From the IMG/VR virus record IMGVR_UViG_3300048839_001349, positions 1 through 39,835 of that record: a stretch of DNA of 39,835 nt. The stretch is one strand, 5' to 3'. Source of the stretch: a virus. Position 1 is the stretch's first letter. Each line of letters starts with the position of its first letter. The notes below the pieces were generated by a model. The model saw only the letters and a program-made list of their open reading frames with translations. It did no database searches and was not told the origin of the DNA. Of the stretch, positions 1 to 39,835 are shown piece by piece. A program made the translations under genes and the position numbers.

Positions 1-104
1 TCGCCAACGCCATAGCCATCGCCATCGCCATAGCCATTGCCATTGCCATTGCCATTGCCATCGCCATCGCCACTACTCGTTTGCGCGTCTTCAAACAAAA
101 TCAT
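1..104 (-). CDS. Gly-X repeat protein, 5' part (cut by window edge)
   Basis: This is the start of a small low-complexity gene read leftwards off the window edge. The ATG (102-104) overlaps the TGA of the upstream gene as ATGA, so translation is probably coupled. The protein opens with MILFEDAQTSSG and continues as Gly alternating with Asp, Asn, Tyr or Val, encoded by GGC followed by GAT, AAT, TAT or GTT. In the circular genome it corresponds to the full copy at 39534-39719, but its repeat tract matches the second copy (39425-39516) instead. Function is unknown. Similar Gly/Asp/Tyr-rich small proteins occur in other phages, from memory. Confidence 0.6.
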   Translation of the reverse strand, partial: MILFEDAQTSSGDGDGNGNGNGNGYGDGDGYGVG

Positions 105-220
105 TTAAGATGCTCTTTCCAATTCTCTTCATTCGCTGAAATACTCGCCACAATCGTTAAGGGATGAATTTTTACATCGCCATTGCATGGATCTAAAACA
201 GTTTCCGATGTGGGCCCATC
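63..220. repeat. Left copy of the end redundancy
   Basis: These 158 bases recur at 39678-39835 with a single mismatch (A at 93, G at 39708). The segment holds the start of the Gly-X gene and the last third of its upstream neighbour. The simplest reading is overlap left by opening a circular or circularly permuted genome, giving a circle of about 39,615 bp. The mismatch and the differing repeat tract just outside show the two copies are not the same molecule or read path. Confidence 0.85.
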
Positions 221-397
221 AAAGGTAATTTCACCCAACCCTTTAGTTGTGCCCCAGCGCCTTATAACACTTGCTTTTTCTAACAAGCACTCCCTTAACT
301 TTTTGTCTTCTGAAAAATAACCAACCATCACCCAACCTCGTTGCAAAATTAATATTCGCAATGATTTCTCTTTCTCGTTTTTAGATTCTTCACTCAT
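101..397 (-). CDS. Conserved phage protein, DUF6948-like
   Basis: A 98-residue soluble protein. The core reads ILILQRGWVMVGYF, then VIRRWGTTKGLGEI, then TVLDPCNGDVKIH. I recognise this as a conserved small phage family (probably DUF6948) often placed next to a Gly/Tyr/Asp-repeat protein, as here; the assignment is from memory. The start is an ATG with AAGGAGCG seven to eight bases upstream. Its TGA overlaps the ATG of the Gly-X gene (ATGA), so the two are probably translationally coupled. No catalytic motif is visible and no function is established. The last third is repeated at the right edge of the window. Confidence 0.85.
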   Translation of the reverse strand: MSEESKNEKEKSLRILILQRGWVMVGYFSEDKKLRECLLEKASVIRRWGTTKGLGEITFDGPTSETVLDPCNGDVKIHPLTIVASISANEENWKEHLK

Positions 398-413
398 TCA
401 CTCGCTCCTTTTT

Positions 414-629
414 CTAATCCTCAACAAGCATCCACTCATCGTAGTCTTGGTAAAACGAATAAGGCAATTCACAATCTTTGTTGATCACCTCATCACTTAA
501 ATTTTCATATCCAATATGGCCAATAGCATATTTGATTAATGGCTCACTCCAATCAAACCTTTTTAGAGAATATTTAAAAATGCACGTTCGATAAGGTGGA
601 GGCCTGTCTTTACGGCACTTTTTCCACAT
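414..629 (-). CDS. Small DUF551-like protein (paralogue of the 38182 gene)
   Basis: A 71-residue protein starting with WKKC and followed by a PPP turn, a beta-like stretch (GHIGYENL) and a C-terminal block ELPYSFYQDYDEWMLVED. The spacing of W-K-C, PPP, I/L-rich strands and LPxxxYxDYxxWM matches the gene at 38182-38409 and resembles the DUF551 pattern of small phage proteins. It starts with ATG and lies ten bases beyond the stop of the upstream gene, in a tightly packed minus-strand operon. Function is unknown. Its being a gene is well supported by context; the family name is tentative. Confidence 0.7.
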   Translation of the reverse strand: MWKKCRKDRPPPYRTCIFKYSLKRFDWSEPLIKYAIGHIGYENLSDEVINKDCELPYSFYQDYDEWMLVED

Positions 630-638
630 CTTAACTTC

Positions 639-857
639 TCACTCCTCTTTTTTAAGCTCTTCTTTTCTAACTAACTCCACGGCATAGAGGTGAGCCGTGC
701 TTGGTCTAATCATCAAATCCATGTACCACTCAGCCCCACTCTCGCCAATGTACTTCACCCGCAAAAACAAAGTGTCCCCATCAGCCTGAAAGCGCACCAA
801 TTGCCCAGTCCTATTGTTCACCCTAATGAAATCGCCAACCCTAATTTCTGCAGGCAC
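639..857 (-). CDS. Hypothetical small beta-rich protein
   Basis: A 72-residue protein with a short-strand pattern (IRVGDFIRVNNRTGQLVRF, then DTLFLRVKYIGE, then AEWYMDLMI) suggesting a small beta barrel, SH3- or KOW-like. That fold is a guess from the pattern. The C-terminus is charged (LVRKEELKKEE). It begins with GTG preceded by a GGGGGC stretch. It sits in the minus-strand operon between the RHH regulator and the DUF551-like gene. I do not recognise a named family. Confidence 0.65.
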   Translation of the reverse strand: MPAEIRVGDFIRVNNRTGQLVRFQADGDTLFLRVKYIGESGAEWYMDLMIRPSTAHLYAVELVRKEELKKEE

Positions 858-914
858 TTGCCCCCACTATCAAAGACGTCTACACTATACCAACATAGTA
901 AACAAAATAAGTTG

Positions 915-1094
915 TTAACCATCAATCCACTTTTTTACAATTTGCTCGCACAAATTACTTAGTGATGTGCCACTGTTGTTAGCGCAATCCTTTAAAAATG
1001 CTCGAGTTTCTGGGTTTACTCTAATCCCTATGGTGACCTTGGTCTTACTCTTTGGCTTTATCGCCTCGCTTAAATTAGACTTTTTCTTTCGCAT
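915..1094 (-). CDS. Ribbon-helix-helix DNA-binding protein
   Basis: A 59-residue protein with a basic N-terminal arm (MRKKKSN, then KPKSKTK), a beta strand VTIGIRVNPE, helix ETRAFLKDCANNSG and helix TSLSNLCEQIVKKWID. This is the Arc/MetJ/CopG ribbon-helix-helix layout, in which dimers insert paired strands into the major groove. The ATG has AAAGGAGACG eight bases upstream. It faces the plus-strand gene at 1210 across a 115-base gap that contains three GTTT-beginning half-sites spaced exactly 11 bp. It is therefore the likely repressor of itself and/or that gene. Fold confidence is good; the target is inference. Confidence 0.82.
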   Translation of the reverse strand: MRKKKSNLSEAIKPKSKTKVTIGIRVNPETRAFLKDCANNSGTSLSNLCEQIVKKWIDG

Positions 1095-1116
1095 AAAGAA
1101 CGTCTCCTTTTGAGAT

Positions 1117-1145
1117 GTTTACAAAAAGTTTGCGCATAGTTTACA
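1117..1145. promoter_or_regulatory. Candidate RHH operator: three 11-bp-phased half-sites
   Basis: GTTTACA (1117-1123), GTTTGCG (1128-1134) and GTTTACA (1139-1145) are direct repeats one helical turn apart, in the gap between the divergent RHH gene (start 1094) and the plus-strand gene (start 1210). Ribbon-helix-helix repressors typically bind arrays of short repeats on one DNA face. The sites lie 23-51 bp upstream of the RHH start codon, where they could block its promoter. No clean -35/-10 pair is visible on either strand. Confidence 0.55.
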
Positions 1146-1209
1146 TTTTATGGGTTACGCTTAAGCTTGTCAATCAGCCACTACCACAGGAAAAAGAGGA
1201 GAGTTTTTT

Positions 1210-1470
1210 ATGCAAACCAAACTCATTAAGGGAGAAAACACAGCAAACATTAACACCTCAGCCGACATTGAAGGTTGTTACTGGGCAGAAGTATTTTCAC
1301 AATTTCAGTGGGAGCCTGTGGTCTGGATTCACCTCACCCAAGGTGATCAAACTACACAATCAATTGCCCTTAGTGAAGCATCCGTAAAGGCACTGATTAA
1401 AGATCTTGAACGCTCACTAAGTGCTGTGAAAACAAAACAACAAACCCTTAGTCGTGCTGCTGCTAGCTAA
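1210..1470 (+). CDS. Orphan plus-strand small protein
   Basis: An 86-residue soluble protein starting at an ATG with a strong GAGGAG site eight bases upstream. The middle is aromatic (YWAEVFSQFQWEPVVWIHLT) and the C-terminal half is helical (SEASVKALIKDLERSLSAVK). It is the only plus-strand gene among minus-strand genes here. Its TAA (1468-1470) overlaps the converging stop of the gene ending at 1467. It is separated from the RHH gene by the candidate operator, which suggests an independently switched accessory (moron-like) gene. I do not recognise the family. Anti-host or anti-defence roles are possible but unsupported. Confidence 0.75.
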   Translation: MQTKLIKGENTANINTSADIEGCYWAEVFSQFQWEPVVWIHLTQGDQTTQSIALSEASVKALIKDLERSLSAVKTKQQTLSRAAAS

Positions 1471-1766
1471 GGCTGCACATCTTCTTTAGACTCTTCTGCA
1501 GTAGGGCCACACTTCGCTGCATTAAAGGCGCCATAGCTGCTGTACAAAGTCACATCACCCGACCCAGACTCACTACCTTCCCACTTGATTTGGTATGGCC
1601 TGGCTGAGTCTTGAGTAGCACTGTAACCAGTAATATGATCAATAATGATCCCCCTTAGCTCAGCAATCACCGCGTCTTTTATTTCGATTAATTTTTTCAA
1701 CTCAGCAATCTGTAATGCCCTTAGCTCAACAAGCTGCTCACGCAAAATTCTCTCTGTGTTTTCCAC
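1467..1766 (-). CDS. Hypothetical coiled-coil protein
   Basis: A 99-residue protein. Residues about 1-45 (TERILREQLVELRALQIAEL and onward through KKLIEIKDAVIAELRGII) form a leucine/isoleucine heptad helix; the C-terminal half is Gly/Ser/Tyr-rich. I place the start at GTG 1764-1766 because AGGAGAG lies about five bases upstream. An upstream TTG at 1788-1790 overlaps the previous stop (TTGA) and would add eight residues. The stop converges on and overlaps that of the plus-strand gene at 1210. Function is unknown. Confidence 0.6.
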   Translation of the reverse strand: MENTERILREQLVELRALQIAELKKLIEIKDAVIAELRGIIIDHITGYSATQDSARPYQIKWEGSESGSGDVTLYSSYGAFNAAKCGPTAEESKEDVQP

Positions 1767-1786
1767 CTGCTCTCCTCTGACAAGAT

Positions 1787-2329
1787 TCAATGGCTTGGAT
1801 TTTCTTTTTCAGCTCGCCATTTTGCTCTGATAAAATGATCTGGAAAAATCCCCCTTAGGTCTATTGCTTCGCCTACCTCATCGTAAAACACAAAAAGGTC
1901 TCCCCATGTATCTTTAGCATTCAAAACAGGAGCAAATGCTTCTATTGAATTTTTGTTGAGAGACATGCTCGCGCCAGAATTGTGCTGACCACTGTCTCTT
2001 AACGCTTTAGCGAGTGACTCTATTTTGATTGGGTAAGTTAGGCCATCTTTTTCGATTTCATAGCCACTTGCCGCTCGCAAGGCGAGTTCAAAATCTACAT
2101 CCAAAGGTAAAACATAAGCCTCATTTATTTCAATCCATCCTTGCTCCTTCTCTGGCTGAACACTTCCTATGATAACCCTTCCACTCTTTAAAAAGAACAT
2201 TGTTATGGTTGAATAGTATTCATGCTGCTTGCCGAGTAGCTCATTAATGTATTCGTCCTTTTCCTCCAGAGTAAATTGGCTTATCTCTTCTTCTAGTTCT
2301 TTAAATGTTTTTATTCTTTTGCCGCTCAT
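1787..2329 (-). CDS. Hypothetical protein, 180 aa
   Basis: A soluble acidic protein downstream of the primase-helicase in the same operon. The N-terminus is helical and charged (KTFKELEEEISQFTLEEKDE). The middle contains strand-like segments (TITMFFLKSGRVIIGSVQP, then EAYVLPLDVDFELALRAASG) and the end contains DLRGIFPDHFIRAKWRAE. It starts with ATG, with AAGGAA about twelve bases upstream. I find no known motif or catalytic signature. Its place beside the primase suggests an early accessory role, but this is weak inference. Confidence 0.75.
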   Translation of the reverse strand: MSGKRIKTFKELEEEISQFTLEEKDEYINELLGKQHEYYSTITMFFLKSGRVIIGSVQPEKEQGWIEINEAYVLPLDVDFELALRAASGYEIEKDGLTYPIKIESLAKALRDSGQHNSGASMSLNKNSIEAFAPVLNAKDTWGDLFVFYDEVGEAIDLRGIFPDHFIRAKWRAEKENPSH

Positions 2330-2387
2330 CTTAATTTATTTCCTTTGTTATTGTTAGTGCACAGAGCGCGTGACCCGATCACCTCTC

Positions 2388-4748
2388 TCAATGAAGCCTG
2401 GGCCTTAGAACCATCGTGCCATCAGCCTCGTTTCTAACTAACTTCATATTATCACCCTCTGAAGAAACCCCATCAGCATCATCGTCGGAGGGGAGACTCC
2501 ACCACATTGCCTGAAGTCCACCAACCCTTCGGTTTTTAGACTCAAGCCCATACTTCCTAAGCGCAGAAGCTATAGTGTGATCTATGTTGCCTTTGAGTGA
2601 TCTGAACAATGCAGGCTTTTTCTCGTTAAGCCATTCCCTAAAATCGCACAAGCGAAAAGATCCGCTCATTTTCTCAACTGCAAAATATTCTTGCACCACT
2701 TCAAGTACTGAGTTTTCTGGCACGCGTTTGTTCTGCTCTATCTCTGCCATCTCTTGGGGCGCATCCCAAACCTCTTCGCCTAGCCCAATCCTATGCCATG
2801 CCTCTGCCCATATTTGTTCACGCCACTTCATTAGGTAATCAACATCCAATACCCCTGGCACATGCACAGGCAAGTAACGCCTATTCCCCGTTTGATCTTT
2901 TAAATATGCATCATCATTTGTGGTGCCAATCAATACCGCTGTTCGTTTTAATGTCAGTGTTGCTTTGCCGTATGGTCTGCGCACCACGTCTACTGGCTGC
3001 GTGATAAAGTTCTTTATGATATTGCTCTGATGCTTTGACATATCGGTAAGCTCACCCCACTCAATGATTGAGCATCCAAGCAGCGCAATCTTTGTGTCTT
3101 TGTCACTTGGGTTTATTTGCAAACTCCTAAATGTCCCTGGGATTGCTAACGCCTCTGCAAATGTTGTTTTCCTTGTGCCTTGTGGCCCTTCTAATATTGG
3201 CATCATCTGCATTGGCTTGCCTGGGTGTAACACTCGCCATAGTGGTGCCATCATCAGATAGCGACTGACAAACCTGTTGTATTCATTATCTTCTATCTTG
3301 CGCGTTCGCCCTTTTATCACCGTCTTACTGGCTTCAATTAAAAATGTATCAAGCCTTGGCGTACCGTCCCACTTAAGTCGGCTTATAAATTTCATTGCAT
3401 AGTTTTGCTCAAAGTCTTCGCACGTTAAAGCAAAGCCATTTTCAAAAGATTGATCCCTTTCAAACAGCATAGCAAAAGATGAATACTTTCTTTGCAGTGC
3501 TATTCTTAATCGTACCAAGGCACCGTGAGTCATCACCTCACCTGCGGGGTTCTTTTCAGGATCTTTTGGCTTCATCATTTCAGTCTGCGCAAAAGAGTCG
3601 TACCAAAATTCATCCTTAATCAGCCCAGACTCTTTCATCAAAATGGAGATGTTGTTTGTGGTCCCTGCAATTCCACGCTTTGAAGTCACATTGAGCAGCG
3701 CCCATGCCTCGGGACTAAGGTTATACTGGCCAATTGCATCGGCATCTGATTGCCTCACCTCAATGCACTGATCGCTTACAACCTCGGGCACCTTAGTCCT
3801 GGCCTCTTCTTGAATAATAGTCACATGCTTGGGCGCCCATTCCCGAAAAGAAAACTCAGGGTCTTGGAGTGCATCGGCAGCATCCCATCCATCAGGCCTG
3901 TCACGCTCTGGTGTGAGGATCTTAAGGCTGGCCACAATCGGCGAAAGAATTGTCTTAAGCGCTTGCATCGCCTCATAGCCTGCATTGTCGTGGTCAGGCC
4001 ACATGATAACGTGCTTCCCCTTTAAACAATCATAGTTATTTTTAAACACAGATTGCGCCCCATGAGACCAGCTCATTGGTAACAACTTCCCATAAAGGTT
4101 TTCTCTTTTAAGGATATTTCTTAAAGCTCGCCGACTTTTTCCCCCCTCAGGAATAATGATCTTAGCATTGGGAAATTTGGCTAATTCGTTTAGTCCAAAC
4201 AATGGGCGAGGGGAAGGTAGGGCTTTGCGCTCCCATCTTATTTGCCCATTGGCGTACCTATATGGGGTGTGACAAACATAATACTTTGTGCCATCAGCAT
4301 TATCATATCTGCACTCAACAGTGAGGATGTGGCCTTTTGGTGAATAGCACACGTCTGTAAATGTTGGGGCGTTATGGCCTGATATGAATGGCGGTAAATC
4401 TGTGTCGGGAGGTAAAGCCACAGGCTCGCCCTTAGGTCTTGGCAGTGGCTGTGTGTGGGTCGGGATTGCATGATTGCCAAGGTAAGATTCTTCAAGTCGT
4501 TTAGCCGCCTCGCTTTGAGGGATGCCTTTGACTGTTGCATAAATATGCAAAATGTCTCCACCAGAATCATTGCTCGCAAAGTCCTTATAGACACCCTTAT
4601 TTAGGTTGAATTTAAACGAGTCGCCTGGCCCACCATATATAGTGCCAGCCACATATTCGCTGCCTACGCGCTTTCCACCTGGGCAGATGTCTGTAAGGAT
4701 TGTTTCCCAATAAGGTCTAAGTCGTGATGATAGTTCTTTGAAATCCAA
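2388..4748 (-). CDS. Primase-helicase: Toprim region plus VapE/VirE-type ATPase
   Basis: A 786-residue replication protein. The N-terminus (ICPGGKRVG, then GGDILHIYATVKG) resembles the entry region of phage primases without a visible zinc ribbon. A Toprim-like centre follows: EGGKSR at about 201-206 and WPDHDNAG at about 250-257. The C-terminal half is a superfamily-3-like VapE/VirE ATPase: Walker A GPQGTRKT at about 521-528, Walker B IIEWGEL at about 561-567, GTTND at about 608 and TGNRR at about 620. Arg replaces the Gly before the Walker A Lys (codon 3171-3173). The start is TTG with GGAGAGGGG close upstream; a TTG at 4829 would add 27 residues without a comparable site. It is the first clear gene of the early operon and probably opens the origin for host polymerase. 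Confidence 0.88.
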   Translation of the reverse strand: MDFKELSSRLRPYWETILTDICPGGKRVGSEYVAGTIYGGPGDSFKFNLNKGVYKDFASNDSGGDILHIYATVKGIPQSEAAKRLEESYLGNHAIPTHTQPLPRPKGEPVALPPDTDLPPFISGHNAPTFTDVCYSPKGHILTVECRYDNADGTKYYVCHTPYRYANGQIRWERKALPSPRPLFGLNELAKFPNAKIIIPEGGKSRRALRNILKRENLYGKLLPMSWSHGAQSVFKNNYDCLKGKHVIMWPDHDNAGYEAMQALKTILSPIVASLKILTPERDRPDGWDAADALQDPEFSFREWAPKHVTIIQEEARTKVPEVVSDQCIEVRQSDADAIGQYNLSPEAWALLNVTSKRGIAGTTNNISILMKESGLIKDEFWYDSFAQTEMMKPKDPEKNPAGEVMTHGALVRLRIALQRKYSSFAMLFERDQSFENGFALTCEDFEQNYAMKFISRLKWDGTPRLDTFLIEASKTVIKGRTRKIEDNEYNRFVSRYLMMAPLWRVLHPGKPMQMMPILEGPQGTRKTTFAEALAIPGTFRSLQINPSDKDTKIALLGCSIIEWGELTDMSKHQSNIIKNFITQPVDVVRRPYGKATLTLKRTAVLIGTTNDDAYLKDQTGNRRYLPVHVPGVLDVDYLMKWREQIWAEAWHRIGLGEEVWDAPQEMAEIEQNKRVPENSVLEVVQEYFAVEKMSGSFRLCDFREWLNEKKPALFRSLKGNIDHTIASALRKYGLESKNRRVGGLQAMWWSLPSDDDADGVSSEGDNMKLVRNEADGTMVLRPRLH

Positions 4749-4859
4749 ATGCCCCTCTCCCGTTGTTTTCTTTGTTGAGAATTGAAGGTGCGAACTATCA
4801 AGGTATGTCGCCAGGAAAATAGGGGTCAAAGCTTTGCGCTCTGTGGCTTAAGAAATAAT

Positions 4860-4887
4860 TTGACGATCACTATATGTAGTGGTAGTT
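4860..4887 (+). promoter_or_regulatory. Possible plus-strand promoter with embedded palindrome
   Basis: TTGACG (4860-4865) resembles a -35 box. A weak TAGTTT follows 17 bases later. The spacer contains the palindrome CACTA-TATG-TAGTG (4868-4881), a plausible operator. A transcript starting here would meet the hairpin terminator at 4955-4984 after roughly 90 bases. The -10 match is poor, so the call is tentative. The same palindrome could instead control leftward transcription of the primase gene. Confidence 0.3.
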
Positions 4888-4954
4888 TCTTTCTTACATC
4901 AGCCTAATAGATCTCTCGAAAGAGTTTTCTTGGGATTGGATGTGCGAGAAAAAA

Positions 4955-4984
4955 AGTCAGGTGTAAAAACCTGGCTTTTTTTTT
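4955..4984. terminator. Bidirectional intrinsic terminator
   Basis: AGTCAGGT (4955-4962), loop GTAAAA, then ACCTGGCT (4969-4976) forms an eight-pair stem with one G-U pair. An A-run precedes it and nine T's follow (4976-4984), so it should stop transcription from either side. It lies between the early operon and the 5-5.8 kb control region, so leftward transcripts starting beyond it would be attenuated before the primase gene. Confidence 0.7.
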
Positions 4985-5457
4985 GCCTTTTATCTCCCAC
5001 CAGCAGAGAATTATTATAGTTGTTGTTTTCTTTTTGAGGGGTGGGCACAAAGCTTTGACCTATTGTTTGGCCTTTGGACTCATTCGCCGAGCGCTCACCC
5101 CTCGCCATGCTGCAACAAAACTTTATTATTTATTAGTAAATTAAGATATCATGTTCTTCTAATGTTACAGCAGATGTTACATCTGTCACTTTGCCGCTTC
5201 GCGTGATCGCCCCTGGACTCCATTTCGCCCCCCATCTCCCGATAAGTTTTTGAGGCTAAATCCCATGTCTCGACCTTCAATTTACGCCCCGTGTTTAGAT
5301 CTAACGCGGGGTGCTTTGTTAAACCCTACCCGTTAAACCGCCTCCTCGTGCGAACCCTATTTGGCTTAAATGACGCAAATCTGACGTAGTTTCGTGTCGC
5401 AGCGAGCATTTTTTAGAAAAACACTTCACGCACATTTGTGACGCAGTATAGACATTG

Positions 5458-5492
5458 TAAGCCTCCCAGAGGATTACACAAAAGGAGGTTTA
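5458..5492. repeat. Inverted repeat enclosing an orphan Shine-Dalgarno sequence
   Basis: TAAGCCTCC (5458-5466) pairs with GGAGGTTTA (5484-5492) through nine pairs with one G-U, around a 17-base loop. The right arm contains a near-perfect ribosome-binding sequence (AAAGGAGG) but no ATG, GTG or TTG follows at usable distance. It may be an RNA structure in a leader, a replication element or a decayed gene start. Confidence 0.45.
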
Positions 5493-5602
5493 ACGGACAC
5501 ACTTAATTTTTAAAAACATAACAAAATCAAATACTTAGTATATATATTATTCTCTTATTAACCCTGTTAACCCTTTATTATTTAATAATTATATTTATAT
5601 AG

Positions 5603-5624
5603 TATATTAGAAAGTACTAATATA
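5603..5624. promoter_or_regulatory. AT-rich palindrome, possible operator or origin site
   Basis: TATATTAG and CTAATATA are perfect eight-base arms around AAAGTA. The site is followed closely by two GTATATAGT direct repeats 14 bases apart (5635 and 5649). The symmetry suits a dimeric binding protein such as the XRE-type regulator encoded at 34527, or an unwinding element. No direct evidence ties it to either. Confidence 0.4.
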
Positions 5625-5778
5625 GTGGTTTGCAGTATATAGTGTTTTGTATATAGTTTGGGGAACTATGGGTGGGTTAGCTTAACAGCTTAACAGTAGC
5701 ACCTGCGTCACGCTTAACCCACCTGCATCATCCTCCCTGCTGTTGACTTCGCCGGACCCTACAACTTAAGTTTTGTCC

Positions 5779-6321
5779 ATGAGCGACATGATCACTTTTG
5801 AGCAACGCCTTCTCATGATCTGGACCGATCCTAGGTTGATGGAGAAATTGATTAACCATGTCACCAATGGCGGATCAGCCATCGACTTTGCTGACCTGCT
5901 GAGTATTCGTTATTCCGACCTGATGCGCTATGTGCGCGAGTGCCCCGATAGAACCAAAGCCTACGACCAAGCCCTCTCAGACCGCACAGAATGGGCCAAG
6001 GAGCGCGTGCTGATGGAAATGCGTAGGATTGCCACCATGGACATCAGAGACGCCTACGGGCCTAATGGTGAGCTCTTACACCCCTCCCAATGGCCTGAGC
6101 AGTTACGCTCTGCGCTTAAGGGCGTGAAGGTGCGAGAAGAGTTCGACAGAGAAGGGGAGCATGTTGCAATGCACAAGGAAGTGATGTTTTGGGATAAAAA
6201 CAAAGCCCTAGAAATGCTCGCTAAAAACCTAAAGCTTTTAACTGATCGCGTTGAACATAGCGGGCAGGTCACGCTCGAGGATCTCGTTTCGCAAAGTTAT
6301 CGCAAAGAAAGAGACGCATAA
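5779..6321 (+). CDS. Terminase small subunit
   Basis: A 180-residue DNA-recognition subunit of the packaging motor. The N-terminal half has a helix-turn-helix-like segment (DFADLLSIRYSDLMRYV) followed by AYDQALSDRTEWAKERVL. A central SQWPEQLRSALKGVKVREEF and a C-terminal WDKNKALEMLAKNLKLL are typical of phage small terminases that bind DNA and form rings. I prefer ATG 5779; an in-frame TTG at 5773 would add two residues. The gene opens the late operon and stops two bases before the large subunit starts. No strong Shine-Dalgarno sequence is visible. Confidence 0.85.
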   Translation: MSDMITFEQRLLMIWTDPRLMEKLINHVTNGGSAIDFADLLSIRYSDLMRYVRECPDRTKAYDQALSDRTEWAKERVLMEMRRIATMDIRDAYGPNGELLHPSQWPEQLRSALKGVKVREEFDREGEHVAMHKEVMFWDKNKALEMLAKNLKLLTDRVEHSGQVTLEDLVSQSYRKERDA

Positions 6322-6323
6322 AC

Positions 6324-7769
6324 ATGCGCAAAGCGTGCTTAAAAATGCAGGAGTGGCGAGCTAGCCCTGCGCTTTTTGTGCATGATGTTTTTAATGTTGA
6401 GTTAGACTCTTGGCAAGAAGAGGCGCTTATGCACTTTGCCTCGAGTGACCCCAAGGCTCAACGCATCTCTCTGCAAGCCTGTGCTGGCCCAGGCAAGTCA
6501 GCGCTCTTGGCCATGGCTGGCTGGCACTTCCTCACGACAAGAGGCGATAAGGGCGAGCATCCCAAAGCTGCTGCTGTATCAGTCACTGCTGACAATCTCA
6601 AAGATAACCTGTGGGCTGAAATGTCTAAGTGGCAAGATCGAAGTGATCTTTTAAAGCATCTCTTCACCTGGACTCACTCGCGCATCTTTGCCAAAGACCA
6701 TCCCTCAACCTGGTTCATGTCAGCAAGGAGCTTTGCCAAAACTGCTAACGCAGAAGAGGTCGGGCGCACACTCTCAGGGCTTCATTCAAAGTATGTGCTT
6801 TACCTCATTGATGAAAGCGGTGACATCCCTCCATCAATCATCAAGTCAGCCGAGCAAGGGCTTTCAACAGGTCCAGTTTTTGGCAAAATCCTTCAAGCAG
6901 GGAATCCCACCTCTCATGATGGCATGCTTTATCAGGCAGCAACAAGGCTTCGTGAGCAATGGACTATCATACAAATCACAGGTGATCCTGATAGTCCTAG
7001 AAGATCTAGTCGTATTAATATTGAATGGGCGCGTGAGCAGATCAAAATCTACGGGCGAGATAACCCATGGGTGAAGGCTTATATCCTAGGTGAATTTCCT
7101 GAAAGCAATATCAATACGCTTCTTTCTCTTGATGAAGTTACTAAGGCAGTCAATAGGCAGATCCCTCCCTCTGATTATGAGAAGGCTCAAAAAAGATTGG
7201 GCGTAGACGTTGGTCGTTTTGGCGGAGACAGATCCGTGATCATCCCGCGACAGGGCTTGCGATGTTTTAAACCTGTTGTAATGATCGGTGCAAGGTCTAA
7301 TGAAATCGCAGCTCGAGTGGCACTAGCCAAAAGTAAGTGGAAGAGTGAGATGGAGTTTATTGATGGCACTGGAGGCTTTGGCAGTGGGGTTGTTGACTCA
7401 CTTATTCAAGCCGGACATTCGCCTCAAGAAATTCACTTTTCAGGTAAAGCCATTGATAACCGCTACTACAACAAACGCAGTGAGATGTGGTTTAACATGG
7501 CCGAATGGATTAAGCGCGGAGGCTCCATCCCTGATGATGATTCCCTGATTAAAGAACTCTGCTCACCAACCTACGCCTTTCAAAACGGACGCTTCCTTCT
7601 TGAACCTAAAGAACAAATCAAAAAGAGATTGGGCTTCTCTCCTGATTTATGCGATGCGTTGGCACTAACCTTTGCATTCCCTGAGATGCCAGGCATAGAC
7701 CCAGTGATAGGGGCATTGATGAAGCCTCGGTATCAGTCTGACTATGATCCATTTAATCAAAAAGATTAG
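6324..7769 (+). CDS. Terminase large subunit (ATPase-nuclease)
   Basis: A 481-residue DNA packaging motor, normal length for the family. ATPase: Walker A ACAGPGKS at 52-59, Walker B VLYLIDE at 158-164 with Asp163-Glu164, and coupling motif AGNPT at 192-196. RNase-H-like nuclease: Asp295 in GVDVGRFGGD, Asp347 in FIDGTGGFGSGV and Asp444 in SPDLCDALAL, the three metal-binding acids expected. It works with the small subunit upstream and the portal at 8618. Walker A begins with Ala instead of Gly, a tolerated variation in terminases. Confidence 0.96.
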   Translation: MRKACLKMQEWRASPALFVHDVFNVELDSWQEEALMHFASSDPKAQRISLQACAGPGKSALLAMAGWHFLTTRGDKGEHPKAAAVSVTADNLKDNLWAEMSKWQDRSDLLKHLFTWTHSRIFAKDHPSTWFMSARSFAKTANAEEVGRTLSGLHSKYVLYLIDESGDIPPSIIKSAEQGLSTGPVFGKILQAGNPTSHDGMLYQAATRLREQWTIIQITGDPDSPRRSSRINIEWAREQIKIYGRDNPWVKAYILGEFPESNINTLLSLDEVTKAVNRQIPPSDYEKAQKRLGVDVGRFGGDRSVIIPRQGLRCFKPVVMIGARSNEIAARVALAKSKWKSEMEFIDGTGGFGSGVVDSLIQAGHSPQEIHFSGKAIDNRYYNKRSEMWFNMAEWIKRGGSIPDDDSLIKELCSPTYAFQNGRFLLEPKEQIKKRLGFSPDLCDALALTFAFPEMPGIDPVIGALMKPRYQSDYDPFNQKD

Positions 7770-7805
7770 CTTGTTTAGGGCGACAACTTAATGTGGAGTG
7801 TTGAT

Positions 7806-8276
7806 ATGTATGTAGTAAGAAGAGCAGAGGTGCGAGACATTAAACCGATACTATCTGAGCTAGAGTCTTTTTCAAATTATTATGGAATGGAGAAGTATTC
7901 TTTTTTTTCTGACGATAGAGCGGGCATGGAAGAAAAGCTTGAGTACATGATTGAGAGTCACATTGTTTATGTGGCCGACTACATTAGTGAGGAGACGGGT
8001 GTTACTAGGTCGGTTGTTGGTGTTGTTGCTGGGCTATTGACTCCTCATTTTTTTAATCCCAAACTAGTTACGTTAGCAGAGCAGTTTTGGTGGGTGAATG
8101 AAGCGCACCGAGAGACTCGAGCAGGGTTGATGCTTTTAAAAAAGTTCATTGAAACTGGTAAGCAAGTGGCCAATATCTTGACCTTTTGTTTACTTAAAGA
8201 GACACCTGTAAGGGATAGATCGCTTGAACATTTTGGGTTTAAATTTGTTGAGCGTGCATTCATCATGGAAGTTTAG
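7806..8276 (+). CDS. GNAT-fold acetyltransferase-like phage protein
   Basis: A 156-residue protein opening with the usual GNAT strand-helix (MYVVRRAEVRDIKPILSELE). The acetyl-CoA-binding region is at about residues 90-115 (AEQFWWVNEAHRETRAGLML) and a late strand GFKFVERAFIMEV closes it. The glycine-rich pyrophosphate loop is replaced by HRETRAG, so catalysis is uncertain. GNAT-like proteins sit at this place in several podoviruses, and T7 gp13 has this fold. I choose ATG 7806 because GGAG lies seven bases upstream; ATG 7791 would add five residues with a poorer site. The role may be virion assembly rather than acetylation. Confidence 0.78.
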   Translation: MYVVRRAEVRDIKPILSELESFSNYYGMEKYSFFSDDRAGMEEKLEYMIESHIVYVADYISEETGVTRSVVGVVAGLLTPHFFNPKLVTLAEQFWWVNEAHRETRAGLMLLKKFIETGKQVANILTFCLLKETPVRDRSLEHFGFKFVERAFIMEV

Positions 8277-8297
8277 CATTTTTAAAGAGGGGGCATC

Positions 8298-8618
8298 TTG
8301 GCAGGAGCAACAACAATTGCGGCAATCGGCGCATTACTAATGGGCAAGCAAGCAATTGATCATGAAACAAAAAATGCAGACAAAAAAATGAACATGCAAA
8401 TTGATGCTGCCAATGCCGAGCAAGACAAAAATGAGCAGCAGATTGCTGAGCAGGAGAAAAAGACCAAGGCTGCTAAAGGTCTTAATGAAGAGCGCATGCG
8501 ACAAAGGGCCATGCGAGCAAAGTATGCCGGAAGGTCTAGCACTATTTTATCCTCTCCTCTTGGTGGGTCAACGGCTGATCCAAACACATCAGGCACAAAA
8601 ACTCTTTTGGGGTCTTAA
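8298..8618 (+). CDS. Small conserved protein before the portal
   Basis: A 106-residue protein with a hydrophobic Gly/Ala-rich N-terminus (AGATTIAAIGALLMG), a long charged Gln/Lys/Glu helix (about 25-75) and a C-terminal tail rich in Ser/Gly ending TKTLLGS. A short helix-rich protein with this tail is common between terminase and portal in BPP-1-like phages and resembles a shortened T7 gp14-type protein. The start is TTG, chosen because AAAGAGGGGG lies just upstream; the first ATG (8341) would remove the hydrophobic N-terminus. Its stop overlaps the portal start (TAATG). Role not established. Confidence 0.75.
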   Translation: MAGATTIAAIGALLMGKQAIDHETKNADKKMNMQIDAANAEQDKNEQQIAEQEKKTKAAKGLNEERMRQRAMRAKYAGRSSTILSSPLGGSTADPNTSGTKTLLGS

Positions 8619-10348
8619 TGCAAAAATCAATTTATTCAAAACGCCAACGCTTTGAGATCTTGCGTGCTCAGCTTGAAAACGAGCGCTCAACTTTTATCCC
8701 TCATTGGCGAGACTTAAGTGACTACATCTTGCCTCGGCGCTCTCGTTTTTATACTTCTGATGTAAACAAAGGTGATCGTAGGAATCAGAAGATCATTGAC
8801 TCAACAGGGACTCTTGCCGCAAGGACTTTGCGCTCAGGCATGATGAGTGGAGTGACTTCACCTGCAAGGCCTTGGTTTAGGTTAGCCACTCCTGACCCAG
8901 CTCTTGGTGAGTTTGGACCTGTAAAGAACTGGCTTTTTAAAACCCAACAAATCATTACCACATCGTTTTTAAAATCCAATCTCTATAACACTCTCCCTAT
9001 TTGCTATGGTGATTTAGGCACTTTTGGTACAGCTCCCATTTTTATTGAAGAGGATTTTACAGGGAATGTGATGAACACTTCATCTTTTCCTGTGGGTTCT
9101 TACATGATTTCAAAAAACTCACTAGGCATGGTGGATGTTTTTATCCGTGATTTCACTATGAGTGTTAGGCAAATCATTGAGACTTTTGGTCAGCTTGATA
9201 AGTCAGGACAGCCAGATTGGTCAAACATCTCCTCCCATATTAAAGTCTTGTGGGACACGGCTCAGTATGAGCAGCGCATTGAGCTTACTCATGTTATTGC
9301 GCCTAATCCTGAGTATGATCCGCGCAAAGTAGAGGCAAAGTATAAGCGCTTTTCATCTTGTTACTATGAGCGTGGAATGGCAGGAAAGCAGAATAACTAC
9401 ATGTTTGAAAACGAGAGCATGCTGAGAGAGTCAGGGTATGATGTTTTCCCTGTCCTATCTCCTCGCTGGGAAGTTACAGGTGAGGACTCTTACGGTACGA
9501 GCTGCCCTGGAATGGATGCTTTAGGTGACATTAAGCAGTTACAGCTTGGTGAGAAGAGAAGTTTTGAGGCGATTGAGAAGATGATTAGGCCACCAATGGT
9601 CGCGCCTATTTCAATGAAGAATCAAGCGGCTAGTATTTTGCCTGGAGATATTACTTACACAGACATTAGGGATGGGCAACAGGGTTTTCGGCCAGCTCAT
9701 GAGGTAAACTTTCGCATTCAAGAAATGGAGATGAAGCAAGAGCAGGTTAGGCAGAGGATTAATCGAGCCTTTTATGCTGATTTGTTTTTAATGCTGGCCT
9801 CTTCTGATCGTCGGCAAATCACAGCCAGAGAGATTGAGGAGCGTCACGAGGAAAAACTCTTAGCTCTTGGCCCTGTACTTGAGCAGCTTAATCAGGACCT
9901 ACTAGATCCATTAATCGACATTGCCTTTGATATTCACATAAAACAAGGTTTATTGCCTCCACCTCCTGAGGAGTTACAAGGGGTGAATTTAAAGGTTGAG
10001 TACATCTCAATCATGGCGCAGGCGCAAAAGCTTGTAGGCATTTCTGGGATTGAGCGCTTTAGTGGTTATGTTGGACAAATTGCGCAATACGATCCAGGTG
10101 TTTTGGATAAATTAAACACTGATCAAGCAATAGATGTTTATGCTGATATCACCTCTGTGCCACCAGGGATAGTGCGTAGTGATGATGAGGTGGCTTTATT
10201 AAGGCAGCAAAAACAAGAGGCCGCTCAAGCTCAGCAACAAATGCAGATGGCGCAACAGGCTGCAGCCACAGCTAGGGATTTATCACAGACTAGGATGGAT
10301 GATGGCTCTGCATTAGCGGCAATGGCAGGCGGAGTGCAGCAGCGATGA
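8618..10348 (+). CDS. Portal (head-tail connecting protein, PF12236 type)
   Basis: A 576-residue portal that forms the dodecameric DNA channel at one capsid vertex. The N-terminal part (WRDLSDYILPRRSRF, then AARTLRSGMMSGVTSPARPW) and the middle (QLQLGEKRSFEAIEKMIRPP, then ITAREIEERHEEKLLALGPV) are typical of T7/BPP-1-like portals. The C-terminus is Gln/Ala-rich (QEAAQAQQQMQMAQQAAATA), as expected of the barrel. Translation is coupled on both sides: TAATG with the gene before and ATGA with the gene after. Confidence 0.95.
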   Translation: MQKSIYSKRQRFEILRAQLENERSTFIPHWRDLSDYILPRRSRFYTSDVNKGDRRNQKIIDSTGTLAARTLRSGMMSGVTSPARPWFRLATPDPALGEFGPVKNWLFKTQQIITTSFLKSNLYNTLPICYGDLGTFGTAPIFIEEDFTGNVMNTSSFPVGSYMISKNSLGMVDVFIRDFTMSVRQIIETFGQLDKSGQPDWSNISSHIKVLWDTAQYEQRIELTHVIAPNPEYDPRKVEAKYKRFSSCYYERGMAGKQNNYMFENESMLRESGYDVFPVLSPRWEVTGEDSYGTSCPGMDALGDIKQLQLGEKRSFEAIEKMIRPPMVAPISMKNQAASILPGDITYTDIRDGQQGFRPAHEVNFRIQEMEMKQEQVRQRINRAFYADLFLMLASSDRRQITAREIEERHEEKLLALGPVLEQLNQDLLDPLIDIAFDIHIKQGLLPPPPEELQGVNLKVEYISIMAQAQKLVGISGIERFSGYVGQIAQYDPGVLDKLNTDQAIDVYADITSVPPGIVRSDDEVALLRQQKQEAAQAQQQMQMAQQAAATARDLSQTRMDDGSALAAMAGGVQQR

Positions 10349-10641
10349 AGAATGCCAGTGATCCATCGCAGGTAAAAAACGCTAAAGTAAACGAGAAGCT
10401 TCGTAGGGACCAGGAGCTTAATGATGTGCGCTCTGTGCTTGGCACCATTCAGGGGCGGCGATTGCTGTGGAAATACTTAGAGCTGTGTGGTGTTTACAAG
10501 ACTTCATTTACAGGTTCAAGTGAGACTTTCTTTTTAGAGGGTCAACGTAATGTGGGGTTAAAGATTTTAGGTGACATCATGGACGCTGATCCGATGGCCT
10601 ATGTAAACATGATGAAAGAGAATAAAGAGATTAAACAATGA
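10345..10641 (+). CDS. Bbp19-like small head-module protein
   Basis: A 98-residue helical protein. The segment LGTIQGRRLLWKYLELCGVY followed by KTSFTGSSETFFLEGQRNVG and a helix to MMKENK matches the Bbp19 family of BPP-1-like phages, where it sits next to the portal, as here. The start overlaps the portal stop (ATGA), so its output is tied to the portal. The biochemical role of Bbp19 is not established to my knowledge. Confidence 0.82.
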   Translation: MKNASDPSQVKNAKVNEKLRRDQELNDVRSVLGTIQGRRLLWKYLELCGVYKTSFTGSSETFFLEGQRNVGLKILGDIMDADPMAYVNMMKENKEIKQ

Positions 10642-10705
10642 TGATTGTAGCCGATTGGGTACATGATTTATAAAGAATGAAGGATGCAACAAAAGGGAGT
10701 CGTTT

Positions 10706-11311
10706 ATGAGTGAAGTAGGAGACGTGGTTCAAAATAACACTAACGCCACAGATACTACGCAAGCTCCTCAGGCTAGTGGTAACGAAGCGCAAGTGCCACC
10801 TGTGGAGTCAGCAAGCGAGCAGCAAGTTCAACCACCATCAGAAGTAAAAGAGATCAAGTATGATGTCAAACTTCCTGATGGGTCTTTGTTAGATGCTAAG
10901 CAAGTTGAGGAAGTCGTAGCTTTTGCAAAAGCTAACAATCTTTCCAACGAACAAGCTCAGGATTTATTAAACAGAGAGAATGAGACTGTGAGTGCCTACC
11001 AAAAAACGCAAGAGTCTACATTTGAGGAGACTAAAGCAGGGTGGGTTGATGCCGTTATGAACGACAAAGAGCTCGGTGGGCAAGGCTTTAACCAAAGCGT
11101 TGAGTTTGCACACAGAGCTCTTGAAAAGTTTGGATCTGTTGAATTAAAGGAAACCCTAGACAAAACCGGATTGGGAAACCATCCTGAGCTAGTGAGGGTT
11201 TTTAGTCGCATCGGTAAAGCGATGGCAGATGATACTTTAGTTTCAGCCAATGCCTCAAATGCATCCACCAAAAAATCCATGGAAGAGGTCTTTTATGGAG
11301 CAAAAAATTAA
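10706..11311 (+). CDS. Scaffolding protein
   Basis: A 201-residue acidic, Gln/Ala/Pro-rich protein directly upstream of the major capsid gene, the usual place for the scaffold that guides shell assembly and then leaves. The N-terminal third is disordered (NTNATDTTQAPQASGNEAQV); a YDVKLPDGSLLDAKQVEEVV segment and a helical body follow (VVAFAKANNLSNEQAQDLL). A small globular C-terminal region ends in KKSMEEVFYG, which could contact capsid subunits. AAAGGGAG precedes the ATG. No protease signature is visible. Confidence 0.82.
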   Translation: MSEVGDVVQNNTNATDTTQAPQASGNEAQVPPVESASEQQVQPPSEVKEIKYDVKLPDGSLLDAKQVEEVVAFAKANNLSNEQAQDLLNRENETVSAYQKTQESTFEETKAGWVDAVMNDKELGGQGFNQSVEFAHRALEKFGSVELKETLDKTGLGNHPELVRVFSRIGKAMADDTLVSANASNASTKKSMEEVFYGAKN

Positions 11312-11331
11312 CAAGTAACTAGGAGTTAATA

Positions 11332-12330
11332 ATGGCAGAATTAGGAGCAAACGTCCTTACGTTAAAAGACTGGGCCAAGAGATTAGACCCAGATGGAAAG
11401 GTCCCAAGCATTGTTGAGCTTTTGTCTCAAACCAATGAAGTACTTGATGATATGTTGTGGATGGAGGGTAATCTTCCTACGGGCCACCGTACGACAGTGC
11501 GCACAGGTTTACCCACAGTAGCATGGAGATTGTTAAACCAAGGTGTTCAACCATCTAAGTCCACCACTGCACAAATTGATGAGCAGTGTGGAATGCTTGA
11601 GGCTTGGAGTGAAGTCGATAAAGATCTTGCCATGCTTAATGGTAACACTGCAGCCTTTCGTTTAAGCGAAGCTCAGGCATTTATTGAAGCCATGAACCAG
11701 GAATTCGTAAGCACTCTTTTCTATGGAAATAGTGGCACAGCTCCTGAGGAGTTTACAGGTTTGTCTATTCGTTACTCTGATCCTGCGGCAACAAATGGTC
11801 AGAATGTGATTGATGCTGCTGGTGCAAGCACAGATAACTCTTCTATCTGGTTGATAGCTTGGGGCGCTCAGACTCTTCATGGAATATTCCCTAAGGGTTC
11901 TAAGGCTGGCTTGATGCATGAAGATCTTGGTGAGCAAACTATTGAGACTACTGCAGGTATTGCTGGTAACAGAATGCGTGCATATCAAGATCATTGGCAG
12001 TGGAAGTGTGGTGTTGCGGTAAAAGATTGGCGTTATGCTGTGCGTATTGGTTCGATTGATATTTCTAGCCTTGTTGCAAAATCAAGTGCTGCTGATTTAA
12101 TTGAGCTAATGATTAAAGCGACTCATCGTTTACCAACCATGAAGCTTGGAAAGCCTGTGTTCTACATGAACAGGACTGTTTTTCAAATGCTTGATATTCA
12201 GCGCAGAGATGATGTTATTTCTGGTGGCGGTTTGATTTACAAAGACGTTGATGGTGTATCGACTCCCACTTTTAGAGGGATTCCAATTCGTGTTTGTGAT
12301 GCCTTACTTGAGACAGAAGCAGCAGTTTAA
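11332..12330 (+). CDS. Major capsid protein (BPP-1 Bbp17-like)
   Basis: A 332-residue capsid protein, the size of the BPP-1/epsilon15-type HK97-fold shell subunits. The N-terminus (TLKDWAKRLDPDGKVPSIVE) and LWMEGNLPTGHRTTVRTGLP are typical of this group; KCGVAVKDWRYAVRIGSIDI, PVFYMNRTVFQMLDIQRRDD and FRGIPIRVCDALLETE mark the conserved C-terminal half. An AGGAG site lies eight bases upstream of the ATG, the strongest in the operon, fitting high expression. It is flanked by scaffold and cement genes. Confidence 0.93.
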   Translation: MAELGANVLTLKDWAKRLDPDGKVPSIVELLSQTNEVLDDMLWMEGNLPTGHRTTVRTGLPTVAWRLLNQGVQPSKSTTAQIDEQCGMLEAWSEVDKDLAMLNGNTAAFRLSEAQAFIEAMNQEFVSTLFYGNSGTAPEEFTGLSIRYSDPAATNGQNVIDAAGASTDNSSIWLIAWGAQTLHGIFPKGSKAGLMHEDLGEQTIETTAGIAGNRMRAYQDHWQWKCGVAVKDWRYAVRIGSIDISSLVAKSSAADLIELMIKATHRLPTMKLGKPVFYMNRTVFQMLDIQRRDDVISGGGLIYKDVDGVSTPTFRGIPIRVCDALLETEAAV

Positions 12331-12352
12331 TTTTTTAAAATAGGAGTTTAAG

Positions 12353-12787
12353 ATGATTTTAGATGCACATTGTTTATTTTCTAGTGCACAGGCAGTCACT
12401 GCTGATGCAGCATCCACCAACTATATTGATCTGGGAAGTGCCCAAAATATTTTTGATGGAGAGCCTTTAGCTGTGGTTTTACAAATTGATGTTGCTGCTG
12501 ATGGCACCACCACTGATGAGACTTATTCTTTCAAGATTGAGTGTGATGATAACACATCATTTTCATCTGCAACAGCGTTAGTCACTCAGGCCATTACTTA
12601 CGGCAATCTCACTGCGGGTTCTACGCACATCCTACCTATTCCTGTAGGCGCTGCTGTTGAGCGCTATTTGCGGGTTTATTATGATGTTGGTGGGACTTCA
12701 CCAAGCGTGACTTTGACGGCATTTTTGCAGCCATTAAACATGGTTCAAAAGTATAAGTCTTATGCAGATGGTATTACCATTTCTTAA
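12353..12787 (+). CDS. Bbp16-like capsid cement protein
   Basis: A 144-residue beta-rich protein directly after the capsid gene. MILDAHCLFSSAQAVTADAA and NYIDLG near the start, then a strand-rich body ending ERYLRVYYDVGGTSPSVTLT, match the Bbp16 cement family of BPP-1-like phages, which sits on the capsid surface and stabilises it. AGGAG precedes the ATG. Similarity is from memory of the family pattern, and the location is fully consistent. Confidence 0.85.
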   Translation: MILDAHCLFSSAQAVTADAASTNYIDLGSAQNIFDGEPLAVVLQIDVAADGTTTDETYSFKIECDDNTSFSSATALVTQAITYGNLTAGSTHILPIPVGAAVERYLRVYYDVGGTSPSVTLTAFLQPLNMVQKYKSYADGITIS

Positions 12788-12815
12788 TTAGCCCTAAATA
12801 GCTTGAGAGGATAAA

Positions 12816-13082
12816 ATGAACATAAATGTTATTGCAACGAAGCTAGGATACTATAACCACAAGAGAAGACCCGAGGGCAGTCACTTTCAGATGAAGTTGA
12901 AAGACTTCATTCTAAAGTCTGATGTCCTTAATCCAAAGGATAAGACCTTCTTTATTGTGGATAATAAAGAGTACCTAGCTCCTTCTTGGGTTGATGTGTT
13001 AGTTGACGATAAGCCACGGAAGGCCAAAGCATCTAAGTTCAAGGACGAACCTCAAGATGAATTCACAGATGAAGTTATCTAA
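12816..13082 (+). CDS. Small head-module protein, unknown role
   Basis: An 88-residue basic-to-acidic protein. The start NVIATKLGYYNHKRRPEGSH followed by LKDFI and EYLAPSWVDVLVD resembles short beta-rich proteins found between capsid and tail genes in podoviruses (a K-G-Y-Y, K-R-R, P-G pattern followed by a W-V segment). The C-terminus is charged and probably disordered. GAGAGG lies upstream of the ATG. It is the last gene before the internal terminator at 13089. Function is unknown. Confidence 0.75.
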   Translation: MNINVIATKLGYYNHKRRPEGSHFQMKLKDFILKSDVLNPKDKTFFIVDNKEYLAPSWVDVLVDDKPRKAKASKFKDEPQDEFTDEVI

Positions 13083-13088
13083 AGTTAG

Positions 13089-13114
13089 CGGGGGGCGGCG
13101 CCTCCCGTTTTTTT
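13089..13114 (+). terminator. Intrinsic terminator inside the late operon
   Basis: CGGGGGGC (13089-13096), loop GGC and GCCTCCCG (13100-13107) form an eight-pair GC-rich stem with one G-U pair, followed by seven T's. It lies seven bases after the small head gene and 15 before the next start, so it probably limits read-through from capsid genes into tail genes. Confidence 0.85.
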
Positions 13115-13128
13115 AATAAGGAAGTAAG

Positions 13129-13431
13129 ATGGGCGCAAGAGAAGATTTCAATACGATGTATGAGACTGTTGCAGCATCACAAAGTGATCAGGTGGCTGGC
13201 CCAACAGGGGCTGTTGGTGATTTACTAGAAAGAGTGATTGTCACGGTGGCAACAGCAGCAACAGGTACATGTTCAATTAAAGATGGAAGTGGGTCAGCCA
13301 TTCCACTAACTGCAGCAAACACACCTATTGGTGTTTATAGTGTAGTGATTGGGGCAAGGTCTAGTGGTGGCGCATGGAAGGTTACTACTGGTGCGGGGGC
13401 TACAGCGATTGCTGTTGGCAAATTTACTTAA
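13129..13431 (+). CDS. Possible head decoration protein
   Basis: A 100-residue protein of low charge, rich in Ala, Gly, Thr and Val. The body is strand-like (ERVIVTVATAATGTCSIKDG, then GVYSVVIGARSSGGAWKVTT), suggesting a small beta sandwich exposed on the particle. It is the first gene after the internal terminator, with AAGGAAG upstream of the ATG. Location and composition suggest a head or collar decoration protein. I do not recognise a family with confidence. Confidence 0.7.
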   Translation: MGAREDFNTMYETVAASQSDQVAGPTGAVGDLLERVIVTVATAATGTCSIKDGSGSAIPLTAANTPIGVYSVVIGARSSGGAWKVTTGAGATAIAVGKFT

Positions 13432-13449
13432 TAGCAAGGAGCTAGCTTC

Positions 13450-14055
13450 ATGGCATCAGCAACAGAGATTTGCAATCTGGCTCTTTCTCATTTAGGAATA
13501 TCAAAACCGATAGCCAATGTAGACACTGAGCAATCTCAGGAAGCAGCTACTTGTCGAGTTTTTTACACAATATGCCGAGATGTAGTGTTAAGAGACTACC
13601 GATGGCCATTTGCTACAGAGATGGCAGCGCTTAATCTTATTGAAGCAGATCCTAATGAAGAATGGGCTTACTCGTATCGTTATCCTACTGATTGTTTGTT
13701 GTTTCGTCGCATACTTAGTGGGCAGAGAAACGACACTCATACTAGCCGCACTCCTTACCGGATAGGTAAAGACAGTGCAGGAAAACTTATTTTTTCAGAC
13801 ATGTCAGAGGCCTGGGGCGAGTACACAGTAAAAGTCACAGACACTCAATTTTTCCCTCCTGATTTTACATTAGCCATGAGTTACAGATTAGCCTCTTACA
13901 TTGCGGCAAGACTAACTGCGGGTGATCCATTTAAATTGTCAGAGAAAGCACTTAACATGTACAGGATAGAGGCAAGTCGTGCAGTAGCCTCAGCCTTTAA
14001 CGAAGAACAGCCAGATCAGATTCCTGATTGTGAGCTCATAGAAATTAGGAAATAG
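13450..14055 (+). CDS. Tail adaptor (T7 gp11-like tubular protein A)
   Basis: A 201-residue head-tail adaptor that docks below the portal. ATEICNLALSHLGISKPIAN, then ARDVV-type helices (YTICRDVVLRDYRWPFATEM), then YSYRYPTDCLLFRRI and the late helix SYRLASYIAARLTAGDP are characteristic of podovirus adaptor proteins. AAGGAG precedes the ATG. It is followed, after a staple-like gene, by the nozzle gene, the usual adaptor-nozzle order. Confidence 0.9.
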   Translation: MASATEICNLALSHLGISKPIANVDTEQSQEAATCRVFYTICRDVVLRDYRWPFATEMAALNLIEADPNEEWAYSYRYPTDCLLFRRILSGQRNDTHTSRTPYRIGKDSAGKLIFSDMSEAWGEYTVKVTDTQFFPPDFTLAMSYRLASYIAARLTAGDPFKLSEKALNMYRIEASRAVASAFNEEQPDQIPDCELIEIRK

Positions 14056-14060
14056 CCATT

Positions 14061-14387
14061 ATGAAATCAATGAAGATGTCAGTAAGTGAGCCAAGTAAAG
14101 AGTTAGCCTCAGAAATCGAAAAGCCTGAGTATCCTTATGGATTAAGGATTTGTTTAAGTGAAGAGGTGTTATCTTTGCTTGGGATTAAAGAGATGCCTGC
14201 TGTTGGTACTAAGATGAAGATTGAGGCGATGGCAGATGTATGCTCAGTGAGTGAGTATAAGACCAAAGATGGTGAAAAGCGTACTTTGGATTTACAAATA
14301 ACAGACATGGATTTACTCGGTAAGAGTAAGATTGATGCTAGTAAAATGTATCCTGATGTTAGGGAAGAAAAGGCAGAGGGTAAGTAA
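14061..14387 (+). CDS. Capsid staple-like small beta protein
   Basis: A 108-residue protein. After a short disordered N-terminus (MKSMKMSVSEPSKELASE) comes EYPYGLRICLSEEVLSLLGI, then AVGTKMKIEAMADVCSVSEY and KRTLDLQITDMDLL. This YPYGL ... VG ... LQITD layout matches proteins annotated as capsid staple in several tailed phages, which bind along the shell; assigned from memory, so tentative. Its stop overlaps the nozzle start (TAATG). Confidence 0.65.
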   Translation: MKSMKMSVSEPSKELASEIEKPEYPYGLRICLSEEVLSLLGIKEMPAVGTKMKIEAMADVCSVSEYKTKDGEKRTLDLQITDMDLLGKSKIDASKMYPDVREEKAEGK

Positions 14388-16984
14388 TGTCTTCGATCAC
14401 GCAAAGATCGTTTGCTAGTGGTGAAATCACTCCTGCCCTTTATGCCAGAGTAGATGTTTCTAAGTATGCCACAGGGCTAAAGACTCTGCGCAACATGTAT
14501 GTGATGAGGCATGGCGGGGCGACCAATAGGCCAGGGACACAGTTTGTTTGTGAGGTTAAAGATTCAACCACTGCGGTAAGGTTAGTGCCGTTTGTGTTTA
14601 ACACGGCTCAGACTTATATTTTAGAGTTTGGTGACACCTACATGCGCGTGATTAAAAATGGCGCTCAGGTGACTAACACCGCTCAAAACATTACAGGTGT
14701 AACGCAAGCAGATCCATGCGTAGTGACTATTGTAGGCCACGGTTATTCAACAGGTGATGAGGTTTACATTTCATCTGTGGGTGGGATGTCGGAGATTAAC
14801 GGAAGAAATTTTCGTATCACTTCACTATCAGCAGATACCTTTTCTTTACAAGATCTAAATGATGTAGATATAGATTCGAGTGCCTACACAGCATACACAT
14901 CAGGAGGGACGGCTGCTGATATCTATGAGATTGCTACTCCTTATGTGGAAGCAGATCTGATGGATTTTAAATTTGTGCAGTCTGCTGATGTGATAACCAT
15001 TGCTCATCCAGGCTATGCGCCGCGTACCCTATCTAGGTCAGGAGATACTAGTTGGTCACTAGCGGCAATAAGCTTTGCTCCTGAGATTGGCACTCCATCA
15101 GGGACGCCAACGGTGACTCCTGTGGGTGTGACTGGCTCAACAACTTACACTTATAAAATCACCGCAATTCATGCCACTACTTTTGAAGAGAGTTTAGCCT
15201 CTTCTGTGGGTACGACAACAACAGGGAATGCGACTCTAAGCTCAGCAAACTATAACACCATTTCATGGTCGGCTGTAAGTGGAGCTGGGCAATATAATAT
15301 CTATCGAGCATTAAATGGAGTTTATGGGTTTGTTGGGATCGCAGGATCTACAACCTTTAATGATATCGGTGCGGTTGATCCTGACACTTCTGACACTCCT
15401 CCGGCGGCAAGAAATCCTTTTTCCACCACAGGTGACTATCCTTCTTGTGTGACTTACTACCAGCAAAGACTACTCTTTGCCAATCAAGACAATGATACAG
15501 AAGCTTGCTATGCATCACGCACGGCTAATTTCTACAATTACACCACATCATCGCCCACTCAAGATGATGATGCTGTGACCTTTTCAATTGTTGGTAGGCA
15601 GGTAAATGAGATTCACAACATGATTGATCTTGGCACCTTGGTCTTGTTTACGGAGACAGGTGAGCATGCTGCTCAGGGTGATGCTGCGGGTTTGTTAACA
15701 CCTGGGCAAGTTAATTTGAAGCAATACTCTTACAATGGGTCTAAGTCTAATTTATCACCTATCATTGTTGGCAACACAGCGTTGTATGTGCAGGCAAGGG
15801 GAGGTGTAGTTAGGGATTTAGGTTTTGATTTTCAATCGGATGGTTATCGCGGAAATGATTTAACCATTTACTCTTCTCACTTAGTTGATGGTTACGAGTT
15901 AATTGATTGGGCATATCAGCAGATTCCTCATTCAATAGTGTGGGCAGTCAGAGATGATGGCGCACTGCTGGGCCTAACTTACATCAAAGAACAAGAGATG
16001 CTTGCTTGGCATCGACATGATTTTCAGACAGATACTTATGCAGAGAATGTGACCACAATCCCAGGGGCATCAGAGGATGAAGTTTACCTTGTGATTAACA
16101 GAGTGATTGATGGTTATGAGAAAAGATATGTAGAAAAGTTTAGCACAAGGTTTATTGATAACATCAAAGATGCTACGTTTTTAGACTCTCATTTATCCTA
16201 TGATGGAAGAAACACTTCTTTGTCTCACACGATGGCGCTTAGCGGTGGGACTAACTGGACTTACGATGAGACGTTGACATGTACATCTAGCACTGGTTTT
16301 TTCACAGCAGCAGATGTTGGTAATGAAATTCATTTTAATTTATCTGATGGCGGCATTGTTCGTTTTACGATTGAAGCTTACACCTCTTCGACTGTGGTTA
16401 CTGGGAAAGCCAACAGAACTGTGCCTGCTGAGATAAGATCCACGGTTACTTTGCTGTGGTCGAGAGCTGTTGATGAGATCAGTGGTCTTTGGCACTTAGA
16501 GGGTGAGAGTGTCTCTGTGTTTGCTGATGGTTATGTTGTAGCCAATCCAAACAACCCTAGTTACGCTGAGGTTACTGTGGAAGACGGCGCTATCACCTTA
16601 ACAGAATGTTATACGGTGATTCACATTGGCCTTCCTTATACATCAGACATTGAGACTTTAAACATAGACAACCCTGGTGGAGAGACCATTTCTGATAAGA
16701 AGTGCAATGTTTCTGCGGTAACTTTGTTTGTTGAGAAATCTCGAGGTGGCTGGGTTGGTGGCAAGACTCCAAGTGATAGTGATCTTTTGGATGGTTTGAC
16801 TGAGGTTAAGGTCAGAAGTTTTGAAGGATATGATGAGCCAGTGGAGTTAGTAACAGGCACCATGGATGTAAACATAAGAGCAGAGTGGAATAGCAATGGC
16901 AGGATTTTTATTAGACAAATAGATCCTTTGCCATGGACAGTGTTAGCAGTAGTACCAGCAGGTTTATTTCCATTTAAGGGGTAA
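14387..16984 (+). CDS. Tail nozzle protein (T7 gp12-like) with inserted domains
   Basis: An 865-residue tubular protein B analogue forming the end of the short tail. The N-terminus ITQRSFASGEITPALYARVD and NMYVMRHGGATNRPGTQFV are the nozzle family signature. At about residues 103-175 an FCCH-like segment occurs (VTIVGHGYSTGDEVYISSVG, then INGRNFRITSLSADTFSL). At about 237-345 there is a fibronectin-III-like segment (TTYTYKITAIHATTFEESLA, then GQYNIYRALNGVYGFVGIAG). The propeller-like body follows. Insertions of this kind lengthen the protein compared with T7 gp12 and could bind the host surface or the fibres. Start is coupled by TAATG. Confidence 0.92.
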   Translation: MSSITQRSFASGEITPALYARVDVSKYATGLKTLRNMYVMRHGGATNRPGTQFVCEVKDSTTAVRLVPFVFNTAQTYILEFGDTYMRVIKNGAQVTNTAQNITGVTQADPCVVTIVGHGYSTGDEVYISSVGGMSEINGRNFRITSLSADTFSLQDLNDVDIDSSAYTAYTSGGTAADIYEIATPYVEADLMDFKFVQSADVITIAHPGYAPRTLSRSGDTSWSLAAISFAPEIGTPSGTPTVTPVGVTGSTTYTYKITAIHATTFEESLASSVGTTTTGNATLSSANYNTISWSAVSGAGQYNIYRALNGVYGFVGIAGSTTFNDIGAVDPDTSDTPPAARNPFSTTGDYPSCVTYYQQRLLFANQDNDTEACYASRTANFYNYTTSSPTQDDDAVTFSIVGRQVNEIHNMIDLGTLVLFTETGEHAAQGDAAGLLTPGQVNLKQYSYNGSKSNLSPIIVGNTALYVQARGGVVRDLGFDFQSDGYRGNDLTIYSSHLVDGYELIDWAYQQIPHSIVWAVRDDGALLGLTYIKEQEMLAWHRHDFQTDTYAENVTTIPGASEDEVYLVINRVIDGYEKRYVEKFSTRFIDNIKDATFLDSHLSYDGRNTSLSHTMALSGGTNWTYDETLTCTSSTGFFTAADVGNEIHFNLSDGGIVRFTIEAYTSSTVVTGKANRTVPAEIRSTVTLLWSRAVDEISGLWHLEGESVSVFADGYVVANPNNPSYAEVTVEDGAITLTECYTVIHIGLPYTSDIETLNIDNPGGETISDKKCNVSAVTLFVEKSRGGWVGGKTPSDSDLLDGLTEVKVRSFEGYDEPVELVTGTMDVNIRAEWNSNGRIFIRQIDPLPWTVLAVVPAGLFPFKG

Positions 16985-16987
16985 GTT

Positions 16988-17479
16988 ATGGCAGCAATAT
17001 CTTCATTATTAATGGCGGGTGGCTCATTACTCTCAGCAGACGCTCAGGCCAAGGGCTATCAAATGCAGGGTAAGTACACTGAGGCCATGAATGCGATTAA
17101 TATTCGCAGAGCTGAGGTGCAAAAAAAAGATGCCCTTAAGCGTGGAGAAGAGGAGTCTCGACAGTACATGCAAAAGGTTAAGGGCATGGCTGGATCGCAA
17201 AAGGTCGCACTTGCCGCTCAGGGAATTAGTGTTGATGGTGGCTCGGCGGCAGACATCATGAAGGAAACTCAAGTCCTTGGATACGAAGATTCACTAAGAA
17301 TAAAAAACAATGCCTTTAGAGAGGCACTTGGTTTTGGGATGCAGCAACAAGAGTATGCAATGGACTCTGCAAGAGCAAGAGCTGATGCTAGTTCAAGAAG
17401 TTTTTCCACGTTATTAAGTGGCGGCATGCAGGCAGCAGGGCACTTTGCACAATGGGGCAAAGACTCGGGTAAGTTTTAA
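16988..17479 (+). CDS. Internal virion protein (T7 gp14-like)
   Basis: A 163-residue protein with an Ala/Gly-rich hydrophobic N-terminus (MAAISSLLMAGGSLLSADAQ) followed by a long charged helix region (AMNAINIRRAEVQKKDALKR) and GSQKVALAAQGISVDGGSAA, the pattern of gp14-type core proteins that leave the head with the DNA and form the outer-membrane part of the ejection channel. AAGGGG precedes the ATG. It is the first of three consecutive ejection-protein genes. Confidence 0.87.
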   Translation: MAAISSLLMAGGSLLSADAQAKGYQMQGKYTEAMNAINIRRAEVQKKDALKRGEEESRQYMQKVKGMAGSQKVALAAQGISVDGGSAADIMKETQVLGYEDSLRIKNNAFREALGFGMQQQEYAMDSARARADASSRSFSTLLSGGMQAAGHFAQWGKDSGKF

Positions 17480-17503
17480 TCCTGGTCTAAGAGGGGATAG
17501 TTA

Positions 17504-19159
17504 ATGCCAACGGTTCAAAGGTACACACAAGGGCAAGTGCAAGAGTCTGCTTTGCCCTCAAATAGGGTAGATGCCAGAGTAGCAGAAGGCGCTTTTGGTG
17601 TAGCTGAAGCTAAAGCCATTGGTGGTGCTATTGAGCAGGCCGGAAAGATTGTTAAAGACTACACTGACTATGCTGATCAGATTAAGATCATGGAAGCTGA
17701 GGGGCGTGCCACTGCGCTTGAGACAAGGCTTTTGTATGATAAAGATGTCGGGGCTTTAAATCAGAAAGGGAAAAACTCTTTTGGTCTGCCTGATACTGTT
17801 AAGGCTGACTACATAAAAGGCATTGAAGATATTCGTAAGGATTTAAACGAAAGACAAAAGCAGGCCTTTGAGAAGATTGTTGTTAATAAAGGTCTTGGTA
17901 TTGATCGCACAATCCAAAAGCATGTTAGCAATGAGATGCTTAGCTATGATACTCAAGAAACTGAGAGCTACTTGCAGACAAAGCGAGATGCTGCAGTAGC
18001 TGCCTACAATGATCCACAAAAAGTACAGGGTTTAATTGAAGACCAACAATTGGCACTCATGGCTCATGCACAAAGGCATGGCCTACCTTCTGAGTGGGTG
18101 AAGACAAAGGCTGAGGGAGCTGCCAGTCAGACTCATGCCACAGTCTTACAAATGATGATGAACAATGGGGATGATCTGGGGGCAGAGGCTTACTACACTG
18201 CCAACAAGGATTTTTTTATAGGTAAGGATAAGATTGCAGCAGAGAAGGATCTTGAAATTTCTAGCTTAAGAGGTCGCGGGCAAAGAACATCTGATGCCAT
18301 TATTGCTAAAGGATTAAGCATGTCTGAGGCAATGGAGGAAGCTCGAAAAGTTGAAGATCCTAAGCTAAGAGATGAGACGGTAAGAAGAGTTAGTGAAATT
18401 TATGTTCAAAAGCGTCAAGCCGAGCGCCTTGATCTTGAGCAAAGCCATATTGCGGCAACAGATCTGATTGAAAAGCATGGCACTGTGGATGCAATCCCGC
18501 CAAGTGTTTGGAATAAGTTTTCTCTTTCAGAGAGAAGTTCATTAATTAGATACGCAGACGCAAAGACATCTGGGAAAAACATTAAGACTAATTGGGAGAC
18601 CTATTACGAGTTTAAGACCATGGCTTCAAGTCCTGAGTTAAGGCAGAGCTTTATGGAGAAGAATTTGTATAAGCACAGGGATCAGTTTGCGGATGCTGAG
18701 TTTAAAGAATTAGTTAACATGCAAACTCAATTGCGCGGTGGGAAGTCTCCTAAAGAACTTGATGGATATCGCACAGATTCAATGATTGTGGCTGATGCTT
18801 TAAAAGAGATTAAAATTAAGCCAGGAAGTAAAGAGGGCGTGTTGTTTCATCGTAAGGTTGATGATGAGATCATGGCCTTTCAAGATCGGACAGGAAAGAA
18901 AGCCTCCAATAAAGATGTGCAGCAGATTGTAGATTTGTTGCGGATTAGAGGAGTTACAGAGCCAGGTGTTTTTTGGGGCACAAAGAAATATAATTTTGAG
19001 CGCATTCCTGGGGAGAAGTTTGATGTTAAGGCAGCAGATATTCCCAAAGAAGAGCGAGGCAAGATTGAAGAGGCTTTGCGCAGAAGTAACTTGCCAGTAA
19101 ACGATCAAGCAGTTCTTGAATTGTACACAAGGAAAATGAGGGTAAATCGTGGCTCTTAA
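17504..19159 (+). CDS. Internal virion protein (gp15-like position)
   Basis: A 551-residue, strongly helical, charged protein between the gp14-like and the giant polyvalent genes, where the second ejection protein belongs. It starts PTVQRYTQGQVQESALPSNR, a motif often seen at the start of these proteins; the rest is long amphipathic helices (TDYADQIKIMEAEGRATALE and similar). The C-terminal half contains a region KIKPGSKEGVLFHRKVDDEI. GAGGGG lies nine bases upstream of the ATG. Its stop lies inside the start of the next gene. Confidence 0.82.
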   Translation: MPTVQRYTQGQVQESALPSNRVDARVAEGAFGVAEAKAIGGAIEQAGKIVKDYTDYADQIKIMEAEGRATALETRLLYDKDVGALNQKGKNSFGLPDTVKADYIKGIEDIRKDLNERQKQAFEKIVVNKGLGIDRTIQKHVSNEMLSYDTQETESYLQTKRDAAVAAYNDPQKVQGLIEDQQLALMAHAQRHGLPSEWVKTKAEGAASQTHATVLQMMMNNGDDLGAEAYYTANKDFFIGKDKIAAEKDLEISSLRGRGQRTSDAIIAKGLSMSEAMEEARKVEDPKLRDETVRRVSEIYVQKRQAERLDLEQSHIAATDLIEKHGTVDAIPPSVWNKFSLSERSSLIRYADAKTSGKNIKTNWETYYEFKTMASSPELRQSFMEKNLYKHRDQFADAEFKELVNMQTQLRGGKSPKELDGYRTDSMIVADALKEIKIKPGSKEGVLFHRKVDDEIMAFQDRTGKKASNKDVQQIVDLLRIRGVTEPGVFWGTKKYNFERIPGEKFDVKAADIPKEERGKIEEALRRSNLPVNDQAVLELYTRKMRVNRGS

Positions 19160-22100
19160 TGAATACGACTCATTGCTAGTAAAAGATAAAGCTCCTGCAG
19201 GGAATGAATACGATGCCATGCTTGGAGATCTGCAAACCGAAAAAACAGGTCAAATGGCAGGGGCCATGCATGCAGCAGCAGAGATTGCGCCTGACTTTAA
19301 GGCCAACGCTTTAAAGCTAAGTAAAGAGTATTCTTTGCCTGTGGAAGTAGTAGAAAGAAACTATGATGATCTGGTAAAAAAAAAAGAGGCTTATCATACA
19401 GACTATGAGTCTATTTTAAAAAAAACACCTAAGCTTGCCGAGTGGATTGCAGACCCTAATAATGCAGCACTTTCAAAAGATGATCTAAAGGCATTAGGAA
19501 AACTCCATGAAAATGTTAATGAGTTTGAGGAAAACTCTGGCCTTTATAATGCGCTCTACTCTGGGCTAAATAGGTTTAACGAGGGGCTTGCAAAGACTCC
19601 TCAGTTTATTGGAAACCTTTCTTTAATCCCTAGTAATATTGTCAGAAAATCTTTGGACATGCCTCAGGTTAGTTATGGCACGGAAAACGAGCTTGCTAGT
19701 TACTATGCGGGGAATGCGCAAAAAGCAGAAGAGGCAACACCACTACTGCATGAGTCTGTCACTCAGGCGATTAGTGATGGTGAGTATGCTAGAGCAGGTA
19801 AGTCTTTGTTTTTACAGCTTGCTCACAATGCCCCTACTCAGATGGCACTTCTAGCGTCTAGTTACCTAGGAGCTCCTGCTGCAGGGCTTTCACTAGCAGG
19901 GCTTACCTCTGGTGCCCAGAAATCTAGTGAACTTTCTGAGAAAGGCTATGATCCTTTGGCAGCCACTTCTGTAGGGGCTTCTGTTGGTACTATAGAGGCA
20001 GGCTTTGAGAGCCTTGGCACTATGGGCATTTTAGCAAAGTGGGAAGGCGCTATTGCTAAAGGTTATGGCAAGGAAGTCTCTAAAGAGGTGATGAAGGATT
20101 TTGCTAAGACCATGGCTTACTCGTTTGCAGCAGAAGGGAATGAGGAGTTTTTAACCTCTTTAGCTCAAGACTTTACGGAGTATGCATCAGGGGTAAATCC
20201 TGAGGCCACAAGAGGGATGCTTCAAAGAGCGATGGATGCTGGTATTCTTGGCGCTGCTAGTGGTGGTTTGATGGTTGGCCCTAGTGGAGCTATGCAGGGA
20301 ATGCAGCGCATGAAGGTGGCAAATCAAGTAAGGGCAAATCAGGAGTTTTACCAAGCTCTTGGTAATGGTGTTGATGAGTCTAAGCTTAAGCAGCGCATGC
20401 CTGAGAAGATGAAAGAGTATGTTGAAAAGCTCACAAAAGATGGGCCACTTGAGAATGTGTTTATTCCTTTGGCAGCAATGGAGCAATACTTTCAGGAAAA
20501 GGGAGCAAGTCCTGTAAAGATGGCAGGAGAGCTTGGTATTTTGGAAGAGTATCAAGCGGCCAAGGAGATAGGGGTTGATGTAAAGATCCCTACTTCTAAA
20601 ATGGCAGAAAAGATTGCAGGCACTGAGCACTATCAAGCATTAGTGAATGATATCAAATTTGACCCTGAGCAGTTAACAGCTAATGAATTGGCCGCAGAGA
20701 GAGATGAGGCCAGGCGAAGGCTTGAGGCTGAGCAGAAAGATGTGGCTGAGAATGAGGAAACGATAAGAGCGCAAACTGCTGAGCAAGAGTCTGCTGAGAT
20801 TGGCAAGAGTGTTGGTGAGAGATTAAAAGAAATCGGCATTAGGGCACGAGATGCAAAGACCTATGGTCAGCTCTATGAGCGCATGTCTCTTACAATGTCG
20901 CAAAGATTGGGCATTACACCAAAAGAGTTTTTCGGGCGCTATGGTGTAAGGATAAACAATAGGCAAGTTATCCCTGGGGAGGGAGAGTCAGCGACCATGA
21001 ATGAGGGGGAAGTTCTTAACCAGTATGGTCAAGAGCGGCCCCCTCGAGTGCAGACAGAAGAGGATGGCTCTTTAAGTATTAACGAAGATGGAGTAAAGGC
21101 CTCGGGCAGTTTCATGGCTGAGGATGGTGGCATTGAGGATTTTATTAATCCTGATGGGATTTACACTGATGTTGTTGATTTAAGCAAAGAGGGTCTTGAT
21201 CAATTTGAGCGACCATTTCAGGTTGATGATATTGCAGTCAACCCTAGTATGCGTAGGTCAGGCGAAGGGACAAGAGCGCTTAGAGATCTTGAGAGTGCGG
21301 CGTTAAGTGAAGGTGCTGATGCTGTGTTTTTAAACGCGAGCCCAACTGGTACGTCTAACAAGGAGGCAGAGCTTGAGGGACTGATAAAGTTCTATGAGAA
21401 AAATGGTTATAAGGTAATAAGAAAAAGCGAAGGCAATGCGGAGATGTATAAGCCTTTGGCTCTGGCTGAGTACAATCAAACTCGCATGAGCCCACTTGGC
21501 TTTTACTCTCTGGTTGAAAATGAAATCGAAAAGATGAGTTTTAAAGAGATGCCAGCCAAGGATCTCATGGGACGCATTAAAAACATTCAGGGGGTTAAGA
21601 AGGAAGAGCTTGAATCATTGGGGTTAGAAGATTTCCTTAATTTAAAAGAAGGCAAAGTTTCTAAAGAAGAGGTGCTTGAGTTTGTTCGCAACAATGGCGT
21701 GCAGGTTGAGCAGATCATGCTTGGCAAAAAAGAAAATGATGATGGTAGTGAGGTCGGATTTACTGAGCCTGAGTTTGTGCCACTTTCTGAGATTGACAGA
21801 TATGCATACGATGATGCTGTTGAGTCAGAAGTTGATGACGATATTTATGAGAAAGAGGATAGTGACAGATACAAGCAAATTGTAGAATCTCTCAGGGACG
21901 AATACACAGATGAAGAGACTGGCAAGGTTGATGAAAGCGCCCTTGAAGATGCTGCCGTTAAGAAATTCACTGACGAACTATATGAGAGTCGTAGTGAGTA
22001 TATTGACAGTGAAGACTATTATGGTGCTCGGTACAGGATAACTGAAAAAAGTACTGGTTTTGAATTAATTGGCAATGATGATATTGGATGGTACTCATCC

Positions 22101-25100
22101 GATTTAGATAAACATTATGATGGCTACGCTGAGGAAGCAAAGATTAAATTTTTCTCTGATCTCATTGACAATGGTGATATTGACGATGGGATTAGCCAGA
22201 AAGACCTAATAAAGCCCTCCGATGTTAAGTGGTCACGTCCGGTCCCATCCTACCCCTCTGATGCAACAATCACCAAGAAGGCAAAAGCACTTTTAAAGGA
22301 TGAGCCAGCAAGAATGAGAGCGCTCTCAGAAGAGCGAAACTCAATGTTCAAAGATGACCCTGATGAGTTTTTAAAAGAAGTTGAGAATGATCTTTTGTTT
22401 GCAGCAAAAGAAGAGGTCAGGGTGCAGTATGAGGATGTAGAAAACGAAAAGAATAAATTTAAATTTAACATCACAAATGGTTATCCCAACGGATTTATTT
22501 TTGGCAGTAAAAAATCTGGATATAAATTTACGCTTACTCAAGAAGATGCTGATGGCAATGATCAGGAGACAGTAATTAATCTTGAGGCAAAAACTATTGA
22601 ATTAGCGAAAGAAGAGGCGCTGAGGCACTTAGTTGACAAGGGAGTGATCTCTCCCGAGCCAGAGCAAAAACCAGAGGCAGATGAAGCAAATGGTATAAAT
22701 AAGATTGTAGGTAAATCAAATTGGCAAAGCTACACTGTACCTGGGGAGAAAAGTAATTACAGAGAGTTACTGTTAACCTTGCCAAAAACAGAAAAGACTT
22801 TTACTTACGATACTCACTTTCGCGGCTACCAAAATTTTATGGCTCATGTCCGAATCAGTGATCGCATTGACGAAAATGGGAAGAAAACTCTTTTTATTGA
22901 AGAGATACAAAGTGACTGGCATCAGCAGGGGCGAGAGCGTGGCTACAAAGACGAAAATTATAAGAGACAGCTAGAAGAAATTGACAATAAACAATCATCC
23001 ATACTGTTAGAAATGGACAGCTTGGGCAAAAAGCTTGAAGCTGAGATTGACTTTAAAGCTGCTGGTTTTAGCAGGGTTAATTTATTTGATGCAATAAAAA
23101 CGTCAATCCGCGCTGAGATGGCTGAGACTTTTAGTATCAATAACGACATAGTTCTTGATGAGGCAATGCTTTATCAAGAGTTAAATCAAAAGCTCATTGA
23201 TTTAAGAAAACAGGCCAAGGAATTGGCCAAGCATGTCCCCGATGCGCCTTTTAAACAGACTGATGCATGGGCTTCGCTTGCAATAAAACGCATTATTCGT
23301 TTAGCAGCAGAAGAGAATTATGATGCTATATCATGGACACCTGCGGAGATCCATGTTGAACGGTGGGGCACTGATCATGTTTCATGGGTTAAGAACACTG
23401 AGGAAAGCTATGTTATTGTTGATGAGAGGGGCCAAGAGATAAAAAATCTTGGCATCATAAAAGATAAGCGCTTAGCTGAGCTTACTCTTGAGCGTTTAAC
23501 CAATCCTGACTATCTACAAAATGTTGAAAACTCGTTAATAGCTAAAGGCTTTGATGTTGATTTTTATAGGGAGCGCCATGACTACGCCTCAATGATGAGA
23601 GTAGCCGTGCGTGATTCTCTGATCAAAAAATCAGAGGCTGATCAATATCTCTCAATCAAAAATGCAAAGCAGGACGCCGTCACGACAGGAATGAAAGTAA
23701 AAAAACTTGATGATTTTTGGCTAGTAGGGTCAGCAGAGCAGCGCGGTGGAAATGCTGATGGGATGGATATTGAAGAGGTAGCTAGGGCCAGGGGCGAACT
23801 GCTCGAAAGAAATGGCGAGCGCGTAACAAACAGAGACGAATTAAAAGATGTTATTGCGAGCACTCTAGGAAGAGAGAAAACAGATCGCTCTCTTAATAGT
23901 CTCACTGACCGCGTTTGGAAAAAGATGCAAGCGGGAGATAGTCCTGATTCAAAAACTGGAGTCATTGAACCACGCAAAGAAGGTATGCAGTTTTTTTATG
24001 ATAAGCTTTTGCCGGATGTTGTTAAAAACATTTTAAAGAAAACAGATAAGAGCACAAAAATTGAAGTTACCACCGTACCTGGGACCGATGATCTGAAAGC
24101 TTTGTCTTTTGAAATCACGCCTCAGATTAAGAAGATCGCTCTTGAGCAAGGCTTTTCACTCTTTCAACCTGGCCAAGATGGGCCACTGGGAAAGATTGAG
24201 ATTGGTGCAAACTCAATTAACATTGCTTTATTAAAGGGCGCAGACAGATCAACTTTTATACATGAGACAGGTCACTTCATGCTTGAGGTCTTAAAAGATG
24301 TTTCCTCTCAGGAGAATGTCCCTGATAGTGTGAAGGAAGATGTTAAAGCACTTACATCTTGGCTAGGGGTTGAGGATCTTTCTCAGGTAGGCGTTGATCA
24401 GCATGAGCAATTTGCGCGTGGTTTTGAGGCTTACTTGATGGAGGGTAAGGCTCCAAGTAAGGCTTTGGCTAAAGCGTTTGCCAGGTTTAAACTATGGTTA
24501 ACGGATATCTACAAAACCATTAAGGGTTTAGACGTTGAGCTGACTCCTGAGGTCAGAGATGTCTTTGATCGGCTGGTGGCTTCCCAGGATGAGATCAATG
24601 CAGCAAAAGGTAAGCTTGAGTTTAAGAGTGTTTTTGGTGATCCATCAAAAGCAGGGCTGAGCGAAAAAGAGCAGCTTGAGTATCTCAATGCAATAGCTTG
24701 GGCAGAGATGGATGCTAAAGAGCAGCTTGATAGAAAGCTTATTGAAGAGGTTAATCGTAAGGCTGATCAAAAGTATAAGAAGAAATTCAAAGAGTTATAT
24801 GATGTAGAAATGGCTAAGGCAAAGGAATTACTGCCTTTCCGTGTGCTCGATGCAATCAAGTCAGACTTAAAACTTTCTACTAACGTGATGCGTGAACAAT
24901 ACCCTGCTTTTGCAGACTATGTTCCACATGGAACAATGGTCCTTGATGGTGGGAATCATCCTGATGTGGTGGCGCAGATCTTTGGTTATGAGAATGGGCA
25001 GCACATGCTTCAAGAAATTGTGCCCTACAGAAAAGGCATTAAAGACTTTGTTGAGACGGAAGTAGCCACACAGCTCAAGGCAGAGTTTCCTGAGTTATTA

Positions 25101-27965
25101 GAAAGCCCCGAGCTTTCAGAAGAGGCCATAAAGGCTTGGCACAATGATAACTTTAAAAAGATGAAGCGCCTTGAACTTGAGTATCTGGCAAAGAATGATC
25201 CGAAAGTGCTTAAAACTGTGGCACAAAGACTCATTCGCCGCATGATACCTGACCATGTTGTTAAAGAGCAGGCGAGGCAAATCCTATCAAAAGTCCCAGT
25301 AAGAGAGATTAGGCCTCATCAGTACAGGTTGGCTGAGCGAAGATTCGCTAGGGAAGCAGCAGATAACTATGGCAAGGGTGAGTTTGCCTTGGCCTTTGAA
25401 GCCAAACAAAGAGAGCTTTTAAATATTGAACTCTATGTTGCCTCTGTCGAAGCCAAAGCAGAAGTGGAAAAAGCTGTGGATAACTTTAAAAAAGTCTTTC
25501 GCAGTGATGAGAAAATGGCCAAGAGCTACGACATGAACCTTGTAAATGTGGCTAGGGCCTCTTTGGCAGCTTATGGATTAACGCGTAGTGAGAAGACGGT
25601 TGAGGAGTATTTAGCTCCGATAAAGCGTTATGATCCGCAGCTCTTTGACAATGCCCTTGTGTTGCTTGAGCAGGCAATGCCTGTGGCTGGGGCAGAGGAC
25701 TATAGGCATCTGACCTATGGTCAGTTTATATCGCTAAGAGATGCGGTGACAGCCCTTGTGGATTTGGCAAGATCTAGTAGGGAGATGGAGATTGAGGGGC
25801 GCAAGGTTAACATTGATGAGATCAGAGAGGAGCTTTTAGCTCAGGCTCAGAAGGTTTCTAAGGATAAGCCTGCGGTAAAAAGTCTTGGCGAGTTAGGCGG
25901 GGTGGAAAAACTCAAAGACTCTATTCATGGAATGAAGGCCTCGCTTGTTCGCATTGAGCATTGGGCTGATGCCATGGATGTAAGCTTTGGTGGGCCTTTT
26001 AGGAAGTATGTTTTCCAACCTGTAAGTGATGCTATTACAAACTACAGGCTTAAAAAAACTGAGAAGTTAAGATCTTACAGAGATTTGCTGAAAAAATATA
26101 GCCATCGCCTTAAAGGTAATAAGCCCATTCAGGCGCCTGAGTTAGGAAGCGGTGTCTTTTTTAACAACAAGAGTGAGCTCATTATGGCTGTGCTGCACTC
26201 AGGAAACGACTCAAATCTCTATAAGCTTTTAGCTGGTTGGGGCTTAACTGAGATGGCCGAGGATGGCTCTTTTGATCGCAGTGCCTGGGATAGTTTTAGG
26301 GCTCGCATGTACAAGGAGAGAATTCTTACTGCAGAAGACATGGACCTTGCTCAAGGCGTCTGGGACTTAATGGAGAGCATGAAGCCTGACACTCAGAAGG
26401 CTCATAAAAAAATCATGGGCTTTTATTTTAGCGAGATCACGGCCAATGAAATTGAAACTCCCTTTGGAGTTTATCGGGGTGGATATATCCCAGCAAAAGC
26501 GGACCCATCAAAAGCTGTGGATGCCAATATCCGTGAACAAAAAAATGCCTTTGATGATGTGGCCTCGGCATTCTCTTTTCCAACCACAGGACGCGGCGCC
26601 ACCATGGCTCGAGTAGAAAGATATGCTGCCCCGCTTCTTTTAAACATGTCAGTGTTGGGAGCTCATTTAGATTGGGCAATGCGGTTTTCTTACATTGAGC
26701 CTGTGGTAAGAGATGCTGCTCGAGTGATGATGAATAGGCAGTTTCAGACCGAGATGAATAAATTGGACCCGCACATCATTAACGAAGCCGTGATTCCATG
26801 GCTTCAAAGGGCTGCAAGTCAAAAGGTTGTTGAGCCTTCAAAGGATGGTTTAGGCAGGGGGCTTGATACAGCAGCAAGATTTCTCAGGTCTGCGGTGGGC
26901 AGAAATATTATGTTCGCTAATATCCCAAACGCAATGCAGCAGTTTACTGGGGTAATTATAGCGGCGGCAAAAGTTAATCCTAAGTATCTGAGAAACGCGA
27001 TGGTGAGATACATTAGTGGGCCCAATCAGCTTGCTCTTGAAAACCAGTCTAAGTCAGATTGGCTTAAATCCACTCAAGCCTCTGATCTTTTTGAGATTCA
27101 TCAATCCGTTGAGCGGATCATTGTTGACCCTAGTACCTTTGAGAAGTTTTCTGATTTCTCAAAAAAGCATGCTTACTTTGCCCAGGTTGTAACGCAAAAC
27201 ATTGTTAACACAGTGGTATGGTCGGGCGCGTATGAGCAGGCCATTAGTGAAGGGAAGACAGAGAGAGAGTCTGTGGTGTTTGCTGATGGAGCGGTGAGGC
27301 TCACGCAAGGCTCAATGAGTCCTGAGGATGTCTCACGCTTTGAAACAGGCACGGCCACAGCGCTGTTGTTTAAACAATTTGTGGGATACTTTAACATGCT
27401 CGCAAACTTTAACGCTTTCGAGGCGGTAAGGATTGCTCGAGAAATGGGCATTAAAAAAGGTAAGGGTAAGCTTTTCTATTTATATCTAACAGGCTTCATG
27501 CTTCCTGCTGTTTTATCAGAAGCCATCATGCAGATGATGTCAGGGCGAGGCCTTGATGATGATGATGATGATGAGTACCTAGATGATTTGTTAAAACTAT
27601 TTGCCAGCTCTCAATCGCGAACACTATTAGCAACAGTGCCCTATGGCGGGCAGACCATGGTTGCAGCAATTGATCGCTTCACTAAAGGACCACAGGGCGG
27701 CAGACTCTCACTCTCCCCTGTGATCTCGACCATTGATTCAGTCGTAGGCGTGCCTGCAGCTTTGGTGATGGGCGTAGAAAAAGAAGAGCTCACCAAGAAG
27801 GGTGTTAGAGATGCTCTTATGGCAATGGGCGTTATAACAGGTTTACCAGTTTTGCCTTTATCTAAGCCGATCACTTACATGATGGATGTTGAAAGTGGCA
27901 AGGCGAATCCGAGTGGTCCTATAGACTACACTCGCGGACTTATAACCGGAAGGCCTGGCAAATGA
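19149..27965 (+). CDS. Giant polyvalent internal virion protein with zincin and GNAT-like segments
   Basis: A 2938-residue protein, third ejection protein by position. It starts at GTG with GAGGG six bases upstream, overlapping the previous stop. In order: hydrophobic/helical N-terminus (to about 420); coiled coil (about 495-560); GNAT-like segment (about 690-765, NPSMRRSGEGTRALRDLE); acidic stretch (about 860-1050); large polyvalent-associated region with EEIQSDWHQQGR near 1251 and VPDAPFKQT near 1363; zinc-protease-like HETGH at 1705-1709 with FARGFEAYLMEGKAPS after it; YGQFISLRDAV near 2187; a C-terminal half with a hydrophobic helix (about 2775-2798), a six-Asp run at 2803-2808 and GRPGK end. 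Proteins of this type are packaged and injected; enzymatic activity here is unproven. Confidence 0.92.
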   Translation: MALNEYDSLLVKDKAPAGNEYDAMLGDLQTEKTGQMAGAMHAAAEIAPDFKANALKLSKEYSLPVEVVERNYDDLVKKKEAYHTDYESILKKTPKLAEWIADPNNAALSKDDLKALGKLHENVNEFEENSGLYNALYSGLNRFNEGLAKTPQFIGNLSLIPSNIVRKSLDMPQVSYGTENELASYYAGNAQKAEEATPLLHESVTQAISDGEYARAGKSLFLQLAHNAPTQMALLASSYLGAPAAGLSLAGLTSGAQKSSELSEKGYDPLAATSVGASVGTIEAGFESLGTMGILAKWEGAIAKGYGKEVSKEVMKDFAKTMAYSFAAEGNEEFLTSLAQDFTEYASGVNPEATRGMLQRAMDAGILGAASGGLMVGPSGAMQGMQRMKVANQVRANQEFYQALGNGVDESKLKQRMPEKMKEYVEKLTKDGPLENVFIPLAAMEQYFQEKGASPVKMAGELGILEEYQAAKEIGVDVKIPTSKMAEKIAGTEHYQALVNDIKFDPEQLTANELAAERDEARRRLEAEQKDVAENEETIRAQTAEQESAEIGKSVGERLKEIGIRARDAKTYGQLYERMSLTMSQRLGITPKEFFGRYGVRINNRQVIPGEGESATMNEGEVLNQYGQERPPRVQTEEDGSLSINEDGVKASGSFMAEDGGIEDFINPDGIYTDVVDLSKEGLDQFERPFQVDDIAVNPSMRRSGEGTRALRDLESAALSEGADAVFLNASPTGTSNKEAELEGLIKFYEKNGYKVIRKSEGNAEMYKPLALAEYNQTRMSPLGFYSLVENEIEKMSFKEMPAKDLMGRIKNIQGVKKEELESLGLEDFLNLKEGKVSKEEVLEFVRNNGVQVEQIMLGKKENDDGSEVGFTEPEFVPLSEIDRYAYDDAVESEVDDDIYEKEDSDRYKQIVESLRDEYTDEETGKVDESALEDAAVKKFTDELYESRSEYIDSEDYYGARYRITEKSTGFELIGNDDIGWYSSDLDKHYDGYAEEAKIKFFSDLIDNGDIDDGISQKDLIKPSDVKWSRPVPSYPSDATITKKAKALLKDEPARMRALSEERNSMFKDDPDEFLKEVENDLLFAAKEEVRVQYEDVENEKNKFKFNITNGYPNGFIFGSKKSGYKFTLTQEDADGNDQETVINLEAKTIELAKEEALRHLVDKGVISPEPEQKPEADEANGINKIVGKSNWQSYTVPGEKSNYRELLLTLPKTEKTFTYDTHFRGYQNFMAHVRISDRIDENGKKTLFIEEIQSDWHQQGRERGYKDENYKRQLEEIDNKQSSILLEMDSLGKKLEAEIDFKAAGFSRVNLFDAIKTSIRAEMAETFSINNDIVLDEAMLYQELNQKLIDLRKQAKELAKHVPDAPFKQTDAWASLAIKRIIRLAAEENYDAISWTPAEIHVERWGTDHVSWVKNTEESYVIVDERGQEIKNLGIIKDKRLAELTLERLTNPDYLQNVENSLIAKGFDVDFYRERHDYASMMRVAVRDSLIKKSEADQYLSIKNAKQDAVTTGMKVKKLDDFWLVGSAEQRGGNADGMDIEEVARARGELLERNGERVTNRDELKDVIASTLGREKTDRSLNSLTDRVWKKMQAGDSPDSKTGVIEPRKEGMQFFYDKLLPDVVKNILKKTDKSTKIEVTTVPGTDDLKALSFEITPQIKKIALEQGFSLFQPGQDGPLGKIEIGANSINIALLKGADRSTFIHETGHFMLEVLKDVSSQENVPDSVKEDVKALTSWLGVEDLSQVGVDQHEQFARGFEAYLMEGKAPSKALAKAFARFKLWLTDIYKTIKGLDVELTPEVRDVFDRLVASQDEINAAKGKLEFKSVFGDPSKAGLSEKEQLEYLNAIAWAEMDAKEQLDRKLIEEVNRKADQKYKKKFKELYDVEMAKAKELLPFRVLDAIKSDLKLSTNVMREQYPAFADYVPHGTMVLDGGNHPDVVAQIFGYENGQHMLQEIVPYRKGIKDFVETEVATQLKAEFPELLESPELSEEAIKAWHNDNFKKMKRLELEYLAKNDPKVLKTVAQRLIRRMIPDHVVKEQARQILSKVPVREIRPHQYRLAERRFAREAADNYGKGEFALAFEAKQRELLNIELYVASVEAKAEVEKAVDNFKKVFRSDEKMAKSYDMNLVNVARASLAAYGLTRSEKTVEEYLAPIKRYDPQLFDNALVLLEQAMPVAGAEDYRHLTYGQFISLRDAVTALVDLARSSREMEIEGRKVNIDEIREELLAQAQKVSKDKPAVKSLGELGGVEKLKDSIHGMKASLVRIEHWADAMDVSFGGPFRKYVFQPVSDAITNYRLKKTEKLRSYRDLLKKYSHRLKGNKPIQAPELGSGVFFNNKSELIMAVLHSGNDSNLYKLLAGWGLTEMAEDGSFDRSAWDSFRARMYKERILTAEDMDLAQGVWDLMESMKPDTQKAHKKIMGFYFSEITANEIETPFGVYRGGYIPAKADPSKAVDANIREQKNAFDDVASAFSFPTTGRGATMARVERYAAPLLLNMSVLGAHLDWAMRFSYIEPVVRDAARVMMNRQFQTEMNKLDPHIINEAVIPWLQRAASQKVVEPSKDGLGRGLDTAARFLRSAVGRNIMFANIPNAMQQFTGVIIAAAKVNPKYLRNAMVRYISGPNQLALENQSKSDWLKSTQASDLFEIHQSVERIIVDPSTFEKFSDFSKKHAYFAQVVTQNIVNTVVWSGAYEQAISEGKTERESVVFADGAVRLTQGSMSPEDVSRFETGTATALLFKQFVGYFNMLANFNAFEAVRIAREMGIKKGKGKLFYLYLTGFMLPAVLSEAIMQMMSGRGLDDDDDDEYLDDLLKLFASSQSRTLLATVPYGGQTMVAAIDRFTKGPQGGRLSLSPVISTIDSVVGVPAALVMGVEKEELTKKGVRDALMAMGVITGLPVLPLSKPITYMMDVESGKANPSGPIDYTRGLITGRPGK

Positions 27966-28014
27966 TTGACCATGGCAATGAGCTAAATTCTAATGTGATC
28001 AACAGGGGGCATTG

Positions 28015-31000
28015 ATGTCTTTTTCGTCTACAACAAATCGCGTATCTTATACCGGAAACGGCACAACGGCTGACTACGACTACACTTATAAGATATTCTT
28101 AAACTCAGATCTTCTGGTTACGGTAAGAAGTTCTGCAGGGGTAGAAACTACCTTAACGCTAACTACTCACTACACTGTGGCAGATGTGGGCGAGTCTTCC
28201 GGTGGGTCTATATCCCTTGTTAACGGTGCCTTTGATTGGATTGATGGCAGTGGGTATTTAGAGAGCGGATGGATATTAACCATTAGACGCGTGGTTTCTT
28301 TAACTCAAGAAACAGACATTAGAAATCAGGGCGCTTTTTATCCTGAGATCCATGAGGATGTTTTTGATAAGCTGACTATGGCAGACCTACAACAACAGGA
28401 TGAGCTTGATCGGTCTATTAAACTTGCTGAGACTATTGCTGTTGCAGACTTTGATGCCACTATTCCTGCCACCATGGTTGGCGAAGCAAGTGTTGCTTTA
28501 GTTACAAATACAGATGGTGATGGCTTTACAGTCGGGCCAACAACAACAGAGATTTCCAACGCTCAGGGCTATGCTGTTGCAGCAGATGCTTCTGCCACTT
28601 TGGCTGCTCAGTGGGCGACAACGACTGATGATCTTGTGGCTTCCACGGATAACTCAGCCAAGGCTTACGCGATTGGGGGCACTGGCTCGGGTCAACCATC
28701 AGGGGGAGACGCAAAGAGCTGGGCAACAAAGACCTCTGCGGCTGTGGCTGGGGGAGAGTTTTCTTCTAAAGAGTATGCTCAAGGCACTCAAGCCTCAACA
28801 GGAGGGTCGGCAAAGAGCTGGGCTCAAGACACTGGTGCTGATGTTACTGGTGCTTCTGCTAACTCACGCTCAGCAAAGAGCTGGGCTCAGGATGCTAACA
28901 CAGGCTCAACCCTCGGGGGCTCAGCTAAAGACTGGGCACAAAATACATCTGTGCCTGTTGATGGCTCTTCTGGATACTCATCAAAAGAGTGGGCCCTTGG
29001 CACTCAGACTCGTGGCGTAGCAAGTAGTGGCTCAGCTAAAGACTGGGCCAATTATACAAGTGGCACTGTTGATGATGCAGAATATTCAGCAAAGAAATAT
29101 GCCAATGATGCCGCCTCAAGTGCTAGTGATGCTGCCACCTATGCCGCAGCCTCCTTGTGGAATGATGTTGTTTATAAAGTCTTTGGAGACTCTCCGGTAA
29201 GTATTGTTGATGGTGACTCGGGGAAGCTTATCACTGTTGATTGTACAAGTGGTAATGTGGTGATTAACCTTCCATCCATTGCATCTCTTTCTTTGGCTGG
29301 CCCATGGGCAATTGGTTTTGTTAAGTCAGACTCCTCTGCTAATACCGTAACTATTAATAGAGATGGCACAGACACTATTGATGGAAGCGCAAGCTATGTG
29401 CTTAGTGTGCAAAAGCAAGGCGTTAACCTTGTGCCTGACACTGATGCATCTCCTGATGATTGGACATCTATTCCTTTTGGAATGGTGACAGTTCTGAATA
29501 GTCCTACTTTGAACACTCCCAACACTGACATTGTGACAATGGATGGTCAGGCAAGTACGCCCGCGAATCCCTCAAGTGGTTATTACAAAATGTATGTCAA
29601 AGATGATAGCGGAAAGCTTGCTATCTTAGATGCGTCTGGGGTGGAGACAGAAGTTGGTGCAGGCGGAGCAGGTGGAATTAATTATGCTGTTAACACAGAC
29701 TTTGAAGCCAACGTCACTACAGGAGTCACAGACGGCACCTACTTCACCTCAGCAGCAGAAACAACCACCGAAATTCGTGGTACACAGTCCCTAGCTATCA
29801 CCATGAGTTCTAGTTTTACTGGTACTGATTTTCTCACCTTAGACCTAGACCCCATTGACCCAGCAGACAAAGGTAAACCCCTTACTCTATCCTTTGAATA
29901 CGCTACTGACTCTAACTACACTAGTGATGATGTTGAAGTACGCATCTATGACAATACTAACGCTGCTTACATCAATGTAAACGCTACAGAAGATTTTGAT
30001 GGAATGCTTAAAGCCACAGGCGGTGAGACAGATGTTCGTAAGTTCATTGGTCAATGGTATGCTGCTAGTGACTCAACTGACTATGAAGTTCGCATCTTTG
30101 GGCTAAGTGCTCCAGGGTCGAATAGTAAGATAATCATTGATAATGTGCGAGTAGGTCCTGAGTCGTTTTATAATATGCCTATAGTTAGTGAGTGGCAGTC
30201 ATACACTCCTACATTTACAGGATTTGGGACACCAACCGCTGTTGCCTTCTATAGTCGGAGAGTAGGAGATACACTACAGGTGACCGGTAAATTTATTGCA
30301 GGGACCGTATCCGCTACCACAGCAACAATTTCTTATGGAGCTAATGGTGTAAATGGTAACGTTACGGCAGACGGCTCTAAGTTCGCAAACAGCTCGACTG
30401 TTGGCAAGGGCACAACCGATGCTACAGCATCGACGACTTATTATAGTAATATTACAGTTTTGGGGGTAGCGTCAGCCTCTTACGTGCAACTAGGATACAG
30501 GTCATCAACAGTAGTGGAGAGTACAGCTAGTTACGGAAGCTCGCTTGTGGGGTCAGGCGCATACATTAGTGTAAAATTTGAAGTCCCCATCACCGAATGG
30601 GCAAACAGCTCGACAACAATGAGCACCACTCAGGCGAATTTGTTAAGTGCTAAACTCGAGATTGCATCGACTTCACTTACTGGAACATTGGGAGCTGCTG
30701 ATAATATTGTAAAGTATGGTACAGGTCAAACGTACAAAGATAACTTTAGTGGGTACGACTCTAGTACGGGGCTCTATACGGTACCTTCCCCAGGAAATTA
30801 CCTAGTTGAGGGTAGTTATTCGATGTCACATACAACTGCGGCAGGTTATATTAGAACCGGCATTGGTAAAAATGGAACGGTAGTTTCGGCATCTTATAAA
30901 TATGTTACAGGTGTAGGTGATAGTCAGAATAATAATTCTACTATAATTCAAGCAGAAACCGGTGATACAATTGGTATATACTCGAATACAAATTTAACAA

Positions 31001-31473
31001 CGCCGGCGTTTACTTCCACGCAGGTCTACAACACTTTCTCTATAACCAAGCAACCAGACTTCACCACAATAGGCGTCTATAGTCCTTATGAGGTGTTTAC
31101 TTTGGGGGCTTACCCCAATTCGGCGTTTCCGGGTGCCAGTGCTACTTGGGGCGATGTTACATCAAGAGAACTGACACCTGGTACATGGGAGTTGTGTGGG
31201 TTTTTAAGTGCAAGAAACCAAGGCGCAACAGGTCTTAATGACATTCAAATAGCAATAACCCAAAACTCGGGTTCATCGTTTGCTGACATCAGTAACGGCA
31301 TCAACCACTCAATATGTACTATAAACACAGAGTTTGTCTCTGGCTCAGTAACTATTTTAAATTACAGAGTTACGGTTACAGAACCAACGACATACTATCT
31401 AAAAGCATTTGCTACAAACGTTACTTATCCAAAAATTATCACATACAATTTCAACGGCAGGAGACTCAAATAA
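28015..31473 (+). CDS. Tail fibre, T7 gp17-type anchor with modular tip
   Basis: A 1152-residue receptor-binding fibre. Residues 1-130 are the T7-type anchor (VSYTGNGTTADYDYTYKIF, then LTQETDIRNQGAFYPEIHED). Residues about 205-375 carry repeated SAKSWAQ/SAKDWAQ/SSKEYA units typical of trimeric fibre shafts. From about 555 a jelly-roll-like domain begins (INYAVNTDFEANVTTGVTDG), then EWQSYTPTFTGFG at about 725, and a C1q-like beta domain at about 870-1010. I choose ATG 28015 with AGGGGG upstream; an adjacent TTG at 28012 is less likely. The stop overlaps the next start (TAATG). Confidence 0.93.
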   Translation: MSFSSTTNRVSYTGNGTTADYDYTYKIFLNSDLLVTVRSSAGVETTLTLTTHYTVADVGESSGGSISLVNGAFDWIDGSGYLESGWILTIRRVVSLTQETDIRNQGAFYPEIHEDVFDKLTMADLQQQDELDRSIKLAETIAVADFDATIPATMVGEASVALVTNTDGDGFTVGPTTTEISNAQGYAVAADASATLAAQWATTTDDLVASTDNSAKAYAIGGTGSGQPSGGDAKSWATKTSAAVAGGEFSSKEYAQGTQASTGGSAKSWAQDTGADVTGASANSRSAKSWAQDANTGSTLGGSAKDWAQNTSVPVDGSSGYSSKEWALGTQTRGVASSGSAKDWANYTSGTVDDAEYSAKKYANDAASSASDAATYAAASLWNDVVYKVFGDSPVSIVDGDSGKLITVDCTSGNVVINLPSIASLSLAGPWAIGFVKSDSSANTVTINRDGTDTIDGSASYVLSVQKQGVNLVPDTDASPDDWTSIPFGMVTVLNSPTLNTPNTDIVTMDGQASTPANPSSGYYKMYVKDDSGKLAILDASGVETEVGAGGAGGINYAVNTDFEANVTTGVTDGTYFTSAAETTTEIRGTQSLAITMSSSFTGTDFLTLDLDPIDPADKGKPLTLSFEYATDSNYTSDDVEVRIYDNTNAAYINVNATEDFDGMLKATGGETDVRKFIGQWYAASDSTDYEVRIFGLSAPGSNSKIIIDNVRVGPESFYNMPIVSEWQSYTPTFTGFGTPTAVAFYSRRVGDTLQVTGKFIAGTVSATTATISYGANGVNGNVTADGSKFANSSTVGKGTTDATASTTYYSNITVLGVASASYVQLGYRSSTVVESTASYGSSLVGSGAYISVKFEVPITEWANSSTTMSTTQANLLSAKLEIASTSLTGTLGAADNIVKYGTGQTYKDNFSGYDSSTGLYTVPSPGNYLVEGSYSMSHTTAAGYIRTGIGKNGTVVSASYKYVTGVGDSQNNNSTIIQAETGDTIGIYSNTNLTTPAFTSTQVYNTFSITKQPDFTTIGVYSPYEVFTLGAYPNSAFPGASATWGDVTSRELTPGTWELCGFLSARNQGATGLNDIQIAITQNSGSSFADISNGINHSICTINTEFVSGSVTILNYRVTVTEPTTYYLKAFATNVTYPKIITYNFNGRRLK

Positions 31474-31862
31474 TGAAGACAATCCTAAGAGGTACTCCTC
31501 AAAACTTTCGAGTAGAATCTGTCTCTGGCTTCACTCCTAAAGACATGATTTGTGAAGCTCCACTAATGCCTGATGGCTCTGTATGCACTGATGTTAGTAT
31601 CATTGACTTAGTTCTTGTAGAGGAAAGTTTGCCTGGGATGCGAGTAGGGCCAGAAACATATATTGCTGTGGTAAACCCAGAAAAGTTAAAGGCAAAAGAT
31701 GATCGTGAGGCTTTGGCAAAAGAAAAGGAAGAGCAAGCAAAGCTTGCCTCTGTGGCAAGAGCTAAACGGATTAAAGATGCTTATAGAAATGCCGATAAAT
31801 TAACACTACCTGAAATCAAAGATCTGTTAAAGAACATCATTGAGCATTTTAATTTAAGCTAA
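31473..31862 (+). CDS. Small protein coupled to the tail fibre, possible assembly factor
   Basis: A 129-residue protein whose ATG overlaps the fibre stop (TAATG) with CAGGAG upstream. The N-terminal half is strand-like (MKTILRGTPQNFRVESVSGF, then GMRVGPETYIAVVNPE) and the C-terminal half is a charged helix rich in Lys and Glu ending KDLLKNIIEHFNLS. Genes in this place are often fibre chaperones or fibre tip proteins, but no family motif is visible, so this is positional inference only. Confidence 0.7.
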   Translation: MKTILRGTPQNFRVESVSGFTPKDMICEAPLMPDGSVCTDVSIIDLVLVEESLPGMRVGPETYIAVVNPEKLKAKDDREALAKEKEEQAKLASVARAKRIKDAYRNADKLTLPEIKDLLKNIIEHFNLS

Positions 31863-31887
31863 TTTGTACAAGTGGGGGGGAGAGAAG

Positions 31888-32109
31888 ATGCAAGCGATAT
31901 TAAGTCTTTTTAAAGATGATAATGGCAATCCAAGCTCTTTAAGAGTAAACTCATTTCTCGCTTTAATCTGCGCCATGGTCTTATCAGTAATTGCTTTTGG
32001 AAGAGAAAACACACAAGACTCTTTCCCCATTATTTCAGCGTGGATTGCTGCAGCCTTTGCCCCTAAAGTTGTTCAAAAGTTTGCTGAAAAAAAAGACAAG
32101 GTTGAATAG
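31888..32109 (+). CDS. Holin-like small membrane protein
   Basis: A 73-residue protein with one clear membrane segment (NSFLALICAMVLSVIAF), a short polar turn (GRENTQDSFP), a second hydrophobic helix (IISAWIAAAFAPKVV) and a basic tail. Two hydrophobic helices in a protein of this size just before spanin-like and endolysin genes suggest a holin. The ATG at 31888 follows a GGGGGAGAG site; a TTG 24 bases upstream would add eight residues. Confidence 0.72.
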   Translation: MQAILSLFKDDNGNPSSLRVNSFLALICAMVLSVIAFGRENTQDSFPIISAWIAAAFAPKVVQKFAEKKDKVE

Positions 32110-32110
32110 C

Positions 32111-32317
32111 ATGGAAAAGATACTTGCAATCATTGGCTCCATTGCGGCTGTATTTGTTGGGTTTAAGATCTTCGCACTTAGCAGGGTTGAGGCCAAAGCA
32201 AAGAGGCTGTTGCGAGCAAAAGAAATAGCAGATCAAAAAGAGGAGATCACAGATGCAATTGATGTCACTGACCTTAGCGATCTTGTTGACCATAACAATG
32301 AGCGTAACAAGAGCTAA
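32111..32317 (+). CDS. Membrane-anchored small protein, Rz-like candidate
   Basis: A 68-residue protein with an N-terminal membrane helix (ILAIIGSIAAVFVGFKIFAL) followed by a charged helix (RVEAKAKRLLRAKEIADQKE) and end DLSDLVDHNNERNKS. That is the layout of an inner-membrane spanin with an unusually short periplasmic part. It begins one base after the holin-like stop. Its last 65 bases overlap the next gene in another frame, as in Rz/Rz1 pairs. The assignment is positional and structural only. Confidence 0.6.
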   Translation: MEKILAIIGSIAAVFVGFKIFALSRVEAKAKRLLRAKEIADQKEEITDAIDVTDLSDLVDHNNERNKS

Positions 32318-32582
32318 AGACATCTCTTTTGATGATGCTGAGCCTGATGATGTTATCCTAGGAATCAATCAGCCTGCGCCATTTTATGGTGTGCTTGTAT
32401 CTGAGCCTCGCTATAAAGACTACTCTAAAGCTATGCAAATTGCCGAGATGTATGAGCTGCAAGAAGAGAAGGATGAGAGCGACTATGCCTTTGAAGACTG
32501 CACTAAAAAGAACATTTATCTTTCTAGCTTCACAGCTCTTGTTGTTGGCCTTATTATTGGCCATGCCACAGGAAGTAAGTAA
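32253..32582 (+). CDS. Secreted/membrane lysis-cassette protein
   Basis: A 109-residue protein with an N-terminal signal-like segment (LMSLTLAILLTITMSVTRAK), then QPAPFYGVLVSEPRYKDYSK, a Glu-rich helix with one Cys (YAFEDCTKK), and a C-terminal membrane helix (FTALVVGLIIGHATG). AGGAG lies six to seven bases upstream of the ATG within the upstream gene. No lipobox is visible at the signal end. Proteins with a PF-GV(L)-Y motif and terminal membrane helix recur in phage lysis regions, from memory. Its stop overlaps the endolysin start (TAATG). Confidence 0.65.
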   Translation: MQLMSLTLAILLTITMSVTRAKDISFDDAEPDDVILGINQPAPFYGVLVSEPRYKDYSKAMQIAEMYELQEEKDESDYAFEDCTKKNIYLSSFTALVVGLIIGHATGSK

Positions 32583-32983
32583 TGCCATCTTTTAGTAAGT
32601 CCAGCACTCTAAAGCTTGCCTCTTGCCACCCTGACTTGCAAAATCTTTTTGTCGAAGTAATTAAACACTACGATTGCACTATCATCTGTGGCTATCGCGG
32701 AGAAAAAGAGCAGACCGAGGCTTTTGAAACAGGGAAATCACAGCTTAAATTTCCACTATCAAAACATAACCAGATGCCTAGTAATGCTGTTGATGTTGTC
32801 CCTTATCCTATTGATTGGCTGGATCTTAATAGGTTCTATCACTTTGCTGGCTTTGTGCAAGCCACTGCTAAGGCCATGGGGATTAAGGTTAGGTGGGGGG
32901 GCGACTGGGATGGAGATCTAATCTTTAAGAATGAGAAGTTTAAAGACCTTCCACACTTTGAGCTTGTCTCACCGAGCCGTTAA
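32582..32983 (+). CDS. Endolysin, M15-family peptidase
   Basis: A 133-residue cell-wall peptidase. The M15C pattern is complete: CGYRGEKEQTEAFETGKSQL at about 36-55, His62 in SKHNQMPSNAVD with Asp71, WGGDWDGD at about 105-112 and His125 in HFELVSP. His62, Asp71 and His125 should hold zinc. It cuts peptide bonds in peptidoglycan stem or cross-links. No signal peptide, so it needs the holin-like protein upstream. Its start overlaps the previous stop (TAATG), and it is the last late gene. Confidence 0.92.
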   Translation: MPSFSKSSTLKLASCHPDLQNLFVEVIKHYDCTIICGYRGEKEQTEAFETGKSQLKFPLSKHNQMPSNAVDVVPYPIDWLDLNRFYHFAGFVQATAKAMGIKVRWGGDWDGDLIFKNEKFKDLPHFELVSPSR

Positions 32984-33044
32984 ATAGAAACTTGCCAGCA
33001 TTACAAAAAACAAAGAAAAGAACAAAACAATTAAAATAAAAATC

Positions 33045-33059
33045 GCCTTTAAAGTAGGC
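33045..33059 (-). terminator. Weak terminator for the early operon
   Basis: GCCT and AGGC arms around seven bases, followed on the minus strand by a T-rich stretch, lie between the convergent endolysin and last early gene. The stem is only four pairs, so it is a candidate rather than a clear terminator. Confidence 0.35.
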
Positions 33060-33072
33060 CATACTCTACAGA

Positions 33073-33279
33073 TCATTGCGGTACATCCATTGGCATTGCC
33101 AAATAAAGTGCTACCACAAATACTGCAAGCATGATCCAAAAGGCAACAGATATTGCTGCTGTGATTGTTTTTAAAACCTTACGCCTTGCCTCTGATCTGA
33201 GCGAAGACTCAAGTCTTTCCCCAGGATCAAGAGCTCTTTGGGTTTTTGCCTTGTCGTCAACAAAACTTTCATCACTCAT
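33073..33279 (-). CDS. Small single-pass membrane protein
   Basis: A 68-residue protein with an acidic/charged N-terminal half and one C-terminal membrane helix (ISVAFWIMLAVFVVALYLAM). AGGAG precedes the ATG. It overlaps the upstream gene by eight bases and is the last gene of the early operon. Function is unknown. Confidence 0.68.
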   Translation of the reverse strand: MSDESFVDDKAKTQRALDPGERLESSLRSEARRKVLKTITAAISVAFWIMLAVFVVALYLAMPMDVPQ

Positions 33280-33529
33280 GAGTGTTAACTCCTGCGCTTA
33301 GTGCTGTTTCGCAATCAGCACAGCCTGAGCATGAACTTAAATCACAATGCGTGCGCCCAGTGCGCCGCCTAATCTCAGCTAGCTCATCTTCAAATTTACT
33401 CTTCACCACGGAATATGGGGTTTCTAATACGCCAACAACAGGCACCCCATCTCGCCATATCGCTAGGTCAAACATAGCTTGCATCTTGCCTAGTATGAAA
33501 TTATACCGAGCCTCATACATGGTTGGCAC
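33272..33529 (-). CDS. Small protein with Cys cluster
   Basis: An 85-residue soluble protein. The N-terminal two thirds are helical and aromatic (YEARYNFILGKMQAMFDLAI); near the C-terminus a compact cluster HCDLSSCSGCADCE (one His, four Cys) could bind zinc. It starts with GTG preceded by GGAG ten bases upstream; an ATG three codons in is the alternative. The gene overlaps both neighbours, which marks a tightly packed operon. No family recognised. Confidence 0.62.
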   Translation of the reverse strand: MPTMYEARYNFILGKMQAMFDLAIWRDGVPVVGVLETPYSVVKSKFEDELAEIRRRTGRTHCDLSSCSGCADCETALSAGVNTHE

Positions 33530-33944
33530 TATATTGTATCTCCAAGTTTATAGCTTGTTTGAAAGCATCAGTAACAAAATCAACTTCTGCCACGTTAACA
33601 GCCTTAAGCCACTCACCTTTGTAGTTAGTAACATCAACCATGTACTGCTTTTTTTTCATGTAACCACGGCGAGATTGATTAAAATTAGTTACGCGCACAT
33701 GGCCTGAGGGAGAGTATAAGGAAAAGCCAATGCTGTTGTTTCGATGATCTCTGTAAATGGTGTGTAAAACCCAATCATAAATTTGTTTTTTTAAAAGCTC
33801 ACCCTTGTGCTTGCAGGTAGAAAGATCAGGGTTTAGGAGGCAAAGCTCCTCCCAAAATAAGTCAGGAGGCACAGGCTTACAGTCGAGTTCAATATCTTGA
33901 TAGACTGGACCAAACTCGCACGCTATGTCATACAGTGTGACCAA
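33513..33944 (-). CDS. Hypothetical protein, 143 aa
   Basis: A soluble protein with a Trp/Cys-containing N-terminal part (VPPDLFWEELCLLNPDLSTC) and a centre RDHRNNSIGFSLYSPSGHVR followed by KKKQYMVDVTNYKGEWLKAV. I prefer TTG 33942-33944 because GAGAGG lies six bases before it; the TTG two codons upstream touches that site. It overlaps both neighbouring genes. Function is unknown; no catalytic motif visible. Confidence 0.62.
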   Translation of the reverse strand: MVTLYDIACEFGPVYQDIELDCKPVPPDLFWEELCLLNPDLSTCKHKGELLKKQIYDWVLHTIYRDHRNNSIGFSLYSPSGHVRVTNFNQSRRGYMKKKQYMVDVTNYKGEWLKAVNVAEVDFVTDAFKQAINLEIQYSANHV

Positions 33945-34326
33945 CCTCAACCTCTCTTACTCTCTTATATAGGTTATCTAAATCCTTCTTAAGCTCAGGG
34001 ATTTGTTCGGCATATTTTACGGCAATCTCAAGGCGAGCTTCAAGTCTAGCTCTTTCTCTTAGTTCACTTAAGATTAAACTCATTGCTTGATCCATGCGCT
34101 CAACCCGCTCCCTAACATTGTTCATGTTGCCTGAAAGCTTTGTCAGCTCTATTCGCACGTTGCCATGATCATCGTTAAAGCGAGCAATCCTTCTATCAAA
34201 ACTCGTAAACGCCTCTTTCACATCATTAAGCTTTGAATTAAAAATCCACCCCAGCACAGAGACAAGTAGCAAGATCAGTGTTGAAATCACAGAATAAGCT
34301 GTGCTAATTATTATTTTCTGGTCCAC
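33928..34326 (-). CDS. Membrane-anchored coiled-coil protein
   Basis: A 132-residue protein with an N-terminal membrane helix (VISTLILLLVSVLGWIFN) followed by a long coiled coil (RIELTKLSGNMNNVRERVER and AEQIPELKKDLDNLYKRVRE). I choose GTG 34324-34326 over TTG 34332 for better spacing from the AAAGAG site. The shape suits a membrane-tethered protein with a cytoplasmic rod, as in some superinfection-exclusion or host-takeover proteins; there is no direct evidence for this. Confidence 0.62.
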   Translation of the reverse strand: MDQKIIISTAYSVISTLILLLVSVLGWIFNSKLNDVKEAFTSFDRRIARFNDDHGNVRIELTKLSGNMNNVRERVERMDQAMSLILSELRERARLEARLEIAVKYAEQIPELKKDLDNLYKRVREVEVGHTV

Positions 34327-34570
34327 TATCAATGCTCTTTGTGGTTAGGGTGATGATTTCTTTAATGATTTGTTGGTCAAACTTCTCCTTAATCTCAGCC
34401 TTGTTGTGCGGAGACATCTCTTGAATGAGAGCATTTCTTTGCGCAATCGCCATCACCACTAAGCACTGCAAAGTCTCAACGCTTGAATGAATACCAACGA
34501 GTGTATTAAAGATTGTATTTTCAATTTCAGATAGAGGCTCTTGCACTACGCACCCCTCTTTCAAATCCAT
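34304..34570 (-). CDS. Small helical protein of the XRE operon
   Basis: An 88-residue helical protein (PLSEIENTIFNTLVGIHSSV, then KFDQQIIKEIITLTTKSID). It overlaps the end of the XRE regulator gene by 44 bases and the next gene by 23, so the three are probably translated together. No recognisable family. Confidence 0.6.
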   Translation of the reverse strand: MDLKEGCVVQEPLSEIENTIFNTLVGIHSSVETLQCLVVMAIAQRNALIQEMSPHNKAEIKEKFDQQIIKEIITLTTKSIDSGPENNN

Positions 34571-34820
34571 CTCTTATCTTATTGGTCGCATCTTTTTGTA
34601 TGAGCTTAAAGGCCTTGGATGTATCAGAGGCCTGCATTTCAAGCACTACACTTAACACACCAAAGAGTTCTACAGGAAGAGATGATCTTCCAATTTCAAT
34701 GGAGCTGACAAAAATAGACGACTTACCAATGGCTAGTGCAAGCTCTGCTTGAGTAAGATTGCGCTTTAATCGGTAGGATCTTACAAGCTTTCCAAGTTGT
34801 TTTTTTAAACTATCGTCCAT
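34527..34820 (-). CDS. XRE-family helix-turn-helix regulator
   Basis: A 97-residue DNA-binding protein with the XRE/Cro-CI fold: KLVRSYRLKRNLTQAELALA then IGKSSIFVSSIEIGRSSLPV, the positioning and recognition helices at about residues 20-45. The C-terminal half is helical (ASDTSKAFKLIQKDATNKI) and may dimerise. The phage lacks an integrase, so this is more likely an early/late timing regulator than a lysogeny repressor. The AT-rich palindrome at 5603-5624 is a possible target. Confidence 0.85.
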   Translation of the reverse strand: MDDSLKKQLGKLVRSYRLKRNLTQAELALAIGKSSIFVSSIEIGRSSLPVELFGVLSVVLEMQASDTSKAFKLIQKDATNKIRDGFERGVRSARASI

Positions 34821-34834
34821 GTTCTCTTACTTTG

Positions 34835-35101
34835 TTAGTAGGGGCTTTTTGTTAGTCGGGGAATCTTAATAAGTGTTGAGCTATCTTGCTCCTTAGCCAC
34901 TCTGCGAATCTGATTAATGGCAACAAGGGCGTAGCCATGTGCTGCTGTAAGGTCTTCTCCTGAGGCATTCATCTTCATCATGCTCTCAAACGAAGGCTCA
35001 CTCACTACCCTTACTTTTCCACCAACAACATCTTCAATAGTTAAAACTATCTTCGCCACGCGCTTATGTCCTTTCTTAAATTGGAATATCTTCTGATTCA
35101 T
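34835..35101 (-). CDS. Conserved small protein next to RecT
   Basis: An 88-residue protein: RVAKIVLTIEDVVGGKVRVV, then EPSFESMMKMNASGEDLTAA and HGYALVAINQIRRVAKEQ. I recall this V-E-D-GGKVRV ... GEELTAAHGYA pattern as a conserved small phage protein of unknown role. It overlaps recT by 26 bases, which suggests a link to recombination, by context only. Confidence 0.72.
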   Translation of the reverse strand: MNQKIFQFKKGHKRVAKIVLTIEDVVGGKVRVVSEPSFESMMKMNASGEDLTAAHGYALVAINQIRRVAKEQDSSTLIKIPRLTKSPY

Positions 35102-35921
35102 TCATTGGTGGAGGGAGGTCTACCGCAGAAGCCTCTTCCGCAAAGACTTCCTTACCCTCGACCTTAGAAATAAGAGCCTTTACGCGAGATGTCTTTTTTG
35201 TAGGCGCACTACTCTCACTTACATTTTTCATCTCAGCATTCACCTCTTCCTGGGGAGGGCTAAACTCATACATATCATCGTCTGCTGAGATTGTGTTTTC
35301 AAGATCAGTGCTCATGGGAAGTCTTTTTGATAACCTTCTGATGGCTGATTTCTTCATCATCTCTGTGGCAAAAGGCCCATCCCAGGGACCATTTGATGCC
35401 CTTGAAACAGCCTTTATTTTTCCAATCTGATCCATCGTTAAAACTTCAATGTAGATGCCCTCATCTTTAGTCTTAGCCATGGCATAGACTCCGATGATTG
35501 CCCCTCGATCTGAAAACATTTGAGGCCGATGCTCAATGTGCTCTCCACGCTCATCAATCCAGTAATTAAAAACATCATGCTCACAAACAACCTGAGACGT
35601 GAGACTCAATAAATCACCACTGTTTCTCACCTTCTTAAGAATCCCTGCCACCATGGGCATGTACTGCACTTGCCCTTTAAATGGCACAAGAGCTGCCTCT
35701 TTCCCATCAGGTAATAATGAATCCTGCGCAGCCTTCATGCACGCAGCAAAAAGACTTGTTCGATCACACTCTAAAAGCTTAGGGTTGGTTTGAATCGCAG
35801 TCTGCACCACGCGTAAAAACTTCTCTGACGAAACATGCTTAGCAAGAGCCATCTTAAACTGTGGCTCCATTTGCTTTAAACTGTTGCGGACTTCATCAAC
35901 GCGACTCACTGACTTTGACAT
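35076..35921 (-). CDS. recT: RecT single-strand annealing protein
   Basis: A 281-residue recombinase that coats and anneals single-stranded DNA. Family signatures: AACMKAAQDSLLPDGKEAAL, PFKGQVQYMPMVAGILKKVR, DVFNYWIDERGEHIEHRPQ and WDGPFATEMMKKSAIRRLSK. The C-terminal tail is acidic and disordered. AAGAGG precedes the ATG. Its nuclease partner (YqaJ type) is in the same strand module at 37035, but the VRR-NUC gene and two others sit between them. Confidence 0.95.
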   Translation of the reverse strand: MSKSVSRVDEVRNSLKQMEPQFKMALAKHVSSEKFLRVVQTAIQTNPKLLECDRTSLFAACMKAAQDSLLPDGKEAALVPFKGQVQYMPMVAGILKKVRNSGDLLSLTSQVVCEHDVFNYWIDERGEHIEHRPQMFSDRGAIIGVYAMAKTKDEGIYIEVLTMDQIGKIKAVSRASNGPWDGPFATEMMKKSAIRRLSKRLPMSTDLENTISADDDMYEFSPPQEEVNAEMKNVSESSAPTKKTSRVKALISKVEGKEVFAEEASAVDLPPPMNESEDIPI

Positions 35922-35980
35922 TTCTAACCTCTTACTATATTAATCTAGTAAGTAAACCTAGACCAAAACCCACGCTCTGT

Positions 35981-36217
35981 CTAGTAGTCCATATAAGTTT
36001 TTTTAGATTCAAGAGATCGCTTCCGATCAGAGATGTGCTCACGCATGGGAAATTTCCCCTTGTTCTTTACCCAAACTAACACACTCCCACAGTCAGGACA
36101 GTCTATTGTGTTGCGGCGAACACTCTTAACAACACCGTACGCAGACGATACTCCTGATGCGCATGCACTGCTGGTACATCTTGACTCAATCCTAACCTCA
36201 CTTACCAAGCTTCGCAT
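35981..36217 (-). CDS. Small zinc-ribbon-like protein
   Basis: A 78-residue basic protein with one CPDCGSVLVWV half-ribbon at about residues 40-50, Cys residues further upstream (RCTSSACASG) that could complete a metal site, and a basic C-terminus. AAGGAA lies upstream of the ATG. It diverges from the VRR-NUC gene with only 36 bases between starts, so any promoters must overlap the coding ends. No family recognised. Confidence 0.65.
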   Translation of the reverse strand: MRSLVSEVRIESRCTSSACASGVSSAYGVVKSVRRNTIDCPDCGSVLVWVKNKGKFPMREHISDRKRSLESKKTYMDY

Positions 36218-36253
36218 CTTGTCTTCCTTTCCTTTTCCAAGTAAAAACTATAT

Positions 36254-36745
36254 ATGAGTTACAAAGACAGTATCAAGTCAGCCATCCACAGATACCTTGA
36301 AAAACAAGATAAGCTCTCCGCAGGGCCCACTAGAAAAAACGCCAAGCCAGAAAAAGAGACAGAGAAACAAGTATTAGCATGGTGCAAATCTCAAGGATGG
36401 TCCGTGTCAATTGTTGAGTCCAAAGCTGTCTTCTCTCCTCGTGCCGGACGCTTCGTTCATGGTCAAGCCAAAGCTGGATTTGCTGACATTGTTGGTTTAA
36501 CAGATCAAGGTGTTTTTGTTGCCATCGAATTAAAGGCCAAGGGTCGCAGATCCACTCTTCGTGAGGCTCAACGCAGATATCTTGTGGACGTGATTGGGAA
36601 GCATGGCTTTGCGGTATGCGTGGACTCTCAGGAAAACTTGAGTAAAACTTACCTTCGCTGGATTGAGCATCCAGATAAACAGCTCTATCTTCTTTCATGC
36701 CTACCCCTTAAACCCACGCCCAATGAAAAGCCCCTCTTTGACTAG
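36254..36745 (+). CDS. VRR-NUC domain nuclease
   Basis: A 163-residue nuclease of the VRR-NUC (PD-(D/E)XK) type. Catalytic pattern: helix with Glu (KPEKETEKQVLAWCK, about 31-45), Asp78 in GFADIVGL, Glu92-x-Lys94 in IELKAKG and Gln106 in LREAQRRYL. Phage members are probably Holliday-junction or branched-DNA resolvases. It is on the plus strand within a minus-strand module; its TAG (36743-36745) overlaps the stop of the converging gene at 36742. No Shine-Dalgarno sequence is visible before the ATG, only AAAAACTATAT. Confidence 0.9.
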   Translation: MSYKDSIKSAIHRYLEKQDKLSAGPTRKNAKPEKETEKQVLAWCKSQGWSVSIVESKAVFSPRAGRFVHGQAKAGFADIVGLTDQGVFVAIELKAKGRRSTLREAQRRYLVDVIGKHGFAVCVDSQENLSKTYLRWIEHPDKQLYLLSCLPLKPTPNEKPLFD

Positions 36746-37005
36746 TTTCTTTTAACCAAAAATGCGCCAATCACCTGAGCCTCTCCGCTCACATTGCCAA
36801 GCATATAGTGCCCTGGCCTAAGATCAAATTGAGAAACTATATGCTCTTGACCAACGTAAGCTAGTGCCTTGTGCCACGGAAGCCCAGCAAACTGATCCAC
36901 GTCAATTCGCTCCTGCTTAAACTCTAAATAAGGGCCAGCAGGTAAAGGGAAATTAATAAACCCACCCATTGTTGGGTCTGCGTTTTTTAAATACACCGTG
37001 CGCAC
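36742..37005 (-). CDS. Hypothetical protein, 87 aa
   Basis: A soluble protein directly after the YqaJ nuclease gene. Features: YLKNADPTMGGFINFPLPAG, HKALAYVGQEHIVSQFDLRP and YMLGNVSGEAQVIGAFLVKR. I choose GTG 37003-37005 because AAGGGG lies at good distance; an upstream GTG at 37032 would add nine residues. Function is unknown. The stop overlaps that of the VRR-NUC gene. Confidence 0.62.
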   Translation of the reverse strand: MRTVYLKNADPTMGGFINFPLPAGPYLEFKQERIDVDQFAGLPWHKALAYVGQEHIVSQFDLRPGHYMLGNVSGEAQVIGAFLVKRN

Positions 37006-37034
37006 TTCCCCACCCCTTAGCCAGCAGAGCACTT

Positions 37035-37934
37035 CTATTTTTTAAAGTTAATCCTGAAATCTCGGTAGCCTTTGCGGACATAAGAAATCTCTTTCTCACC
37101 AATCATTCCTGATGAAATACTATAGCGCTCACCTAAGACTTTTGCGCAGTCACCCATCATCGTCAAGAGCTTTGCCTTTTGCGCCGCCTTCACCGCCTCA
37201 AGCTCCTTGATCTTCTCACTCACTTGACGATAGCGCTCAGCAACAATGTCAATTTCCCCTGTGGCAGGCATCACTTTGTTGGGGTTTGACTGGGAATAAA
37301 GCTGGCTAATAAAAGCAGCATCCTTTTCAAAGTCCGGCTCAGGAGCAATGCCCTCATCAATTGACTTCCAAAACAAACTAGACTGCTTAATAATGGATTC
37401 CTGAATCTCCTCATCCCTATCTCTTTCTATGATGTAAGCCTTATTCCCTCCCACCAGGGCGCCTAGATAAGCCTTATTAAAACCTGTTACTAGCATCTGC
37501 ATTTGGATTTGCAATTCAATTTGTGTTGGCGCCTCTAAGGTGTCTTCCTCGTTTAAGATCCACCCTTGCTTAAAAACTAAACCATCAACATTTTTAATCT
37601 CAAGAATTGCTGCAACATCAGTGATCTCATAGTCAAAGCTTGCGCCAATGCGAAGCTCCGAGTCCCTAACATACTCAGACTTCTTTCTTATTTCCCAACC
37701 CAGATCCTCAGCAATACCATGAGCAATGCTCTCTTCTAACCGATTGCCCCACTTCATTCTCTCATTTTCTTCAAACTCCACCGTCACATCATTATGCTTT
37801 CTGTGCCATAACTCAAACTTTGTCAGATAAGGTGATAAACCAAACAGCGCTGAGACCTCAGTAGAAGTGATGTCCTTTCTTCTTAACTCAAGCCAATGAT
37901 CTTTACTCTCAGGAATGATAATTTCTTTTGCCAT
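37035..37934 (-). CDS. YqaJ/lambda-exonuclease-type nuclease
   Basis: A 299-residue recombination exonuclease. The YqaJ pattern is clear: LRRKDITSTEVSALFGLSPY at about 17-36, GNRLEESIAHGIAE at about 63-76, Asp101 in GASFDYEI, Glu112-x-Lys114 in LEIKNVDG, and IELQIQMQMLVTG at about 139-151. It should degrade one strand from double-strand ends to feed RecT. A C-terminal coiled-coil-like extension (RYRQVSEKIKELEAVKAAQK) may form oligomers. Start overlaps the previous stop as TAATG. Confidence 0.94.
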   Translation of the reverse strand: MAKEIIIPESKDHWLELRRKDITSTEVSALFGLSPYLTKFELWHRKHNDVTVEFEENERMKWGNRLEESIAHGIAEDLGWEIRKKSEYVRDSELRIGASFDYEITDVAAILEIKNVDGLVFKQGWILNEEDTLEAPTQIELQIQMQMLVTGFNKAYLGALVGGNKAYIIERDRDEEIQESIIKQSSLFWKSIDEGIAPEPDFEKDAAFISQLYSQSNPNKVMPATGEIDIVAERYRQVSEKIKELEAVKAAQKAKLLTMMGDCAKVLGERYSISSGMIGEKEISYVRKGYRDFRINFKK

Positions 37935-38185
37935 TACTTACCTTTCTCTCTTACATCTAATATTTCATTAAGCTTTTTAAAAGCCGTCTTATAGTCGCCC
38001 ACAATTTCGATGATCTCCCCTGTCTGCCAATTAAAGCACTCATACCCCTGTAAGCGCTTCCTGTTGTCAGCACAAGGATGATTGTTAGTTGAGCCACTCA
38101 CTCTGAAAAATGTGCGCAGTATCGTGTAGCCTCGATGCTCAATAGATTTCTTAGTCTCCCAATCTGATCGCTTTCGTTCTTTCAC
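37934..38185 (-). CDS. Hypothetical protein, 83 aa
   Basis: A soluble basic protein (IEHRGYTILRTFFRVSGSTN, then LQGYECFNWQTGEIIEIV). It begins with GTG overlapping the previous stop (GTGA) and preceded by TGGAG, and ends in TAATG overlapping the YqaJ start. Tight coupling suggests it belongs to the recombination operon. No family recognised. Confidence 0.65.
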   Translation of the reverse strand: MKERKRSDWETKKSIEHRGYTILRTFFRVSGSTNNHPCADNRKRLQGYECFNWQTGEIIEIVGDYKTAFKKLNEILDVREKGK

Positions 38186-38409
38186 TTAAGCTCCATCCAA
38201 TACTGATAGTCTTTGTAGAGAGGAAAAGGAAGGGTATTGTTACCATCTACATCAACAACACTGTCTGTGTTTACGGTGCGCTTACCTCGGTAAATAGTTC
38301 TTGTCTTTTCCCCGCGAGAATTAACCTTAACTAACTTAAGTAAAATCAAAACCTCGTGTGGAGGAGGACTTGCCTTTGTGCATTTCCAGGTCAATGTTTT
38401 AACATCCAT
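38182..38409 (-). CDS. Small DUF551-like protein (paralogue of the 414 gene)
   Basis: A 75-residue protein with LTWKCTKASPPPHEVLILLK near the N-terminus, then TIYRGKRTVNTDSVVDVD and LPFPLYKDYQYWMELK. The order W-K-C, PPP, YxG, N/D-rich segment and LPxxxYxDYxxWM matches the gene at 414-629, suggesting distant paralogues, and resembles the DUF551 pattern of small phage proteins. It overlaps the upstream gene by 19 bases and the downstream one by four. Function is unknown. Confidence 0.7.
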   Translation of the reverse strand: MDVKTLTWKCTKASPPPHEVLILLKLVKVNSRGEKTRTIYRGKRTVNTDSVVDVDGNNTLPFPLYKDYQYWMELK

Positions 38410-38600
38410 TTATCAATCTCTACTTTATAGAATCTGTGAAGCCTTCCTATGCGCCGAGAGGGAATTTGTTTTTTGTCCAAAAGGCGATAAACTGTTTCTT
38501 TGCTGATTCCTAAATACTCGGAGAGCTCTTTTACCGAAAGCCATGTTTTAGTACTTAGGTTTTGATTTGGTTTTTGTGGTGCTTTTTTCTTTGTGCCCAT
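38391..38600 (-). CDS. Excisionase-type helix-turn-helix protein
   Basis: A 69-residue DNA-binding protein. After a basic tail (GTKKKAPQKPNQNLSTK), WLSVKELSEYLGISKETVYR then LLDKKQIPSRRIGRLHRFYK with closing helix EIDKWM match the HTH_17/excisionase-type winged fold. Without an integrase in the genome a role in excision is unlikely; transcription control or origin binding are alternatives. GGAG lies upstream of the ATG. Confidence 0.88.
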   Translation of the reverse strand: MGTKKKAPQKPNQNLSTKTWLSVKELSEYLGISKETVYRLLDKKQIPSRRIGRLHRFYKVEIDKWMLKH

Positions 38601-38606
38601 AGTTAT

Positions 38607-38831
38607 TTACTCCACAATCCTTACTCCTGCAATTTTCACACTTGGCTCTTGAATGGTTTCTTGTGCTTGCATTATTGCTGGTGGCGGACATTGAAACAAT
38701 AACATGTGTCGGAGATCACGGTAGGTCTTTTGAGTTACTCGTATTTCAATTAATGGTTCAGCGTCTCCGCTCGTCTCTTCCAAGAGATCCTGTAGCCTCC
38801 TGACTGCCTCTAGTATCAACAATGCTTTCAT
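38607..38831 (-). CDS. Hypothetical protein, 74 aa
   Basis: A small acidic protein: a helical N-terminus (ALLILEAVRRLQDLLEETSG), then a strand-like part (IEIRVTQKTYRDLRHMLLF) and a flexible tail (QETIQEPSVKIAGVRIVE). AAGG lies before the ATG. It stops six bases before the HTH gene. No family recognised. Confidence 0.62.
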   Translation of the reverse strand: MKALLILEAVRRLQDLLEETSGDAEPLIEIRVTQKTYRDLRHMLLFQCPPPAIMQAQETIQEPSVKIAGVRIVE

Positions 38832-38848
38832 TTAAAAACTACCTTCTC

Positions 38849-39220
38849 TTAAACCAATTCAATCGGAGGCATGGGGAAATCCCTGCCATCGTTAAGGCGC
38901 CAAAGATGTAAGCAAGTTTGCATTAAGTTTACATAACTTGTGCGCGGCGGATGGTACTGGACAACGACCTCATCAAAATCAAAAATCAAATCTTTGATAA
39001 AACACATCTCATCCCATGATGGCGTGTAGATGCCTGACACTGAAACGTGTTGCCACTTTGAATCAGTAGGTGCCACCATCACGGCAAGGGTTTTATTTTT
39101 TCCTTTACCACGCTCTTTAAGGTGAGATGGAATCATAAACCAACCAAAGTTATCACCTGGGAAATGCTCTAGGCCACTTGGATGAGGTTTTCTGTAGATT
39201 TCAATTTGTCTTAAGTTCAA
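38849..39220 (-). CDS. DUF7694-like phage protein
   Basis: A 123-residue protein. WQHVSVSGIYTPSWDEMCFI, KDLIFDFDEVVVQYHPPRTS and CLHLWRLNDGRDFPMPPIEL form the core that I associate with a conserved phage family (probably DUF7694) of unknown function. I choose TTG 39218-39220, nine bases after AAAAGGAG; the TTG at 39229 abuts that site and would be too close. It follows the Gly-X array in the operon. Confidence 0.78.
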   Translation of the reverse strand: MNLRQIEIYRKPHPSGLEHFPGDNFGWFMIPSHLKERGKGKNKTLAVMVAPTDSKWQHVSVSGIYTPSWDEMCFIKDLIFDFDEVVVQYHPPRTSYVNLMQTCLHLWRLNDGRDFPMPPIELV

Positions 39221-39247
39221 CGAAATCAACTCCTTTTCTGTCTAACA

Positions 39248-39343
39248 TTACCAGCCACAGCCATTGCCATTGCCATCGCCATCGCCATCGCCATAGCCAT
39301 AGCCATCGCCACTACTCGTTTGCGCGTCTTCGAACAAAATCAT
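39248..39343 (-). CDS. Gly-X repeat protein, copy 3 (short)
   Basis: A 31-residue version of the repeat protein: MILFEDAQTSSG, then a short run of Gly with Asp, Tyr, Asn and one Cys, ending GW. The start follows the previous copy's TAA by five bases, with no separate ribosome site, so it depends on reinitiation. It has about half of the repeat units of the other copies. Confidence 0.55.
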   Translation of the reverse strand: MILFEDAQTSSGDGYGYGDGDGDGNGNGCGW

Positions 39344-39690
39344 TTAAATTACCAGCCAACGCCATTGCCATTGCCATTGCCATTGCCATTGTCATAGCCA
39401 TCGCCATCGCCATAGCCATTGCCATCGCCAACGCCATAGCCATCGCCATCGCCATAGCCATTGCCATTGCCATTGCCATTGCCATCGCCATCGCCACTAC
39501 TCGTTTGCGCGTCTTCGAACAAAATCATTTAAATTACCAGCCAACGCCATTGCCATTGCCATTGCCATTGTCATAGCCATAGCCATAGCCATCGCCAACG
39601 CCATAGCCATCGCCATCGCCATCGCCAACGCCATAGCCATCGCCAACGCCATAGCCATCGCCATAGCCATAGCCATAGCCATCGCCACTA
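39250..39690. repeat. Hexanucleotide-repeat array with three ~185-191 bp units
   Basis: Three copies of a constant block beginning CACTACTCGTTTGCGCGTCT at 39310, 39495 and 39686 are separated by tracts of GCCATN and GCCAAC hexamers. Unit spacing is 185 and 191 bases. On the minus strand each unit encodes one complete Gly-X protein. Because hexamers contain no stops, other frames are open as well, including one with an ATG every six bases. The structure is typical of slippage and unequal recombination. Confidence 0.9.
39349..39528 (-). CDS. Gly-X repeat protein, copy 2
   Basis: A 59-residue protein: constant MILFEDAQTSSG, then about 22 Gly-X units with X being Asp, Asn, Tyr or Val, one GGC-to-GAC change near the end, and a terminal VGW. 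Its first 92 coding-strand-equivalent bases (39425-39516) are identical to bases 1-92 of the window. It starts five bases after the TAA of copy 1. Confidence 0.6.
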   Translation of the reverse strand: MILFEDAQTSSGDGDGNGNGNGNGYGDGDGYGVGDGNGYGDGDGYDNGNGNGNGNGVGW

Positions 39691-39719
39691 CTCGTTTGCG
39701 CGTCTTCGAACAAAATCAT
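39534..39719 (-). CDS. Gly-X repeat protein, copy 1
   Basis: A 61-residue protein with the same MILFEDAQTSSG head and VGW end as its neighbours. Its repeats use more Tyr and Val and fewer Asn in the first half. Its ATG overlaps the stop of the DUF6948-like gene (ATGA). Function unknown. Repeats of Gly with Asp/Asn/Tyr suggest a flexible or phase-separating chain, but nothing demonstrates this. Confidence 0.62.
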   Translation of the reverse strand: MILFEDAQTSSGDGYGYGYGDGYGVGDGYGVGDGDGDGYGVGDGYGYGYDNGNGNGNGVGW

Positions 39720-39835
39720 TTAAGATGCTCTTTCCAATTCTCTTCATTCGCTGAAATACTCGCCACAATCGTTAAGGGATGAATTTTTACATCGCCATTG
39801 CATGGATCTAAAACAGTTTCCGATGTGGGCCCATC
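39678..39835. repeat. Right copy of the end redundancy
   Basis: Matches 63-220 with one mismatch (39708 G versus 93 A). Upstream of 39678 the hexamer tract departs from the left copy, which instead matches copy 2. The overlap joins the two window ends. Confidence 0.85.
39716..39835 (-). CDS. DUF6948-like protein, C-terminal part (cut by window edge)
   Basis: This duplicates the last 39 codons and stop of the gene at 101-397 because the window overlaps itself. It is identical over this stretch. It is not a second gene in the circular genome. Confidence 0.85.
   Translation of the reverse strand, partial: DGPTSETVLDPCNGDVKIHPLTIVASISANEENWKEHLK

Follow-up and report, generated by a model that had tools for sequence, protein, structure and literature searches.

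The 115-base interval at 1095-1209 of this viral genome is probably the promoter-operator of a leftward early operon, with the small ribbon-helix-helix (RHH) protein encoded beside it acting as an Arc-like autorepressor. The sequence analyzed, hereafter the window, is the IMG/VR virus record IMGVR_UViG_3300048839_001349 (39,835 nucleotides, positions 1 to 39,835, one strand read). The first-pass annotation had described a 59-residue RHH gene that faces a plus-strand gene across 115 bases holding three repeats at 1117, 1128, and 1139, and all of these were found at those positions. Its pairing of a regulator with an operator is also supported, in that an RHH gene has beside it a phased array in the position expected of an operator. 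However, the proposal that these form an independently regulated, self-contained accessory cassette is not supported, because a strong promoter in the interval points into the RHH gene and on into the leftward early block and because the junction is the place where relatives carry their switch. The junction instead looks like a main early control region. If this reading is right, the window offers a compact promoter-operator as well as a pointer to a second genomic site.

Genome organization

The head-tail connector and terminase have 40-50% identity to those of epsilon15/phiV10/CP2-type podoviruses, and PHROG matches were obtained for the capsid and tail genes. In the structural module, a single ORF at 19149-27965 encodes 2938 amino acids, which is very long for a 40-kb podovirus. 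The last 119 bases of the record are an exact copy of its head (220 bases at 94.5% identity when the hexamer repeats are counted). This identical end overlap indicates that the genome closes on itself at about 39.6 kb. The assembly join is spanned by a long GCCATC hexamer array arranged in several blocks (39254-39687 and 1-72), each of which ends in a common sequence of about 40 bases (CACTACTCGTTTGCGCG...CATTTAA). Such a minisatellite is unusual for a phage genome.

Genes in 1-5108 are mostly leftward. Three small minus-strand genes (639-857, 414-629, and 101-397; identified as ORFs with coding scores) lie downstream of the RHH gene and are co-directional with it, and none has a match to a named family above the cut-off. 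Past the contig join, the leftward genes continue as a minus-strand block (35076..39229), which includes a gene with a phrog_7839 match (38849-39229), an excisionase-type HTH gene (38391-38600; TIGR01764, 3.2e-16), RecE (37035-37934), and RecT (35076-35921). The excisionase-type gene is present, yet no tyrosine integrase was detected in the whole record. The RecT region also contains a gene for an XRE/HipB-like HTH protein (34527-34820), a further candidate regulator. An endonuclease-like gene (phrog_93; 36254-36745) lies on the plus strand within the leftward block. The gene divergent from the RHH gene, previously described as a lone plus-strand gene in a co-directional operon, is thus on the plus strand but is not alone in its orientation.

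Given the closure of the genome, the promoter described below would read leftward into the RecE/RecT block. The distance from the RHH gene downstream to RecE is about 2.6 kb and includes about 600 bp of hexamer repeats, and for this reason the continuity of the operon as far as RecE can only be inferred. A terminator may be located between the two genes.

The RHH protein

The 59-aa RHH gene (915-1094, minus strand; ORF with a profile match) has a GGAG Shine-Dalgarno sequence before 1094 and probably opens the leftward early operon. Its product matches phrog_582, an Arc-like repressor family, over residues 1-57 (E=6.5e-5). Profile matches below the cut-off include a NikA-like family in Pfam (8.2e-4) and, on the same scale, RelB in NCBIfam (8.4e-4); the NCBIfam list also includes MobA, and several weaker RHH profiles match below the cut-off as well. 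The Arc profile of Pfam (PF03869) has no match at E<=1 in the window, and no HTH family in Pfam, PHROG, or NCBIfam matches the product of 915-1094 or of 1210-1470. By sequence, the protein is classified as an RHH protein outside the Arc Pfam family PF03869.

A single-sequence structure model predicts helices at residues 28-39 and 45-57 and no strand, with low confidence (pLDDT 64.6), and a PDB sequence search and a Foldseek search with this model returned nothing usable. No homologs of the RHH protein were found among viral contigs, phages, plasmids, and 29 terminase relatives, and the RecE relatives contain no recognizable homolog of either this protein or the divergent orphan. One match from the homolog searches, in L031 (E=0.003), was rejected because it falls in a lysine/arginine-rich frame within another gene.

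Promoters and phased repeats in the interval

The minus strand of the interval contains a sigma-70 promoter, TTGACA (1173-1168)-17-TAAAAT (1150-1145), that matches the consensus at 11 of 12 positions and is directed at the RHH gene. This feature (1145..1173), which was overlooked in the first-pass annotation, is the sole site with at least 11/12 sigma-70 matches in the 39.8 kb. Transcription from it would be expected to start near 1138. The proposed operator (1117..1145, plus-strand orientation) consists of three GTTTRC repeats, namely GTTTACA (1117), GTTTGCG (1128), and GTTTACA (1139), which span the -10 edge of this promoter, the expected start, and the first ~20 transcribed bases. Judged by sequence, a repressor site would be expected in this position. 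Moreover, the overlap of repeats at 1117-1145 with a minus-strand promoter at 1173-1145 that faces the regulator's own gene is the arrangement of an autoregulated early promoter.

The spacing of the repeats is exactly 11 bp, which confirms the earlier claim that they lie one helical turn apart. When three 6-mers at equal spacing were scored, none of 400 dinucleotide shuffles reached the observed score at a spacing of 11 bp, and one of 400 did when spacings of 7-24 were allowed. This significance weakens with longer words (8/400 for 7-mers, 13/400 for 8-mers, and 17/400 for 11-mers), and the middle repeat (1128) is imperfect, deviating from the outer two. The phasing therefore exceeds chance, but modestly when the interval is considered alone, and to call the repeats half-sites is an interpretation. 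An explanation at the RNA level was ruled out, as the interval folds no better than its shuffles (z 0.35) and has no Rfam match.

A scan of viral contigs for triple GTTTRC repeats found 58 contigs, mostly with 11-bp tandem repeats in unrelated phages, and a stricter operator pattern had no match. No sequence relatives of the RHH protein were found near the repeats in the 58 contigs, in a check that would miss RHH proteins of diverged sequence. Intergenic 11-bp tandem arrays of (A)GTTTRC occur, for example, in the unrelated viral contigs L048 (5085-5124) and L043 (10148-10187), and the L048 array and positions 1128-1145 of the window have 18 bases in common: GTTTGCGCATAGTTTACA. Arrays in contigs that lack a relative of the RHH protein indicate that repeats of this kind can occur where this regulator is absent. 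The case for a functional role here is based on where the repeats sit on the promoter, on the differences between their spacers, and on the second site.

On the plus strand, the only promoter candidate in the interval is a weak one for the orphan, TTTACA-18-TACATT (1118..1147; 9/12 matches), which is composed of the outer two repeats. A score of 9/12 is at chance level, given that the region has 11 promoter-like sites versus 10.4 expected.

A second phased site

A matrix derived from the three operator copies was used to scan the genome at 11-bp spacing. The pair at 38916/38927 (GTTTGC-N5-GTTTAC; 38916..38932, plus-strand orientation) scored 22.3, above both training pairs, and is a candidate auxiliary site for the RHH protein. 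The next best score outside the operator was 13.3, and no simulated genome reached 20.8 (0/150 first-order and 0/120 third-order). Other viral DNA (1.38 Mb) had no such pair at spacing 11 and only two over spacings 8-40, corresponding to a background rate of about 0.002 pairs per 40 kb per spacing; the actual rate may be several-fold greater, as the DNA sampled has a higher GC content (55%). The spacers between repeats differ (AAAAA and GCATA at the operator, ATTAA at the second site). The second site falls in the 3' end of the gene with the phrog_7839 match and has no visible promoter, and coding constraint may be the source of this pair.

The divergent orphan gene

The plus-strand gene divergent from the RHH gene (1210..1470; 86 aa) has AGGAG before its ATG. 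Its coding score is 0.241 bit/codon in frame, versus 0.182 for the 99th percentile of wrong frames, and it is a real coding gene. The first-pass annotation noted that its product matches nothing known, and this was borne out in every collection searched. No Pfam, NCBIfam, PHROG, or PADLOC family matches it, and no relatives were found in viral contigs, phages, plasmids, or one genome each of 84,980 bacterial/archaeal species; homologs are also absent among the 29 terminase relatives. The sole match in a search of 398 genomes (E=0.00998) was rejected because it contains internal stops. The suggestion of a host- or defence-directed factor is a claim without evidence, as neither a match in PADLOC, Pfam, or NCBIfam nor any relative points to such a role.

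The structural prediction that had been proposed as a check gave a low-confidence model (pLDDT 57.7) in which three strands are accompanied by a long helix. In VIA-align, its best Z is 6.5 to PUR-alpha, followed by several PC4-like entries at 4-5 and with COMMD among the rows; Z values under 8 may reflect a common arrangement. The model hints at a PUR/PC4-like fold, which is a lead rather than a result. Its lack of relatives makes the orphan a clean subject for a functional test.

The corresponding junction in relatives

In three contigs with related RecE (L092, L094, and L097), a pair of divergent HTH genes separates the RecE operon from the helicase-primase operon. The gene on the RecE side encodes a repressor-like protein of about 207-265 aa, and the other encodes an HTH protein of 85-113 aa. 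The name "CI-like" applies only weakly to the large genes, for it is based on their position and one match at E=0.004, and PHROG matches are weak. In L006 and L126, the small HTH gene is at the junction and the large one is absent. Neither gene of a CI/Cro-type HTH pair is present at the junction of the window, where the RHH gene lies on the RecE side and the orphan on the other; this likeness to the relatives is positional only. Furthermore, the primase gene of the window is inverted relative to those of L092, L094, and L097.

Proposed mechanism and alternative explanations

Under the autorepressor reading, host sigma-70 RNA polymerase would fire the TTGACA-17-TAAAAT promoter upon phage entry, such that the RHH protein is made first and the products of the genes toward RecE/RecT next. 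As the RHH protein accumulates, its dimers may line up on the three GTTTRC repeats, each a helical turn from the next, and would then cover the -10 edge and the start, closing the leftward promoter. The same complex would probably repress the 86-aa gene also, which is proposed because the only candidate promoter of that gene consists of the outer repeats. The pair at 38916 would serve as an auxiliary site. We infer the binding, the repression, the read-through to RecE/RecT, and the co-regulation of the orphan. This reading is favored by the RHH assignment, the unique 11/12 promoter under the repeats, the phasing, the second site, the closure of the genome, and the position of the switch in relatives. 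Against it stand the absence of homologs of the RHH protein and the orphan, the weak RHH match, the imperfect middle repeat, the 11-bp GTTTRC arrays in unrelated contigs without a recognizable RHH neighbor, and the intragenic location of the second site.

A two-way, CI/Cro-like switch is possible but doubtful. In such a switch, the RHH protein and the orphan would oppose each other in an early decision, with the orphan promoter occluded by bound RHH protein. The pair does occupy the position of the divergent CI-like and Cro-like genes of the relatives, the orphan is about as large as their small HTH gene, and the repeats form the sole plus-strand promoter candidate of the interval. However, that candidate is at chance level, the orphan has no HTH match, and the lack of a tyrosine integrase in the window makes a lysogeny decision doubtful. 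A related and unlikely scenario is that the RHH protein and its 11-bp-phased operator replaced the CI/Cro switch of the group, with the orphan as a small effector that may bind nucleic acid through a PUR/PC4-like fold and would be expressed only when the early operon is in the opposite state. It is similarly unlikely that the repeats arose by chance or as a minisatellite and regulate nothing, with the RHH protein acting elsewhere. The repeats lie on the strongest promoter of the genome, a second phased pair exists elsewhere, and the differing spacers are unlike those of an expanded tandem repeat, whereas the drop in within-interval significance to 8-17/400 with longer words, the arrays in unrelated intergenic spacers, and the 18-base identity with L048 would all fit such an origin.

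The resemblance of the RHH protein to plasmid proteins, with NikA-like as the best Pfam match and MobA among the NCBIfam entries, raises the question of whether the repeats are iterons or a partition/mobilization site for an RHH protein akin to ParG, NikA, or MobC in a phage maintained as a plasmid. The closed genome, the lack of a tyrosine integrase, and the in-phase direct repeats are compatible with this explanation. Nonetheless, it is very unlikely, given that the record has no ParA-type ATPase (PF13614) and no relaxase (PF03432) and that only three repeats are present, overlapping the strongest promoter. The chance that the RHH protein and its neighbor form a toxin-antitoxin pair is slighter still. 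The orphan is divergent from the RHH gene, not co-transcribed with it, the genome has no ParE/RelE-type toxin (PF05016), and the neighboring genes match no toxin or defence family (Pfam, PADLOC). In favor of such a pair are the weak RelB match (E=8.4e-4; 19.6 bits versus a cut-off of 50) and two repeats that read ATGTAA/TTGTAA on the minus strand, in agreement with the RelB hexad [A/T]TGT[A/C]A (PMC2812701).

Comparison with known systems

With the autorepressor reading, the kind of system is well known, namely an Arc-like autoregulated early promoter, and the partner gene is unexplained. The half-sites of the Arc operator are one helical turn apart. The arc gene of P22 is reportedly under autogenous regulation (Youderian 1982, cited in PMC2629481). 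As in the Arc (and Mnt)/ant operon of P22, a small RHH protein comes first in the operon that it is proposed to repress. However, the Arc operator has two half-sites, whereas three same-strand repeats are present here; P22 also has the Ant antirepressor and Mnt, neither of which was seen in the window, and the operon proposed here is the RecE/RecT early block.

For both RelB and Arc, adjacent RHH dimers bind cooperatively to closely spaced operator sites (PMC2812701). The proposed complex would resemble Escherichia coli RelB on relO in that RHH dimers sit side by side at close sites over their own promoter (PMC2812701). In contrast to the 12-bp palindromic halves and the RelE-type toxin of that system, the repeats here have the same orientation and are 11 bp apart, and no RelE-type toxin is present.

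A parallel in position is the CI/Cro-like switch of L092, L094, and L097, which is likewise a divergent pair around a short control region at the junction between RecE/RecT and replication genes. The window differs from these relatives in that RHH replaces HTH, the gene paired with it does not encode a known regulator, and the SF2 helicase is absent. If an RHH autorepressor indeed stands where relatives have a CI/Cro-like pair, different repressor folds can fill one regulatory post.
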